DNA of 64,000 nt from the NCBI RefSeq assembly GCF_028898945.1, contig NZ_CP118607.1, forward strand, positions 372,001 to 436,000, in the 5' to 3' direction. The translations under genes were made by a program, and so were the position numbers. Positions 1 to 64,000 of the stretch are shown here, in pieces; positions within the stretch are counted from its first letter, which is position 1, and each line of letters begins with the position of its first letter. A model generated the notes under the pieces. That model was not told the origin of the DNA, searched no databases, and was given only the letters and a program-made list of their open reading frames with translations. The stretch is from Pseudomonas sp. PSKL.D1. GTDB lineage: Bacteria; Pseudomonadota; Gammaproteobacteria; Pseudomonadales; Pseudomonadaceae.

Positions 1-65
1 CCGAGCTGCTGGTCTTCCTGACTCCGCGTATCATGAGTGACCAGGCGATTGCTGTGAGTCGTTGA
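1..65 (+). CDS. pilQ: PilQ secretin, C-terminal end only (partial)
   Basis: The first 65 bases read in frame 3 as a short C-terminus ([20 protein letters not shown], then TGA at 63-65). LLVFLTPRI is the typical last beta-strand of secretins, where a hydrophobic strand precedes T/RP(R/K)I. The stop lies 4 bases before the aroK start, and pilQ-aroK-aroB is the usual Pseudomonas order. PilQ is the outer-membrane channel through which type IV pili extend. Only about 20 residues are visible, so the name rests mainly on context. Confidence 0.8.
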
Positions 66-69
66 TTCT

Positions 70-588
70 GTGCGAAATTTGATACTTGTAGGGCCCATGG
101 GTGCTGGTAAAAGCACCATCGGGCGCCTGTTGGCCAAAGAACTGCGCCTGCTGTTCAAAGATTCCGACAAGGAAATCGAACTGCGAAGCGGCGCCAACAT
201 CCCGTGGATCTTCGATAAGGAAGGCGAGCCGGGCTTTCGTGACCGTGAGCAGGCAATGATCGCCGAGCTCTGCGAGCTTGATGGCGTGGTCGTGGCAACC
301 GGTGGCGGTGCTGTCATGCGCCCGGAAAACCGCAAGGCTCTTCACCAGGGTGGCCGGGTAATCTATCTGCATGCCTCGGTGGAGCAGCAGGTGGGGCGTA
401 CCGCGCGTGATCGCAACCGGCCACTACTGCGCACCGCCAACCCGGAGGCGACCCTGCGTGCCTTGCTGGAAGCACGCGACCCGCTTTACCGTGAAATTGC
501 CGACCTGGTGGTGGAAACCGACGAACGGCCGCCGCGCATGGTCGTGCTCGATATTCTCGAGCGTTTGCAGCAGTTGCCGCCCCGGTAG
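70..588 (+). CDS. aroK: Shikimate kinase
   Basis: Phosphorylates shikimate with ATP to shikimate 3-phosphate in the cytoplasmic pathway to aromatic amino acids and chorismate. The 172-residue length is normal. It has the Walker A loop GPMGAGKST near residue 8, the shikimate-binding GFRDRE and the GGGAV glycine-rich loop near residue 78. It also has the lid arginines in RDRNRPLL. The start is a GTG four bases after the pilQ stop, so the two are translationally close. An ATG start is not available without losing the P-loop strand. aroB follows after 94 bp. Confidence 0.97.
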
Positions 589-682
589 GCCGGGACTATT
601 CTCGGCCAGCGCCGAGGCGAGGTTCAACGTTATCGCGTGGGTCGCCAAGCCGACGCCGCGCCCAAGTACATTGTGGGGATAC

Positions 683-1780
683 ATGCAGACACTAAAGGTC
701 GACCTGGGCGAGCGTAGCTACCCGATCTACATTGGCGAAGGCCTGTTGGACCAGCCGGAGCTGCTGGCCCCGCACATCGCCGGCCGGCAGGTTGCCATCG
801 TTTCCAACGAAACCGTCGCGCCTCTGTATCTCGAGCGTCTGAGCAAGACCCTGGGGGCCTATTCGGTGTTGCCGGTGATCCTGCCGGACGGCGAAGCCTA
901 CAAGAACTGGGAAACCCTGCAGCTGATCTTCAACGGCTTGCTCACTGCCCGCCACGATCGCCGTACCACGGTGGTTGCGCTGGGTGGAGGTGTGATCGGC
1001 GACATGGCCGGTTTCGCGGCCGCCTGTTACCAGCGTGGCGTCGATTTCATCCAGGTACCCACCACACTGCTGTCCCAGGTCGATTCTTCGGTGGGTGGCA
1101 AGACCGGCATCAACCACCCGCTGGGCAAGAACATGGTCGGTGCGTTCTATCAGCCCAACGCGGTGCTGATCGACACCACCAGCCTGAAGACACTGCCCGA
1201 GCGCGAGCTTTCCGCGGGGCTGGCCGAAGTGATCAAGTACGGCCTGATCTGTGACAAGCCTTTCCTGGGCTGGCTCGAAGACAATATGCACGCCCTGCGC
1301 GCCCTGGAGCCTGCAGCCCTGACCGAAGCAATTCGCCGCTCTTGTGCGGCCAAGGCCGCGGTAGTGGGGGCTGATGAGCGTGAATCCGGCGTGCGGGCGA
1401 CGCTGAACCTCGGGCATACCTTTGGGCATGCCATCGAAACCCACATGGGCTACGGTGTCTGGCTGCACGGTGAAGCCGTGGCAGCGGGCACTGTAATGGC
1501 CCTGGAGATGTCCATGCGCCTGGGCTGGATCGACCGGCTCGAGCGCGATCGCGGAATCCGCCTGCTGCAGGATGCAGGTTTGCCGGTGGTGCCACCACAG
1601 GAAATGACCCCGGCGCATTTCATGGAGCATATGGCGGTCGACAAGAAGGTGATCGACGGGCGTCTGCGGCTGGTGCTGTTGCGCCAGCTGGGCGAAGCCG
1701 TGATTACCGACGACTATCCGAAAGAGATTCTTCAGGCCACGCTGTCGGCGGATTACCGCGCGATCGTGGCCCAGCTTTGA
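683..1780 (+). CDS. aroB: 3-dehydroquinate synthase
   Basis: Converts DAHP to 3-dehydroquinate, the second shikimate-pathway step, using NAD and a divalent metal. The 365-residue protein begins [18 protein letters not shown], the standard N-terminus. The reading frame stays open upstream to 371 but that part overlaps aroK out of frame and looks non-coding. Visible motifs are the NAD-binding [11 protein letters not shown], the [19 protein letters not shown] substrate loop, and the zinc-ligand region [11 protein letters not shown]. It is followed 15 bp later by damX, so aroK-aroB-damX probably form one transcript. Confidence 0.98.
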
Positions 1781-1795
1781 GGTTGTGACAGCGCA

Positions 1796-3382
1796 ATGAC
1801 CAGTTTGCATGCCGATGAGGCGTTTCTCGACCATTACCAGTTGAGCCACGATCCGTTCGCGCCGCGTGTGCCCGGTTTCAAGTTCTTCCCTGCCCAGCGC
1901 AAGCCTGTGCTTGGCCAGCTGCATCACCTGGCCCGTTATAGCCAGCTGATGCTGGTGGTGACCGGCCCTGTGGGCAGCGGCAAGACCTTGCTCCGCCAGG
2001 CCCTGGTGGCCAGCACCAACAAGGACTCGGTGAAAAGCGTGGTGGTGTCTGCCCGCAGCGCTACCGATGCCGCCAGCGTGCTGGCGCAGGTGGCCCAGAC
2101 GCTGGAGGTGGGCCAGCCGGAAGTCCAGGCAATCATGTCCAAGGTCGTGCAGTTGGCACTGACCGGGCAGGAAGTTTATTTGCTGGTGGACGATGCGGAA
2201 CAACTCGACGAGTCGGCACTCCAAGCGTTGCTGGAACTGGCGGCAGGTGTACCGGAAGGGCGCCCGCATGTGTTCCTGTTTGGCGAGCCGTCGCTGATTG
2301 CAGCGTTGGACGAGATCAATGTCGAGGAAGAACGCTTCCACGTCATCGAGCTTGCCCCGTACAGCGAGGAGGAGACACGCGAGTACCTGGAGCAGCGCCT
2401 GGAAGGTGCCGGCCGGGGCATCGATGTATACACCCGTGAACAGCTCGTCGATATCCATGAAAACTCCGACGGTTGGCCTGGCAACATCAACCAGGTCGCC
2501 CGCGATACCTTGATCGAAGCCATGATCGCCAGCCGCGGTGCGGCCAAGCGACCAACCATGGGGTTCAAAATGCCTAAGAAACACGTGCTCGCGTTGTCCG
2601 CTGTCGTCGTGGTCGCCGTTGCTGCCGCGGTTCTCATGCCCAAGAAAGGCGACAAGGCGCCTGAAGAGGCGCCGAACGCCCAGGCCCAATTGCCGCTGGG
2701 TGATGGCAAGTCGGGTAACCCGGCCATCGAATTCTCCGGCTCGTCGCAGCCTATGCCGTTGCCGCTGGTAGGCCAGTCGCAGCCGGTGATGCGCGAGCCG
2801 CTGGCTCAGGCCGCCGGCATGGGCGAAGGCGAAGAGGGCAGCCCGGCGGGCGACACTGCGCTGCAGCCTGGCAACCCTCCGACTGTCACCACCACTGCGC
2901 CGCCCGTAGGCGTGCCTGCAGGCCCGGCTCCGACCATGGCCCAGGCCACTGCTCCGGCACAGCCAGTTGCGCCGGCGCCTAAGCCTGTTGCAACCCAGCC
3001 TGCAAAACCGGTTGCACCTGCCAAGCCTGCACCGGCGCCTACCCAGGTAGCGACCGCCAAACCGGCGGCCAAACCAGCTGCTGGTGGTAGCGGCAACAGT
3101 GGCTGGTACTCGGGCCAGAAACCGGGCAATTACGTGGTGCAGATCCTGGGTACCAGCTCGGAAGCGTCGGCCCAGGCCTTCGTCAAAGCGCAGGGTGGCG
3201 ACTATCGCTACTTCAAGAAAAACCTGCAGGGCAAGCCGCTTTACGTGGTCACATATGGCAACTTCGCCAACCGCGACGCAGCGGTTGCGGCAATCAAGAA
3301 CTTGCCAGCGAAGGTCCAGGCTGGTAAACCTTGGCCACGTACCGTCGCCAGCGTCCAACAAGAGCTGGCCTCGGCTCGCTGA
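1796..3382 (+). CDS. damX: DamX-like protein: AAA ATPase domain, one membrane helix, SPOR domain
   Basis: The protein has 528 residues. Residues 1-250 are an ExeA/DamX-type AAA ATPase with Walker A TGPVGSGKTLL and a Walker B-like YLLVDDAEQLD. A single hydrophobic helix follows at about 262-281 (KKHVLALSAVVVVAVAAAV). A long Pro/Ala/Lys-rich periplasmic linker runs to about 440. A C-terminal SPOR domain (about 443-525, NYVVQILGTSSEASAQAFV) should bind denuded septal peptidoglycan. SPOR proteins localise to the division site. The fused ATPase is the usual Pseudomonas form and is larger than E. coli DamX (428 aa). It is the last gene of the aroK-aroB group, followed by a terminator. Confidence 0.9.
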   Translation: MTSLHADEAFLDHYQLSHDPFAPRVPGFKFFPAQRKPVLGQLHHLARYSQLMLVVTGPVGSGKTLLRQALVASTNKDSVKSVVVSARSATDAASVLAQVAQTLEVGQPEVQAIMSKVVQLALTGQEVYLLVDDAEQLDESALQALLELAAGVPEGRPHVFLFGEPSLIAALDEINVEEERFHVIELAPYSEEETREYLEQRLEGAGRGIDVYTREQLVDIHENSDGWPGNINQVARDTLIEAMIASRGAAKRPTMGFKMPKKHVLALSAVVVVAVAAAVLMPKKGDKAPEEAPNAQAQLPLGDGKSGNPAIEFSGSSQPMPLPLVGQSQPVMREPLAQAAGMGEGEEGSPAGDTALQPGNPPTVTTTAPPVGVPAGPAPTMAQATAPAQPVAPAPKPVATQPAKPVAPAKPAPAPTQVATAKPAAKPAAGGSGNSGWYSGQKPGNYVVQILGTSSEASAQAFVKAQGGDYRYFKKNLQGKPLYVVTYGNFANRDAAVAAIKNLPAKVQAGKPWPRTVASVQQELASAR

Positions 3383-3442
3383 TTACCTTCCGGGCGGCAC
3401 CACCCCGTCGCCCAGTTGCTGAGCGAACATGACTTTTGACTA

Positions 3443-3472
3443 GCCTGCTGCGCCTGAGCGCGGCAGGCTTTT
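3443..3472 (+). terminator. Rho-independent terminator after damX
   Basis: A 10-bp stem GCCTGCTGCG / CGCGGCAGGC (one G-T pair) with a 6-base loop CCTGAG is followed by TTTT. It lies 60 bp after the damX stop and ends the aroK-aroB-damX transcript. Confidence 0.85.
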
Positions 3473-3585
3473 CTGTCCCAGACTGCCGGCCACAAGCCAA
3501 CGTTGCAGTCATGGCTGAAACGCTTCAGACTCGAGCCAAGCCGCTATCACGGCGCATGGCGCAAAAACATTCAAAATTGCGACAT

Positions 3586-3614
3586 AAATTTTCAATGGTG
3601 AGACATGAAAATTT
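3586..3614. promoter_or_regulatory. AT-rich inverted repeat upstream of gltB
   Basis: Two perfect 9-bp arms, AAATTTTCA at 3586-3594 and TGAAAATTT at 3606-3614, are separated by 11 bp. They sit about 140 bp upstream of gltB in an AT-rich stretch unusual for this GC-rich sequence. The centre-to-centre distance of 20 bp (two helical turns) suits a dimeric regulator. The regulator is not identifiable from sequence. The rest of the 373-bp damX-gltB gap shows nothing else I can name. Confidence 0.4.
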
Positions 3615-3755
3615 GTGGGTATGACTGTCGCTGTGCAACAATGGTTTTCCATGGCCACCGCAAAAAAGCTGGCGTTTGATCGGCGTGGATGGTAAGTGGT
3701 TGTTAAAAAAGAGATTTGCCTCCGGTTGAGAGGTGAACCTGGTGAGAAAGTGTCT

Positions 3756-6700
3756 ATGAAAACAGGTCTGTACCATCCCGAAGAATTCAAGGACAACTGT
3801 GGTTTTGGCCTGATCGCCCATATGACGGGCGAGCCGAGCCACCACCTCCTTCAAACTGCCATGCAGGCGCTGACGTGCATGACCCACCGTGGCGGTATCA
3901 ACGCCGACGGCAAGACCGGTGACGGTTGTGGTCTGCTCATGCAGAAGCCTGATCAATTCCTGCGGGCCGTGGCCCAGGAAACCTTTGCCGTCGAGCTGCC
4001 CAAGCAGTACGCCGTCGGCATGGTGTTCTTCAACCAGGACCCAGTCAAAGCCGAAGCAGCTCGCGCCAATATGGACCGCGAAATCCTGGCTGCCGGCCTG
4101 AAGCTGGTTGGCTGGCGCAAAGTCCCGATCGACACCAGCGTCCTCGGCCGCTTGGCGCTGGAGCGCCTGCCGCAGATCGAGCAGGTGTTCATCGGCGGTG
4201 AAGGCCTGAGCGATCAGGAATTCGCCATCAAGCTGTTCAGTGCCCGTCGCCGTTCGTCCGTGGCCAACGCCCACGACGCCGACCACTACATCTGCAGCTT
4301 CTCGCACAAGACCATCATCTACAAAGGCCTGATGATGCCGCGCGATCTCGCGGCGTTCTTCCCGGACCTGGGTGACGAGCGCCTGCAAACCGCGATCTGC
4401 GTGTTCCACCAGCGCTTCTCCACCAACACCCTGCCGAAATGGCCGCTGGCGCAGCCGTTCCGCTTCCTCGCCCACAACGGCGAGATCAACACCATCACCG
4501 GCAACCGCAACTGGGCCATGGCCCGTCGCACCAAGTTCGCCAATGACCTGATCCCCGACCTCGAAGAGCTCGGCCCACTGGTTAACCGCGTGGGTTCCGA
4601 CTCGTCGAGCATGGACAACATGCTGGAGCTGATGGTTACCGGCGGCATCGACCTGTTCCGCGGCGTGCGCATGCTGGTACCGCCAGCCTGGCAGAACGTC
4701 GAGACCATGGACGCTGACCTGCGCGCCTTCTACGAGTACAACTCCATGCACATGGAACCGTGGGATGGCCCGGCCGGTATCGTCATGACCGAAGGCCGCC
4801 ACGCAGTGTGCCTGCTCGACCGTAACGGCCTGCGCCCGGCGCGTTGGGTCACCACCAAGAACGGCTACATCACCCTGGCGTCGGAAATCGGCGTGTGGGA
4901 CTACAAGCCAGAAGACGTGATTGCCAAAGGCCGTGTTGGCCCTGGCCAGATCTTCGCAGTCGATACCGAAACCGGTCAGATCCTTGACACCGACGCCATC
5001 GACAACCGTCTCAAGTCGCGCCATCCGTACAAGCGCTGGTTGCGTCAGCATGCCCTGCGCATTCAGGCGACCCTGACCGACGATCAGGGCGCGGCCAGCT
5101 ACGACAGTGACCAGCTCAAGCAGTACATGAAGATGTTCCAGGTCACCTTCGAAGAACGTGACCAGGTGCTGCGCCCGCTCGGCGAGCAGGGCCAGGAAGC
5201 GGTCGGCTCGATGGGTGACGACACGCCGATGGCCGTGCTGTCCCAGCGTGTGCGTTCGCCGTACGACTTCTTCCGTCAGCAGTTCGCCCAGGTGACCAAC
5301 CCGCCGATCGACCCGCTGCGCGAAGCGATCGTCATGTCGCTGGAAATCTGCCTGGGTGCCGAGCGCAATATCTTCCAGGAGTCCCCGGAGCATGCTTCGC
5401 GGGTCATCCTCAGCTCGCCGGTCATATCGCCCGCCAAGTGGCGTTCGCTGATGAACCTGGAGCGCGAAGGCTTCGACCGCCAGCTGATCGACCTCAACTA
5501 TGAAGAGAGCGTCGGCCTGGAAGCGGCCATCCGCAACATCGCAGACCAGGCCGAAGAGGCTGTGCGTGGCGGCAAGACCCAGCTGGTGCTGAGCGACCGT
5601 TACATCGCCCCGGGCAAGCTGCCAGTGCACGCTTCGCTGGCCGTGGGTGCGGTGCACCACCGCCTGACTGAAAAAGGCCTGCGTTGCGACAGCAACATCC
5701 TGGTGGAAACCGCCACCGCCCGCGACCCGCACCACTTTGCCGTGTTGCTGGGCTTCGGCGCCTCGGCCGTTTACCCGTACCTCGCTTATGAAGTGCTGGC
5801 CGATCTGATCCGTACCGGCGAAGTGCTGGGTGACCTGGACGAGGTCTTCAAGTACTACCGCAAAGGTATTTCCAAAGGCCTGTTGAAGATCCTGTCGAAG
5901 ATGGGCATCTCCACCATCGCCTCGTACCGTGGCGCGCAGCTGTTCGAAGCGATCGGCCTGTCCGAGGAAGTGGTTGGCCTGAGTTTCCGTGGAGTGCCGA
6001 GCCGTATCAAGGGTGCCCGCTTCAGCGACCTGGAAAGCGACCAGAAGCTGCTGGCTGCCGAAGCCTGGAGCGCGCGCAAGCCGATCCAGCAAGGTGGCTT
6101 GCTCAAGTTTGTCCACGGCGGCGAGTACCACGCCTACAACCCGGATGTGGTCAACACCCTGCAGGCGGCAGTGCAGCAGGGCGACTACGCCAAGTTCAAG
6201 GAATACACCTCGCTGGTTGACCAGCGTCCGGTGTCGATGATCCGCGACCTGCTGAAAGTGAAAGTGGCTGATGAGGCCCTGCCACTGGATCAGATCGAGC
6301 CGATGGAAGAGATCCTCAAGCGCTTCGACTCGGCCGGTATTTCGCTGGGTGCGCTGTCGCCAGAGGCCCACGAAGCTTTGGCCGAGGCGATGAACCGCCT
6401 GGGTGCGCGCTCCAACTCCGGTGAGGGCGGTGAAGATCCGTCGCGCTACGGCACCATTCGCAGCTCCAAGATCAAGCAGGTGGCCACTGGCCGCTTTGGT
6501 GTGACCCCAGAATACCTGGTTAACGCCGAAGTGCTGCAGATCAAGGTGGCTCAGGGCGCCAAGCCCGGTGAGGGTGGCCAGCTGCCGGGCGGCAAGGTCA
6601 ACGGCCTGATCGCCAAGCTGCGCTATGCGGTACCGGGCGTGACCCTGATCTCGCCGCCGCCGCACCACGACATCTACTCGATCGAAGACCTGTCGCAGTT

Positions 6701-8201
6701 GATCTTTGACCTCAAGCAGGTCAACCCGCAGGCGCTGGTATCGGTCAAGCTGGTGGCAGAAGCTGGCGTCGGCACCATTGCCGCTGGCGTGGCCAAGGCT
6801 TATGCCGACCTGATCACCATTTCCGGTTATGACGGTGGTACTGGCGCTTCGCCGCTGACCTCGATCAAGTACGCCGGCGCCCCGTGGGAACTGGGCCTGG
6901 CTGAAACCCACCAGACCCTGCGCGGTAACGACCTGCGCGGCAAGGTACGGGTACAGACTGACGGCGGTTTGAAGACCGGCCTGGACGTGATCAAGGCCGC
7001 CATCCTCGGCGCCGAGAGCTTCGGCTTCGGCACCGCGCCGATGATCGCCCTGGGCTGCAAATACCTGCGTATTTGCCACCTGAACAACTGCGCCACTGGC
7101 GTAGCCACCCAGAACGACAAGCTGCGCAAGGACCACTACATCGGCACCGTCGATATGGTGATCAACTTCTTCACTTTCGTCGCAGAAGAAACCCGTGAGT
7201 GGCTGGCCAAGCTGGGCGTACGCAGCCTGGGCGAGCTGATCGGCCGCACTGACCTGCTCGACGTGCTGCCAGGCGACACCGAGCGCCAGCAGTACCTGGA
7301 CCTGACTCCACTGCTGGGCAGCTCGCACATTCCTGCCGACAAGCCGCAATTCTGCGAAGTCGACAAGAACCCGCCGTTCGACAAGGGCGAATTGGCCGAG
7401 AAGATGGTTGAAATGGCCCTGCCGGCCATTCGCGATCAGGCCGGTGGCGAGTTCAGCCTCGACATCTGCAACTGCGACCGCTCCATTGGTGCCCGCATCT
7501 CTGGCGAAATCGCCAAGCTGTACGGCAACCAGGGCATGGCCGACAAGCCGATCACCTTCCGCTTCAAGGGCACTGCGGGCCAGAGCTTCGGCGTGTGGAA
7601 CGCCGGTGGCCTGAACCTGCACCTGGAAGGCGACGCCAACGACTACGTCGGCAAGGGCATGACTGGCGGCAAGGTGACCATCGTGCCGCCCGCTGGCAGC
7701 CCGTTTGCAACCCAGCACAGCGCCATCGTCGGCAACACCTGCTTGTACGGTGCCACGGGCGGCAAGCTGTTTGCCGCCGGTACTGCGGGCGAGCGCTTCG
7801 CTGTGCGTAACTCCGGCGCCCACGCTGTTGTCGAGGGTACTGGCGATCACTGCTGTGAATACATGACCGGTGGCTTTGTTTGCGTGTTGGGCAAGACCGG
7901 TTACAACTTCGGTTCTGGCATGACTGGCGGCTTTGCCTACGTGCTCGACATGGACAACACCTTCGTCGACAAACTCAACCACGAGCTGGTGGAAATCCAG
8001 CGTATCAGTGGTGAGGCGATGGAGGCCTACCGCAGCCACCTGGCGCGTGTCCTTGGCGAATACGTGGAAGAGACCGGCAGCGAGTGGGGGCGTGAGCTCT
8101 TCGAGAACCTGGACGACTACGTGCGGCGCTTCTGGCTGGTCAAGCCGAAGGCGGCCAACCTCAAGCAACTGCTGTCCAGCACCCGCGCCAACCCGCAGTA
8201 A
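3756..8201 (+). CDS. gltB: Glutamate synthase (NADPH), large subunit
   Basis: Transfers the glutamine amide nitrogen to 2-oxoglutarate, giving two glutamates; it is the GOGAT half of ammonium assimilation. The protein has 1481 residues, the normal length. The class II glutaminase domain starts at Cys15 ([11 protein letters not shown]), which becomes the N-terminus after propeptide removal. Then come the central domain, the FMN-binding synthase barrel ([15 protein letters not shown]), the 3Fe-4S cysteines in [12 protein letters not shown], and the C-terminal beta-helix with repeated GxxxTGG motifs. The start ATG at 3756 gives the canonical short propeptide; an upstream in-frame extension is not conserved-looking. 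gltD follows after 106 bp. Confidence 0.99.
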
Positions 8202-8218
8202 GAACAGCTGCAAGTGAC

Positions 8219-8289
8219 GGCCCCGTGCGCGGGGCCCGTCGTGCTCAAGTGATCGTCTTGCAGCTTGCGGCCTGAGGCCGGCAACTGCG
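8219..8289 (+). other. Two hairpins between gltB and gltD
   Basis: A GC hairpin (GGCCCC, loop GTGCGC, GGGGCC) lies at 8219-8236. An imperfect palindrome at 8261-8289 is centred on GGCCTGAGGCC. Neither has a U-tract, so they are more likely mRNA-processing or stabilising structures that set the gltB:gltD ratio than terminators. Confidence 0.4.
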
Positions 8290-8304
8290 GTAAAGAGGTT
8301 TTGA

Positions 8305-9726
<1,422 letters not shown>

Positions 9727-9734
9727 TCCATCGT

Positions 9735-9852
9735 GGGGCCGCTTTGCGGCCCTTTCGCGACACGAGGCCGCTCCCACAGGGGTACCCACTCCCCTGTGGG
9801 AGCGGCCTTGCCGGGGCGCCGGACCGGTCGGACAGGGCTGCGAAGCAGCCCC
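9735..9852. repeat. REP-type palindrome pair (BIME) after gltD
   Basis: The core is a perfect 17-bp inverted repeat (GGCCGCTCCCACAGGGG at 9766-9782 and its complement at 9791-9807) with an 8-bp spacer. It is flanked by hairpins GGGCCGCTTTGCGGCCC on the left and GGGCTGCGAAGCAGCCC on the right. This is the putida-group extragenic palindrome in head-to-head arrangement. The left hairpin followed by TTT may also terminate gltD. Confidence 0.85.
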
Positions 9853-9863
9853 AAAATCGAAAA

Positions 9864-9875
9864 TTTGTATACAAA
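9864..9875. promoter_or_regulatory. Perfect palindrome upstream of hemE
   Basis: TTTGTATACAAA is a perfect 12-bp palindrome about 104 bp upstream of hemE, in an AT-rich promoter-like stretch. Its centre fits the general T-n-GT-nn-AC-n-A pattern of GntR/FadR-type operators. The regulator assignment is inference. Confidence 0.4.
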
Positions 9876-9978
9876 ATCGTTTGATCTATGGCACTCGATA
9901 GACAAAACGCATGGTCGCATCCGTGCCTTTTGCGCTGCCGTCTGAGAAAATGCCCGCACTATTTTCCCGGATGCCGAC

Positions 9979-11043
9979 ATGACTGCCTTGAAGAATGACC
10001 GTTTCCTGCGTGCTCTGCTAAAGCAACCCGTAGACGTCACCCCAGTGTGGATGATGCGCCAAGCCGGCCGTTATCTGCCTGAGTACCGCGCCAGCCGCGC
10101 CAAGGCCGGCGACTTCATGAGCCTGTGCATGAATCCGCAGTTCGCCTGCGAGGTTACCCTTCAGCCGCTGGAGCGCTACCCACTGGATGCGGCGATCCTG
10201 TTCTCGGACATCCTCACCATTCCCGACGCCATGGGCCAGGGCCTGTACTTCGAAACCGGTGAAGGCCCGCGTTTCAAGAAAGTTGTCAGCACGTTGGCCG
10301 ACATCGAGGCGCTGCCGATCCCTGATCCGCAAAAAGACCTCGGCTATGTGATGGACGCCGTCAGCACCATCCGCCGCGAGCTGAACGGCCGTGTACCGTT
10401 GATCGGCTTCTCCGGCAGCCCGTGGACGCTGGCCACCTACATGGTGGAGGGCGGCTCGTCGAAGGACTTCCGCAAAACCAAGGCGATGGCCTACGACAAC
10501 CCCGAGGCCTTGCACTTGCTGCTGGACAAGCTGGCCCAGTCGGTCACCAGCTACCTGAACGGCCAGATCCTTGCCGGTGCCCAGGCTGTGCAGATCTTCG
10601 ACACTTGGGGTGGCAACTTGTCTGCTGCTGCCTACCAGGAGTTCTCCCTGTCCTACATGCGCAAGATCGTAAGCGGCCTGATTCGTGAGCATGAAGGGCG
10701 CAAGGTACCGGTGATCCTGTTCACCAAGAATGGTGGGCTGTGGCTGGAAAGCATTGCCGAAGCTGGCGCCGATGCGCTGGGCCTGGACTGGACCTGCGAA
10801 ATCGGTGATGCCCGCCGCCGTGTGGGTGACAAAGTGGCTCTGCAAGGCAACATGGACCCGACGGTGCTGTACGCCAAGCCAGAGGCCATCCGCAAGGAAG
10901 TGGCGCGTATTCTGGCCAGCTATGGCAAAGGTTCTGGCCACGTGTTCAACCTTGGCCATGGCATTACACCGGAAGTCGACCCGGAGCATGCTGGCGTGTT
11001 CATCAACGCTGTGCACGAACTGTCGGCGCAGTACCACGCGTAA
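9979..11043 (+). CDS. hemE: Uroporphyrinogen decarboxylase
   Basis: Decarboxylates the four acetate side chains of uroporphyrinogen III to give coproporphyrinogen III in heme synthesis; cytoplasmic, cofactor-free. The protein has 354 residues, the normal length. The signature [16 protein letters not shown] occurs near residue 22, with the conserved [29 protein letters not shown] and NLGHGI motifs. It is monocistronic: a BIME and promoter region precede it and a strong terminator follows. Confidence 0.99.
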
Positions 11044-11051
11044 CGCCTCGG

Positions 11052-11085
11052 GAAGGGAGATTGGCCTGAGCAATCTCCCTTCTTT
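11052..11085 (+). terminator. Rho-independent terminator after hemE
   Basis: A perfect 12-bp stem GAAGGGAGATTG / CAATCTCCCTTC with a 7-base loop is followed by TTTC, 8 bp after the hemE stop. Confidence 0.9.
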
Positions 11086-11215
11086 CTTTCGCGACCCCTC
11101 CCACATTTCTCAGCGAATCTGCCTTACACAACACCGCTCTGCGCCTCTTTAGCATTCGACGTATCCCGCCAGTTCAAATACTGGCCAGAACATCGAGCGC
11201 ATGTGGAGGTGTTAC

Positions 11216-12676
11216 ATGAAGCAGTGCGTAGTACGAACAGGCTTATTGGCAGGTGGTGCACTTGCCGCCCTGAGCGTGGTTGGTTTCTTGCCAAACGTGG
11301 CAAATGCCCATGGCTACCTGAGCGACCCACCCTCCAGGGATTACGCGTGTCGCCTTAGGCAGAACACTGGCTGTGGTGCGGTAGTTGACGAACCGCAAAG
11401 CGTTGGCGAAACCAACAAGGGTTACCCTGCCAGCGGGCCAGCTGATGGCAAGATCGCAAGCGGTGGCATATCGAGGTTTGCAGCGATTGATGAGCAATCT
11501 GCCAATCGCTGGACACTCATGCAGATTGACAACCCTGCGGTCGAATTCGATTGGTACTACACCAAGGCTCACCTAACTACCGGGTGGGAGTATTTCATCA
11601 GCAAACCGGGTTGGAACCGCAACGCCCCATTGGCGCGTTCGACCTTCGATTCAAAACCGTTCTGCACCGTCGACGGCAAGGGCGAATTCCCGCGCGATAC
11701 GAATACCCCGGGTCCAGGCCGGGAAAAGCACGCCTGCATCATCCCGGCGGATCGAACCGGGCACCATGTGATTCTTGGTGTGTGGACCGTTGCTGACACG
11801 GTCAACGCCTTCTACAAGGTGATCGATGTCGATATCCAAATTGAAGGGGGCCCGGCGCCGGAGTGGCGGCAGGTCAGCAGCATAGACCCGCATCGCGACC
11901 TTCAGGTAGGTGACAAGGTCAAGGCCAGAGCCTTCGTCGGTTCTTCGGAGGACGAGTCGTACAGTGCCGAAATCTCCATTGGCACTGCAGAGGAGGCGAT
12001 TGCGGCCAATTGGTCTTACAAGCTCGCTGCCCAACTCAACCAGACCCAGACGCTGATCCGCGCCGGGCATAAGGATTCGGAAGGCATTATTGCGCCTATC
12101 CAGGGCCCTAATATCATCTACGCCAAACAGGAGAGCGGTGTTACAGGCTACGAACTGGAGTTTGACGGTGAGCCAGGTGACGATGCCTATATGCATGTGC
12201 ACGGCCTGAAGCCGGAGTATGTGCTTGAGGGCGGCAAGGCGACGCTCGATTTTTCAGTCATGACCAACCGTGACCTGGAGGTGCGCGCCACCCTGTACAA
12301 CAGCGCCGACAGCCAGGTTGGGTTTGCGAGCGGACAAGTGGACTCCACCACCCGGCCATTTTCGCTGCACGCCGAGAGCTCGGCAGGCGAGCACCTGCTC
12401 AAGATTGTCGGTACCGATGAAGACAGCCGCGTTCTGCTACAGCAGGAGCATCCCGTGCTGCTGCGCTCGGCAGACGGCGGCGAGCACGATTTTGTCTACC
12501 CGCAATCGATTGACGTCTACCGCGAAGGTACGCGTGTGCTTCAGCCCAAAGATGGCGGTGTCTACGAGTGCCTGCCATTCCCGGTGGATGGTTGGTGCCG
12601 CATTTACTCCTCCAGTGCGAACCAGTATGAGCCAGGGGTAGGGAGCGACTGGCAATCGGCCTGGATCAGGCGTTGA
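11216..12676 (+). CDS. gbpA: Secreted GbpA-type lytic polysaccharide monooxygenase (AA10), chitin-binding
   Basis: The protein has 486 residues. A signal peptide of about 31 residues ends ANA, so the mature protein starts with His32 (HGYLSDPPSR), required for the copper histidine brace. The second brace residue is His119 (TKAHLTTGW) and the axial Phe199 lies in AFYKVIDV. The AA10 domain spans about 32-212 and resembles Vibrio GbpA throughout (KPGWNRNAPL, FDSKPFC, ILGVWTVADT). GbpA domain 2 (about 213-320) and domain 3 follow. A C-terminal carbohydrate-binding module (about 425-486) carries the aromatic residues of chitin-binding CBM5/12/73 modules. GGAGG stands 7 bp before ATG 11216, which decides this start over the ATG at 11201. 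Oxidative cleavage of chitin is the expected activity. gspC begins 32 bp later. Confidence 0.93.
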   Translation: MKQCVVRTGLLAGGALAALSVVGFLPNVANAHGYLSDPPSRDYACRLRQNTGCGAVVDEPQSVGETNKGYPASGPADGKIASGGISRFAAIDEQSANRWTLMQIDNPAVEFDWYYTKAHLTTGWEYFISKPGWNRNAPLARSTFDSKPFCTVDGKGEFPRDTNTPGPGREKHACIIPADRTGHHVILGVWTVADTVNAFYKVIDVDIQIEGGPAPEWRQVSSIDPHRDLQVGDKVKARAFVGSSEDESYSAEISIGTAEEAIAANWSYKLAAQLNQTQTLIRAGHKDSEGIIAPIQGPNIIYAKQESGVTGYELEFDGEPGDDAYMHVHGLKPEYVLEGGKATLDFSVMTNRDLEVRATLYNSADSQVGFASGQVDSTTRPFSLHAESSAGEHLLKIVGTDEDSRVLLQQEHPVLLRSADGGEHDFVYPQSIDVYREGTRVLQPKDGGVYECLPFPVDGWCRIYSSSANQYEPGVGSDWQSAWIRR

Positions 12677-12708
12677 TGGTGGCGGCGCGCTGGATGCCGG
12701 GCTAGATC

Positions 12709-13146
12709 ATGACCTTGCGCTTGCTGTGCTGGGTGGTAATCCCGTCCCTGACCCTCGCAGGTATGGCGTGGCAGGGGCGGGCGATTCCGCAAACCAGGCA
12801 AATCGAGCCCGCCGCGTTGTCGCAACCCTTTGCCAGCGCACCGCCATTACCGTTGCCCGGTGCCCTGTTGGCGTTGGCATTCGGCCTGAGCACGGAGCCT
12901 GATACGCAGCCCGAGCGCAAGGACATTGTGCTCAAAGCCACATTCGTGCCCACCCACGGCCCTGCACGCGCGCTGCTGCTGGTTGACGCCAAAGCGGCTA
13001 TCCATCAGGTGGGGGACCGCCTACCGGGTGGTGCCACCGTGCGGCGGATAAGCACTGATGCACTCGTCATCTGGGCCAATGGCCGGGAGCAGCGCCTGGC
13101 CTTGTCGGGCTCTGCCCCGTTTCAATATTTGCAGGAGTTCAAATGA
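12709..13146 (+). CDS. gspC: Type II secretion protein GspC, short form
   Basis: The protein has 145 residues. One N-terminal membrane helix (residues 2-20) is followed by a Pro-rich linker and a periplasmic homology region (about 68-140, VLKATFVPTHGPARALLLV). GspC links the inner-membrane platform to the secretin through that domain. The PDZ or coiled-coil domain usual at the C-terminus is absent, so this is a minimal GspC. The stop overlaps the gspD start (ATGA). Identity is supported by gene order and architecture rather than a strong motif. Confidence 0.8.
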   Translation: MTLRLLCWVVIPSLTLAGMAWQGRAIPQTRQIEPAALSQPFASAPPLPLPGALLALAFGLSTEPDTQPERKDIVLKATFVPTHGPARALLLVDAKAAIHQVGDRLPGGATVRRISTDALVIWANGREQRLALSGSAPFQYLQEFK

Positions 13147-14960
13147 CCTTCAGGCCGAAGCTTCAGCGTGCAGGGCTGGGCGCCTACTTCATGCTGACGA
13201 GCCTCTGTGCGTTGGCCGAAGCCACCACGTGGCAAATGTCGATGAATGATGCCGACGTGCGTGATGTGGTACGGGAAGTGGGCGCCATCCTGGACCAGTC
13301 AATCATCCTCGACCCTCGTGTCCAAGGGCGCATCACCGTGCTTTCCAATGAGCGGCTGGACCGCGAAGGCGTTCGGCGATTGTTCTATTCGGTGCTCAAT
13401 GCCCATGGTTTTGCGGCGGTTAACGACGATCAACGCCTGTTGATCCTGCCTGCAAGCGAGGCCAAGGCATGGGCCAATCATCAGCTGGATGCTATTCCGG
13501 CAGCGTTCACCACTCGGGTTTTCAGCCTGTCCGGCAGCCTGGCCGCAGACCTGGCAGGCTTGTTACGGCCTCTGGTATCCGGCAATGGATACATCGGGCC
13601 CTCCAGTTCGGCCAATGCGTTGGTGGTGACGGACTCTGCGGCCAATCTGGACAGGCTTCAGGCGCTTGTGGCGCAGCTCGACAGTGGACAACGGCATGAC
13701 CATGAACTGGTTATGCTCAAGCAAGGTCGGGCCACCGAATTGCAACCAACGCTTGAAGCTGCCGCGGGTGGCGTGGACAGCGGCGTGCGCGTGCTTGCCG
13801 ACAGTCGCAGCAACGGCTTGCTGATTCTTGGCCCGGCAAAATCCCGGCAGCGGCTGGCCCAGTTGGCGCGCTCGCTGGATGTACCGGCTCCGCCGACGTC
13901 GCAGAACTGGCGCGTGGTGCGCTTGCAGCACGGCAACGCCGAACAGTTGGCCGAAGTGCTCGGCGAGGTGGGCGGCAAACTGGGCGGTGATCCGGCTCGC
14001 GACGGGCAGGCCATGGGTGCGCTGGCTACCCAGGCGCTGGTGAAAGCGGACGTCAGCCAGAATGCGCTGGTGCTTCTCGGCCCACCCGAAGTCATGGCAG
14101 GCCTGGAAAACATCATCGGGCAACTCGACCAGCCCAGGGCGCAAGTGTTGATCCATGCTGCAATCGTCGAGGTGAGCGGCGATATCAGCGAGGCGCTGGG
14201 GCTGCAATGGGGCGTGGACAGCGGCAGCCTTAAAGGGGGTGTCAGCTTTCCTGACAGCGGCATTTCTTTGCCCGCGCTGCTTGGTGGTACTGCTTTAAAC
14301 CCGGCAGGTGCAGCATTGGCAATCGGCTCGGACCGCTTTGCCGCGCTGGTGACTGCGCTGGCCAGCAACACCCGCAGCAACTTGCTGTCCACCCCTAGCC
14401 TGTTGACACTGGACAATCAGGAAGCGCAGATCCTGGTGGGCCAGAACGTGCCCTTCAAATCGGGCTCCTACGCTACCCCAGGCAATGGTTCGGAAAACCC
14501 CTTCACCACCATCGAGCGCAAGGACATCGGCATCAGCCTGAAAATCCGGCCGCACATCAACGAAGGGAACAGCCTGAGGCTGGAGGTCGAGCAGGAAAGC
14601 TCCGAGTTGGCACCCAGCACGCTTGAAAATGACCTGATCACCAACAAGCGGACCCTTAAAAGCACCATTCTGGCGGCCGACGGCGAGATCATCGTAATCG
14701 GCGGGCTGATCAAGGACAGCGTGCGCAGTGAACAGCGCAGCGTGCCGTTTCTGGGCCGCTTGCCGTTGATTGGCGGCCTGTTCCGTTGGCAAAGGGATGT
14801 TGACGAGAAAACCAACCTGATGGTGTTTCTGCGCCCGACCATCCTGCGCAGCCAGCAAGAAGCGGTCGAGGCGGGCCAGCGTGCTTATCGTGAAGTGCGC
14901 GCGCCGGGGGCGCCCAGCCTGCCGGACGAAGTAGACGGGCTGTTCGAGGCGCGCCCATGA
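13143..14960 (+). CDS. gspD: Type II secretion outer-membrane secretin GspD
   Basis: The protein has 605 residues with a cleavable signal peptide (about 27 residues, ending LAEA). N0 and N1-N2 ring domains occupy about 28-340; N0 starts WQMSMNDADVRDVVREVG. The secretin barrel domain follows, with LSTPSLLTLDNQEAQILVGQ and the conserved VPFKSGSY segment. The barrel end motif is LPLIGGLFR with NLMVFLRPTILR. It is slightly shorter than canonical XcpQ/GspD (about 650 aa). No lipobox is seen, and no pilotin gene is nearby, so assembly must rely on another route. It overlaps gspC and gspE by 4 bp each. Confidence 0.95.
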   Translation: MTFRPKLQRAGLGAYFMLTSLCALAEATTWQMSMNDADVRDVVREVGAILDQSIILDPRVQGRITVLSNERLDREGVRRLFYSVLNAHGFAAVNDDQRLLILPASEAKAWANHQLDAIPAAFTTRVFSLSGSLAADLAGLLRPLVSGNGYIGPSSSANALVVTDSAANLDRLQALVAQLDSGQRHDHELVMLKQGRATELQPTLEAAAGGVDSGVRVLADSRSNGLLILGPAKSRQRLAQLARSLDVPAPPTSQNWRVVRLQHGNAEQLAEVLGEVGGKLGGDPARDGQAMGALATQALVKADVSQNALVLLGPPEVMAGLENIIGQLDQPRAQVLIHAAIVEVSGDISEALGLQWGVDSGSLKGGVSFPDSGISLPALLGGTALNPAGAALAIGSDRFAALVTALASNTRSNLLSTPSLLTLDNQEAQILVGQNVPFKSGSYATPGNGSENPFTTIERKDIGISLKIRPHINEGNSLRLEVEQESSELAPSTLENDLITNKRTLKSTILAADGEIIVIGGLIKDSVRSEQRSVPFLGRLPLIGGLFRWQRDVDEKTNLMVFLRPTILRSQQEAVEAGQRAYREVRAPGAPSLPDEVDGLFEARP

Positions 14961-16420
14961 CAATGCCCCTGACGTTCGGATTCGCACGGCGCCACGGCAT
15001 TTTGCTGGACCAGCAAGACGTGCAGCCATGCTTGCTGATGCGCGAAGGGGCATCTCTGCATTCGCTGTCTGAGGCATTGCGGCAACTGGGGGCTGGCTGG
15101 CCATTGCGCTGCGTCGATGCCAGCACCTTTGCCGAGCGCCTGGCGCATTGTTATGGCGACACGCAGGATGCCGCACAGACGCTGGTGCAGGGTATCGATC
15201 AACAAATCGACTTGACCCGGTTGAGCGAAGAGTTGCCACAGACGAGCGATCTGCTCGACCAGCAGGGCGATGCGCCAATCATCCGCTTGCTCAATGCGCT
15301 GCTCAGCGAGGCTGTCAGGTCCGGGGCCTCGGATATTCATCTGGAAACCTTCGAGGAGCAACTGCGGGTGCGCATGCGCATCGATGGCGTCATGCGGGAA
15401 GTGCTCTCGCCGCCGCGCGCGCTGTCGGCGTTTCTGGTGTCGCGAATCAAGGTGATGGCGCGCCTGGACATTGCCCAGAAGCGCATTCCGCAGGATGGCA
15501 GGATCAGCCTGCGGCTTGCCGGTCGAGAGGTGGATGTGCGCGTATCGACGTTGCCGGCAGCACATGATGAGCGTGTGGTGCTGAGGCTTCTGGACAAGCA
15601 GGCAGTCAGGCTGGATATCGAGCATATGCACATGCAGGAGGGCACTCGATCAGCGTTCCTGAGCTTGCTCGCCAAACCCAACGGCATCGTCCTGGTCACC
15701 GGCCCGACCGGATCAGGCAAGACCACCACGTTGTACACGGCACTGTCGGTACTCAATCAGGTGACGCGCAACATACTTACCGTGGAAGACCCGATCGAAT
15801 ACCACCTGCCCGGCATTGGCCAGACGCCTGTCAACACAAAGGTCGACATGACGTTCGCCAGAGGGCTGCGAGCCATTTTGCGGCAAGACCCTGACGTGGT
15901 GATGGTGGGTGAAATCCGTGACCGTGAAACCGCCGACATTGCCGTGCAGGCTTCGCTGACCGGCCATCTGGTGTTGTCCACCTTGCACACCAACAGCGCG
16001 CTGGGGGCTATCAGCCGTTTGACCGACATGGGGGTCGACCCTTGTCTGCTGGCGTCTTCACTGTCGGGGGTGATGGCACAGCGGCTGGTTCGCAAACTGT
16101 GCCCCCACTGCAAGGTGGGCAGTGCGCCGGATAGCGCGACTGTCGGTCTGTTGGGGCACCCGGTTGACCTGCCTTCAGTGGTCTTTCGCCCGAAGGGCTG
16201 CGAGGCATGCCATCAAGGCTACAGCGGTCGCCTTGCGTTGCATGAGCTGATTATCGTCACTCCCGACCTGGCCGAAGCCATCCACGAAAGGAACTCACCG
16301 TCACACCTTCTTGAGCTTGCCCGCCAGCACACTCCCAGCTTGTTTCAGCACGGGGTGCTGCGCGTGTGTGAGGGGGAAACGAGTGTTGAGGAACTGCTCC
16401 GGGTCGCGGGGCAGCAATGA
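14957..16420 (+). CDS. gspE: Type II secretion assembly ATPase GspE
   Basis: The protein has 487 residues. It is a hexameric cytoplasmic ATPase that drives pseudopilus assembly. Walker A GPTGSGKTTTLYT lies near residue 248, the Asp box region TVEDPIEYHLPGIGQ follows, then Walker B DPDVVMVGEIRD and the His box LTGHLVLSTLHTNS. A zinc-binding tetracysteine is formed by CPHC (near 382) and CEAC (near 415), as in GspE but not in all PilB relatives. ATGA overlaps join it to gspD and gspF. Confidence 0.97.
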   Translation: MTMPLTFGFARRHGILLDQQDVQPCLLMREGASLHSLSEALRQLGAGWPLRCVDASTFAERLAHCYGDTQDAAQTLVQGIDQQIDLTRLSEELPQTSDLLDQQGDAPIIRLLNALLSEAVRSGASDIHLETFEEQLRVRMRIDGVMREVLSPPRALSAFLVSRIKVMARLDIAQKRIPQDGRISLRLAGREVDVRVSTLPAAHDERVVLRLLDKQAVRLDIEHMHMQEGTRSAFLSLLAKPNGIVLVTGPTGSGKTTTLYTALSVLNQVTRNILTVEDPIEYHLPGIGQTPVNTKVDMTFARGLRAILRQDPDVVMVGEIRDRETADIAVQASLTGHLVLSTLHTNSALGAISRLTDMGVDPCLLASSLSGVMAQRLVRKLCPHCKVGSAPDSATVGLLGHPVDLPSVVFRPKGCEACHQGYSGRLALHELIIVTPDLAEAIHERNSPSHLLELARQHTPSLFQHGVLRVCEGETSVEELLRVAGQQ

Positions 16421-17628
16421 CCGGCATGCGATTCAGATTCGAGGCCCGCGACGGTAACGGGGTACGACAGCGGGGCACGCTGGAAGCATCGGCTGCGTTG
16501 CAGGCGCGGCAGGCATTGCGCGCGCGCGGGTGGTCCATCGTTTCGATCAGGCCTGTGCGGTTTTATCTACCACCGGGATTGGCCACTACCAATCCGTTGG
16601 GGGGTGGTCGACTGTCTATAGCCACTCGGCAATTGGCGACCTTGTTGCGTGCAGGCATGCCGCTGACGGAGGTGCTTCAAGCCGTTTCATCGCAGAGCGA
16701 GCGCGCAGATGTTCGTCAGGTATTACGTGCAGTCGGCGAGCGGGTGGCCGAAGGGTTTACTCTGGCGCAAGCCCTGGAAGAGCACCCTCAGGCCTTTCCA
16801 CCTGTTTACCGCGCCACGGTGGCCGCCGCGGAGCGTTCGGGCTACCTGCCGGAGGTGTTCGAGCGCTTGGCCGACCATGCTGAGCGACAACAGGCACTGC
16901 GCCAGAAGGTGAAACTGGCGTTGGTCTACCCAGCCATCTTGCTGATGGTCTCCATCCTGGTTGTGGGCTTTTTGCTGGGCTACGTGGTGCCCGACGTGGT
17001 CCAGGCTTTCGCCCGAGGCCACGCGCAATTGCCCTTCGCGACGCGCCTCCTGATGGTCATGAGTGATTTCACGGCGCGCTTTGGCTGGCTTGCGCTGATG
17101 GTGGGTGCCTTGGCAGTGATGCTGGCCTGCTGGGCACTGCGGCAGCCCGCCAGGCGCCAGCGTTGGGATGAGTTTGCGTTGCGTCTGCCACTGTGGAGCG
17201 CGTTTGTCCGGGCCAGCGATGCCGCACGTTTTGTCGCCACGTTGGCAACCCTTGGCAGAAGCGGCGTCGCGTTGGTCGAAGCCATGCACATCGCAGCGGC
17301 TGTCACCAGCAACCTTGCATTGCGCGAGCGCCTGGCCTGTGCTGCGCGCGAAGTCGCCGAAGGCACGAGCCTTGCCAGCAGCCTGACGCGCTCTGCCGCG
17401 CTACCTGTGTTGACCCTGCACATGATTGCCAGTGGGGAGCGGGCCGGTGAGCTCGACACCATGCTGGAGCGTGCCGCCGACCTGCAGGAAAAGCACCTCG
17501 CGTCCCGTATCGCCTTGCTGGTCAGCCTGTGCGAGCCCGTCATGCTGCTGACGATGGGCGGCATTGTGCTGTTCATCGTGCTCGCCATCCTGATGCCCAT
17601 CCTCAACCTCAACCAACTGGTCACCTGA
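16417..17628 (+). CDS. gspF: Type II secretion inner-membrane platform protein GspF
   Basis: The protein has 403 residues, as in the family. Two T2SSF domains are each followed by hydrophobic helices: VYPAILLMVSILVVGFLLGYV near 170, a helix near 215-240, and EPVMLLTMGGIVLFIVLAILMP near the C-terminus. The motifs RQLATLLRAGMPLTEVL and SGERAGELDTMLERAAD are diagnostic. GspF sits at the centre of the platform and contacts GspE and GspL. Confidence 0.96.
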   Translation: MTGMRFRFEARDGNGVRQRGTLEASAALQARQALRARGWSIVSIRPVRFYLPPGLATTNPLGGGRLSIATRQLATLLRAGMPLTEVLQAVSSQSERADVRQVLRAVGERVAEGFTLAQALEEHPQAFPPVYRATVAAAERSGYLPEVFERLADHAERQQALRQKVKLALVYPAILLMVSILVVGFLLGYVVPDVVQAFARGHAQLPFATRLLMVMSDFTARFGWLALMVGALAVMLACWALRQPARRQRWDEFALRLPLWSAFVRASDAARFVATLATLGRSGVALVEAMHIAAAVTSNLALRERLACAAREVAEGTSLASSLTRSAALPVLTLHMIASGERAGELDTMLERAADLQEKHLASRIALLVSLCEPVMLLTMGGIVLFIVLAILMPILNLNQLVT

Positions 17629-17630
17629 CT

Positions 17631-18077
17631 ATGGCTAACCGCACCCTTCAACGCCCGCAATGGGGCTTCACGCTGATCGAAATCATGGTAGTGGTCATCA
17701 TCCTCGGAGTGCTCGGCGGACTGGTTTTGCCCAATGTCATGAGCCGCCCGGACCACGCCAAGCTGACGGCAGCCCGCACCGACCTGCAGTCGATCTCGAC
17801 GGCGCTTGAAGTTTACCGGTTGGACAACGGCCGTTACCCAAGCACTGCCCAAGGGCTGGAAGCGCTGGTGATGCGCCCCACGCAAGCTCCGTTGCCCAGG
17901 CTGTGGAATGCTTCAGGCTACCTCAACAGCGTACCGATCGACCCTTGGGGGGCTGCCTACCAGTACGCCAGCCCGGCGACCCGCTCCAATCAAGGCTTCG
18001 ACCTGTTTTCCCTGGGGGGGGATGGGCGGCCAGGTGGCGACGCTCTGGATGCCGACATCGGCAACTGGCAACCATGA
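17631..18077 (+). CDS. gspG: Major pseudopilin GspG
   Basis: The protein has 148 residues. Its type IV prepilin leader is cleaved after Gly12, and the mature Phe1 and Glu5 are present in GFTLIEIMVVVIILGVLGG. The globular part has the GspG signatures NGRYPSTAQGLEAL and VPIDPWGAAYQY. The acidic C-terminal loop (GDALDADIGNW) corresponds to the calcium site of major pseudopilins. The ATG at 17631 directly follows the gspF stop. It needs a prepilin peptidase, which is not encoded in this cluster. Confidence 0.97.
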   Translation: MANRTLQRPQWGFTLIEIMVVVIILGVLGGLVLPNVMSRPDHAKLTAARTDLQSISTALEVYRLDNGRYPSTAQGLEALVMRPTQAPLPRLWNASGYLNSVPIDPWGAAYQYASPATRSNQGFDLFSLGGDGRPGGDALDADIGNWQP

Positions 18078-18526
18078 AGCGCCGACAGATGTGCGGGTTC
18101 ACCTTGCTGGAGGTGCTGCTGGTGCTGGCCGTGCTCGGCACCGTGATCAGCATGGCCAGGTTGGTACCCCTGGGCAGCCCTCATCGGCTTGCACAGCAGG
18201 ACGCGCAGATGTTCTTGCAGCTGTTCGAGCAGTCACGCGACCGTGCGTTGCTTGAGGGGCAATTGCTGGGTATGCACATCGATGCTGGCGGTTTTCAGGT
18301 GATGCGATACACCGAGCGCGGTTGGTATCTCACTGGGAGGCGGGTGGCGAGCGACCTGGAACTGCAGCTGGAGCTGGATAGCGTCAGCGAATTGCCTGGG
18401 AATGCCCCACAACTTCAGCTCAGCGGTGATCAGGAACACGCGCCGTTCGTACTGGCGTTTGGTCGGGCCGGTGAAACGCTGGCGTGTGTCGTGAGTGATG
18501 GCCTTGATGCGCGCATTGGTTGCTGA
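18074..18526 (+). CDS. gspH: Minor pseudopilin GspH
   Basis: The protein has 150 residues. The prepilin cleavage site is after Gly8 with Phe1 and Glu5 (CGFTLLEVLLVLAVLGTV). The globular domain has the EQSRDRALLEGQLLGMHID pattern seen in GspH, and the C-terminus ends with two cysteines. The start overlaps the gspG stop (ATGA). It forms part of the pseudopilus body below the I-J-K tip. Confidence 0.88.
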   Translation: MKRRQMCGFTLLEVLLVLAVLGTVISMARLVPLGSPHRLAQQDAQMFLQLFEQSRDRALLEGQLLGMHIDAGGFQVMRYTERGWYLTGRRVASDLELQLELDSVSELPGNAPQLQLSGDQEHAPFVLAFGRAGETLACVVSDGLDARIGC

Positions 18527-18878
18527 GCGAGGGTTCACCTTGCTGGAGGTGCTGATCGCGCTGGCCGTTTTTGCCGTGCTGGCTACCGCTGGCGGCCTTG
18601 CCATGCAACACGTGTTGCAGCAGGCCCGGCAGTTGAACGAGCGGTTGTTTGCCAGTTGGGTTGCCGATAACCATCTGGCAGAAATGAAGCTTCAGTCCAG
18701 TACGGGTGCAGGGCAGCGTGTGGTCACCATTCGTTTCGCAGAGCAGAGTTGGCAGGTGAAGGAGACACGTCAACGTAGTGTGGGATGGCTGGAGGTAAAC
18801 CTGCAGGTGGCGTTGTCAAAGGACGGGCAGGTGCTGTACCAGACCACCGGCTGGCTGGAAATTGCCCATGGCAGCTAG
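18498..18878 (+). CDS. gspI: Minor pseudopilin GspI
   Basis: The protein has 126 residues from ATG 18498; GTG 18495 and ATG 18507 are equally possible starts. Prepilin motif: Gly12 then FTLLEVLIALAVFAVLATAG. The family features AMQHVLQQARQLNERLFASWVADNHLAEM and the WQV segment are present. It overlaps gspH by 29 bp in another frame. It nucleates the pseudopilus tip together with GspJ and GspK. Confidence 0.92.
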   Translation: MALMRALVAERGFTLLEVLIALAVFAVLATAGGLAMQHVLQQARQLNERLFASWVADNHLAEMKLQSSTGAGQRVVTIRFAEQSWQVKETRQRSVGWLEVNLQVALSKDGQVLYQTTGWLEIAHGS

Positions 18879-19461
18879 CAGCGCTGCCTGGGGGCGCCGG
18901 CAACTTGGCTTCACCTTGCTGGAGCTGTTGCTGGCTGTGTCGATCTTTGCGTTGCTGGCTGCTGGCAGCGCGCAGCTGTTGAGCGTCATGGTCAAAGCAG
19001 ATGCTGCGCGGCAAGGGTCTGCTGAATCCTTCAGACGCCTTTCCAGAGCAATGGGCCTGCTTCAGCAGGACACATTGCATGCAGTCTTCCCTTCGCAAAT
19101 GAAAACCGCTGGCCACGCGGTGATGTTGCAGGGGCAGAGCCTGCAATGGATGGTGAACAGCCCTCAAACGCCCGGCCCGTCTTATCTGGGTGAGATGCAG
19201 GTGGTCCGTTACTGGGTTGAGGCTGGCGTACTGTGGCGTCAGCGTCGAACCCTGGCTGAGGGTGTGGGGCGTGCTCAACGGCTGCTCGAAGGCGTAACGG
19301 CATTGCAGTGGCGCGTGTTCGTGCCGGGGCAAGGATGGCGAACCGACTGGCCAGCCTCTGCGGGTGGAAATGATCGCCCCCTGGCCATAGAAGTCACCTT
19401 GTCTACCGAGCGCACCCGGCAGATTCGCCGTGTGCTGCACATGGCGAGCACACACCAGTGA
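18868..19461 (+). CDS. gspJ: Minor pseudopilin GspJ
   Basis: The protein has 197 residues from ATG 18868. The prepilin motif is Gly14 then FTLLELLLAVSIFALLAAGS. The pattern RLSRAMGLLQQDTLHAV follows the helix, as in other GspJ proteins. It overlaps gspI by 11 bp and gspK by 4 bp. Tip component of the pseudopilus. Confidence 0.92.
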   Translation: MAASSAAWGRRQLGFTLLELLLAVSIFALLAAGSAQLLSVMVKADAARQGSAESFRRLSRAMGLLQQDTLHAVFPSQMKTAGHAVMLQGQSLQWMVNSPQTPGPSYLGEMQVVRYWVEAGVLWRQRRTLAEGVGRAQRLLEGVTALQWRVFVPGQGWRTDWPASAGGNDRPLAIEVTLSTERTRQIRRVLHMASTHQ

Positions 19462-20300
19462 AGGCCGTTCAACAGCGTGGGGTGGCGTTGGTTACCGTGT
19501 TGCTGATCATGGCCCTGGTCATGATGCTGATTGTGGCAATGGTTCGCAGCCATCAGTTATCGGTTGCTGCCTTGGGTTACCAGACTGAAGCCTTGCGAGC
19601 CATGCAGTTGATTTTGGCCGTGGAACGCAAGGCACTCCTGAGGTTGCGAGGGCAGTTCGACGAAAGCCTGGCTGTAATCCATGCGGGGCAACCCTGGGCA
19701 CAGGCTCAGGTTCTTGAACTGGGGCAGGCCAGTGTGCACATGCAGGTTGAGGACTTGGCCGGGCGCTTCAACCTCGGCGCACTTGTACGAAACGGCCGTG
19801 TTGACCCCGTGCTTTTGAAGCGTTGGCAACAACTGTGTCAGGCCATGGGTGTGGAGCCTCCAGCCATGGAAACACTGCCTGTGGATACTTTGCTCGACAT
19901 CAGCCAGTTGCGGGTGTTGCCCGGCGTCGATACAGCTTTTTTGCAACGCCTGGCGCCTTGGGTCGTGGTACTGCCCCCACAGGCCGGGCTCAACATCAAT
20001 ACGGCTTCGGCACGCATGATCGCCATGCTGGAAGGTCTTGAGCCCGCTACCGCCAAGCGCCTGGTTGCAGCGAGACCTGAAGCAGGCTACGCCAGCGTGC
20101 AGGGCTTTCTGGCCGACCCGATTCTGGCAGGGGGCACCGTTACGGGGCGAGGCCTTGCGGTTGGCAGCCGGTGGTTTGGGTTGACACTGCGAACTGATCT
20201 TGACGGTGTGCGTGTGCAGCTTTACAGCGAAGTGGAACTGGACGCCAGAAGCGATCGGTTCCGTGTCATGCGGCGTGCGCTTTCCCGAGTACCGAGGTAG
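19458..20300 (+). CDS. gspK: Minor pseudopilin GspK
   Basis: The protein has 280 residues with a GTG start inside the gspJ stop. Prepilin cleavage is after Gly8 (QRGVALVTVLLIMALVMM). Position +5 is Thr rather than Glu, the normal exception in GspK. The large globular domain contains a helix-hairpin-helix-like insert (LNINTASARMIAMLEGLEPA). It caps the pseudopilus tip. Confidence 0.93.
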   Translation: MKAVQQRGVALVTVLLIMALVMMLIVAMVRSHQLSVAALGYQTEALRAMQLILAVERKALLRLRGQFDESLAVIHAGQPWAQAQVLELGQASVHMQVEDLAGRFNLGALVRNGRVDPVLLKRWQQLCQAMGVEPPAMETLPVDTLLDISQLRVLPGVDTAFLQRLAPWVVVLPPQAGLNINTASARMIAMLEGLEPATAKRLVAARPEAGYASVQGFLADPILAGGTVTGRGLAVGSRWFGLTLRTDLDGVRVQLYSEVELDARSDRFRVMRRALSRVPR

Positions 20301-20307
20301 GTGTCGA

Positions 20308-21609
20308 ATGACTGAGCACATCATCTATCTGTTGCCAGCAGGCATCGGCGGTGCCGAGGCACAGTGGCCCGTCAGGGTTCGGACGTCGGGTGGCGAGGTG
20401 TACCGTTCAGTGCTTGGAGAATTGCCCCTGCCGCAAGTTGGCCAGGCGGTCGTGCTGGTCCTGCCGATGGAGTTGTTGTCGTGTTGTGGGACCGGGCCGC
20501 TGTCAACCCGTCGGCCCAGCCGGCAGACACTCGCCTATGCCGTTGAGGAGCAACTGGATACTGCGCTAGAAACCCTGCACCTTGCCTTCAGTGCCGATGG
20601 CGACCACGTGCTCGCCATTGATCGGGCCCTGTTCGAACGCGTGCTGGCGTGCCTGCGGGAGCGGGGCATCGAACCCAGGGCAATTTATGCTGATGCCGAT
20701 ATGTTGGCTCAGAAAGGGCCCGCTGCTGTGTGGCTGGAAGGCCGTTGGCTGATAGGGGGCGGGGAAAATGTACGGCTGGCGGCCAGTGCGCAGATAGCGC
20801 AGGCGTTGGTGGACCGTCTACCCCCCATGCACTGGATGGCCGAACCGGATTACGCCGGTGACCCCTTGTGTAACCGGCGTGTTGGCGATGCCCTCGCCGA
20901 GCTTTGTCACAAGCCGGCTGGCGCCATCGACCTGTTACAAGGGGGCTATGCCAGGCGGCATGGGCTGTTCCCCTGGCGGCACCTGGTGGGAGCACTGGTA
21001 TTGTCGGGTTTGCTGGTCAGCCTGGCCGGGCAGTGGCGTAGCGACCAAGTGGTACGACATGCCGATGAGTTGCGGGCAGCGAGCCAGCAGCCTGACAGGC
21101 AGTTAGTACAGGCGCCGCCTTCTTCCATGCAGCACTTGGCTGAAATGAGCGAGCAGTTGGTCGCTGCGGGAGGGCTGACCATCGCGCTTGCACAGCACAC
21201 TGAAGGCGAGGGTTGGCAGGTCAATGTCGTCGCCCACGGTTTTGCAGACCTGGAGCGGTTGCGTGAGCGACTGCCTAACTTGCAAGTCGGACAAGCCCGG
21301 CAACGTGGCGCCGAGGTGCGTGCCACGCTGGTTTGGGCGGGGGGGCAGCAGCGGCAAGTACCAGTGCCGCCCACTGCAGCCTGGACCGCAGCGCGTCTGA
21401 GCGAGCAGGCGCAGGCGAGTGGGCTGCGAATTACTGACCTGCAGAGTTCCGAGCAGCAGGTAATCATGGCCCTGCAAGGGCCACCACGTGTATTGATGGA
21501 GTGGATTCACTCGCTGGAGCAGGGCGGGGGGCAGTTGCATGAAATCCGTTTGCAGGTTGACGGTGAGCAAATGCTGGCGCACGTCGCACTGCAGTCGGGG
21601 CAACCTTGA
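20308..21609 (+). CDS. gspL: GspL with a fused GspM-like C-terminal domain
   Basis: The protein has 433 residues. Residues 1-215 form the cytoplasmic actin-like GspL domain that binds GspE (IIYLLPAG, VLPMELLSCC, LAYAVEEQL). One membrane helix lies at about 224-242. The periplasm holds a ferredoxin-like domain at about 290-344 (GWQVNVVAHGFADLERLRE), the normal GspL end. A second similar domain at about 358-428 (WTAARLSEQAQASGLRI to LQVDGEQMLAHVAL) matches the periplasmic half of GspM. No separate gspM follows; the next gene is unrelated. The fusion reading is an inference from length and layout. Confidence 0.8.
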   Translation: MTEHIIYLLPAGIGGAEAQWPVRVRTSGGEVYRSVLGELPLPQVGQAVVLVLPMELLSCCGTGPLSTRRPSRQTLAYAVEEQLDTALETLHLAFSADGDHVLAIDRALFERVLACLRERGIEPRAIYADADMLAQKGPAAVWLEGRWLIGGGENVRLAASAQIAQALVDRLPPMHWMAEPDYAGDPLCNRRVGDALAELCHKPAGAIDLLQGGYARRHGLFPWRHLVGALVLSGLLVSLAGQWRSDQVVRHADELRAASQQPDRQLVQAPPSSMQHLAEMSEQLVAAGGLTIALAQHTEGEGWQVNVVAHGFADLERLRERLPNLQVGQARQRGAEVRATLVWAGGQQRQVPVPPTAAWTAARLSEQAQASGLRITDLQSSEQQVIMALQGPPRVLMEWIHSLEQGGGQLHEIRLQVDGEQMLAHVALQSGQP

Positions 21610-21680
21610 TGCACGTTAAGTTTGGCTTCAGCGGGGTTCGCTAGGATGCATCCATCAGAACCCCAACAGGATCATGCCAA

Positions 21681-22028
21681 ATGAAAGCTCGTTACCTCGC
21701 CATCATCCTTGCCCCGCTTTTCAGCACCGCTGCCCTGGCTGCCGGTTATACCGGGCCTGGCGCCCAGCCGGTTACCACGGTTGCTGCCGCCAACGAGGCC
21801 GCCGACGATACGCCGGTGGTGCTGCAGGGCTTTGTTACCAAGAAGATCAACAACGACGACAAGTACGAGTTCAACGACAACACCGGCACCATCAACGTCG
21901 AAATCGATGACGAAGACCTGCCTGCCACGCCGTTCAACGAGAAGACCAAGGTGAAGCTGACCGGTGAGGTGGAGAAGCACCTGATGAGCCGTGAGGTGGA
22001 TGTGGATATCGTCGAGATCGTCAATTGA
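21681..22028 (+). CDS. YgiW/YdeI-type periplasmic OB-fold stress protein (BOF family)
   Basis: The protein has 115 residues. A signal peptide (MKARYLAIILAPLFSTAALAA) is followed by a single bacterial OB-fold (about 45-113, VVLQGFVTKKINNDDKYEFND). The family (YgiW, YdeI, VisP) is linked to tolerance of peroxide, cadmium, acid and cationic peptides in enterics; the exact role in Pseudomonas is not known to me. It has its own AACAGGATC leader and is separated from gspL by 71 bp, so it is probably not part of the secretion operon. Confidence 0.88.
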   Translation: MKARYLAIILAPLFSTAALAAGYTGPGAQPVTTVAAANEAADDTPVVLQGFVTKKINNDDKYEFNDNTGTINVEIDDEDLPATPFNEKTKVKLTGEVEKHLMSREVDVDIVEIVN

Positions 22029-22035
22029 TCTGATG

Positions 22036-22108
22036 GTCTTTTCGCGGGGCAAACCCGCTCCTACCGGCCCTCTGCGCGCCCAGTGGGAGCGGGTTCACCC
22101 GCGAATGC
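22036..22108. repeat. REP palindrome pair between convergent genes
   Basis: TTCGCGGGGCAAACCCGCTCCTACCGG is followed by an inverted partner (GTGGGAGCGGGTTCACCCGCGAAT). It fills the 81-bp gap between the OB-fold gene and the convergent MFS gene and may act as a bidirectional transcript end. Confidence 0.8.
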
Positions 22109-22109
22109 C

Positions 22110-23354
22110 TCACGCCGTTTTGGCCGGCAATCTGCTCAAGTGCAATGCCACCACCAACGCCACCGCCAGCAAGCAGCCAATGAACAGCCCGATACCGTTC
22201 CAGCCCCATTGGTGCCAGAACACCCCGCCCGCAGTGCCCGCCACACTCGACCCAGCGTAGTAGCAGAACAGGTACAGCGACGAGGCCTGCCCCTTGGCCT
22301 TGAGTGCCCGGCGCCCGATCCAGCTGCTGGCAACCGAATGCGCGCCGAAGAAACCGAAAGTGAACACCAGCATGCCTGGGATCACCATGGTCAGCGGGCT
22401 GGCCAGGGTCATCAGCATGCCGATCGCCATCACCACGATACTGGCCCAAAACACTTTCCGCCTTCCCAGCTTGTCCGCCAGGGCGCCAACTTGCGCCGAG
22501 CTGTAGATACCAGACAAATACACCACTGAGAGCAGGCCAACCAATGCCTGGTTCATATGGTACGGCTCGGCCAGCAGGCGGTAGCCGATGTAGTTGAACA
22601 GCGTGACGAAGGCCCCCATCAGCAGGAAGGCTTCGAGGAACAGCCAAGGCAGGCCGGCGTCCTTGAAGTGCATGACGAAACCGTTCACCAGGCTGCGCGG
22701 GTTCATGGCTTGAGGGCGGAAATTGCGCGATTCCGGCAGTACCTTCCAGAACACCACTGCAGCGATGAGTGCCAGGCCGCCGATGGTGAGCATTGCCGTA
22801 TGCCAACTTACGAAGTCGATCAGTACCCCGGTGATCAAACGCCCGCTCATGCCGCCGATGGCATTACCACCGATGTACAACCCCATGGCCAGGCCAATGT
22901 GCTGGGGGTGAATTTCCTCGCTCAGGTAGGTCATTGCCACCGCCGCCAGGCCGCTAAGGGAAAGGCCCACCAGGGCGCGCGTGGCCAGTACCAGCTCCCA
23001 GGTGGGCATTACCGCGCTGGCCAGGGTCGACAAGGCCGCGCAGACCAGCGCGAACACCATCACCGGCTTGCGCCCGATGCGGTCAGAGATGGGCCCGGTG
23101 ATCAACAGCCCAAACGCCAGCATTGCGGTCGACACCGACAGCACCAGGCTGCTTTGCGCCGCATTGATCGAAAACTCCTGCGACAGCAACGGCATCATCG
23201 GTTGTACGCAGTACAGCAGGGCAAAGGTGGCAAACCCGCCGCTGAACAACGCCAGCACGGTCTTCATGAAGGCGGGGGTGCCTTTTTCGATCCAGATGTC
23301 GTTAAGCGGGGCAGGTTCGGGTTCAGCAGAAAGGGGGGCTACAGCAGTTTTCAC
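22110..23354 (-). CDS. MFS transporter, YnfM-like drug/solute efflux family
   Basis: The protein has 414 residues from a GTG at 23354 preceded by GAGGT; the frame is open further upstream but lacks a ribosome-binding site. About twelve hydrophobic segments are visible. Loop 2-3 carries the MFS motif ITGPISDRIGRKPVM and the second half repeats it as QVGALADKLGRRKVFW. The substrate cannot be predicted. A divergent LysR regulator starts 107 bp away, the classic arrangement for local control. Confidence 0.93.
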   Translation of the reverse strand: MKTAVAPLSAEPEPAPLNDIWIEKGTPAFMKTVLALFSGGFATFALLYCVQPMMPLLSQEFSINAAQSSLVLSVSTAMLAFGLLITGPISDRIGRKPVMVFALVCAALSTLASAVMPTWELVLATRALVGLSLSGLAAVAMTYLSEEIHPQHIGLAMGLYIGGNAIGGMSGRLITGVLIDFVSWHTAMLTIGGLALIAAVVFWKVLPESRNFRPQAMNPRSLVNGFVMHFKDAGLPWLFLEAFLLMGAFVTLFNYIGYRLLAEPYHMNQALVGLLSVVYLSGIYSSAQVGALADKLGRRKVFWASIVVMAIGMLMTLASPLTMVIPGMLVFTFGFFGAHSVASSWIGRRALKAKGQASSLYLFCYYAGSSVAGTAGGVFWHQWGWNGIGLFIGCLLAVALVVALHLSRLPAKTA

Positions 23355-23461
23355 GATGGGTACCTCTGGCGCGATGAAAAAAGCATATAGCTGGCTATTG
23401 ATTAGATCCAATATATTGTTCGACCTATTTAAGACGTTTGGCGACTTGTTTGGAGTTAATC

Positions 23462-24379
23462 ATGGAACTGCGCCATCTGCGTTACTTCATCGCGGTAGCC
23501 GAAGAGCTGCATTTTGGCCGTGCGGCCCAACAGCTGGGCATTTCACAACCGCCCCTTAGCCAGCAGATTCAGGCGCTGGAGCTGGAGCTGGGCGCGCGCC
23601 TTTTCGAGCGTACCAATCGTCGGGTTGAGCTGAGTGAGGCCGGCCGGCTGTTTCTGGAAGAAGCTCGCCAGGTGCTGGCGCAGGTCGAAAAGGCGGCGGA
23701 CGTGGCACGGCGCGCGCAATTGGGCGAGCTGGGCGAAATGAAAATAGGCTTCACGTCCTCGGCGCCATTCACGTCAAAGATCCCCAAAGCCATTCACGCC
23801 TTCCGCCAGCGCTTCCCTGCGGTGCACCTGAACCTGAAGGAAATGAGCAGCCGGGATGTCGCCGAAGGCGTATACGACGAGTCCATCGAGGTGGGCTTGA
23901 TGCGGCCCATGCCTTTGCCTGAAGGGTTGGTGGCCACCGAATTGTTTCGCGAGCCGCTGGTTGCAGTGATCAATGCCTCGCACCCGCTGGCGCAGGGCAG
24001 CGAAGAGGGTGTGCACATGGCGGCATTGGCCCACGAGCCGTTTGTGTTCTTCCCTCGTAGCTACGGCAGCGGGCTGCATGCGCAACTGATGAGCCTGGCG
24101 CGGCAAGCCGGGTTCAGCCCGCACTTTTCGCAGGAGGCCGGGGAGGTAATGACCATCATTGGCCTGGTGTCAGCCGGTTTGGGTGTTTCGGTGCTTCCCG
24201 CATCGTTCCAGCGCATGCGTATCGACGACGTGGTTTACCGGACTTTGCTGGACGAGGGTGCCACCTCGGCGGTGTGGCTGGTGCAGCGCGAGCAAGGTGG
24301 CTCGGCGATGGCCAAGGCCTTCGCCGAGCTGGTGACCGGCCAGGCGAAGGTGTCAGGCCCAGCGGCGGAAGATCAGTGA
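23462..24379 (+). CDS. LysR-family transcriptional regulator
   Basis: The protein has 305 residues. The N-terminal winged helix-turn-helix (MELRHLRYFIAVAEELHFGRAAQQLGIS, positions 1-60) is canonical. The effector-binding domain follows from about residue 90 (GEMKIGFTSSAPFTSKIPKAI). ATG 23462 is chosen because this family starts MELRHLRYF. It is divergent from the MFS gene and likely its activator. Its last 27 bp overlap the 3' end of the convergent polyene ketosynthase gene. Confidence 0.95.
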   Translation: MELRHLRYFIAVAEELHFGRAAQQLGISQPPLSQQIQALELELGARLFERTNRRVELSEAGRLFLEEARQVLAQVEKAADVARRAQLGELGEMKIGFTSSAPFTSKIPKAIHAFRQRFPAVHLNLKEMSSRDVAEGVYDESIEVGLMRPMPLPEGLVATELFREPLVAVINASHPLAQGSEEGVHMAALAHEPFVFFPRSYGSGLHAQLMSLARQAGFSPHFSQEAGEVMTIIGLVSAGLGVSVLPASFQRMRIDDVVYRTLLDEGATSAVWLVQREQGGSAMAKAFAELVTGQAKVSGPAAEDQ

Positions 24380-25579
24380 CGTATTGACTCCACCGAAGGC
24401 GAAGTTGTTGTTCATCACGAACTCATGGCTCATGGCCCGGAAATCACCGGTGATGTAGTCCAGTTCGCCGCAGCGGGGGTCGACGTTATCGAGATTGAGG
24501 GTGTGCACGTAGCGGTCGCTGTTCATCATTTCGATGCTGAACCACGACTCCAGAGCACCGCAGGCGCCCAAGGTGTGGCCGAGGTAGCTCTTTTGTGAGC
24601 TGATCGGCATGCGTGCACCAAACAGGGTGCTGGTGGCCAGTGTTTCGGCAATGTCGCCTTGCTCGGTTGCCGTGCCATGCCCGTTGACGTAGCCGATGGC
24701 TTCGGGGGCCAGGGCCGCATCCTCCAGCGCAAGTTCCATGGCGCGGCCCATGGTGGCCTGCTCGGGGCGAGTGATGTGTTGCCCGTCGGCGTTGCTGCCA
24801 AAACCGACGACTTCGGCATGGATCCTCGCCCCGCGTGCCAGGGCGTGCTGCAGCTCTTCAAGCACCAGCATGCCGCCCCCTTCACCAATCACCAGGCCGT
24901 CACGGTCCTTGTCGTAGGGCCTTGGGGTCAGGTGCGGCGTGTCGTTCTTGAGGCTTGTGGCGTACAGGGCATCGAACACCATCGCTTCAGTGGGGCACAG
25001 CTCTTCGGCACCGCCGGCCAGCATCATCGGCAAACGCCCGTACTTGATGGCTTCGTAGGCGTAGCCGATGCCTTGACTGCCGCTGGTGCAGGCGCTGGAG
25101 GTGGGGATCAGGCGGCCGGTGAGGCCAAAAAAGATACTGATATTGGCAGCCGTGGTGTGTGGCATCATCCGCACGTAGGAGTTGGCATTCAGGCCATCGG
25201 CCACCGAATTCATCAGCATGTTGCCAAAGGTTTTTATTTCATCGGTGCTGCCAGTGGAAGAGCCACAGGCCACGCCCATGCGCCCGTCGCGGATGCTGGG
25301 GTCGCCGAGCAGCCCGGCATCGGCCAGGGCACGTTCCGCGGCGGCCACCGCCAGGCGTGACACCCGGCCCATGCTACGCAGTTGCTTGCGCGTCCAGTGG
25401 GCGGGCACTTCAAAATCATCGACCGGGCCGGCCAGGCGGGTGTTGAGCTCGGCAAAACGGTCCCACTCATGCATCCGGCGGATGCCGCTGTGTTGATTGG
25501 CGAAATGCCCGGCGATGGTTGCCCAGTCATTGCCCAGGGCAGTAATGCCGGCCATGCCGGTGACGACCACGCGGCGCAT
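24353..25579 (-). CDS. Beta-ketoacyl-ACP synthase (aryl-polyene, FabF-like, ApeO-type)
   Basis: The protein has 408 residues. It condenses malonyl-ACP with the growing polyene chain. The full Cys-His-His triad is present: Cys in SSACTSGSQGIGYA, His in VNGHGTAT and His in YLGHTLGACGALE. It ends FAFGGVNTSLIFRRW, as FabF proteins do. It is the last gene of the 17-gene operon, and its ATG overlaps the ketoreductase stop. In aryl-polyene systems such a synthase pairs with a chain-length factor, which is encoded here at the other end of the operon. Confidence 0.93.
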   Translation of the reverse strand: MRRVVVTGMAGITALGNDWATIAGHFANQHSGIRRMHEWDRFAELNTRLAGPVDDFEVPAHWTRKQLRSMGRVSRLAVAAAERALADAGLLGDPSIRDGRMGVACGSSTGSTDEIKTFGNMLMNSVADGLNANSYVRMMPHTTAANISIFFGLTGRLIPTSSACTSGSQGIGYAYEAIKYGRLPMMLAGGAEELCPTEAMVFDALYATSLKNDTPHLTPRPYDKDRDGLVIGEGGGMLVLEELQHALARGARIHAEVVGFGSNADGQHITRPEQATMGRAMELALEDAALAPEAIGYVNGHGTATEQGDIAETLATSTLFGARMPISSQKSYLGHTLGACGALESWFSIEMMNSDRYVHTLNLDNVDPRCGELDYITGDFRAMSHEFVMNNNFAFGGVNTSLIFRRWA

Positions 25580-26307
25580 CAGCACAGCCCCCCGTTCACT
25601 GCCAGTACCTGGCGGGTGATGTAGGCCGCTTCGGCAGACATCAGGAAGTTGACCGCCCCGGCCACCTCTTCAGGGGTGCCCATACGCCCGGCCGGGATCA
25701 TCTTGAGCAACTCGTCGACCGGAACATGCTCATCCAGCATGGCGGTGTCGATCAGCCCTGGCGCCACGCAGTTGACCGTAATCTTGCGTTTGCCCAGTTC
25801 GATTGCCAGCGCTTTGGCCGCGCCGACAAGGCCAGCCTTGGAGGCGCTGTAATTGACCTGGCCACGGTTGCCGATCAGGCCGGAAACCGACGTGATGCAG
25901 ACAATGCGCCCCGGCGCGCGGCGGCGGATCATCGGCATGGTCAAGGGTTGCAGCACATTGAAGAAACCATCGAGGTTGGTCCGCATCACCTGGTCCCAAT
26001 CGTCTTCGCTCAGCCCCGGGAAGGCGCCGTCGCGGGTCAGGCCGGCGTTGCATACCACGCCGTAGTAGGCGCCATGGCTTTCTACATCCTGTTCGAGGAT
26101 GGCCTTGCAGGTTGCACGGTCGGCCACGTCAAACTGCAGCACCCGTGCCTGCTGGCCCAAGGCACGAATTTCTTCTGCCACGGTATCGGCCTCGCTGCGG
26201 CCGCTGCGGCAGTGCAGCACCAGGTCGAACCCGGCTTTAGCCAGGCGCAAGGCGATGGCCCTGCCGATGCCTCGGCTGGAGCCTGTGACCAGGATGGTGT
26301 CAGTCAT
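25579..26307 (-). CDS. 3-oxoacyl-ACP reductase (FabG-like, ApeQ-type)
   Basis: The protein has 242 residues, a short-chain dehydrogenase. The nucleotide motif is TGSSRGIGRAIA at residues 8-19. The catalytic Ser lies in ITSVSGLIGNRGQ, with Tyr and Lys in NYSASKAG. It ends VLAVNGGLC. It reduces the beta-keto group after each condensation before dehydration. ATGA-type overlaps on both sides show tight coupling to the dehydratase and ketosynthase genes. Confidence 0.95.
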   Translation of the reverse strand: MTDTILVTGSSRGIGRAIALRLAKAGFDLVLHCRSGRSEADTVAEEIRALGQQARVLQFDVADRATCKAILEQDVESHGAYYGVVCNAGLTRDGAFPGLSEDDWDQVMRTNLDGFFNVLQPLTMPMIRRRAPGRIVCITSVSGLIGNRGQVNYSASKAGLVGAAKALAIELGKRKITVNCVAPGLIDTAMLDEHVPVDELLKMIPAGRMGTPEEVAGAVNFLMSAEAAYITRQVLAVNGGLC

Positions 26308-26771
26308 GGAGCAGATTCCTCAGGGCCGGCTTCGGCCAGGTAGCTGGCCGGTTGTGGCGGGGTGTAAACGTTCAGCCTTGCTGTGGCATGAATGCCTGGG
26401 CCGTGCAGGTGGCATTCGAACACACCCATGCCATTGTCGTCTTCCAGCGAGCGTTGGGCGTGCACGTGCAATTCAGCGCCCGACGGGAAGTGCTCGACAT
26501 CACACTGGTATTTGCGGGTGCCGAGCAGGAAGCCCAATTCTACCGGCTGCCCGTTGCGACGTGCACGGCAGCCGGCAAAGGCGGCCACGCTTTGTGCCAT
26601 CAACTCGATGCCGAACCACGCGGGCAGGCTGCCGTCCGGGCGGTTGAACAGGCCGCCGGGGCGTACAGTGGTGCGGGTGTTGATCTGCTCGTCGTCGCAA
26701 CTGTCAATGTGATCGATCAGGATCATGTCGCCAGCATGGGGCAGCAGCTCGGCCAGTGGCCACGTAATCAT
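26304..26771 (-). CDS. ApeP-type hotdog dehydratase subunit
   Basis: The protein has 155 residues with a hot-dog fold. The N-terminus LLPHAGDMILID and the helix LPAWFGIELMAQSVAAFAG match the ApeP-like dehydratase family. Glu56 sits where FabZ has its catalytic Glu. Fourteen residues before it, where FabZ/FabA carry the catalytic His, there is Phe42. The subunit therefore probably works as a heterodimer with the ApeI-like domain of the AMP-ligase fusion in this operon, which has the missing His. Confidence 0.85.
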   Translation of the reverse strand: MITWPLAELLPHAGDMILIDHIDSCDDEQINTRTTVRPGGLFNRPDGSLPAWFGIELMAQSVAAFAGCRARRNGQPVELGFLLGTRKYQCDVEHFPSGAELHVHAQRSLEDDNGMGVFECHLHGPGIHATARLNVYTPPQPASYLAEAGPEESAP

Positions 26772-27961
26772 GGGGCGTCTCCGAGAATCAGGCTGACGTT
26801 GTTGCCGCCGAAGGCAAACGAATTGCTCATTACTCTTCGCGGGTGGCCCGTCGGCATGCGATGGTCGCGCGCCACCAGGTTGAGCGGTGGCAGTTGCGGG
26901 TCGGCCACCCCATCCCAGACGTGGGGTGGCAACAGGCCGAGCGGATTATGCTCGCTCAGGGCCAACCAGCAGAATGCCGCTTCAAGCGCTCCGGCGGCAC
27001 CCAAGGCGTGGCCGGTCATGGGTTTGCTCGACGAGCAGGCGATGCCGTTGGCGAACAGGCTGTGAACGGCCAGGCCTTCCATGGCGTCGTTGTGCGCCGT
27101 TGCTGTGCCGTGCAGGTTCAGGTAGCCGACCTGCCCGGGCGCCAGGCCGGCATTGTCCAGGGCTTTGCCCATGGCGTGCAAGGCGCCTTTGCCGGCCGGG
27201 TCCGGGGCGGAAATGTGATGGGCATCGGAACTGGCGCCGGCGCCCAACAGGGCGATCGTGTGGCCAGTTGTGTTCGGCACGCGACTCATCAGGAACAGGG
27301 CCGCTGCTTCCCCGATATTGATACCCATGCGGTTGGCTGAAAACGGATTGCACAGATTTTCGCTGATCGCTTCAAGGGCGGCGAAGCCATTAAGCGTCAG
27401 GCCGCACAGGCTGTCGACGCCGCCACACAGCACAGCGTCGCATACCCCCAGGTCAAGCAACCTGCGGGCGCTTATCAAGGCTCTGGCGCTGGATGTGCAC
27501 GCGGTGGATATCACGTAGGCCGGGCCGCTCAGCTGTAGCCAGTCAGCCAGGAACTCGGCGGGTGCACACAGTGCTTGCTGGTCGTAGCGATAGTGCGCGG
27601 GGAACTCGCCAGCCTTGAGGTAGTGGGCAATGCTGGCGCTGGCTTCGTTGATGCCTGATGTACTACTGCCCAATACCACGGCAACCCGCTGCGGGCCGTG
27701 GCGTGCAATGGCTTCGCGGATGGCTGGCTCAATCTGCAGGGCCGCCGCATACAGCAGCTGATTGTTGCGGCTGTGCTGCTCAGGCAATGGCACTGTTGGC
27801 AATGGGCCTTGCACGGCGCCAACCGGCGGGCATCGGCCTTCAACCCAACCGGCCTGCGCTTGCATGCCGGAGCAGTCGCCGGCAAACAAGCGGGCAGCTA
27901 CTTCAGCCTGGCCGCGACCGAGGGCACAGACCAGGCCCAGGGCATTGAGGCAGGCAGTCAT
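26768..27961 (-). CDS. Beta-ketoacyl-ACP synthase (aryl-polyene, ApeR-type)
   Basis: The protein has 397 residues, a second ketosynthase of the operon. Triad residues are intact: Cys in ISTACTSSARALI, His in LNLHGTATAHNDAME and His in MTGHALGAAGALEA. It is divergent from the 24353-25579 enzyme, for example at its N-terminus (MTACLNALGLVCALGRG). In characterised aryl-polyene systems one such enzyme is thought to start the chain while the other elongates; which does which cannot be read here. Confidence 0.9.
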   Translation of the reverse strand: MTACLNALGLVCALGRGQAEVAARLFAGDCSGMQAQAGWVEGRCPPVGAVQGPLPTVPLPEQHSRNNQLLYAAALQIEPAIREAIARHGPQRVAVVLGSSTSGINEASASIAHYLKAGEFPAHYRYDQQALCAPAEFLADWLQLSGPAYVISTACTSSARALISARRLLDLGVCDAVLCGGVDSLCGLTLNGFAALEAISENLCNPFSANRMGINIGEAAALFLMSRVPNTTGHTIALLGAGASSDAHHISAPDPAGKGALHAMGKALDNAGLAPGQVGYLNLHGTATAHNDAMEGLAVHSLFANGIACSSSKPMTGHALGAAGALEAAFCWLALSEHNPLGLLPPHVWDGVADPQLPPLNLVARDHRMPTGHPRRVMSNSFAFGGNNVSLILGDAP

Positions 27962-28443
27962 GGCGTTGTCTCGCTGGGCATCGGGTCGACTTGATAACTC
28001 AGGCCTTGGCCAAGGTTCAAGTCAAACGCGCTGGCGGCCCGATAACTGACCTGCCAGCGGTCAGCCAACCAGCGGCGCTGCCCTTGCTGGCGGGCCTCGG
28101 GGTACAGCTGCAACAACTGCTCGCTGGGCGTGATGGCAAACAGCACGGCGGCGAACAGCTCGCGTGCCTGCGGGTTGGGCGGCAACAGGCCGTCCGCCTG
28201 CCAGTGCTGCCCGTCGAGCAACTGCCGGGCTTGGGGAATGCCAAGCAGGTCGAGCAGCGTCCAGCGCAGGCGCTGGCCTTCACGCTGGATCACCAGCAAC
28301 CAGTCCTGCTGTTGCCCGGCCTGTTCAGCCTGTACGTGCAACTGCTGTGGCAGCTCCAGCGAGGGTAATTGTGCAGGCAGGGGCGGCCGCACTGCGCAGG
28401 CGCCGAGCAGCAGGCACAGGGCCAGTGTGATCAGGTGCCTCAT
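27958..28443 (-). CDS. DUF3261 lipoprotein of the aryl-polyene export set
   Basis: The protein has 161 residues. The lipoprotein signal peptide is MRHLITLALCLLLGAC with the lipobox cysteine at position 16. The rest is a beta-rich periplasmic domain rich in Gln and Leu (LLVIQREGQRLRWTLLDLLG), as in DUF3261. It lies between the MMPL exporter and a ketosynthase, with 4-bp overlaps on both sides. Presumed role: outer-membrane placement of the polyene product together with the LolA-like protein; the molecular function is unproven. Confidence 0.82.
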   Translation of the reverse strand: MRHLITLALCLLLGACAVRPPLPAQLPSLELPQQLHVQAEQAGQQQDWLLVIQREGQRLRWTLLDLLGIPQARQLLDGQHWQADGLLPPNPQARELFAAVLFAITPSEQLLQLYPEARQQGQRRWLADRWQVSYRAASAFDLNLGQGLSYQVDPMPSETTP

Positions 28444-30785
28444 GATTGCTCCGCGTGTACGTCAGGCCGTTGGGCTGCCCAGGGCGCGAGCAGGAAGCTG
28501 AAGGCAAGCCCCAGGCTGACTGCCAGGCCGAAATTGCTTACCGCCGGGGTTGCCGAAAGCGCCAGCAGGCCGAACGACAACCAAGTGGTGAGGGCTGCCA
28601 GCAGCGTGCCCAGCAAGCTGACAGCGGCGCTGCCGATGTGCTCGTGCATCAGAATGGCATAGTCGACGCTGATGGCCGTGACCAGCAGCAGGCCAAAGAG
28701 GCTGAACAGCGTCAGTGGCTGGCCGAGCCAACCCAGGCAGGCCAGGCTGCACAGGGCGGCGAGCAGCGGCAGGGCAACGATCCGCAGGGCGCCACGCAGG
28801 CCGAACGGCAGCACCAGCAGCACCAGAATCAGCACACATGACAGCAACTTGAGTTCGGCTGCGCTGATCTGAGTGGCGGCAAACAGCTGGTTCAGCTCGC
28901 CCAGCCGGTCTACCAATTGCACGCCGTCCAGGTCTTCGACCTGCAAGCGCAGCAGTGCGGCATCGCCCAAGCCTTGCAGGCTGACGATGGCGGCGACGCC
29001 TGCACCGTCCTGGCCCAGCCAAAGTGGCCGCCAGGCCTCGGCCAGCGGGCCTGCGAGCGCCTGTTCGATGGTTAGCGGCGCCAATGCACGCAGCGACTCT
29101 ACTTCACTTTGCAGCGCCGCTTGCGGCACGCCCAGTGCCAGCAGGGGCTGCCAGTGCTCGGGCAATGCGTGCAGTGCCTGCTGTGTGCGGGCCTGTTCTG
29201 CCGGGCTGGCAACCAGTTGCCCAAGGCTCATGTATCCCTTGAGCTTGTTCAGTTCGACCAGCTCATCGAGTTTGCCTGCAAGTCTATGCAGGCGGTCGAG
29301 CAATTGCTGTTGATCGCTGCCGCGAACCAGGTAGAACTGGCTGGTGGGTTGATAACCGGTGATGCGCGCAACAGCCTGTGCTTCTTCGAGCAACTGTGGC
29401 GGGCTGGCAACCCATTGGCGGATGTCGTTGTGGCTGGTAAGCCGCCACAAGCCGCACGCGCAGAACACCAGCACCACGGCCAGCAGCACGGCGCTGGGCA
29501 CTCGGCGCAACAGCCGTTCGCGCAGGTTGGTCAGGGTTTGTGCCAGCCGCAGTGGCCAGTGTGAAGGCTGTAGCTGCAGGCCGTTGAACAGGGCAGGCAA
29601 CAGGCATACGGCGCTCAGGTACGCCCCGACCAGGCCTGCGGCGGAAAAGGCAGCAATCTGGGTGAGCGCGGGGAAGGGGGTGAACGCCAGGGCAAGGTAG
29701 CCGATGCAGCTGGTGGCCAGGCTCAGGCTCAGGCCCGGCAAGGTCAGCCGCAATGCAGGCCAACTGCGCCAGGGTTGCAGGCTCCAGCTTTTGGACAGGT
29801 AGTGCAGCGGGTAATCCACGGCCACGCCGATCAGGCTGGACCCCAGCACCAGCGTCATCACATGCATCTGCCCGAATAGCGCCACGCACACCACCGAACC
29901 GAACAGCATGCCCACCAGCACCGGGACGAATGCCAGCAATACGCGCCAGCGGCGAAATGCCAGCAGCAAAAGCAGCAGAATGCCAACGGTGGCACCGCCA
30001 CCCACCCAGGTGATTTCGCGGCTGGCTTGCTGCTGGCCGGCCGCGGCGTGCAGCAGGCCGCTGGCGGCCAGCAGATGGCCGCCTTGTGCGGCGGCTTGCA
30101 TACGGCTACTGGCGAGCAGATCGGCGACCTGCAACGGCAGGTTCAGGTCGAAAGCGTTGCCCTGGGTTCTGGCGCGCAGCAACACCCAGTACTGGCCCTC
30201 GGCTTCGGCGACCAAGGCACCGCTGGCGGTGTCCAGTTCAATATTGGCAGGCTTGGGTTGGCTGGCCTGGATGCGCCCGGTCAGGCCCAGCCAATCGTCC
30301 TGACTGGCTACCAGGTTGAAGCCGGCAAAGGGGTCGAACAGGGTTTGCACACGCTGCTCGATGAACGCAGCGGGCTGCTCGCGCAGTTGAACGCGGTCTG
30401 CCTCCGACAGCATCCCCAGCCGGCCTCGCAACAGTTGCTGGCGCACGGCGGTCAGGTCGGTCTGCAGGCTCCACTGCACCTTCTCGAACAGGCCGCTGGC
30501 TTGCCACTGCCCTGCCAGTTGCTCGGCGAGGGTCAACGCCTGCTGGCGGTCGGCGTGGCCGACCAGTACCAGCATTTCGCGGTTCAGCGGCTCCTGCATG
30601 CGTTGCTCCGCACGCTTGATCAGCGGGTCTTGCGTGGCGCCGGGCACCAGCGCCATCAGGTCGGCGGACAAAGGGGCGCCGCGGTGCCATTGCCAGAATG
30701 CCACTGCCAGCATGACCACCAGCAGGCCCGTGAACAGGCGTGGTAACAGGCGTTCAGTCGGCAAAATCGCTGCGCTCCGTATCAC
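28440..30785 (-). CDS. MMPL/RND-family exporter of the aryl-polyene cluster
   Basis: The protein has 781 residues with two repeats of a large periplasmic loop and membrane helices. The N-terminal helix LFTGLLVVMLAVAFWQW is followed by the first loop. A helix bundle with LGSSLIGVAVDYPLHYLSKSW (near 330) is matched in the second half by LLVTAISVDYAILMHEHIG (near 715). Asp in these paired helices is the proton-relay position of RND pumps. It likely extracts the lipid-linked polyene from the inner membrane. The GTG start at 30785 overlaps the LolA-like gene by 32 bp. Confidence 0.9.
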   Translation of the reverse strand: MIRSAAILPTERLLPRLFTGLLVVMLAVAFWQWHRGAPLSADLMALVPGATQDPLIKRAEQRMQEPLNREMLVLVGHADRQQALTLAEQLAGQWQASGLFEKVQWSLQTDLTAVRQQLLRGRLGMLSEADRVQLREQPAAFIEQRVQTLFDPFAGFNLVASQDDWLGLTGRIQASQPKPANIELDTASGALVAEAEGQYWVLLRARTQGNAFDLNLPLQVADLLASSRMQAAAQGGHLLAASGLLHAAAGQQQASREITWVGGGATVGILLLLLLAFRRWRVLLAFVPVLVGMLFGSVVCVALFGQMHVMTLVLGSSLIGVAVDYPLHYLSKSWSLQPWRSWPALRLTLPGLSLSLATSCIGYLALAFTPFPALTQIAAFSAAGLVGAYLSAVCLLPALFNGLQLQPSHWPLRLAQTLTNLRERLLRRVPSAVLLAVVLVFCACGLWRLTSHNDIRQWVASPPQLLEEAQAVARITGYQPTSQFYLVRGSDQQQLLDRLHRLAGKLDELVELNKLKGYMSLGQLVASPAEQARTQQALHALPEHWQPLLALGVPQAALQSEVESLRALAPLTIEQALAGPLAEAWRPLWLGQDGAGVAAIVSLQGLGDAALLRLQVEDLDGVQLVDRLGELNQLFAATQISAAELKLLSCVLILVLLVLPFGLRGALRIVALPLLAALCSLACLGWLGQPLTLFSLFGLLLVTAISVDYAILMHEHIGSAAVSLLGTLLAALTTWLSFGLLALSATPAVSNFGLAVSLGLAFSFLLAPWAAQRPDVHAEQS

Positions 30786-31347
30786 TCAGTTTGTTTGAAC
30801 CGGTGCTTTCGGGCATGCGTAGCACGGTGCTGTCGCCCTGGGTTTCGTTCAGCTCGATTCGCTCGACAAAACGGCCACCGCTGATGTCGATGTGTTGGAA
30901 CACTTGCTTGAGCAGCATCGAGCGCGGGGTGAGCTGGAGCTGCCAGTGTTGCGCATCGCCCGTCAGTTGCACTTCAAAATCCCGTTGCAGGCCTGTGCTG
31001 TCACCCTGCAGTACGGCAAAGAACAGCCGATTCTGCTCGGCCCCGGCGCTGCGGCTGGGTAAGGTTTGCCAGCCGCTTGCTCCCCGGCGGGCAATGCCTT
31101 TTTCGTCGATGCGGTAGTCCTGCTGCAAAGGTGTTTGCAGCAGCCATAGCAGCCCATGGTCGCGCGCCAGTACGAAGCGCCCATTGCTCACCAATGGCTG
31201 GGGCAGGGCGCGAAGGTGCTTCTCCTGAGTGAACGGGCCTTGGATCACGGCAGGCTCGCTCAGCTGCTTTTGCAGGTCATCAAGGTTGAAGGCCAGGGCC
31301 AGGGGGCTGGCGAGCAGCAGCAGGAGCGTTGCCAGATACCGTTTCAT
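30754..31347 (-). CDS. LolA-like periplasmic carrier of the aryl-polyene cluster
   Basis: The protein has 197 residues. A signal peptide (MKRYLATLLLLLASPLALA) is followed by a LolA-type half-barrel (FNLDDLQKQL, IQGPFTQEKHLRALPQPLVSNG split over residues 21-60). LolA-like proteins shuttle lipid-attached molecules across the periplasm. Here it probably receives the polyene from the MMPL protein. Start ATG 31347 overlaps the thioesterase stop. Confidence 0.87.
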   Translation of the reverse strand: MKRYLATLLLLLASPLALAFNLDDLQKQLSEPAVIQGPFTQEKHLRALPQPLVSNGRFVLARDHGLLWLLQTPLQQDYRIDEKGIARRGASGWQTLPSRSAGAEQNRLFFAVLQGDSTGLQRDFEVQLTGDAQHWQLQLTPRSMLLKQVFQHIDISGGRFVERIELNETQGDSTVLRMPESTGSNKLSDTERSDFAD

Positions 31348-31769
31348 GCCAGCACCCGTGCAACAGCATCCAGCATGACCTGAGGCGACGCCAGTTGCAT
31401 CTCGCCACTTTCGATATGCACTGCAACTTGCACGGTGCTGGCGCGTGTCAGCCGTTCGCCGCTTTCGGCATCGCTGATCAAGTAGTGGATTTTCAGCCGG
31501 TTTTCCCACTCCACCAGGCTGGCGCGCACGTTCAGGCGCTGGCCGAAAATGGCGCCGCGGATGTAGCGCAGTTGCAGGTCGATCACCGGCCACATGTAGC
31601 CGCTGGCCTGCATTTGCCGGTAGTCGTGGCCCAGGCGGTCGAGCAAGGCGCAGCGGGCGACTTCCAGGTATTTGACGTAATGCCCGTGCCAGACGATGTG
31701 CATGCTGTCGACGTCGAAAAAGGGCACGACGATTTCGCTGTCCACATGGAACACGCCCGGGTTACGCAT
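31344..31769 (-). CDS. 4HBT-type acyl thioesterase
   Basis: The protein has 141 residues with a hot-dog fold. The catalytic Asp21 lies in the typical FFDVDSMHIVWHGHYVKYLE segment of 4-hydroxybenzoyl-CoA thioesterase relatives. It may release or edit polyene intermediates (ApeK-type). It overlaps the ammonia-lyase stop by 8 bp and the LolA-like start by 4 bp. Confidence 0.9.
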   Translation of the reverse strand: MRNPGVFHVDSEIVVPFFDVDSMHIVWHGHYVKYLEVARCALLDRLGHDYRQMQASGYMWPVIDLQLRYIRGAIFGQRLNVRASLVEWENRLKIHYLISDAESGERLTRASTVQVAVHIESGEMQLASPQVMLDAVARVLA

Positions 31770-33306
31770 GCAGCCTCCAGTGGCGCGCGGCGATGCGTTG
31801 CAGGCACAGGCGCAGGTCGCTTTCGAGGGCGCGGTCTTCGATGACCGGGGCAAAGTCCTGTTGCAGCGCTGCGTGCATCTGCGCCAGGGCCGGTGGCAGG
31901 GCGTGGCCTTCTGCCTCGCGGGTTCGCAGCCAGACGCCCTGGTTGGCGGCCAGCAAGCTGGCGGCTGCTACCTGTTCGGTCAGCTCCAGCACGCGCAGGG
32001 CATCGCGGGCGGCGATGGTGCCCATGCTCACCTTGTCCTGGTTGTGGCATTCGGTGGAGCGCGAGAACACGCTGGCGGGCATGGTAAGTTTGAGGGCCTC
32101 GGCGGTCCAGGCGCTGGCGCCGATCTGCACGGCCTTGAAGCCGTGGTTAAGCATGGCCCGTTCGGCCGTGGCGCCAGACAGGTTGCTCGGCAGGCCATGG
32201 TTGTAGCGCACGTCCACCAGCAGCGCGAGCTGGCGGTCGAGCAGGTCGGCAACGTTGGCTACCAAGGTTTTCAGGCTGTCCATGGCAAAGGCGATGTGGC
32301 CGCCGTAAAAGTGCCCGCCATGCAGCACGCGCTCGGCGTCGCCGTCGATGATCGGGTTGTCGTTGGCACTGTTGAGTTCGGTTTCGATAAAACCGCGCAA
32401 CCAGCCCAGGCTGTCGGCCAGTACGCCCAGCACATGCGGTGCGCAGCGCAGCGAATAGCGGTCTTGCAGGCGATGCAGGGGTGGCAGCGGGGCGTCGATG
32501 GCCAGGTCCTGGCGCAACCAGGCGGCCACCTGGGTCTGGCCGGGGTGGGGCTTGGCGGCGAACAGGCGCTCGTCGAAGTGCTCCGGGTTACCCTGCAGGC
32601 CGATCACATTGAGGGCGGTAATGCGCGTGGCCAGTTGCAGCAGGTAATCGGCGCGGGCGAAGGCCAGGCAGGCCAGGCCGGTCATCACGGCGGTGCCGTT
32701 CATGAGGGCGAGGGCTTCCTTGGGCCGCAGCACCAGCGGCTGCCAGCCCAGCTCGCGGTGCACATCGGCGCTGCTGCGACGCAGGCCCTGGTACATCACC
32801 TCGCGCTCGCCCGACAAGGTGGCTGCCACGTAGGACAACGGGGTAAGGTCGCCACTTGCACCTACCGAACCCTCTTCGGGGATCAGCGGCAGGATGTCGT
32901 GGGCGAGGAAGTCGCGCAGGCGCTCCAGCAACTCAAGGCGCACGCCCGACACGCCGTGGCTCAATGAGCGCAAGCGGGCTGCCAGCACGGCGCGGGTGGC
33001 TGGCGCATCGAGCAATTTGCCCAGGCCGCAGCCGTGGAAGGTATAGAGGTGTTGTGGCAGGGCTTCCACATGCTCCAGCGGCACAGCCACCACGCAGGAG
33101 TCGCCGTAACCGGTGGTGACGCCATAGATCACCCCTTCCTTGTCGAGCAGAGTGTCGAGAAAGCGCGCGCCACGGGCGATGCGCTCGCGGTAGGCGGCAT
33201 CGTCCTGTAGCTGCACGCGGGTGCGGCGCTCGGCGAGGGCCAGGACATCTTCGATTGCCAGCGGCGACTCGCCGAAGGTGACAGGCTCATGCGGGTGCAT
33301 CGTCAT
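31762..33306 (-). CDS. MIO-dependent aromatic amino-acid ammonia-lyase (HAL/PAL/TAL family)
   Basis: The protein has 514 residues. The self-forming MIO cofactor triad Ala150-Ser151-Gly152 is in GSVGASGDLTPLSYV. The Tyr loop YGVTTGYGD (61-69) and the ELNSANDNP segment are conserved. The selectivity pair, Ser-His in HutH and His-Leu in Rhodobacter tyrosine lyase, is Phe90-His91 here (LYTFHGCGLG). Within this operon a role in histidine catabolism is unlikely. Supplying a cinnamate or coumarate starter from Phe or Tyr is the best inference. Confidence 0.88.
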   Translation of the reverse strand: MTMHPHEPVTFGESPLAIEDVLALAERRTRVQLQDDAAYRERIARGARFLDTLLDKEGVIYGVTTGYGDSCVVAVPLEHVEALPQHLYTFHGCGLGKLLDAPATRAVLAARLRSLSHGVSGVRLELLERLRDFLAHDILPLIPEEGSVGASGDLTPLSYVAATLSGEREVMYQGLRRSSADVHRELGWQPLVLRPKEALALMNGTAVMTGLACLAFARADYLLQLATRITALNVIGLQGNPEHFDERLFAAKPHPGQTQVAAWLRQDLAIDAPLPPLHRLQDRYSLRCAPHVLGVLADSLGWLRGFIETELNSANDNPIIDGDAERVLHGGHFYGGHIAFAMDSLKTLVANVADLLDRQLALLVDVRYNHGLPSNLSGATAERAMLNHGFKAVQIGASAWTAEALKLTMPASVFSRSTECHNQDKVSMGTIAARDALRVLELTEQVAAASLLAANQGVWLRTREAEGHALPPALAQMHAALQQDFAPVIEDRALESDLRLCLQRIAARHWRLHA

Positions 33307-34219
33307 CGGTCTTCCAGAAAGGGTAGAAATTGAACCACTGCAAGGGGGCCTGAGCACAATAATGGCCCAACCGGCTGGCATAGCGTGCGGCTGACTCGGC
33401 GATCACCTGGTCACGTTGACCACGACGCCATTGAATGTGTTCGGCAAAGGGTTCCAGAGTGATGCGGTAACGCCCCTGCTGTTTCAGGCAGAACAGCAGG
33501 TTTACCGGGCAGCTCAACAGCCCTGCCAGCAACCACGGGCCTTGAGGCAAGGCGGCCTGATGGCCTACGAAATCCACCTCCACGGTGCGCGTGCCATGCA
33601 GCGGCACGCGGTCGCCGGCGATTGCCAGCCATTCGCCTTGCTCCAGGCGTTCGGCCAGTTGCAGCATGATGGCCGGGTCCAGCTCGCTGACCTGGATCAG
33701 CCGCAGGTTGCTCGCCCCGGCCTCACCCAGCAGGCGGTTGAAGCGCTCGGCATGGCGGGTGTGTACCAGTACGTTCATGGGTACCTGCTCGCCGAGTTCG
33801 GCCAGGGCCCGGCAGACTTCCAGGTTGCCCAGGTGGGCGCCCACCAGCATCTGCCCGCGTGCACCGCGCAGTTGCTGGCGCAGGTGGCTGGGGTCGTCGA
33901 TGTCGATGTCCGCCAGGCTCAGCCGGCCATTCCACACATCGAGCTTGTCCAGCAGGGCGTCGGCAAAGGCCATGAACTGGCGGAACACTTGCCAGTGGCT
34001 TGGCGCTGGCGTCTGCCCGCCAGTATGCCGGTGCAGGCGCTGCTGATACTGCCATGCGCTGCGCCGGGCGCGGCGGCCGAACAAGAAGAAGTAGGCGACG
34101 ATCATATGGATCAGCGGGCTGAGCACGCGGCGGCCAAGGGAGCGCACCAGCGTTGCAGTCAGCTTCATCAGCCAGTAACTGCCGCGCTCCTGTTGGCCGG
34201 CCCAGTGTTGCCCGTTCAT
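33287..34219 (-). CDS. LpxL/HtrB-type acyltransferase
   Basis: The protein has 310 residues. The lysophospholipid/lipid A acyltransferase fold shows the His-based motif VGAHLGNLEVCRAL (H-x4-E variant) and the later IAGDRVPLHGTRTVEVDF. A short hydrophobic segment near residue 40 (PLIHMIVAYFFLFG) would anchor it to the inner membrane. It probably attaches the polyene acyl chain to a lipid or sugar acceptor. ATG 34219 overlaps the glycosyltransferase stop. Confidence 0.88.
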   Translation of the reverse strand: MNGQHWAGQQERGSYWLMKLTATLVRSLGRRVLSPLIHMIVAYFFLFGRRARRSAWQYQQRLHRHTGGQTPAPSHWQVFRQFMAFADALLDKLDVWNGRLSLADIDIDDPSHLRQQLRGARGQMLVGAHLGNLEVCRALAELGEQVPMNVLVHTRHAERFNRLLGEAGASNLRLIQVSELDPAIMLQLAERLEQGEWLAIAGDRVPLHGTRTVEVDFVGHQAALPQGPWLLAGLLSCPVNLLFCLKQQGRYRITLEPFAEHIQWRRGQRDQVIAESAARYASRLGHYCAQAPLQWFNFYPFWKTDDDAPA

Positions 34220-34950
34220 CCGCGCCACCTGCCCCAGAGAATCAGCGGGGCGCGCACCAGCATGCCGAAGAACAGCTTGGCGTGCATTTTGGAGATCAGC
34301 GCGTTGTCATGGAACAGGCGAAAGTGCGAACGGCCGTCTTGTGGGTAGTGCACGCGGGTGGGCAGCCAGTGCATCGGCTGGTTGCGCCATGAAAGCCTGA
34401 CGAGGATCTCCGGGTCGAAATCCATGCGTTTACCCAGCGCAACGCTGTCGATCATGGCCAGGGTCGCTGGCAACGGGTACACGCGAAAACCGCACATGGA
34501 GTCTGGAATGCTCAGCGACAGGCTGTTGATCCACACCCACACGTGGGTGAGGTAGCGTGCATAAAGCCGGCCTTTGGGCACACTGGCGTCGTATTGTGGA
34601 TAACCACACACCAGCGCTTGTGGATAAGCCTGCGACGTAGCCAGGAAGCGGTGAACGTTGGCGAGGTCGTGCTGGCCGTCGGCGTCCACCTGCAGTGCAT
34701 GGCTGAAGCCCAGGCGAGCCGCTTCGCGCAGCCCGGCCATGACCGCGCCGCCCTTGCCTTGATTGACCAGCAGACTGACCAGATGAACCTGATCCTGTTC
34801 TGCCAGCTGGCGCAGCACCTGGGCGCAGGGCGGGTGGCTGGCGTCATCCACCAGTACACAGGGCAGCCCGGCGCGCAGCAGGCCGGCGACCACGGCGGGC
34901 ACCGCCTGCTCATGATCATAAACCGGGATCACCGCGCAGGGCTTATGCAT
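34216..34950 (-). CDS. Family 2 glycosyltransferase
   Basis: The protein has 244 residues, a single GT-A domain without membrane helices. Motifs: AVIPVYDHEQ at the start, VDDASHPP, NQGKGGAVMAG and the metal-binding QVDADGQHD. It resembles polyprenyl-phosphate mannosyl/glucosyltransferases. It likely adds a sugar to the lipid carrier of the polyene; the donor is unknown. It overlaps the AMP-ligase gene by 8 bp. Confidence 0.9.
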   Translation of the reverse strand: MHKPCAVIPVYDHEQAVPAVVAGLLRAGLPCVLVDDASHPPCAQVLRQLAEQDQVHLVSLLVNQGKGGAVMAGLREAARLGFSHALQVDADGQHDLANVHRFLATSQAYPQALVCGYPQYDASVPKGRLYARYLTHVWVWINSLSLSIPDSMCGFRVYPLPATLAMIDSVALGKRMDFDPEILVRLSWRNQPMHWLPTRVHYPQDGRSHFRLFHDNALISKMHAKLFFGMLVRAPLILWGRWRG

Positions 34951-36622
34951 CCAGAGCCTCCAGTAAAATGCGGCCGCTGGCGCACACCTGGCCTGCGCAT
35001 TGGTAGTTGAAGTAGAGCTTGCCCCGCTCACTGTCGAAACGCAGAGTCAGTGCCAGTTCGTCGCCCGGGCGTACCACGTGCTGGAACTTGAGCACTTCGA
35101 GGCCGGCAAAACGGTGATTCAACCCCAGGTGTTCGGTGGCCAGTGCCATCGCCCAGTCCACTTGCACCACGCCTGGCAAGACGGGCGTTTGCGGGAAGTG
35201 GCCAGAGAAGCACGCCAAATCGGGTGGAACGGCCAGCCGCAGACACAATTCATCGCCCTGTGTCTGCTGCCCCAGCAGTTCTGGTGCCATGCTGCGCGGA
35301 GCTAGCAAAAGTGCAGCCACCTGAGCCTGTGGCAGCTTGCCCTGGGTGTTCAGCGGCAATTGCCGGAGCAGGCGCCAACGTCGGGGTAAGGCCAACGCCT
35401 CGCAATGCTTCCCTAGGTGCTGGCGCAAGTTTTCGAGCAATTGCCTGCGGCCCTGGCTACGCAGCTGGTGCAGGCCATCAGGCGAAAGCACCACCAGCGC
35501 GCCCAGGCAAGCACGCCCCTGCTCAATTACGCCGAGGCGGGCCTCGGCCACGCAGGCATGGGTGCACAGAGCATGCTCAAGCATGGGCAGGGAGACGCGT
35601 TTCTCTTCCAGCTTCACGATGCGATCGAGGCGCCCGAGCAAGCGAAAGCGCCCATCGTCAGTAAGCTCGGCGGCATCGGCGCTTTTTTCAATATGGCCTT
35701 GTGGCAAATAGGGCGAAGCGATCTGCAAGGCGCCGTGTTCGTCCTGGCTGAGCTGCACGCCGTTGAACGGCCGCCAAAGCGTGCCCCCTTCGCGCCAGGC
35801 GATACCGCCCGTTTCCGAACTGCCGAGTATTTCCACAGGCCATTGGCCAATGCGCTGGTGCAACGCTTGTGCAGCTTCAACGGGTAATTCGCCGCCAGAT
35901 GAAAACACCTTCCGAACAGCGCTCAGCGCGGGCCAGTCAAGGTTGTCACCCATACGCTTGAGCAGTGCCGGGCTGGTTACCCAGGCAAATGCCGGGTACG
36001 TGCGGCTGGCGCGCTGCAGGTCTTCGGGGAAGGGCAACTGGCGTCGTTCGAAACCGCGACCGGCGCACAGTGGCCAGAGTACCCGGAACAGCAAGCCGTA
36101 GATGTGTTGCGTGGCAACGCTGCCAATGATCCAGGCCTCGCCCAGGGCCTGGCCCCAGAGCTGTTCCAGTGCCTGCACTTCATTGGCCAACTGGCGCAGC
36201 TGTTTGTCGATGCGCTTGGGTTCGCCGCTGGAACCGGAGGTGCACAGGCTGATGCGGCATTGATCCAGGTCGAGAGTGGCCGGCGTCAGAGGGTGGGCGT
36301 GCAGGTCTGAAGGCTGATGGTCGCCGGGCTGATCACTTATCCACAGCTCGACCTGATCATTCCAGCGGTTGCGAGTACCTGGCTGTAAGTCGCCGGGCAG
36401 TAATACTTCGACACCCGCCCGCCAGGCCCCGAGCAGGGTGATGGCAAGCAGTGCAGCATCTTCCAGGTACACGCCGACGCAGCGCACGCCCCGCTGTTGC
36501 AGGCCGCCTGCCAGGCGTAAGGCTTGGTCGCACAGCTGTGCATGGTCCAGGCTCGGCGTTTCAGTTACAAGACGTGGCGTTGGGTGTGGCCAAAGCAGTT
36601 GCTCAAGGGCGATCCAGTTCAT
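34943..36622 (-). CDS. AMP-ligase fused to an ApeI-like dehydratase domain
   Basis: The protein has 559 residues. Residues 1-440 are an ANL adenylating enzyme with P-loop [13 protein letters not shown] (near 121-133) and later GGIAWREGG and [16 protein letters not shown] (C-terminal hinge). It should activate the aromatic starter acid and load it on an acyl carrier protein. Residues about 455-559 are a hot-dog dehydratase with His475 ([10 protein letters not shown]) and Asp489. Their spacing of 14 equals that of FabA. ApeH and ApeI are, as far as I know, separate proteins in characterised systems, so this is a fusion. ATG 36622 overlaps the upstream membrane-protein stop. Confidence 0.9.
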
Positions 36623-37161
36623 GGGCGGCCTCGAACACGTTGCCGTACTCGCCATTCGACGGCGAACAGCAGGCCCATGGCGATATAGGCGAGCAGCCCG
36701 TTGTAGAGGGTCCACCAGCTCAGCGGTGCCCACAGGGTCAAGGCGGTGGCGATCAGGCCGTTCACAAGGAAGAACACGCACCACACCTGGGTTACCCGGC
36801 GCGTATAGCGCACCGCTCTGGCGGGCAAATGCGGCTCACGCAAGCGAGCCAGGCGTTCGGCCATGGGCATGCCGCGCAGCAGGCTGGTGCCGAACAGGGC
36901 AAGCATGAAGGCGTTGATCAGCACCGGGTACCAGCGCAGCAATGCCGGGCTGTCCGACAGCCCCAGCAGCGCACAGAAGCCAAGCGCGGCAATTGCCATC
37001 CACTGGCTGCCGGGGCTGCGTGTGACGATCGCCCGCGCCAGCCACAGGGCACCAAGCAACAGGCCGAACTGCCAGGGGGCAACGTGCGCCAGGCCAAAAT
37101 ACACGGCGAACGGATACATCACGCCGGCAAGCAGCAGGCCCAGGCCGATCAGCCGCTTCAT
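36619..37161 (-). CDS. Small membrane protein of the aryl-polyene cluster (COG4648 type)
   Basis: The protein has 180 residues and about five membrane helices (MKRLIGLGLLLAGVMYPFAV, WQFGLLLGALWLA, MAIAALGFCALLGL, VWCVFFLVNGLIATALTLWA, LLAYIAMGLLFAVEW). This kind of protein is a steady companion of aryl-polyene operons, with no proven function. It overlaps both neighbours by 4 bp. Confidence 0.8.
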   Translation of the reverse strand: MKRLIGLGLLLAGVMYPFAVYFGLAHVAPWQFGLLLGALWLARAIVTRSPGSQWMAIAALGFCALLGLSDSPALLRWYPVLINAFMLALFGTSLLRGMPMAERLARLREPHLPARAVRYTRRVTQVWCVFFLVNGLIATALTLWAPLSWWTLYNGLLAYIAMGLLFAVEWRVRQRVRGRP

Positions 37162-37412
37162 GCCGCCGGGCTGACCAGGCGGAATACGGCCTCGACTACG
37201 TCATTGACGGTGCGCACCGACTTGAAATCCTCGGCGGTGATTTTTCTACCGGTTTGCCGCTTGATGTGGTCAAGCAGGTCGATGGCGTCGATGCTGTCGA
37301 TTTCCAGGTCTTGATACAGGTTGGATTGCAGGCTGATGTCGGCGGGATCCAGTTCGAACAGCTCGACCAGGGCGTCGCTGAGGAGGGTGTAGATTTCTTC
37401 GCGGGTTTGCAT
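37158..37412 (-). CDS. Acyl carrier protein (second)
   Basis: The protein has 84 residues. The phosphopantetheine site is Ser40 in DLEIDSIDAIDLL. It has the four-helix ACP layout with acidic helix II. It is one of two carrier proteins in the operon, ten bases downstream of the first. It must be activated by a phosphopantetheinyl transferase encoded elsewhere. Confidence 0.95.
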   Translation of the reverse strand: MQTREEIYTLLSDALVELFELDPADISLQSNLYQDLEIDSIDAIDLLDHIKRQTGRKITAEDFKSVRTVNDVVEAVFRLVSPAA

Positions 37413-37421
37413 GGTGCGGTC

Positions 37422-37694
37422 TCAGGCGGCCTGACGGGCAGTGACGAAGGCGGCCAGGGTGGCCACGTTGCTGAAATGGTTACGGGTGTCCTTGGCATCG
37501 GCGTCGATCTTGAAGCCGTAACGCTTCTGGATTGCCAGGCCAAGCTCCAGTGCATCCACCGAATCCAGGCCCAGGCCTTCGCCGAACAGCGGTTGCTGAT
37601 CGTCGATGTCCTGCACGCTGATGTCCTCCAGGCCGAGGGCATCGATGATCAGTTGCTTGAGGTCACGGTTAAGGTCTTGTAGTGGCACGCTCAT
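37422..37694 (-). CDS. Acyl carrier protein (first)
   Basis: The protein has 90 residues. The modified residue is Ser45 in GLGLDSVDALELG. ATG 37694 is chosen because MSVPLQDLNRDLKQLI starts helix I; the frame is open further upstream but that part lies inside the acyltransferase gene. Aryl-polyene systems use two carriers, one probably dedicated to the aromatic starter. Confidence 0.95.
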   Translation of the reverse strand: MSVPLQDLNRDLKQLIIDALGLEDISVQDIDDQQPLFGEGLGLDSVDALELGLAIQKRYGFKIDADAKDTRNHFSNVATLAAFVTARQAA

Positions 37695-38481
37695 CGGTGG
37701 CGAGCTCCTTGATGTAGTACTGATGCAGGTAATCGTTGAGTTTGCGCGACGCCACGGGGGCAGGCCCCATGGCGGCAAAAGCCTGTGGGTCGATATCGGC
37801 GCCGATGCTGAGGCTGAAGTGCACCCGGCGGTGGGGGATGCGATACCACGGCTCGTTTTTGGTCAGTGTGGTTGGGGTTACCTTGATGGTCACCGGTGTA
37901 ATGATTTTCGCACCGCGCAGGGCGATAGCGGCGGCACCACGATGAAAGGCCGGCGTCTGGCCGGGCGGAGTGCGGGTGCCTTCCGGGAAGATGATCAGCG
38001 GCTGGCCCTCAAGCAGTGAAGCAACGGCGGTGTCGAGCATGTCCATGCTGCCGTCGTTGCCGATGTATTGAGCTTCACCGATGGGGCCGCGGGTAAACGG
38101 GTTGTCGAACAGGCTCTGCTTCACCACACAGTTGGCCTGACGTATCAGGCCGATCAGGAATACCACGTCGATCAGCGAGGGGTGGTTGGCGATGATCAGC
38201 TGGCCCGGGCGGCCCAGGCGCTCGGCACCTTCAATCTGGTAAGTCAGCACACCCGCACGGCGCATCAGCCGCACAAAGCGCCAGAACAGCCAACTGATCA
38301 GGTGGCGGGCCCGCTGGCGGTGGCGCATGGCACCACCGGGCAGGCAGGCGAGTACGGGGAACACGAGCAATCGCAGGCACAGGCAACCCAAACCGAAGAT
38401 GAAGAAGCTCGCGGCGGTTGCCAGCAGGCGCCAGTAATAGGCATCGCGGCGCCGGTTCACGGCTGTCGTTGCCAGTTCCAT
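37669..38481 (-). CDS. PlsC-type 1-acylglycerol-phosphate acyltransferase family
   Basis: The protein has 270 residues. An N-terminal membrane segment (FFIFGLGCLCLRLLVFPVLACL) precedes the catalytic NHPSLIDV motif (H-x3-D variant NHxSxxD) and IIFPEGTRTPPGQ. It is distinct from the LpxL-like enzyme later in the operon. The ATG at 38481 has GGAAG upstream and is preferred to the GTG at 38496. It probably acylates a lipid acceptor in polyene assembly. Confidence 0.9.
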   Translation of the reverse strand: MELATTAVNRRRDAYYWRLLATAASFFIFGLGCLCLRLLVFPVLACLPGGAMRHRQRARHLISWLFWRFVRLMRRAGVLTYQIEGAERLGRPGQLIIANHPSLIDVVFLIGLIRQANCVVKQSLFDNPFTRGPIGEAQYIGNDGSMDMLDTAVASLLEGQPLIIFPEGTRTPPGQTPAFHRGAAAIALRGAKIITPVTIKVTPTTLTKNEPWYRIPHRRVHFSLSIGADIDPQAFAAMGPAPVASRKLNDYLHQYYIKELATDERATTRP

Positions 38482-39173
38482 GTGCGGCGCTTCCACGAGT
38501 GGTTGAAGGAATGCCGATTGCTGAGCAGTGCTTGCAGCCAGCTCAGCGCGTGCGGCAGTTCGGTTACCTCTAGGTTTTCAGCCAGTTCTGGCTGCAACTG
38601 CCATTGCTGCCCCGGCGTCAGCAAAAGGCCCATGGCATAGGAAAACGGTACATCGTCGATCCAGGGCCGGTAGGCTTGCGCCGGCAGCTCTTCGGTGATG
38701 ATCAACAGTACGGCCGGCGCCCCCTCGGCCAGCAGCCCGACCGCTTCCAGCACCCCCTGTTCAAAACCGTCGCCGGCAGCGGACAGAGCCGTCATTTCGC
38801 TGGTTTCACCACGCAGGATCGACCACAGGCCAATGACGGCATTGTGCACCGACAGGCTGAACTGGGTGGGTGACAGCGGTTGCCCTTCGGCCAGTTCGCA
38901 AAGCAACGTGTAGGTGCGCGGGGTTTCGCCATGCCGCGAGACGAACACCAGCGGCAACGCCCCTTGGCCCTCGGCCAGCGGCCAGCCCACGGCGAACGCC
39001 ATGCGTGCCAGGTAGCTGAGGCGACGGCGCTGCAGGGCGGGCAGAAACGACACATCAGGTGCCGGTGCCTCGCTCTGCGGGCTCAGGCCACCCTGCGCCC
39101 AGGCCTGCCATTCGGCAGGCGTCTGCAGGCCCGGTGCCCATGCGCGCCATTGGCTGATATCGAAGGTGATCAC
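38457..39173 (-). CDS. Ketosynthase-like chain-length factor (ApeC-type)
   Basis: The protein has 238 residues, first gene of the operon. The fold is that of the N-terminal ketoacyl-synthase-like family (PF13723). It shows FSLSVHNAVIGLWSI and LLAEGAPAVLLIITEE but has no active-site Cys or paired His, so it cannot condense. As in other aryl-polyene systems it likely pairs with the FabF-like enzyme encoded at the far end and sets chain length. The GTG start lies about 80 bp downstream of a good promoter. Confidence 0.87.
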   Translation of the reverse strand: MITFDISQWRAWAPGLQTPAEWQAWAQGGLSPQSEAPAPDVSFLPALQRRRLSYLARMAFAVGWPLAEGQGALPLVFVSRHGETPRTYTLLCELAEGQPLSPTQFSLSVHNAVIGLWSILRGETSEMTALSAAGDGFEQGVLEAVGLLAEGAPAVLLIITEELPAQAYRPWIDDVPFSYAMGLLLTPGQQWQLQPELAENLEVTELPHALSWLQALLSNRHSFNHSWKRRTWNWQRQP

Positions 39174-39260
39174 GATGTCTTCTGACTTCCCGCCCTGTGG
39201 GGTGCGTTTGCGCAGGGAGCAACTCGGAACCGGGTTGGTGCAATTGCCGAGAGGCGCGCA

Positions 39261-39289
39261 ATTATCCCGGTGCCGGCGGTGTGTAGCAA
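39261..39289 (-). promoter_or_regulatory. Sigma-70 promoter of the aryl-polyene operon
   Basis: On the minus strand, TTGCTA (39289-39284) is separated by exactly 17 bp from GATAAT (39266-39261). Four of six and five of six positions match consensus. The predicted start is near 39254, about 80 bp before the first gene. The rest of the 311-bp gap to parA shows no gene. Confidence 0.7.
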
Positions 39290-39484
39290 ATCGAGGTTAC
39301 ATGATTGCCATCAGACAGTGGCTAACCGTGAATGCGCCAATGCGGGCATAACGGGTGAGATTTTTCCGATAAGCGGTGTGGTGCAGCTATCGGTCGCCAT
39401 TTGCCCTGAACTATCGACATGAAGCTGGTCATTGCCAGCGCATCGCCACATACTCGGGCATTCGTTGATACACGGAGGTCTCTC

Positions 39485-40258
39485 ATGCGGCGCGTGGTAT
39501 TCAATCAGAAAGGTGGTGTGGGCAAGTCGAGCATTGCGTGCAACCTGGCGGCGGTAAGCGCCAGCGAGGGCTATCGGACGCTGCTGATTGACCTGGACGC
39601 CCAGGCCAACTCGACCCAGTACCTGACGGGGCTGACCGGCGAAGACATCCCCATGGGCATCGCTGACTTCTTCAAGCAAAGCCTGTCCAGCGGGCCATTC
39701 AGCAAGAAGAACAAGGTCGATATCTACGAAACGCCGTTCGACAACCTGCACGTGGTTACCGCCACGCCCGAACTGGCCGACTTGCAGCCCAAGCTTGAGG
39801 CCAAGCACAAGATCAACAAGCTGCGTAAGTTGCTCGACGACCTGGACGAGGATTACGAGCGCATCTACATCGATACGCCGCCTGCGCTCAACTTTTATGC
39901 AGTATCTGCGCTGATTGCAGCCGATCGCGTACTGATTCCGTTCGACTGCGACAGTTTCTCGCGCCAGGCCCTGTATGGCCTGCTGGCCGAAATTGAAGAA
40001 CTCAAGGACGACCACAACGAAGACCTGGTGGTTGAAGGCATTGTGGTCAACCAGTTCCAGTCCCGCGCCAGCCTGCCCCAACAGATGCTTGATGAGTTGT
40101 TGGCTGAGGGGTTGCCGGTGCTACCGGTCTATCTGGGCAGTTCGGTGAAGATGCGCGAATCGCACCATGCCAGCTTGCCGCTGATTCACCTGGAGCCTCG
40201 GCACAAGCTAACGCAGCAGTTTGTTGAGCTGCATGATCTGCTTGAACAGAGCGAGTGA
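39485..40258 (+). CDS. ParA-family ATPase (orphan)
   Basis: The protein has 257 residues. The deviant Walker A motif is [16 protein letters not shown] at residues 7-22, Walker A' is [12 protein letters not shown], and Walker B is IYIDTPPAL. It ends near [18 protein letters not shown] 39485 has GGAGG 6 bp upstream. No parB-like gene or DNA-binding partner follows, so it is not a chromosome partitioning pair. It may position another cellular cargo. Confidence 0.92.
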
Positions 40259-40294
40259 TCGTTACACTTTTGTCCTTGCGGCTAAATTGATCTA

Positions 40295-40328
40295 CAAGCA
40301 CAATCTCCCAAAACGGGAGATTTGCTTG
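40295..40328 (+). promoter_or_regulatory. Inverted repeat over the higBA promoter and ribosome-binding site
   Basis: Arms 40295-40309 and 40315-40328 (CAAGCACAATCTCCC and GGGAGATTTGCTTG) pair along 14 bp with one bulged base, around the spacer AAAAC. The right arm contains GGAG at 40316-40319, the ribosome-binding site of higB. Weak -10-like hexamers (TACAAG or CACAAT) lie inside the left arm. It may be a HigA operator, an mRNA hairpin, or both. Confidence 0.6.
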
Positions 40329-40329
40329 G

Positions 40330-40638
40330 ATGCGCGTGATTGCCAAAAGCACGTTGGTAAAGTTTTGGAGGTTACCCGGGCATGAGGATGCAAAAGCAGC
40401 ACTGGAAAGCTGGCACGATATGGCCATTAAGGCCAACTGGCGATCGCCACAGGATTTGAAGGATCAGATTGGTAGCGCCAGCATATGTGGCAACAACCGC
40501 GTGGTCTTTAACATCGGAGGCAATAAGTATCGGCTTGTGGTGGAGATGCAGTATCGAGCTGGTATTGCCTGGGTGAAATTCGTCGGTACGCACAAGCGCT
40601 ATGACGAGATTGACGTGGAGACAATCTGTGAATATTAA
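40330..40638 (+). CDS. higB: HigB-type toxin of a type II toxin-antitoxin system
   Basis: The protein has 102 residues of the RelE-superfamily HigB family (PF09907 type). Typical segments are VKFWRLPGHEDAKAAL, NNRVVFNIGGNKYRLVVE and WVKFVGTHKRYDEID. Such toxins cut mRNA on the ribosome. The toxin gene comes first, the HigBA order, and overlaps the antitoxin by 11 bp. Confidence 0.93.
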   Translation: MRVIAKSTLVKFWRLPGHEDAKAALESWHDMAIKANWRSPQDLKDQIGSASICGNNRVVFNIGGNKYRLVVEMQYRAGIAWVKFVGTHKRYDEIDVETICEY

Positions 40639-40984
40639 GCCGATCCGCAACGATGACGACCTTCGTGAAGCTTTTCAGAGACTCGAAGCCATTTTTCAGG
40701 CTCCGGCGGGGACACCCGAGGCTGATGAGATGGAGGTGCTTGTAACACTCATTGAGGTGTATGAAAGCAAGCATTACCCGATCCATCCTGCGAACCCTAT
40801 CGACGCCATCAAGTTTTGCATGGATCAACAGGGTTTGACGCCACGGGACCTTGAACCATTCATAGGTCCGAGTGGGAGGGTTTCTGAAGTCCTGAACGGA
40901 AAGCGTGGATTAAGCCTTTCCATGATCAAGCGTTTGCATGATGGCCTTCGTATCCCTTACGAATCGCTCCTGGCAGGAGCTTGA
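40628..40984 (+). CDS. higA: HigA-type antitoxin, HTH protein
   Basis: The protein has 118 residues from GTG 40628, inside the toxin end. The N-terminal half (DDLREAFQRLEAIFQ) probably binds the toxin. A C-terminal XRE-type helix-turn-helix (LTPRDLEPFIGPSGRVSEVL) would bind the operator. This order, with the HTH at the C-terminus, is common in this HigA branch. It ends 3 bp before the convergent trxC stop. Confidence 0.92.
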   Translation: MNIKPIRNDDDLREAFQRLEAIFQAPAGTPEADEMEVLVTLIEVYESKHYPIHPANPIDAIKFCMDQQGLTPRDLEPFIGPSGRVSEVLNGKRGLSLSMIKRLHDGLRIPYESLLAGA

Positions 40985-40987
40985 GGT

Positions 40988-41422
40988 TTAAACCCCTTGC
41001 GAACGCAACCATTCAATCAATGACTGCAACGGAAACGCCCCAGCCTGACGGCTGATTTCCCGACCGTTCTTGAACAGGATCAGGCTGGGGATCGAGCGGA
41101 TGCCCAGTTGCCCGGCCAGGTTGCGGTTGGCTTCGCTGTCGAGTTTGGCCAGGCGGCAGCGGCCGGCCAGTTGGCGGGCGGCCTGTTCGAAGGTGGGGGC
41201 GAAGGATTTGCACGGGCCGCACCAGTCGGCCCAGACGTCCACCAGCAACGGCAGGTCGCCTTTGATCTGGCTGGCGTAGCTGCTTTCGCTGAGGTTGAAG
41301 GGGTTGCTGAGCAGTACGTCCTGCTTGCAACGGCCGCACTTGGGAGCATCGCCCAGACGGTCGGCGGGTAGGCGGTTGAGGCCGTTGCAGTGGGGGCAGG
41401 GGATTAGCAGGGCTTCGGGCAT
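40988..41422 (-). CDS. trxC: Thioredoxin 2 with N-terminal zinc finger
   Basis: The protein has 144 residues. The zinc-binding pairs CPHC (9-12) and CGRC (29-32) are characteristic of TrxC. The redox site WADWCGPCKSF follows, with the cis-Pro loop IRSIPSLILF. TrxC reduces disulfides in the cytoplasm and is usually induced by oxidative stress. ATG 41422 is chosen because MPEALLIPCPHC starts the zinc domain. Confidence 0.95.
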   Translation of the reverse strand: MPEALLIPCPHCNGLNRLPADRLGDAPKCGRCKQDVLLSNPFNLSESSYASQIKGDLPLLVDVWADWCGPCKSFAPTFEQAARQLAGRCRLAKLDSEANRNLAGQLGIRSIPSLILFKNGREISRQAGAFPLQSLIEWLRSQGV

Positions 41423-41442
41423 GTTGGTTCCTTGAGAATGTT

Positions 41443-41562
41443 GGGGCTGCTGCGCAGCCCTTTCCGACCGGTCCGGCGCTCCGGCGAGGCCGCTCCTACA
41501 GGCGAACGAGACCCTCTGTGGGAGCGGCCTTGTGTCGCGAAAGGGCCGCAAAGCGGCCCCGG
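41443..41562. repeat. REP-type palindrome pair between selO and trxC
   Basis: It has the same mosaic as the repeat at 9735-9852 but in the opposite orientation: GGGCTGCTGCGCAGCCC, GACCGGTCCGGCGC, GCCGCTCCTACAGG, inverted GTGGGAGCGGCC, then GGGCCGCAAAGCGGCCC. The central arms are less perfect than in the other copy. Confidence 0.85.
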
Positions 41563-41566
41563 GATA

Positions 41567-46415
<4,849 letters not shown>

Positions 46416-46450
46416 AGGCAGACTACTTGTGGATCAGGCAGAAACGAAGT

Positions 46451-48199
46451 TTAGAGGAACAATCCTGGTCCGGGTCGCGTTCCTTCGGGGAATCTGACGC
46501 CGACCTTTTGCACATTGTTCCCGTCCATGGTCGCCACGGTCCAGATTGTGCCGTGCCATTCGACCTGGTCGCCTACTACTGGAGCGCCTCCGACCTTCTG
46601 TCGGATGAACTGCGCCAGCGGCATTTTTGCGTCCAGGCCGTCCAGTTTCAGGCCATAAAGTGCCGCCACGGCGCCCAATTCGGCATCGCCTTCGAGCACG
46701 AAATCGCCGAAGAAGCGCAGGTCCAGCCCGCGCTGCGGTGCCTGGCTGAACAGCTTGCCCAGTGCGGGCAGGTTATGTTCGTGGCCGATCACGCAGAGCA
46801 TGTCGCCTACTTCCAATACCGTGCTGCCAGAGGGGTGCAGCAGTTGCTCGTTGCGGAACAGGGCCGCGATACGGGTGCCCTCGGGCATTTTCAGCTCGCG
46901 CAGGGCGGCGCCGATGCACCACTTTTCAGCGCCCAGGCGGTACACGAACAGCTCCCACTCACTGGTGATGTGCACCTCCAGCGCGGAGCGGGAAATGGGC
47001 GCCGGGTCTGGTGGTACGGTCACTTTCAGCAGCTTGGCCATCCACGGCAGGCTGGTGCCTTGCACCAACAGCGACACCAGCACGATGAAGAAGGCCAGGT
47101 TGAAGAACAGCTGAGCCTGCGGCAGGCCGGCCATGAGCGGGAACACCGCCAGAATGATTGGCACCGCGCCGCGCAAGCCAACCCAGGCGATAAAGCCCTT
47201 TTCACGGCCATGGAAGGCCTTGAACGGCAGCAGGCTGGCGACGACCGACAGCGGGCGTGCCACGAGGATCATCCACAGCGCCAGGCCCAGGGCCGGGAGG
47301 GCGATGGGCAGCAGGTCGTGAGGCGTGACCAGCAGGCCCAGCACCAGGAACATGCCGATTTGCGCCAGCCAGGCCATGCCGTCGAGCATGTGCAGGATGC
47401 CATGGCGGCTGCGAATCGGCTTGTTACCCAGCACCAGGCCACACAGGTACACGGCCAGGAAGCCGCTGCCGTGCAGGGTGTTGGTCAGCGAAAAAATGGC
47501 CAGGCCGCCGGCTACCACCAGAATGGGGTACAAGCCACCCGCCAGGTTGATGCGGTTGACCATCTGCAGCATCAGCCAGCCACCGGCCAGGCCTACCACG
47601 CTGCCAATGCCGAATTCGCGCACCAGGTGGCCCAGCAGGCTCCAGTGCAGGCCCGTCTGGCCGCTGGCGATCATCTCGATCAGGGTGACGGTGAGGAACA
47701 CGGCCATCGGGTCGTTGCTGCCCGACTCGATCTCCAGCGTGGCCGTGACCCGTTCGTTCAAGCCCTTGCCGCCCAGCAGCGAGAACACTGCCGCAGCGTC
47801 GGTAGAGCCGACGATGGCACCGATCAGCAAACCCTGGATCAGGCTCAGGTCGAACAGCCAGGCCGCGATCATGCCGGTCAGGCCGGTTGTGATCAGTACC
47901 CCGACGGTGGCCAGCGACAAGGCCGGCCACAAAGCCACGCGAAAGCTCGCTACCCGCGTACGCAGGCCACCGTCGAGCAGGATGACCGCCAGCGCCAGGT
48001 TGCCCACGAGGTAGGCGGTTGGGTAGTTGTTGAAGATGATGCCGCCACCGTCCACGCCCGCGGCCATGCCGACGGCGAGGATGATGACCAGAATAGGGAT
48101 GCCCAGGCGCGACGACAGTGAGCTGACCAGGATACTTGCACCCACCAGCAATGCGCCGATCAAGAACAGGCTGTTGATGGTGCTGGCATCCAAAGGCAT
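46451..48199 (-). CDS. nhaP2: K+/H+ antiporter, CPA1 family (NhaP2/CvrA type)
   Basis: The protein has 582 residues. About thirteen membrane helices span 1-390, with the conserved [12 protein letters not shown] and [15 protein letters not shown] cation-site segments. A TrkA-C domain occupies about 400-485 ([30 protein letters not shown]). A CorC/HlyC-like C-terminal domain follows at about 500-580. Such antiporters expel K+ and keep growth possible at low osmolarity. ATG 48199 follows a GGAGT-like site. Confidence 0.93.
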
Positions 48200-48310
48200 T
48201 ACTCCGGGACATCGCGGGGGGAGGGGACTTGCGAGCGTGAACTAGCAGGTCGCGTGCCAAATGATTCTAACCTGATGAATTGGCAGGCTGTAAAGCGTTT
48301 CTGCAGATGT

Positions 48311-48340
48311 AGAAAAGGCACCGGGGTGGGTGCCTTTTCT
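48311..48340. terminator. Bidirectional-looking terminator between antiporter and betA
   Basis: A perfect 12-bp stem AGAAAAGGCACC / GGTGCCTTTTCT has a 6-base loop and runs of A and T on the two arms. It lies between the antiporter start and the betA stop (both minus strand), so it most likely ends the betIBA transcript. Confidence 0.8.
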
Positions 48341-48351
48341 TGTGTTGCCTG

Positions 48352-48450
48352 GGAGGGCCTCTTGCGGATAAATCCGCTCCTACAGGGGTTCGCAACGCCC
48401 GAGAACGATGCAGTACCTGTAGGAGCGGCTTTAGCCGCGAAGAGGGCGGA
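48352..48450. repeat. REP palindrome pair downstream of betA
   Basis: GGCCTCTTGCGGATAAATCC with GCTCCTACAGGGG on the left is matched by an inverted CCTGTAGGAGCGGCTTTAGC with CGCGAAGAGGGC on the right. The pair is about 100 bp long and ends just before the betA stop. Confidence 0.85.
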
Positions 48451-48456
48451 GCAGGA

Positions 48457-50154
48457 TCAAGCCTGCTTCACCTCACGCATCGCCTTGCCCTTCACCGGTG
48501 CGCCATTGGCCACGTAGTACTTGGCAGTGCTGCGCGCCAGCGGCTTGCGGCCACGGATCTTGTCCGAGATTTTCTCGGCGATCATGATCGTGGTGGCGTT
48601 CAGGTTGCCGGTGATGATGATCGGCATGATTGACGCATCGACCACGCGCAGGCCTTTCATGCCGTGCACACGGCCTTCGCCGTCGACCACCGCCATGTCG
48701 TCGGTACCCATCTTGCACGAGCAGGACGGGTGGAAGGCGGTTTCGGCGTGCTCGCGGATGAACTTGTCCAGCTCTTCATCGGTTTGCACGTGGGCGCCCG
48801 GGCTGATTTCGCGGCCGCGGTACGGGTCCAGCGCCGGCTGGGCCATGATCTCGCGGGTCAGGCGGATGCCATCACGGAATTCCTGCCAGTCCTGCTCGGT
48901 GGCCATGTAGTTGAACAGGATGCTTGGGTGCTTGCGCGGGTCCTTGGACTTCACGTGAATGCGGCCACGGCTAGGCGAACGCATGGAACCCATGTGCGCC
49001 TGGAAGCCGTGCTCCTTCACGCCGTTGGAGCCGTTGTAGTTAATGGCAACCGGCAGGAAGTGGTACTGAATGTTCGGCCACTCGAATTCAGGGCGGGTAC
49101 GGATGAAGCCGCCTGCCTCGAACTGGTTGCTGGCGCCGATACCGGTGCCGTTGAACATCCACTCGGCACCGATGGCCGGCTGGTTCCACCACAGCAGCGA
49201 CGGGTACAGCGACACCGGCTGGGTGCAGGCGTACTGCAGGTACAGTTCCAGGTGGTCCTGCAGGTTTTCACCGACGCCCGGCAGATCGTGCACAACCGGG
49301 ATGTCGAGGCTTTCCAGCAGGGCACGCGGGCCAACACCGGAGCGCTGCAGCAGTTGCGGCGAAGCGATGGCGCCGGAAGAAACGATGACTTCCTTGCGGG
49401 CGCGGGCTTCCACGCGCTCTTCGCTGTCGCCGACCAGGTAAGTCACGCCGATGGCGCGCTTGCCGTCGAACAGTACGCGGTCGCTCAGGGCGTGGGTGAC
49501 GATGGTCAGGTTCGGGCGCTTCTTGGCCTGGTCCAGGTAGCCGCGAGCGGTGCTGGAGCGGCGGCCGTTCTTGGTGACCGAGCGGTCCATCGGGCCGAAG
49601 CCTTCCTGTTGGTAGCCGTTCAGGTCTTCGGTGCGCGGGTAGCCGGCTTGTACACCAGCCTCGACCATGGCGTGGAACAGCGGGTTGTTGCCGGCCTTTG
49701 GCGTGGCAACGCTGACCGGGCCTTCGCCGCCGTGGTAGTCGTTAGGGCCGATGTCACGGGTTTCGGCTTTACGGAAGTACGGCAGGCAGTCCAGGTAGGT
49801 CCAGTCTTCCAGGCCTGGCAGTTCTGCCCAGCCGTCGAAGTCCATGGCGTTACCGCGGATGTAGCACATGCCGTTGATCAGCGACGAACCACCCAGGCCC
49901 TTGCCGCGACCACACTCCATGCGGCGGCCGTCCATGTGCGGCTCCGGGTCGGTCTCGTAGGCCCAGTTGTAGCGGCGGCCCTGCAGCGGGAAGGCCAGGG
50001 CGGCTGGCATCTGGGTGCGGAAGTCGAAGCGGTAGTCGGGGCCGCCGGCTTCCAGCAGCAGCACGGAGACGCTGGCGTCTTCGGTCAGGCGGGTGGCCAG
50101 GGTGTTACCGGCCGAGCCGGCGCCGACGATGATGTAATCGTATTCTTGGGACAT
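48457..50154 (-). CDS. betA: Choline dehydrogenase
   Basis: The protein has 565 residues, a GMC-family FAD enzyme oxidising choline to betaine aldehyde at the membrane. FAD motif [17 protein letters not shown] at the N-terminus; GMC signatures [15 protein letters not shown] (near 85) and [18 protein letters not shown] (near 255). The catalytic His region is [14 protein letters not shown], with VVDASIMP near the end. It is the third gene of betI-betB-betA. Confidence 0.97.
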
Positions 50155-50193
50155 GGTAAGTACCCTCGTGTTGGCGGTGATCAGGGAGCAGGA

Positions 50194-50219
50194 ACGCCCG
50201 TGCGCTGAGGCACGGGCGT
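50194..50219 (-). other. Perfect GC-rich hairpin between betB and betA
   Basis: A 10-bp stem ACGCCCGTGC / GCACGGGCGT with a 6-base loop lies in the 78-bp gap between the betB stop and betA start. It lacks a U-tract, so partial attenuation or mRNA processing is more likely than termination. Confidence 0.5.
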
Positions 50220-50232
50220 GGCTAGACCGGGT

Positions 50233-51705
50233 TTAGAAAACCGAGTTGTAGCCGCCCAGCTCGACCTGGACCGACTTGATGCGAGTGTATTGAGCCAGCG
50301 AGCTGACGCCGTTTTCACGGCCGACGCCCGACTGCTTGTAGCCGCCGACCGGCATCTCGGCTGGCGATTCGCCCCAGGCATTGATCCAGCAGATACCGGC
50401 TTCGAGCTTGTGGATGATGCGGTGGGCGCGGGTGATGTCGTTGGTGCACACACCGGCGGCCAGGCCGTACTCGGTGTCGTTGGCACGGCGGATGACTTCT
50501 TCTTCGGTTTCGTAGGTGAGGATGCTCATCACCGGGCCGAAGATTTCTTCCTTGACGATGGTCATGTCGTCGGAGCAGTCGGTGAACACGGTCGGGGCCA
50601 CGAAGGCACCCTTGGCGAAATCACCAGCGGTCAAGCGCTCACCGCCGCACAGCACGCGGGCACCTTCTTCTTTGCCCTTGGCGATGTAGCCCAGCACGCT
50701 TTCCATGTGTGGGAAGCTGACCAGCGGGCCGAAGTTGGTGTTTTCGTCTTCCGGGTTGCCAACACGGATGCGGGCAACGCGCTCGGCGATCTTGGCTTCG
50801 AAGGCGGCTTTCATGGCGGCAGGCACGAACACGCGGGTGCCGTTGGTGCAGACCTGACCGGAGCTGTAGAAGTTGGCCATCATGGCGATGTCGGCAGCCT
50901 TGTCCAGGTCGGCGTCGTCGCAGATGATCAGCGGCGACTTGCCACCCAGTTCCATGGTCACTTCCTTCAGCGACGAGCTGGAGGCGCTGGCCATGACTTT
51001 CTTGCCGGTGGTGGTGCCGCCGGTGAACGACACTTTTTCGATGCGCGGGTGTTCGGTCAGCCAGGTGCCGACTTCACGGCCACTGCCAGTCAGTACGTTG
51101 AATACACCGTTCGGCAGGCCGGCTTCGGTGTAGATTTCGGCCAGTTTCAGGGTGGTCAGCGAGGTGACTTCCGACGGCTTGAAGATCATGGCGTTGCCAG
51201 CGGCCAGGGCCGGGGCGGATTTCCACAGTGCGATCTGGATCGGGTAGTTCCAGGCACCGATACCGACGGTGACGCCCAGCGGCTCGCGGCGGGTGTAGAC
51301 GAAGGACGATTCGCGCAGCGGAATTTGCTCGCCTTCAATGGCCGGCACCAGGCCTGCGTAGTATTCCAGGACGTCGGCGCCGGTGACGATGTCGACGTAG
51401 CGGGTTTCGGAGTACGACTTGCCGGTGTCCAGGGTTTCCAGCATGGCCAGCTCATCGTTGCGCTCGCGCAGGATGTCGACGGCGCGGCGCAGAATGCGCG
51501 AACGCTGCATGGCGGTCATGGCGGCCCATACTTTTTGGCCGCGCTCGGCGCTTTCGACAGCCTTCTCGACGTCGGCCTGGGTGGCACGTTGCACGTGGGC
51601 GAGGACTTCGCCGGTAGCCGGGTTGATGGCTTCGAAGGTGGCATCGCTGCCAGCGTCGACGTAAGCGCCATCAATGTAGAGTTTTTGCGTTCCGAAACGG
51701 GCCAT
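50233..51705 (-). CDS. betB: Betaine aldehyde dehydrogenase
   Basis: The protein has 490 residues, an NAD(P)-dependent aldehyde dehydrogenase making glycine betaine. The catalytic Glu lies in [11 protein letters not shown] and the catalytic Cys in [14 protein letters not shown] (near 286). The N-terminus [13 protein letters not shown] is the family one. The ATG at 51705 has AGGAC upstream. It lies 38 bp downstream of betI. Confidence 0.98.
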
Positions 51706-51743
51706 AGTGTCCTCGCAAGTGCAGTGTGTGGTTGGCTTGCGCG

Positions 51744-52400
51744 TCACGCTCCTGCCGGGTTGGCAAGCGCCGTGCGCGTTTGTTCAGCGGCCTGGTCATC
51801 TGTGCCCAGGGTGTGCTGTTTAGCCAGTTGTAGATCCATGTATTCGTAAGCAATCCGTATCGCCTGGTCGGTGTCAAATGCATCACCCGACAACGCTCCA
51901 CGCAGCCACAAGCCATCGATCAGGGCCGCCAGGCCGCGGGCTGCCTTGCGCGCATGGTAAAGCGGCAGGCTGCGGCGGAACTGGCAGCACAGGTTGGAAT
52001 ACAAGCGGTGGTCGTTGATCCGCTGCAACCTGTGCAAATCGGGCTGGTGCATGCTGGAAGCCCAGAAGGCCAACCAGGTTTTCATCGCCGGGCCGTTCAC
52101 CTGGCTGGCATCGAAGTTGCCCTCGATGATCACTTTCAGGTGGGCTCGCGGGCTGTCGTCGGTCAATGCCTGGCGACGCGCCCTCACGCCTTCGTTGAGC
52201 ATGCTCATGATGTAGCCCATCGTCGCTGCTATCAGGCCGTTCTTGTCCCGAAAGTAGTGACTGATGATGCCGTTCGACACCCCGGCCAAACGGGCAATAA
52301 GCGCAATGCTGGCGTCCCCCAGCCCCACCTGATCGACCGCCTGCAAAGTGGCTTCGATCAACTGCTGGCGGCGGATGGGTTGCATACCGACCTTGGGCAT
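51744..52400 (-). CDS. betI: BetI, TetR-family choline-responsive repressor
   Basis: The protein has 218 residues. The TetR helix-turn-helix is at about 10-60 ([23 protein letters not shown], with [17 protein letters not shown]). The ligand-binding domain has the BetI pattern [21 protein letters not shown]. It is about 20 residues longer than E. coli BetI through a polar C-terminal tail (after YMDLQLAKQ). It should repress betIBA and betT and be released by choline. A perfect operator lies 70 bp upstream. Confidence 0.96.
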
Positions 52401-52470
52401 CTTGCTATCTCCTCAGGCCTTTCGAGCAGACGACGTGCGGCTGACTCGGCGAAGACCAGTCTATTTTGTT

Positions 52471-52490
52471 TTGATTGAACGTTCAATCAA
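52471..52490. promoter_or_regulatory. BetI operator
   Basis: TTGATTGAACGTTCAATCAA is a perfect 20-bp palindrome in the betI-betT intergenic region, 71 bp upstream of betI. It has the form of BetI boxes (TTGAACGTTCAA core) known for this family. It probably covers the betI promoter. Confidence 0.9.
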
Positions 52491-52597
52491 TAAAGAATAA
52501 GCTCTGCGACAATTTGTGCCATTGACAGTTTTTCAGGCTGCTTCGAAAGCACGAATTGACACCCCAGGAAATCGTGTAACCCCCGGAATACAAGGCG

Positions 52598-52627
52598 TTG
52601 ACGGGATAGAGCGATGCGAAATACAGA
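52598..52627 (+). promoter_or_regulatory. Weak candidate promoter for betT
   Basis: TTGACG at 52598-52603 is followed after 18 bp by TACAGA. The match at -10 is poor. This is the only promoter-like element I see in the 475-bp betI-betT gap besides the BetI operator. No small gene in that gap is convincing. Confidence 0.3.
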
Positions 52628-52875
52628 TTCTGCCGAACGGTCACTGACCTGCGGCAGGCCCTTGGAGCGGGCGGGGTGCTCTGTGGCGAATGCGCGCACC
52701 TTGCCTGGTTTTCGCGCTGGCCTGCAGACCACCTGTCTGGTTTTTGCAACGTTTCGATTCGGGATCACGGTTTCCAGGGTGCTTTTATAACACCTGTAGC
52801 AGTGGGGCTATTGCACCAATTGCGCGGGAAAGACTGATTAGCCTCCACAGCCGTACTGCCCGGAGCATTCGTGCA

Positions 52876-54879
52876 ATGAGTTCTGCCTCCCTTACCAAAC
52901 CCCCCGCCGAGAGGGTACGGGTCAACCGCGTGGTGTTCTACACCTCCGCGCTGATGATCCTTGTTCTGACTGCCTTGCTGATCGCTGTACCCGAAACCGC
53001 TGGCCAGATGCTGGGCGTGGCCCAGAAGTGGCTGACGCGCACCTTCGGCTGGTACTACATGCTGGTGATCTGCGGTTACCTGCTGTTCGTTATCTACCTG
53101 GCCTTCTCCGACTACGGCAAGCTCAAGCTCGGTGGTAAGGATGACCAGCCGGACTTCAGCTACGGCGCCTGGGCCGGCATGTTGTTTTCTTCTGGCATCG
53201 GTATTTCGCTGCTGTACTTCGGCGCGTCCGAGCCACTGGACCACTACTTCAACCCGCCGGAAGGCACGCCCGCCAGCCTTGAGGCTGCACGCCAGGGCCT
53301 GCAGCTGACCTTCCTGCACTGGGGCCTGCATGGCTGGGCGATCTATGCCCTGGTCGGTCTGGCCGTGGGCTACTTCGCCTACCGCCACAACCAGCCGCTT
53401 GCACTGCGTTCGGCACTGTACCCGCTGGTGGGCGAGCGTTGGGTCAAGGGTGCCGCCGGCAATGCCGTGGACATCTTCGGCATGTTCGTGACCCTGCTGG
53501 GCCTGGTGACCAACCTGGGTATCGGTTCGATGCAGGTGGCGTCTGGCCTTGAGTACCTGTTCGGCATGGACCACAGCAAGACCAACTTGCTGGTGGTGAT
53601 TCTGGTGATGGCGGGCGTTGCTACCGTGGCCGCCGTGTCGGGTGTGGAAAACGGCATCCGCCGCTTGTCCAACCTGAACATCCTGCTGTTCAGCGGCCTG
53701 CTGATCTTTGTACTGCTGGCCGGCAACACGTTGCACTTGTTCAACGCATTCGTGCAGAACGTTGGCGACTACCTCAATGGCATCGTGCTGAAAACTTTCG
53801 ACCTGTATGTGTACGAAGGCGCTGCCGGCCAGTCCGAGCGCTGGCTGGGCCTGTGGACCGTGTTCTACTGGGCTTGGTGGATTTCCTGGGGCCCATTCGT
53901 TGGCATGTTCATCGCCCGTATTTCCAAGGGTCGTACCGTGCGTCAACTGGTCAGCGGCGTGCTGCTGATTCCGCTGGGCTTCACCCTGGCCTGGCTGTCG
54001 ATATTCGGTAACACCGCGTTGGACCTGGTGATCAACCAAGGAGCCGTGGAGCTGGGCAAGACGGCGCTGGAACAGCCCTCGATGTCGATCTACCAACTGC
54101 TGGAATACTTCCCGGCGGCCAAGATCGTGATCGGTGTGGCAGTGTTCGTGGGCTTCGTGCTGTTCCTCACCCCGGCTGACTCGGGTGCGGTGATGATGGC
54201 CAACCTGTCCTGCAAAGGCGGCAAGGTAGACGAGGACGCCCCGCACTGGATGGTGGTGTTCTGGTCTGTGGTCATTACCCTGGTCACCATCGGCTTGCTG
54301 TTTGCCGGCAACTTCGAAGCCATGCAGACCATGGTGGTGCTGGCGGGCCTGCCGTTCTCGGTGGTGCTGGTGCTGTTCATGTTTGGCCTCTACAAGGCCA
54401 TGAAGCAAGACGTTGCCGTTGAGGGCGAGCGCGCCGAACTGGCGGCCCGTGGCCGTCGCGGCTTCAGCGAACGCCTGAGCCAACTGGACCTGCAGCCAAC
54501 TCAGGCAGTCGTGCAGCGGTTCATGGACAAACAGGTTACGCCTGCGTTGAAAGAAGCGGCCGAGCAGTTGCGTACACTGGGCTTCGAAGTCGAAACCCGT
54601 GTGGGGCAGTCGCGCAACATGATGGGCCTGCGGGTGATGATGGAAGAGGGCAACCCCTTCGTCTACGAAGTGAGCCTGGATGGTTACCTGGCAGCGCCAA
54701 GCGAGGCGCCGGTCGAGGGTGAGCCGGAGGTGCGTCAGCGTTTCTACCGCGCCGAGGTCTACCTGCACGATGGCAGCCAGGAATACGACCTGATGGGCTT
54801 TGCACCGGAGCAGATCGTGCGCGATGTGCTGGATCAGTTCGAGAGCCATCGCCAGCTGTTGGGGCGTGTTTACAGCTGA
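52876..54879 (+). CDS. betT: BetT choline transporter, BCCT family
   Basis: The protein has 667 residues with twelve membrane helices. The BCCT signatures are FSSGIGISLLYFGASEPL (near 110) and the Trp-rich FYWAWWISWGPFVGMFIARISKGRT split across residues 335-360. A long cytoplasmic C-terminal domain (about 520-667) is the osmosensing tail of BetT-type proteins. It imports choline with protons for betaine synthesis. ATG 52876 is chosen from MSSASLTKPPAERVRVN; the frame is open upstream but that part is intergenic in character. It is divergent from betI-betB-betA. Confidence 0.96.
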   Translation: MSSASLTKPPAERVRVNRVVFYTSALMILVLTALLIAVPETAGQMLGVAQKWLTRTFGWYYMLVICGYLLFVIYLAFSDYGKLKLGGKDDQPDFSYGAWAGMLFSSGIGISLLYFGASEPLDHYFNPPEGTPASLEAARQGLQLTFLHWGLHGWAIYALVGLAVGYFAYRHNQPLALRSALYPLVGERWVKGAAGNAVDIFGMFVTLLGLVTNLGIGSMQVASGLEYLFGMDHSKTNLLVVILVMAGVATVAAVSGVENGIRRLSNLNILLFSGLLIFVLLAGNTLHLFNAFVQNVGDYLNGIVLKTFDLYVYEGAAGQSERWLGLWTVFYWAWWISWGPFVGMFIARISKGRTVRQLVSGVLLIPLGFTLAWLSIFGNTALDLVINQGAVELGKTALEQPSMSIYQLLEYFPAAKIVIGVAVFVGFVLFLTPADSGAVMMANLSCKGGKVDEDAPHWMVVFWSVVITLVTIGLLFAGNFEAMQTMVVLAGLPFSVVLVLFMFGLYKAMKQDVAVEGERAELAARGRRGFSERLSQLDLQPTQAVVQRFMDKQVTPALKEAAEQLRTLGFEVETRVGQSRNMMGLRVMMEEGNPFVYEVSLDGYLAAPSEAPVEGEPEVRQRFYRAEVYLHDGSQEYDLMGFAPEQIVRDVLDQFESHRQLLGRVYS

Positions 54880-54900
54880 TTGATGCGCGGTTGTTGTCAG

Positions 54901-54929
54901 AGCCCTATCGGTAACGATAGGGCTTTTTC
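54901..54929 (+). terminator. Rho-independent terminator after betT
   Basis: A perfect 10-bp stem AGCCCTATCG / CGATAGGGCT with loop GTAA is followed by TTTTT, 22 bp after the betT stop. Confidence 0.95.
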
Positions 54930-55007
54930 TTGCTCCAGATTTAGTTACTGCCCACCTACCAGATGCATGGCGATCCTTGCAGGTTTTCAAACTCAAGGAA
55001 CCGTCGC

Positions 55008-58000
55008 ATGTCTCTCGATCTGCCTGCCTTGCCTGACCTTCATTCGGCCGTAAGCACCGAATTTACTACGCGCCCAGCATTTCGCCAGGTTGCCAGCCAG
55101 CAATTGCTCAAGCTTCTGGGTGAACGGGTGCCGATTGTTGCAAGCGCCGCGCTGCCGTCGGCAGAGTACGTGCTGCTGCTTGTGCCAAACGATAAAGGGG
55201 CGCTTTCTGTTCCCTACGACAGTTGGACGCCTCGGTCATTGCTCGATTGCGTCATGGAAGTTGCTCAGAAAGGGTGCTCTCTGGCATCGCTGGGAGCCGC
55301 CGGCGGGATGTTCCAGATAACAGTCAGTGCGCCCTACAGCTTCAAGAACAGCGAAGGTGAGGCGTTGGTGAATTCTTCCATCGCCATCACGCATGCGATG
55401 GATGAACTGGAAGACTTGATATCGGCACTGCCGGAGCACTTTTGCCAGGCGCATGCCGATTACTGGGCGGCCAATGGCAGCATGGAGGTGTCCCGAGAGC
55501 GTTGGCTAAGCCAGATGCTTCGCGGCGAGTTACTTCAAAATTTGCCGCTTCAGGGGTTGGATACGCTGCAGCGGGACTGTGTGCTTGGCTTGCTCCAGGG
55601 GGGCAGGCAGCAGCCTTCGGTTTTTGTCGTGGAAATTCAGCTGGTAAACAAGGGGCAGTCCTTCACGTTGCTGCTGCCCCATCTTTTGCTGCGCGGCGAG
55701 CGCGATGAAGGTGAAACTGTCCTCTGGTGCGCCCCGTCCAGCGTCGTCCAGGCATACGCGTCCTTCGACGATTTTGCGCAGTCGCTGTGCGAAGTAATGG
55801 CTGAACAGTATCGTTTCGACTCGATGAGCTGGCATCGTTATGAGTTGGAGGGTGATTGCTTCACTCAGCAGTGCGCGTTACTGCTGGAGTGCATGCTCAG
55901 CACGGTACAGCGCCTGCGTTACATCGAGTTCGAGGATGTACAGGCGTTGGAGCTGGCCTATGAGCGCACCAGCAACCCCGCGCAATGGTTCATCAAGGAT
56001 TACCGCGCCAGCCAGGATGGCCGTATCAAGTTGCCGCCGGGGTTGCGCACCACCGATGCCGCTAACAGTTTTGCCTACCAGAACGGACTGTTTGACCTGG
56101 CGCTCGCCCAGGCCTTGTCCGATGGCACGGGGGCTCTCGACGACATCCTTGATTTGAACAGTTACACCCGCCAGCGTCTGCGTGAGCAGATGCTGGCGGA
56201 CCATCCAGTCGATGCCAATTACTTCTCCGACGACTTGCAGCTCACGCTTACGGTGGCGAGGGGTACGCCGGGTGGTTCGGGCGTCGGGCCCGGTGGGGGA
56301 TTAGTGGAGACGTCCACCATGAGCCTGACAGCGTTTGCCATCGGTAACCTCGCCTCGCTACAAGGGGCGACCCTGACAGGTGTCACGCACTCGCAGGGCC
56401 AGTTGCTGATGGACTGGCTGACCCTGGATTATCTGAAAACACTGGTGACCAGCGTTGATATCGGTGCTCACTACCCGGTTTATGTGGCCCAGCAACTTGA
56501 TGACCCGGCTACGCGCCAGGACCGTGTTGCCAGGTTTGCCCGCGAGTGGCGTTGTTCGCTGCTGTTCAGTGCGCTTGCTGCTCGGCTGGGCGGTGGGTTG
56601 AGTGAGGGTGGCCTGCAGGCGGTCAGCGATTACTGTCGGGGGTTACTGGATGCCGGGCTACCCGCCAGTGTACTGATGCCATTGGCATTCAAGCGTGAAC
56701 CCACTGCAAACGAACCTGATCTGGTGGCTGGCATGTATGTGCTCAAGTGCACCGAGCCATCGACCGTCCTGCTTTACCGGCCTCTCTACGGCACTGCGGC
56801 ATTGAGCGAGTTTGACGACCTTGCCCAAATGATGGCCGCCATTCGCAACCCAGGCCCATTGCAGGACAGCATCCTGGCGTGGCTACCTGATTCGGCACGC
56901 ACGGTGTACGACAACGGCGGCTTCGTTGAACCGCACCTGGGCAAGCCGATCGTGGACACATCCATCTTGCCAGAGCCTGTGGAGCCTGCCAGTTTCAGTG
57001 CGCAGTTCTGGAAGGCGGATGTCGACACCTATCTCTACACAGCCAATCGTAAACTGCTGGTCGAGTTGGCGGACCGCGATTCGGTATCCAATGCCGAAAG
57101 CCGATGGCAAGCGCTGGCAACCGGAGGCTGGCTACTGTTCGACGTCGTTACCCTGCTTTTACGTGGCCCCGTTGCAACTGTCGCCTGGCTGACGCAGGCC
57201 TTGGCCGGGCTGAGGGGCGATGTTGCGGCATTGCGAACCGGGTCTGGCTTCGAGCGCTCGGCAGCGGTTGTGGACCTTGTGATGAATGCATCGATGGCTT
57301 TGCTGCACCTGCGTCTGCCGTCGCATGCCACCGAGGGAGAGGCACTGGCGTCAGCTCATACTCCGTTGTCTGGCCTGCTCGCACCGGCTGACCCGTTCAT
57401 GACCACGCCGGATGCTGCGCCGGCGCAGGGCGAAGTCTGGCTTGCGGGAGGGCTGGCTGAGCGTGCAGCTGTTCAGCTGGATTTCACGTGGCGGGGGCGG
57501 CAGGGCTTCAATGTGCTTGCGCCTGAGCGACGCAAGGCGTTGCTACGGATGCGTTCCCCAATTTCGCTCAATGACTTGAGCCCGATCGAAAACGGCCCAC
57601 GACAAGGCCTTTATCAAGTGGGGGAGCGCTTTTACGTAAGCATTGCCGGTGATGTCTATGAGGTCACGACCGCCGCACAACAGGTGAACATCCTGGCCCC
57701 ATCAGGCGAGGTTGGGCCATTGCTGAGCCTCAAGTATGGGCAGTGGCGCATCGACAGTGGGCTGCTGCTGAGCGGGGGTGGCCCCAAGAACCGCCGCACA
57801 TTGCTCAAGGAAGAAAATCAGCGCCAGTTCGAACGCTTGCGTACCGAGGAAGTTGCACATGCCCAGCGCCACAATGCGTTGGCGGTACCGCTGAATCAAC
57901 ACCGTGATTTGCTGATCGCGAAAGACCAACGCATCAAGTTTCTGGAAGAGGTCCAGGACCCTGATGAGCTGACCCTGAACGAGCTCGAACTGACACGGCG

Positions 58001-59696
58001 CCTGCGCAAGCAAATCAACATCAAGTTGGCCTACGAACTGAAGGACATCATTGATAACGATGTTGAACACGACAACATCCTGACCCAGTTGAAGGCCATA
58101 AAACATGGCGATCATTCACTGGAACTCAGTGTTGATGACCAGCGCAGCATGGTGCGGCAGGCGCTGATAGACAGTGTCGCGACCTTTTACGATGAGCTGG
58201 CGAGCTTCATCAACAACGAAGGGATAGATGCACTGGCCGATCGCATTACCGTGCATCCTGAAAGCGAAGCCGAGATTGATCACTACAAGGCATTTCGCAA
58301 GTCGCTGGAGAGTGTGGTGAAGTGGGAGGCAGACATGGTGGAAACGTCCAGCCTGCTCGACCGGTTGCTGGAAGAAACACTCAAGGATGAGTCGATTTAC
58401 TTCTTCAACGAGCAAACCAAGGCGCGCATCAACAAGGACCGGGAGCTGAAGCAGCAAATCGAAAGGCGGCGTTTGACCGCTGTCGACCTGCAGTTCCGTT
58501 TGCTTCAGGACCGGGCAGAGCTCAGCCTGGATCGGCTCGCTGATGTCGAAGAGCGGGTACTGGAGGAGTATTTCGAGTACTTGTCCGGTATTAGCCTGAG
58601 AAGTGCCGGCAACACGCATGCAGATCTGGCGGAGAGTACGCTGGCTGATTTGGAGCGTATTGACGTGTTGAAGGGCGTGATCGAGGTTTATGAAGAAGCC
58701 TCGGCCATGGCGCAATACCTTGGCAGTGTAGGCGGCATGGTCATCCAGGGTGAGCAGCTCAAGGGTTATCAAAAAGTGCTGGTTGAGCTGAAAAGCGCTG
58801 CAGAAAAGGAAATGGCGCAGTTGGTAAGGGAGAGTGAGCTACAGGAAATACGCCCAACCAGGCAACCCGTCTACGCGCCCAGAGGCGGGCGACGTCACCT
58901 TGTGCGTACCAGCCGGGGGCGTAGCGTGTTGGCAGAGGAGGTGGAGGTAGACGGCGTTGCAGTGGTCCAGCAGCGAGACTTCCGAACCAAGAATGTGCTC
59001 AAGACTTTCCGGCAAGAGGGCAAGGACTGGGTTGAGGAGAAAGGCAGTGACGACCCCGGCCCGCTCTCGCCGCTTGCGCCGCCAATCGCCCGGAAGCAGG
59101 CTCAGGGCCTGATCAATCAAGTCGATTCGGTCATCATGCTGGGAAGGGCCTACCTGAAAGCGAACGAGCCTTTGAACTTGGCTACCGTCCTCGACGGGCA
59201 TATCGAAAAACTCAAGGAAGCATTGGCTGGAATACCTCGAACCTTGTCCGATGATGAGGTTTTCGATGGTCTGACAAGCTCGATCGAGCGTCTTCAATCC
59301 ATTCGTCGCGACTTCCTGACCACACTGTACTTTTCGACCAGCAGGCCGAGTGCCAACAGCTTGCGCTTCTTGCGTGAAGAGGGATTGATCAGTATCGAGC
59401 GTGTCGGGCCGCGCAAAGCGCTGGGTCAGGGTGATTTTCTTGATGTGTACGAGGTGCGGCGTCTGCCGCGCCAGGGGAGCGCAGTTGGGGAGGGGCTCTG
59501 GGAGGCGCACTTCCACTATCCATCTGCAACGACGCCCGCGCGTGAATTCAACCGTGGCCATCTGAAACTATGGTCGCAGCGAAAACTGGGTCGAATCGCT
59601 CAGTTGCGCGCCGCGACCAGTGGTCGCGATTTGCTGGAGATCTACCGTGGCGAACTGCGCCTTGCCGACCTGGAAGGCGTTATCGAGTTCGTCTGA
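55008..59696 (+). CDS. Giant toxin-like protein of the Pseudomonas DUF6543 type, function unknown
   Basis: The protein has 1562 residues from ATG 55008 (AAGGA 9 bp upstream). The N-terminus (EFTTRPAFRQVASQQLLKLL and YDSWTPRSLLDCVMEVA) resembles large Pseudomonas proteins often annotated as dermonecrotic-toxin-domain proteins. Residues about 697-735 are hydrophobic (GWLLFDVVTLLLRGPVATVAW), the only possible membrane-inserting segment. A repeat-like unit at 850-925 (GLYQVGERFYVSIAGDVYEV, LKYGQWRIDSG) is typical of that group. Residues about 926-1284 are highly charged helix, probably coiled-coil. A second beta-rich unit follows (RRHLVRTSRGRS), then a distinct C-terminal domain at 1420-1562. No signal peptide, catalytic motif or adjacent immunity gene is seen. 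Family placement is from memory of sequence style, not a search. Confidence 0.6.
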   Translation: MSLDLPALPDLHSAVSTEFTTRPAFRQVASQQLLKLLGERVPIVASAALPSAEYVLLLVPNDKGALSVPYDSWTPRSLLDCVMEVAQKGCSLASLGAAGGMFQITVSAPYSFKNSEGEALVNSSIAITHAMDELEDLISALPEHFCQAHADYWAANGSMEVSRERWLSQMLRGELLQNLPLQGLDTLQRDCVLGLLQGGRQQPSVFVVEIQLVNKGQSFTLLLPHLLLRGERDEGETVLWCAPSSVVQAYASFDDFAQSLCEVMAEQYRFDSMSWHRYELEGDCFTQQCALLLECMLSTVQRLRYIEFEDVQALELAYERTSNPAQWFIKDYRASQDGRIKLPPGLRTTDAANSFAYQNGLFDLALAQALSDGTGALDDILDLNSYTRQRLREQMLADHPVDANYFSDDLQLTLTVARGTPGGSGVGPGGGLVETSTMSLTAFAIGNLASLQGATLTGVTHSQGQLLMDWLTLDYLKTLVTSVDIGAHYPVYVAQQLDDPATRQDRVARFAREWRCSLLFSALAARLGGGLSEGGLQAVSDYCRGLLDAGLPASVLMPLAFKREPTANEPDLVAGMYVLKCTEPSTVLLYRPLYGTAALSEFDDLAQMMAAIRNPGPLQDSILAWLPDSARTVYDNGGFVEPHLGKPIVDTSILPEPVEPASFSAQFWKADVDTYLYTANRKLLVELADRDSVSNAESRWQALATGGWLLFDVVTLLLRGPVATVAWLTQALAGLRGDVAALRTGSGFERSAAVVDLVMNASMALLHLRLPSHATEGEALASAHTPLSGLLAPADPFMTTPDAAPAQGEVWLAGGLAERAAVQLDFTWRGRQGFNVLAPERRKALLRMRSPISLNDLSPIENGPRQGLYQVGERFYVSIAGDVYEVTTAAQQVNILAPSGEVGPLLSLKYGQWRIDSGLLLSGGGPKNRRTLLKEENQRQFERLRTEEVAHAQRHNALAVPLNQHRDLLIAKDQRIKFLEEVQDPDELTLNELELTRRLRKQINIKLAYELKDIIDNDVEHDNILTQLKAIKHGDHSLELSVDDQRSMVRQALIDSVATFYDELASFINNEGIDALADRITVHPESEAEIDHYKAFRKSLESVVKWEADMVETSSLLDRLLEETLKDESIYFFNEQTKARINKDRELKQQIERRRLTAVDLQFRLLQDRAELSLDRLADVEERVLEEYFEYLSGISLRSAGNTHADLAESTLADLERIDVLKGVIEVYEEASAMAQYLGSVGGMVIQGEQLKGYQKVLVELKSAAEKEMAQLVRESELQEIRPTRQPVYAPRGGRRHLVRTSRGRSVLAEEVEVDGVAVVQQRDFRTKNVLKTFRQEGKDWVEEKGSDDPGPLSPLAPPIARKQAQGLINQVDSVIMLGRAYLKANEPLNLATVLDGHIEKLKEALAGIPRTLSDDEVFDGLTSSIERLQSIRRDFLTTLYFSTSRPSANSLRFLREEGLISIERVGPRKALGQGDFLDVYEVRRLPRQGSAVGEGLWEAHFHYPSATTPAREFNRGHLKLWSQRKLGRIAQLRAATSGRDLLEIYRGELRLADLEGVIEFV

Positions 59697-59702
59697 TGTG
59701 AT

Positions 59703-60467
59703 TCAGCGATTGCTGTACTGGCCATGTTTGCCGTGTGCAGGCATGGCCAGGTTGCTGCGCTCGGCAATCATCTGCTTGATACCGATCAGCTCGATACCCC
59801 GTTGTTTTAGCTGGGGTAGCGCACGTTCAAGTACTTGCAGCGTCTGCGGGTAAGGATGGCCAATCAATACTGCCGAACCTTGCCGGCGTGCTAGTGCCAT
59901 GCCCTGTTCCAGCTGCCCGGTGATCGCTTCGATTGTCCGCGTGTCGTCAAGAAATACATCCCGTGAAACATGCGCCAAACCGATACGCTGAGCTTCGGCG
60001 GCAGCAACCGTGGCGGCACTGGTGCGGCTGTCGACGAAAAACAGATGACGTTGCTGTAATTCGCCCATCAGCCACGCCATTGCCTCACGCTGGGCGGTCA
60101 TGCGGCTGCCCATGTGATTGTTGATGCCAGCGGCAAAGGGAACCTTGGCAAGGGCTGCCTGCAGGCGGTTCGCCAGTTCGGGCTGCGGGGTGCCGGGGTG
60201 CCACGCATAAGGGCCGGTAGCCGGGTCCATGGGCATGTGCAGGATTACCGTCTTGCCTGCTCTGTGGGCCTGGCGGGCAAAATCGGTTGCATGTGGGGTG
60301 TCAGGCATGATCGCCATGGTGACCGGCCCGGGCAGGGCCAGCGTGCGGTTGTCCCGTTCGATGCTTTGCCCCAGGTCGTCGATGATGATGGTCATGTAGG
60401 CCTTGGCTGGCGCCGCATGGGCGGTGCCAGCCAGCAGGCAGAACAGCGAAAACAGCAAAAACCTCAT
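59703..60467 (-). CDS. Divergent polysaccharide deacetylase family protein (YibQ-like)
   Basis: The protein has 254 residues with a signal peptide (MRFLLFSLFCLLAGTAHAA). The fold of family PF04748 shows MTIIIDDLGQSIERD, ILHMPMDPATGPY and FAAGINNHMGSRMTA. It is a periplasmic hydrolase of unknown substrate, always near envC and gpmI. It is the last gene of the gpmI-envC-ctpA-yibQ block, 8 bp after ctpA. Confidence 0.93.
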   Translation of the reverse strand: MRFLLFSLFCLLAGTAHAAPAKAYMTIIIDDLGQSIERDNRTLALPGPVTMAIMPDTPHATDFARQAHRAGKTVILHMPMDPATGPYAWHPGTPQPELANRLQAALAKVPFAAGINNHMGSRMTAQREAMAWLMGELQQRHLFFVDSRTSAATVAAAEAQRIGLAHVSRDVFLDDTRTIEAITGQLEQGMALARRQGSAVLIGHPYPQTLQVLERALPQLKQRGIELIGIKQMIAERSNLAMPAHGKHGQYSNR

Positions 60468-60475
60468 GGCAGGTA

Positions 60476-61792
60476 TCAGTGGCCCTTGGTGATGTTCAGG
60501 CCCTTGAGCAGGCTCAGAGCCTGGCTCAGCTGGAAGTCATCGTCCTGTGGGCGTTCCTTGCGCTTGCTGCTGCCGGTGGGGCGGTCGGCACCACCGTTGC
60601 CGTTGCCCAGGTGGCCTTGCAGGTCGGCTTCCTTGAAGTTTTCTGTGTCGACTTCGGCGGTGAGCTTGGCCGGGCGCACTTCGATGTCCGGGACAATGCC
60701 CTGGGCCTGGATCGAGCGGCCGTTCGGGGTGAAGTACAGCGCCGTGGTGAGCTTCAGGGCGCGGTCGTTGGCCAGCGGCAGCACGGTTTGCACCGAGCCT
60801 TTGCCGAAGCTGTCGGTGCCCATCAGTACGGCGCGTTTCTGGTCCTGCAGGGCGCCGGCGACAATCTCCGAGGCCGAGGCGCTGCCGCCGTTGATCAGTA
60901 CAACCAGTGGCACGCCTTCGCTGGCATCGGCGGGGTCGGCAGAGAAGCGCAGTTCGGAGTTGGCGATGCGGCCTTTGGTATAGACGATAAGGCCTTTGGT
61001 CAGGAAATGGTCGGCCACTTCCACCGCCGACTGCAGCACGCCGCCCGGGTTGTTGCGCAGGTCAAGCACGATGCCTTGCAGCTTCTTGCCGTTGTCTTTG
61101 CGCATCTTGGCCAAGGCTTTGCCCACTTCGTCGCCGGTCTTGACCTGGAACTGGGTAATGCGGATGTAGCCGTAGTCTTTTTCAAGCAACTGGCTTTTCA
61201 CGCTTTTGACCTGAATTACCGCGCGGGTGAGCGTTACATCGAAGGGGTTGCCGCCGTCACGCACCAGGGTCAGGGTGATCTTTTCGCCAACTTTGCCGCG
61301 CATCTTGTCTACAGCTTCGGTCATGGTCTGCCCACGGGTCGGGGCGCCATTGATCTTGACGATCAGGTCGCCCGCCTGCACGCCGGCACGCGAGGCCGGA
61401 GTGTCATCGATGGGCGATACGACTTTGATAAAGCCGTCTTCCTGCCCAACTTCGATGCCCAGGCCGCCAAATTCACCGCTGGTGCTCTCTTGCAGCTCCT
61501 GGAAGTCCTCAGGGCCGAGGTAGGCGGAGTGCGGGTCGAGGTTGCTGAGCATGCCTTTGATGGCATTTTCCAGCAGAGTCTTGTCATCTACCGGCTCGAC
61601 GTAAGCCGCCTTGATGCGATCCATGACCTCGGCAAAGGTGCGCAGTTCTTCCAGAGGCAGCGGAGCCTTGGCCGTCACTTCAGTGGCCGGTGCGGCGACT
61701 GGCTTGGCCGGCTCGGCAGCGAGGGCCAGGGGCGCGCCGATCGCCAAGGCGATGGTCAGGGCCAGCTGGGTGAGACGAGGCGAGTGCTGCAT
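60476..61792 (-). CDS. ctpA: C-terminal processing protease CtpA, S41 family
   Basis: The protein has 438 residues. The signal peptide ends LALAAE. A PDZ domain spans about 90-175 (GLGIEVGQEDGFIKVVSPI). The catalytic Ser306 lies in GGSASASEIV, with Lys331 and Gln335 in SFGKGSVQ; the 25- and 4-residue spacings equal those of CtpB. In Pseudomonas CtpA, with the lipoprotein LbcA, degrades peptidoglycan endopeptidases and so controls wall growth. ATG 61792 has AGGAG upstream; an earlier ATG at 61837 is less likely. Confidence 0.96.
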   Translation of the reverse strand: MQHSPRLTQLALTIALAIGAPLALAAEPAKPVAAPATEVTAKAPLPLEELRTFAEVMDRIKAAYVEPVDDKTLLENAIKGMLSNLDPHSAYLGPEDFQELQESTSGEFGGLGIEVGQEDGFIKVVSPIDDTPASRAGVQAGDLIVKINGAPTRGQTMTEAVDKMRGKVGEKITLTLVRDGGNPFDVTLTRAVIQVKSVKSQLLEKDYGYIRITQFQVKTGDEVGKALAKMRKDNGKKLQGIVLDLRNNPGGVLQSAVEVADHFLTKGLIVYTKGRIANSELRFSADPADASEGVPLVVLINGGSASASEIVAGALQDQKRAVLMGTDSFGKGSVQTVLPLANDRALKLTTALYFTPNGRSIQAQGIVPDIEVRPAKLTAEVDTENFKEADLQGHLGNGNGGADRPTGSSKRKERPQDDDFQLSQALSLLKGLNITKGH

Positions 61793-61888
61793 GTCGAAGA
61801 AACTCCTGATCCTGTTGTCGCTCCGGTGAGGGAGCATCGAGCCAGCGCCAGGGCGCTGCCTCGCAAATAAGTCAGCCAGGCCGAAACC

Positions 61889-63175
61889 TTAGCCTCTGCA
61901 CCACTGCGAAGGGTCGGTAGGCCGGCCCTGCTGGCGGATGGCAAAGTACAAACCTGCACTGTCCTGGCCACCACTGTCGCCGACGGTGGAAATCGCCTCG
62001 CCCGCCTTGACGATGTCGCCGGCGCTCTTGAGCAGGCTCTGGTTGTGGCCATACAGGCTCAGGTAACCATTGCCATGGTCGAGAATGACCAGAAGGCCGG
62101 CGCCGCGCAACCAGTCGGCGAACACCACGCGCCCGCCGTGCACGGCGCGCACTTGAGTGCCGGGGTTGGCGCTGATCATCACACCGTCCCACTTGGCGCG
62201 GGCATCGGTGCCACGCGCATCACCAAAGCGTGCAAGCAATCGACCATTGACCGGCCAGGGAAGTTTTCCCCGGGCTGCAGAAAATGCGCCGCCGTAGTTC
62301 GCGCCGTCGCTGGAGACGATAGGGCCCAGGGTGGTGCGGGCCTTTTTCGGTGGTTCTGAGTCTTCGCGTGCGGCCAAGGCTTCCTGTTGGCGGCGCTTTT
62401 CAGCTTCCTGTTGAGCCAGCAGCGCTTTTTTGCGCGCTTCCTCGGCTTCCCGAGCCTGGCGGGCAAGCGTTTCTTCAATGGTTTTGAGGACTTTGGCCAA
62501 GTCAGCCTGGTCCTGTTCGCGTGCTTGCAGCTTGCTGTCCCGGTCTTTCACATCGCTGTTGAGCTTGGCCAGCACCTGCTGGCGTTTACCGCGTTCGGTT
62601 TCCAGTTCCTGGCGACGAGTGTCGAGGTCCGCGCGCTGAGCCAGCAATTGTTCCTGCTGGCGGGAGATGTCCTGCTCGACGTTGGCCAGTTGACGCAGGG
62701 TCTCGTTGAAGGCACGCAGCTGCTCAGTGCGGGCCTTGCTCAAGTAATCGTAGTAAGTGAGGGTGCGGGCAAACTTCTCGGGGTTCTGCTGGTTGAGCAG
62801 CAGCTTGAGGTATTCCTCGCGGCCGTTGTTCTGGTAGGCCGAACGGGCCTGAATGGCGATCAGTCGCTGTTGTTCAACGCGGGCGGTCTGGAGTTTTTTT
62901 TTCTCGGTATCAAGGCGCTCCAGCTCGCCCTCGGTCTTTTTTAGTTCTTGCTGCAGACCCTCCACCTGTTTTTCGAGGTTACCGATGTCGGTCTCGGTGG
63001 CCTTGAGGTCTTTTTGCGCACCGGCCTTTTCTTCCTGGAGCTTGCCCAGCATCTTCTTGAGCTCGGCAATGTCCTGGCGGGTGGCGTCCAGTTGCTGCTG
63101 GGTCTGTGCGCGCTCGTCGGCGAAAGCCGGGCTGAGCAGGCAAGACAAGGCTATGAGGATCAGGGCGCGAAGCAT
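61889..63175 (-). CDS. envC: EnvC-type murein hydrolase activator
   Basis: The protein has 428 residues. A signal peptide (LILIALSCLLSPAFA) is followed by a long coiled-coil (about 20-280, rich in Gln, Glu, Arg). A C-terminal LytM/M23 domain occupies about 310-428. The metal ligands are degenerate: KWDGVMI replaces the HxGxD motif and YGHNQS keeps only one His. It therefore activates amidases (AmiB type) at the septum rather than cutting the wall itself. ATG 63175 starts the signal peptide. Confidence 0.95.
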   Translation of the reverse strand: MLRALILIALSCLLSPAFADERAQTQQQLDATRQDIAELKKMLGKLQEEKAGAQKDLKATETDIGNLEKQVEGLQQELKKTEGELERLDTEKKKLQTARVEQQRLIAIQARSAYQNNGREEYLKLLLNQQNPEKFARTLTYYDYLSKARTEQLRAFNETLRQLANVEQDISRQQEQLLAQRADLDTRRQELETERGKRQQVLAKLNSDVKDRDSKLQAREQDQADLAKVLKTIEETLARQAREAEEARKKALLAQQEAEKRRQQEALAAREDSEPPKKARTTLGPIVSSDGANYGGAFSAARGKLPWPVNGRLLARFGDARGTDARAKWDGVMISANPGTQVRAVHGGRVVFADWLRGAGLLVILDHGNGYLSLYGHNQSLLKSAGDIVKAGEAISTVGDSGGQDSAGLYFAIRQQGRPTDPSQWCRG

Positions 63176-63229
63176 GGGGTTTGGCGTACCAAGGATGGAG
63201 ACTGGGCTAGTATGCCCGCGTGGGGCGGC

Positions 63230-63265
63230 AAAAAAAACGCCCGGCGGCTGATGTGGTTGGGCGTT
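63230..63265 (-). terminator. Rho-independent terminator after gpmI
   Basis: On the minus strand, AACGCCC (63265-63259) pairs with GGGCGTT (63242-63236) and is followed by a run of T. It lies between the gpmI stop and envC start, so envC needs read-through or its own promoter. Confidence 0.75.
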
Positions 63266-63314
63266 TGTCTGGATTTCATGTGCAAGGGGCTGCGCAGCAG
63301 CCCCAGCTTTTCTA

Positions 63315-64000
63315 TCAGGCATCAACCAGAATCGAAGTCCCGGTCATTTCGGCAGGCTTCTCCAGCCCCAGCAACTTCAGCATGGTTGGCGCCACGTCCG
63401 CCAGCACGCCGCCTTCGCGAACGCTGACCTTACGTTTGCCAACATAGATGAACGGTACCGGCTCGGTAGTGTGGGCGGTGTGCGCCTGGCCGGTGCATTC
63501 GTCTTCCATCTGCTCGACGTTGCCGTGGTCAGCGGTGATCAGCGCTTCGCCATCGACTTTTTCCAGCGCTTCGACGATGCGGCCAACGCAGGTGTCCAAG
63601 GCTTCGACGGCCTTCACCGCAGCTTCAAACACGCCGGTGTGGCCGACCATGTCGCCGTTGGCGTAGTTGACCACGATCACGTCATAGCGCTGCTGCTCGA
63701 TGGCCTCGACGATGCGGTCGGTGACCTCGGGGGCGTTCATCTCCGGCTGCAGGTCGTATGTGGCGACTTTAGGCGATGGGATGAGGATGCGCTCTTCGCC
63801 TTCGAACGGCTCTTCACGCCCGCCCGAGAAGAAGAAGGTGACATGGGCGTACTTCTCGGTTTCGGCAATGCGCAACTGAGTTTTGCCGTTCTTGGCCAGG
63901 TATTCGCCCAGCACGTTGTCCAGGCTGGCCGGTGCGAAGGCAGCAGGGGCAGGGATTTTTGCCGAATACTGAGTCAGGCCGATGTAGGCTGCCAGTTTAG
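63315..64000 (-). CDS. gpmI: 2,3-bisphosphoglycerate-independent phosphoglycerate mutase, C-terminal part
   Basis: Interconverts 3- and 2-phosphoglycerate in glycolysis and gluconeogenesis using two Mn2+ ions. About 228 C-terminal residues are visible; the gene continues past the right edge. Metal-site motifs of the phosphatase domain are present: [23 protein letters not shown] and [11 protein letters not shown]. The end [18 protein letters not shown] is the family C-terminus. The normal full length is about 510 residues. Confidence 0.97.

Follow-up and report, generated by a model that had tools for sequence, protein, structure and literature searches.

A GbpA-type LPMO gene adjoining type II secretion genes that end in a GspL-GspM fusion in Pseudomonas sp. 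PSKL.D1

Cargo recognition is hard to learn where a type II secretion system (T2SS) exports several proteins, as many do. In Pseudomonas sp. PSKL.D1, a gene for a GbpA-type AA10 LPMO stands directly before a set of T2SS genes, raising the question of whether this machine serves a single cargo. We analyzed a stretch of 64,000 nucleotides (the window; contig NZ_CP118607.1, positions 372,001 to 436,000 of the forward strand), and positions below are those of the window.

The LPMO gene and the T2SS genes

The LPMO of 486 amino acids has the multi-domain architecture of GbpA, with matches to PF03067 (E 6e-39) and GbpA_2 (E 3e-20) and a GbpA_D3 match (E 3e-5, 24.5 bits) slightly below the Pfam cut-off of 27. 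It scored 503 bits against the NCBIfam GbpA equivalog (cut-off, 481). An AxA site precedes His32, and His32, His119, and Phe199, which we take to be the copper and axial residues, were invariant in 14 aligned sequences. The protein thus carries the N-terminal His after signal cleavage, the second His, and the axial Phe of GbpA-type AA10 LPMOs. CBP21 structures aligned with it from residue 32 onward, and Vibrio GbpA (8gul) gave a full-length match over residues 48–484 (E 1e-100); to our knowledge, no T2SS adjoins the Vibrio GbpA gene. The genome contains no other LPMO_10 match. Since no GH18 chitinase match was found in the genome, binding or damaging chitin surfaces appears a likelier role for this LPMO than feeding on chitin.

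The genes that follow encode the T2SS component set, namely the secretin, the GspE ATPase, GspF, pseudopilins G to K, and the platform proteins GspC and GspL (Table 1). The gspC (PF11356) and gspH (TIGR01708) scores were below the cut-offs, yet both genes were collinear with those of relatives. The genome has one prepilin peptidase match and two further T2SS-like clusters, and a T2SSM_b protein is encoded in another cluster.

Genes from gspC to gspL overlap or lie at most 7 bp apart (alternative starts, 18495 or 18498 for gspI and 18862 or 18868 for gspJ), and every gene of the string is an intact frame. Domain scores, coordinates, and the invariance of the three residues agree with a sequence-only reading that had placed an LPMO with an intact copper site 32 bp before gspC, followed by overlapping or nearly touching genes. 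The string runs from gspC through gspL, except that the last gene is a GspL-GspM fusion and not a plain gspL; the reading had missed both this fusion and the absence of a gene for cytochrome b561 that relatives usually carry.

Table 1 Features of the LPMO-T2SS locus in the window.
Feature	Position	Strand	Evidence or remark
Terminator-like hairpin 3′ of hemE, between hemE and LPMO	11050..11084	+	14-pair stem; fold −23.8 kcal/mol, z −2.54
GbpA-type AA10 LPMO	11216..12676	+	Signal peptide, AA10, GbpA_2, weak GbpA_D3, C-terminal stretch aligning with full-length GbpA
LPMO-gspC gap, 32 bp	12677..12708	+	Site of the cytochrome b561 gene in many relatives
gspC, short, 145 aa	12709..13146	+	PF11356 E 2e-5, 24.9 bits, under cut-off 27; collinear with relatives
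gspD, secretin	13143..14960	+	PF00263, PF03958, N0 domain; TIGR02517 above cut-off
gspE, ATPase	14957..16420	+	PF00437 E 5e-150; TIGR02533 above cut-off
gspF	16417..17628	+	PF00482; TIGR02120 above cut-off
gspG, major pseudopilin	17631..18077	+	PF08334; TIGR01710
gspH, minor pseudopilin	18074..18526	+	N_methyl; TIGR01708 78.6 bits, just below cut-off 80
gspI, minor pseudopilin	18495..18878	+	PF02501; TIGR01707
gspJ, minor pseudopilin	18862..19461	+	PF11612; TIGR01711
gspK, minor pseudopilin	19458..20300	+	PF03934, PF21687
gspL-gspM fusion, 433 aa	20308..21609	+	PF05134, TIGR01709; L and M parts share a single frame
GspL periplasmic ferredoxin-like domain of fusion	21112..21345	+	
GspM periplasmic ferredoxin-like domain of fusion	21364..21606	+	

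The cluster lies between its immediate neighbors, hemE and a BOF gene. Because the hairpin, which carries a T-rich tail, separates hemE from the LPMO gene, the latter is probably the first gene of a transcription unit. As had been claimed, no terminator-like site was found in the LPMO-gspC gap, a weak negative given that the same scan missed the hemE hairpin, and the segment 12640–12720 folded no better than shuffles (z −0.4). A search for sigma-70-like promoters gave no site in 10900–22100 against 2.5 expected, which says little. When the upstream regions of 11 loci were aligned, several relatives showed a block resembling TTCCTACAT, with nothing firm in PSKL.D1. The claimed lack of two-component regulator genes was also borne out, as the scanned ORFs around the cluster included neither a kinase nor a response regulator (8308–9726, 24353–25585, and 31696–33381 lay outside the scan). 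A LysR regulator gene is located at 23438.

The cytochrome b561 gene of relatives

We surveyed 398 Pseudomonas genomes for LPMO matches that span about 400 residues or more and reach 45% identity or higher (n = 91). A b561 gene lies within 400 bp 3′ of the LPMO gene in 56 of the 91 genomes. No b561 gene follows the LPMO gene in PSKL.D1, and no orthologue was found in its genome. When the 32-bp gap was compared with the b561 3′ ends of 18 loci, some of them from one genome, 33% of 540 random segments scored as high as the median, and no remnant is claimed.

The adjacency raises the possibility of a role in electron supply: b561 of the relatives might feed electrons to the LPMO copper, and the LPMO of PSKL.D1 would then have to use another source. 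A b561 gene also follows the LPMO gene in two Txc-like loci (L068, in which the LPMO is 38% identical, and L167), stands beside an LPMO of another family (L044), and comes after gspM in 5 of 80 loci. The protein matches PF01292 (E 1e-17), and several histidines were invariant across five aligned sequences. However, b561 is not directly after the LPMO gene in 35 of the 91 genomes, and the Txc-like clade loci L071 and L168 gave no b561 match. In five of eight Pseudomonas loci examined, hemE-b561 is retained but the site has no LPMO or T2SS match, which rules out a strict bond of b561 to the LPMO. Additionally, b561 would sit in the inner membrane, whereas the LPMO works outside the cell. We found nothing relevant on b561 paired with an LPMO in the open-licence literature, where absence is not proof. 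Electron supply by b561 is thus a tentative and somewhat doubtful proposal.

A single polypeptide for GspL and GspM

The fusion joins a full GspL to a GspM reduced to its periplasmic ferredoxin-like domain. Its GspL stalk is about 20 residues shorter than in relatives, and the membrane segment and stalk of GspM are gone; by an estimate from relatives, this implies an in-frame loss of roughly 200–250 bases. This cluster encodes no GspM as a protein apart with a membrane segment, and a genome-wide search at E 0.1 gave no PF04612 match. Among 102 loci, the fusion was seen only in PSKL.D1, and two protein searches gave no other. Likewise, no natural GspL-GspM or PilN-PilO fusion was found in the open-licence literature, although absence there is not proof.

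The fusion had three sequence matches in the PDB, all at chance level. We folded the periplasmic part with AlphaFold from an alignment of 22 rows (PSKL.D1 and 21 GspM pieces), and the model matched XcpY/PulL and then PulM/EpsM, suggesting that both domain folds are retained. The GspL domain of this model rests on a single sequence with pLDDT mostly 67–85, and relative domain placement was not interpreted. Two mixed GspL/GspM alignments were discarded, one (A2) having scattered GspM pieces and the other (A3) having put GspL pieces on the M domain. The same two periplasmic domains form the PulL-PulM heterocomplex of Klebsiella (8a9w, 8a9x, 8ab1), in which they belong to two proteins, whereas PSKL.D1 has them in one polypeptide without the GspM membrane anchor.

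In the M domain, codon position 3 was more variable than positions 1 and 2, as between relatives. Within the group of 12, mean identity to the others was lowest for the M part of PSKL.D1 (0.349; next lowest, 0.395; 104 columns, linker included), and some relaxation of the M domain is therefore possible. According to published accounts, C, L, and M of Dickeya interact through their membrane segments, and L and M are reported to switch between homodimers and heterodimers while these segments move in a coupled way (PMC3815138); in Xanthomonas, GspM is reported as essential (PMC11981180). We give roughly even odds to a working T2SS that has one GspL-GspM polypeptide for two proteins and dispenses with the membrane segment and stalk of GspM. 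The fusion without anchor is perhaps tolerated owing to a machine with a single cargo.

Early decay competes with a streamlined working machine as an explanation because the module erodes through deletion in other strains: one locus (L159) is reduced to b561 and stubs of the LPMO and GspM, another (L082) is without gspF–K, and a third (L094) keeps the LPMO gene at the same site with no T2SS beside it. PSKL.D1 itself is without b561, most of GspM, and the stalk residues of GspL. Deletion of b561 and most of gspM would then have left the T2SS dead, and the LPMO either would not be exported or would leave through another T2SS, for which the other two T2SS-like clusters are candidates. However, the remaining genes are all intact, the fusion is in frame with both folds apparently kept, and the codon pattern of the M domain is constrained. 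We consider decay unlikely.

A probable single cargo and its secretion system

T2SS genes adjoin the LPMO gene in all 91 genomes, and the system is of the PSKL.D1 type in 90. A GspL match lies 7.6–8.7 kb downstream on the same strand in 89; one of the two exceptions (G167) has the same T2SS type, and the other (G323) has another T2SS class. Conversely, the LPMO gene is upstream of each of the 89 strongest GspL matches (E up to 1.6e-20), and all 10 examined of the 11 GspL-match genomes without the LPMO have the Xcp-type order with divergent gspD. Among 80 loci, gspD follows the LPMO gene in 79, and a hemE match is present in 77. Across 82 loci, LPMO and secretin distances correlated with r 0.933 (partial r 0.869 given hemE), as tightly as secretin and ATPase divergence, although this partly follows from physical linkage and the hemE control varies little. 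The arrangement is widespread in Pseudomonas and not peculiar to PSKL.D1. The link is not absolute because L094 has the LPMO without an adjoining T2SS. The devotion to one cargo put forward by the sequence-only reading is thus well supported by comparison, as a genus-wide arrangement and with this exception.

Systems such as Xcp export many proteins, and the T2SS here could likewise be a general exporter with the LPMO as one cargo among many, a view compatible with G323 and L094. The constancy of the partner and the divergence in step argue against it, making it improbable. That the fusion, carried by one genome only, is an assembly artefact is highly improbable, as it would need the in-frame loss described above in a genome assembled as one contig with 100% completeness. 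In the searched collections, the closest other GspL shares 49% identity and the closest LPMO about 62%, leaving no close relative for comparison.

The Txc system of Pseudomonas paraeruginosa PA7 is an apt parallel, as had been proposed. The available text of published accounts describes a T2SS cluster that adjoins the gene for the chitin-binding protein it exports, the GbpA homologue CbpE, and that lies on an island under the control of TtsS/TtsR (PMC12369383, PMC8623646, PMC7902821). In a second Pseudomonas clade, we found kinase and regulator genes before LPMO-b561-gspC-D. PSKL.D1 differs in its hemE site, in having no TtsS/TtsR-type pair among the neighboring ORFs scanned, and in the fusion of GspL and GspM. 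The T2SS that exports CbpD is Xcp; PSKL.D1 GspE is 59% identical to Xcp GspE. The xcp cluster (L072) has divergent gspCD and no LPMO gene among its neighbors, unlike PSKL.D1. CbpD of P. aeruginosa is an AA10 LPMO secreted via a T2SS, as given in the available text of PMC7902821, and the same pairing is predicted in PSKL.D1. No LPMO-linked T2SS beyond CbpD/CbpE was found in the open-licence literature, again without this being proof.

The best explanation, to which we assign a probability of about 0.72, is a lineage-reduced Pseudomonas module in which a GbpA-type LPMO and its dedicated T2SS are inherited as one unit, with L and M in one polypeptide. Transcription would begin past the hemE hairpin and run from the LPMO gene through gspLM. 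The LPMO would cross the inner membrane by its signal peptide, and fold and load copper in the periplasm. A pseudopilus, built of subunits matured by the prepilin peptidase of the genome, would then push it through GspD. GspL with the GspM periplasmic domain at its end would stand in for the GspL and GspM pair, and because one polypeptide replaces the two, their contact would be made in cis. Once outside, the LPMO probably serves to bind and nick chitin surfaces and not to feed the cell.

An LPMO with its own T2SS is already known in kind from Txc/CbpE; peculiar here are the GspL-GspM fusion and the missing b561. A pair of one cargo and one machine that diverges in step across the genus offers dozens of natural variants for mapping their contacts, and the b561 gene beside many such LPMOs is a testable lead on the electron source of bacterial LPMOs. 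The natural fusion tests the purpose of the GspM membrane segment; if it works, the GspM anchor would be dispensable once both periplasmic domains are tethered.

Linkage of the LPMO and T2SS genes in Pseudomonas

The window genome (5.88 Mb, one contig; window at 372001-436000) belongs to Pseudomonas and has Pseudomonas sp. Teo4, P. monteilii, and P. sichuanensis as its best-matching named relatives. The tight string described in the sequence-only reading was confirmed: the LPMO gene is followed on the same strand by ten T2SS genes, which overlap one another or are separated by at most 7 bp. The LPMO, the only LPMO_10 match in this genome, has AA10 and GbpA_2 domains and a GbpA_D3 domain slightly below the cut-off, and aligns to full-length GbpA (8gul, residues 48-484); judged from its sequence, it is of the GbpA type. 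His32, His119, and Phe199, which had been named as intact, were invariant across 14 aligned sequences. A close relative of the BOF gene lies 3′ of the module in L052 and 3′ of hemE-b561 in L170. The minus-strand gene set beyond the BOF gene in the window resembles an aryl polyene type cluster.

Positions of features in the window and in fetched loci of relatives
Record	Positions (strand)	Feature
Window		LPMO, 486 aa; downstream of hemE and a terminator-like hairpin
Window	20308-21609	gspLM; GspL fused to the GspM periplasmic ferredoxin-like domain, without the GspM membrane segment
Window	21681-22028	BOF (OB-fold) gene; begins 71 bp 3′ of gspLM
Window	24353-34228 (-)	Genes for ketoacyl synthase, ketoreductase, LolA-like protein, lipid A acyltransferase
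L159 (G066)	13615-16052	hemE, ~52-residue LPMO stub, b561, GspM stub
L082 (Pseudomonas sp. NKUCC02_KPG)	14581-16224	gspE joined to gspL end, one 548-aa frame; gspF-gspK gone
L168 (G346)	2025-8913	Four tandem GbpA-like LPMO genes immediately 5′ of gspC-M; kinase match upstream

The LPMO and the last T2SS protein of the window served as queries against 398 Pseudomonas genomes. Counting the window, 91 LPMOs showed at least 45% identity over ~400 residues or more; this count excludes three matches that had higher identity but were short and partial. In 89 of the 91, a GspL match followed on the same strand at a distance of 7.6-8.7 kb; of the other two, G167 (L066) has the same T2SS type on direct reading, and the LPMO of G323 (L183) lies inside a different T2SS cluster. 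In the reverse direction, which covered the 89 strongest GspL matches (E up to 1.6e-20) and 11 genomes with a weaker match and no listed LPMO, an LPMO was upstream of all 89. The ten fetched of the 11 all had the Xcp-type order (divergent gspD), like one P. aeruginosa plasmid record. From a second collection, the best 80 of 244 relatives, kept as named loci, were all Pseudomonas; hemE was matched in 77, and gspD was downstream of the LPMO in 79, including L082. In L094 (P. putida 700447) the LPMO is intact, and the 10 kb that follow it hold no T2SS match. The LPMO-T2SS pairing is a genus-wide Pseudomonas module.

Pairwise protein distances were compared in 82 of 106 loci remaining after length filters and duplicate removal. 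LPMO and GspD distances correlated (r 0.933; partial 0.869 given hemE), as did those of GspD and GspE (0.936; 0.869) and of LPMO and GspE (0.868; 0.746), the last equalled by none of 999 label shuffles. The hemE control is weak because hemE varies little (mean distance 0.055), and physical linkage by itself would account for part of the co-divergence.

L183 and L048 (G017) represent a second kind of LPMO-T2SS linkage, with the LPMO between pseudopilin-like genes, upstream of gspF-gspE of a different T2SS class. The arrangement in G004 (L049), with an LPMO match, looks similar.

Cytochrome b561 beside the LPMO

The nearest relatives have, between the LPMO and gspC, a gene of ~170-180 aa that encodes a prokaryotic cytochrome b561 (PF01292, E ~1e-17 in two examples). 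A single b561 query, with matches accepted to E 1e-15, placed it within 400 bp 3′ of the LPMO in 56 of the 91 genomes. Among the 80 named loci it occupied the LPMO-gspC gap in 53 and followed gspM in five; it was not found in 21, where the downstream stretch was often cut, and one further locus lacked the T2SS. It is also 3′ of the LPMO in the Txc-like L068 and L167 and adjoins an LPMO in another family (L044); no match was found in L071 and L168. The window module lacks the b561 gene. Four PF01292 proteins are encoded elsewhere in the window genome and are not orthologues of it (best E 1e-4); the genome gave no b561 match at 1e-15.

Six of eight fetched Pseudomonas b561 genes away from an LPMO adjoin hemE. 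Since five of these six loci contain no LPMO or T2SS match, a strict role of b561 for the LPMO is disfavoured. In the sixth, L159, the LPMO and GspM remain only as stubs: the module was deleted and b561 retained. Outside the genus, the query matched two of 274 genomes of the class (one of the Pseudomonas family included) at E 1e-12, and the stretches fetched around them held no LPMO or T2SS match.

Proposed function of the fused gspLM machine

LPMO through gspLM would form a single transcript. The LPMO would leave the cytoplasm via its signal peptide, fold and acquire copper in the periplasm, and be driven through GspD by the pseudopilus, whose pseudopilins would be matured by the prepilin peptidase of the genome (one match). 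The fusion would provide the L-M contact in cis. PMC3815138 reports that the ferredoxin-like domains of L and M form homodimers and heterodimers and that the membrane segments of C, L, and M interact; in Xanthomonas, XpsM is described as essential and as stabilising XpsL (PMC11981180). The fused M domain could retain a stabilising contact with L and could not provide the M membrane contacts.

We put the probability that this machine is functional at about one in two. The rival is early decay of the module in the window lineage: the module has been deleted in other strains (L159, L082, and L094), and the losses in the window match this trend. However, every frame in the window module is intact, the deletion behind the fusion preserved the frame, and both domain folds of gspLM are predicted to be complete. 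Codon positions 1 and 2 of the M domain also differ less from six relatives (0.34-0.46 and 0.31-0.38) than position 3 (0.51-0.66). Among the relatives the values were 0.30-0.35, 0.25-0.31, and 0.56-0.61; the window M domain is slightly more relaxed.

Because a search limited to GH18 gave no match in the window genome, binding or damaging chitin surfaces is a more likely use of the LPMO than growth on chitin.

Relation to Txc/CbpE

The parallel with Txc/CbpE of P. paraeruginosa PA7 is indeed described in PMC12369383 and PMC8623646. In Txc-like L068, LPMO, b561, gspC, and gspD come after genes recognised by eye as those of a response regulator and hybrid kinase. The kinase has matches near the LPMOs of L069, L070, L071, L168, and L181 and none in L167. 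In contrast to this clade, the hemE-type module lacks kinase and regulator genes, which agrees with the earlier remark that no two-component regulators are nearby. We would call the hemE-type module the same kind of system as Txc/CbpE, sited differently; the window would be a variant of it that is itself new.
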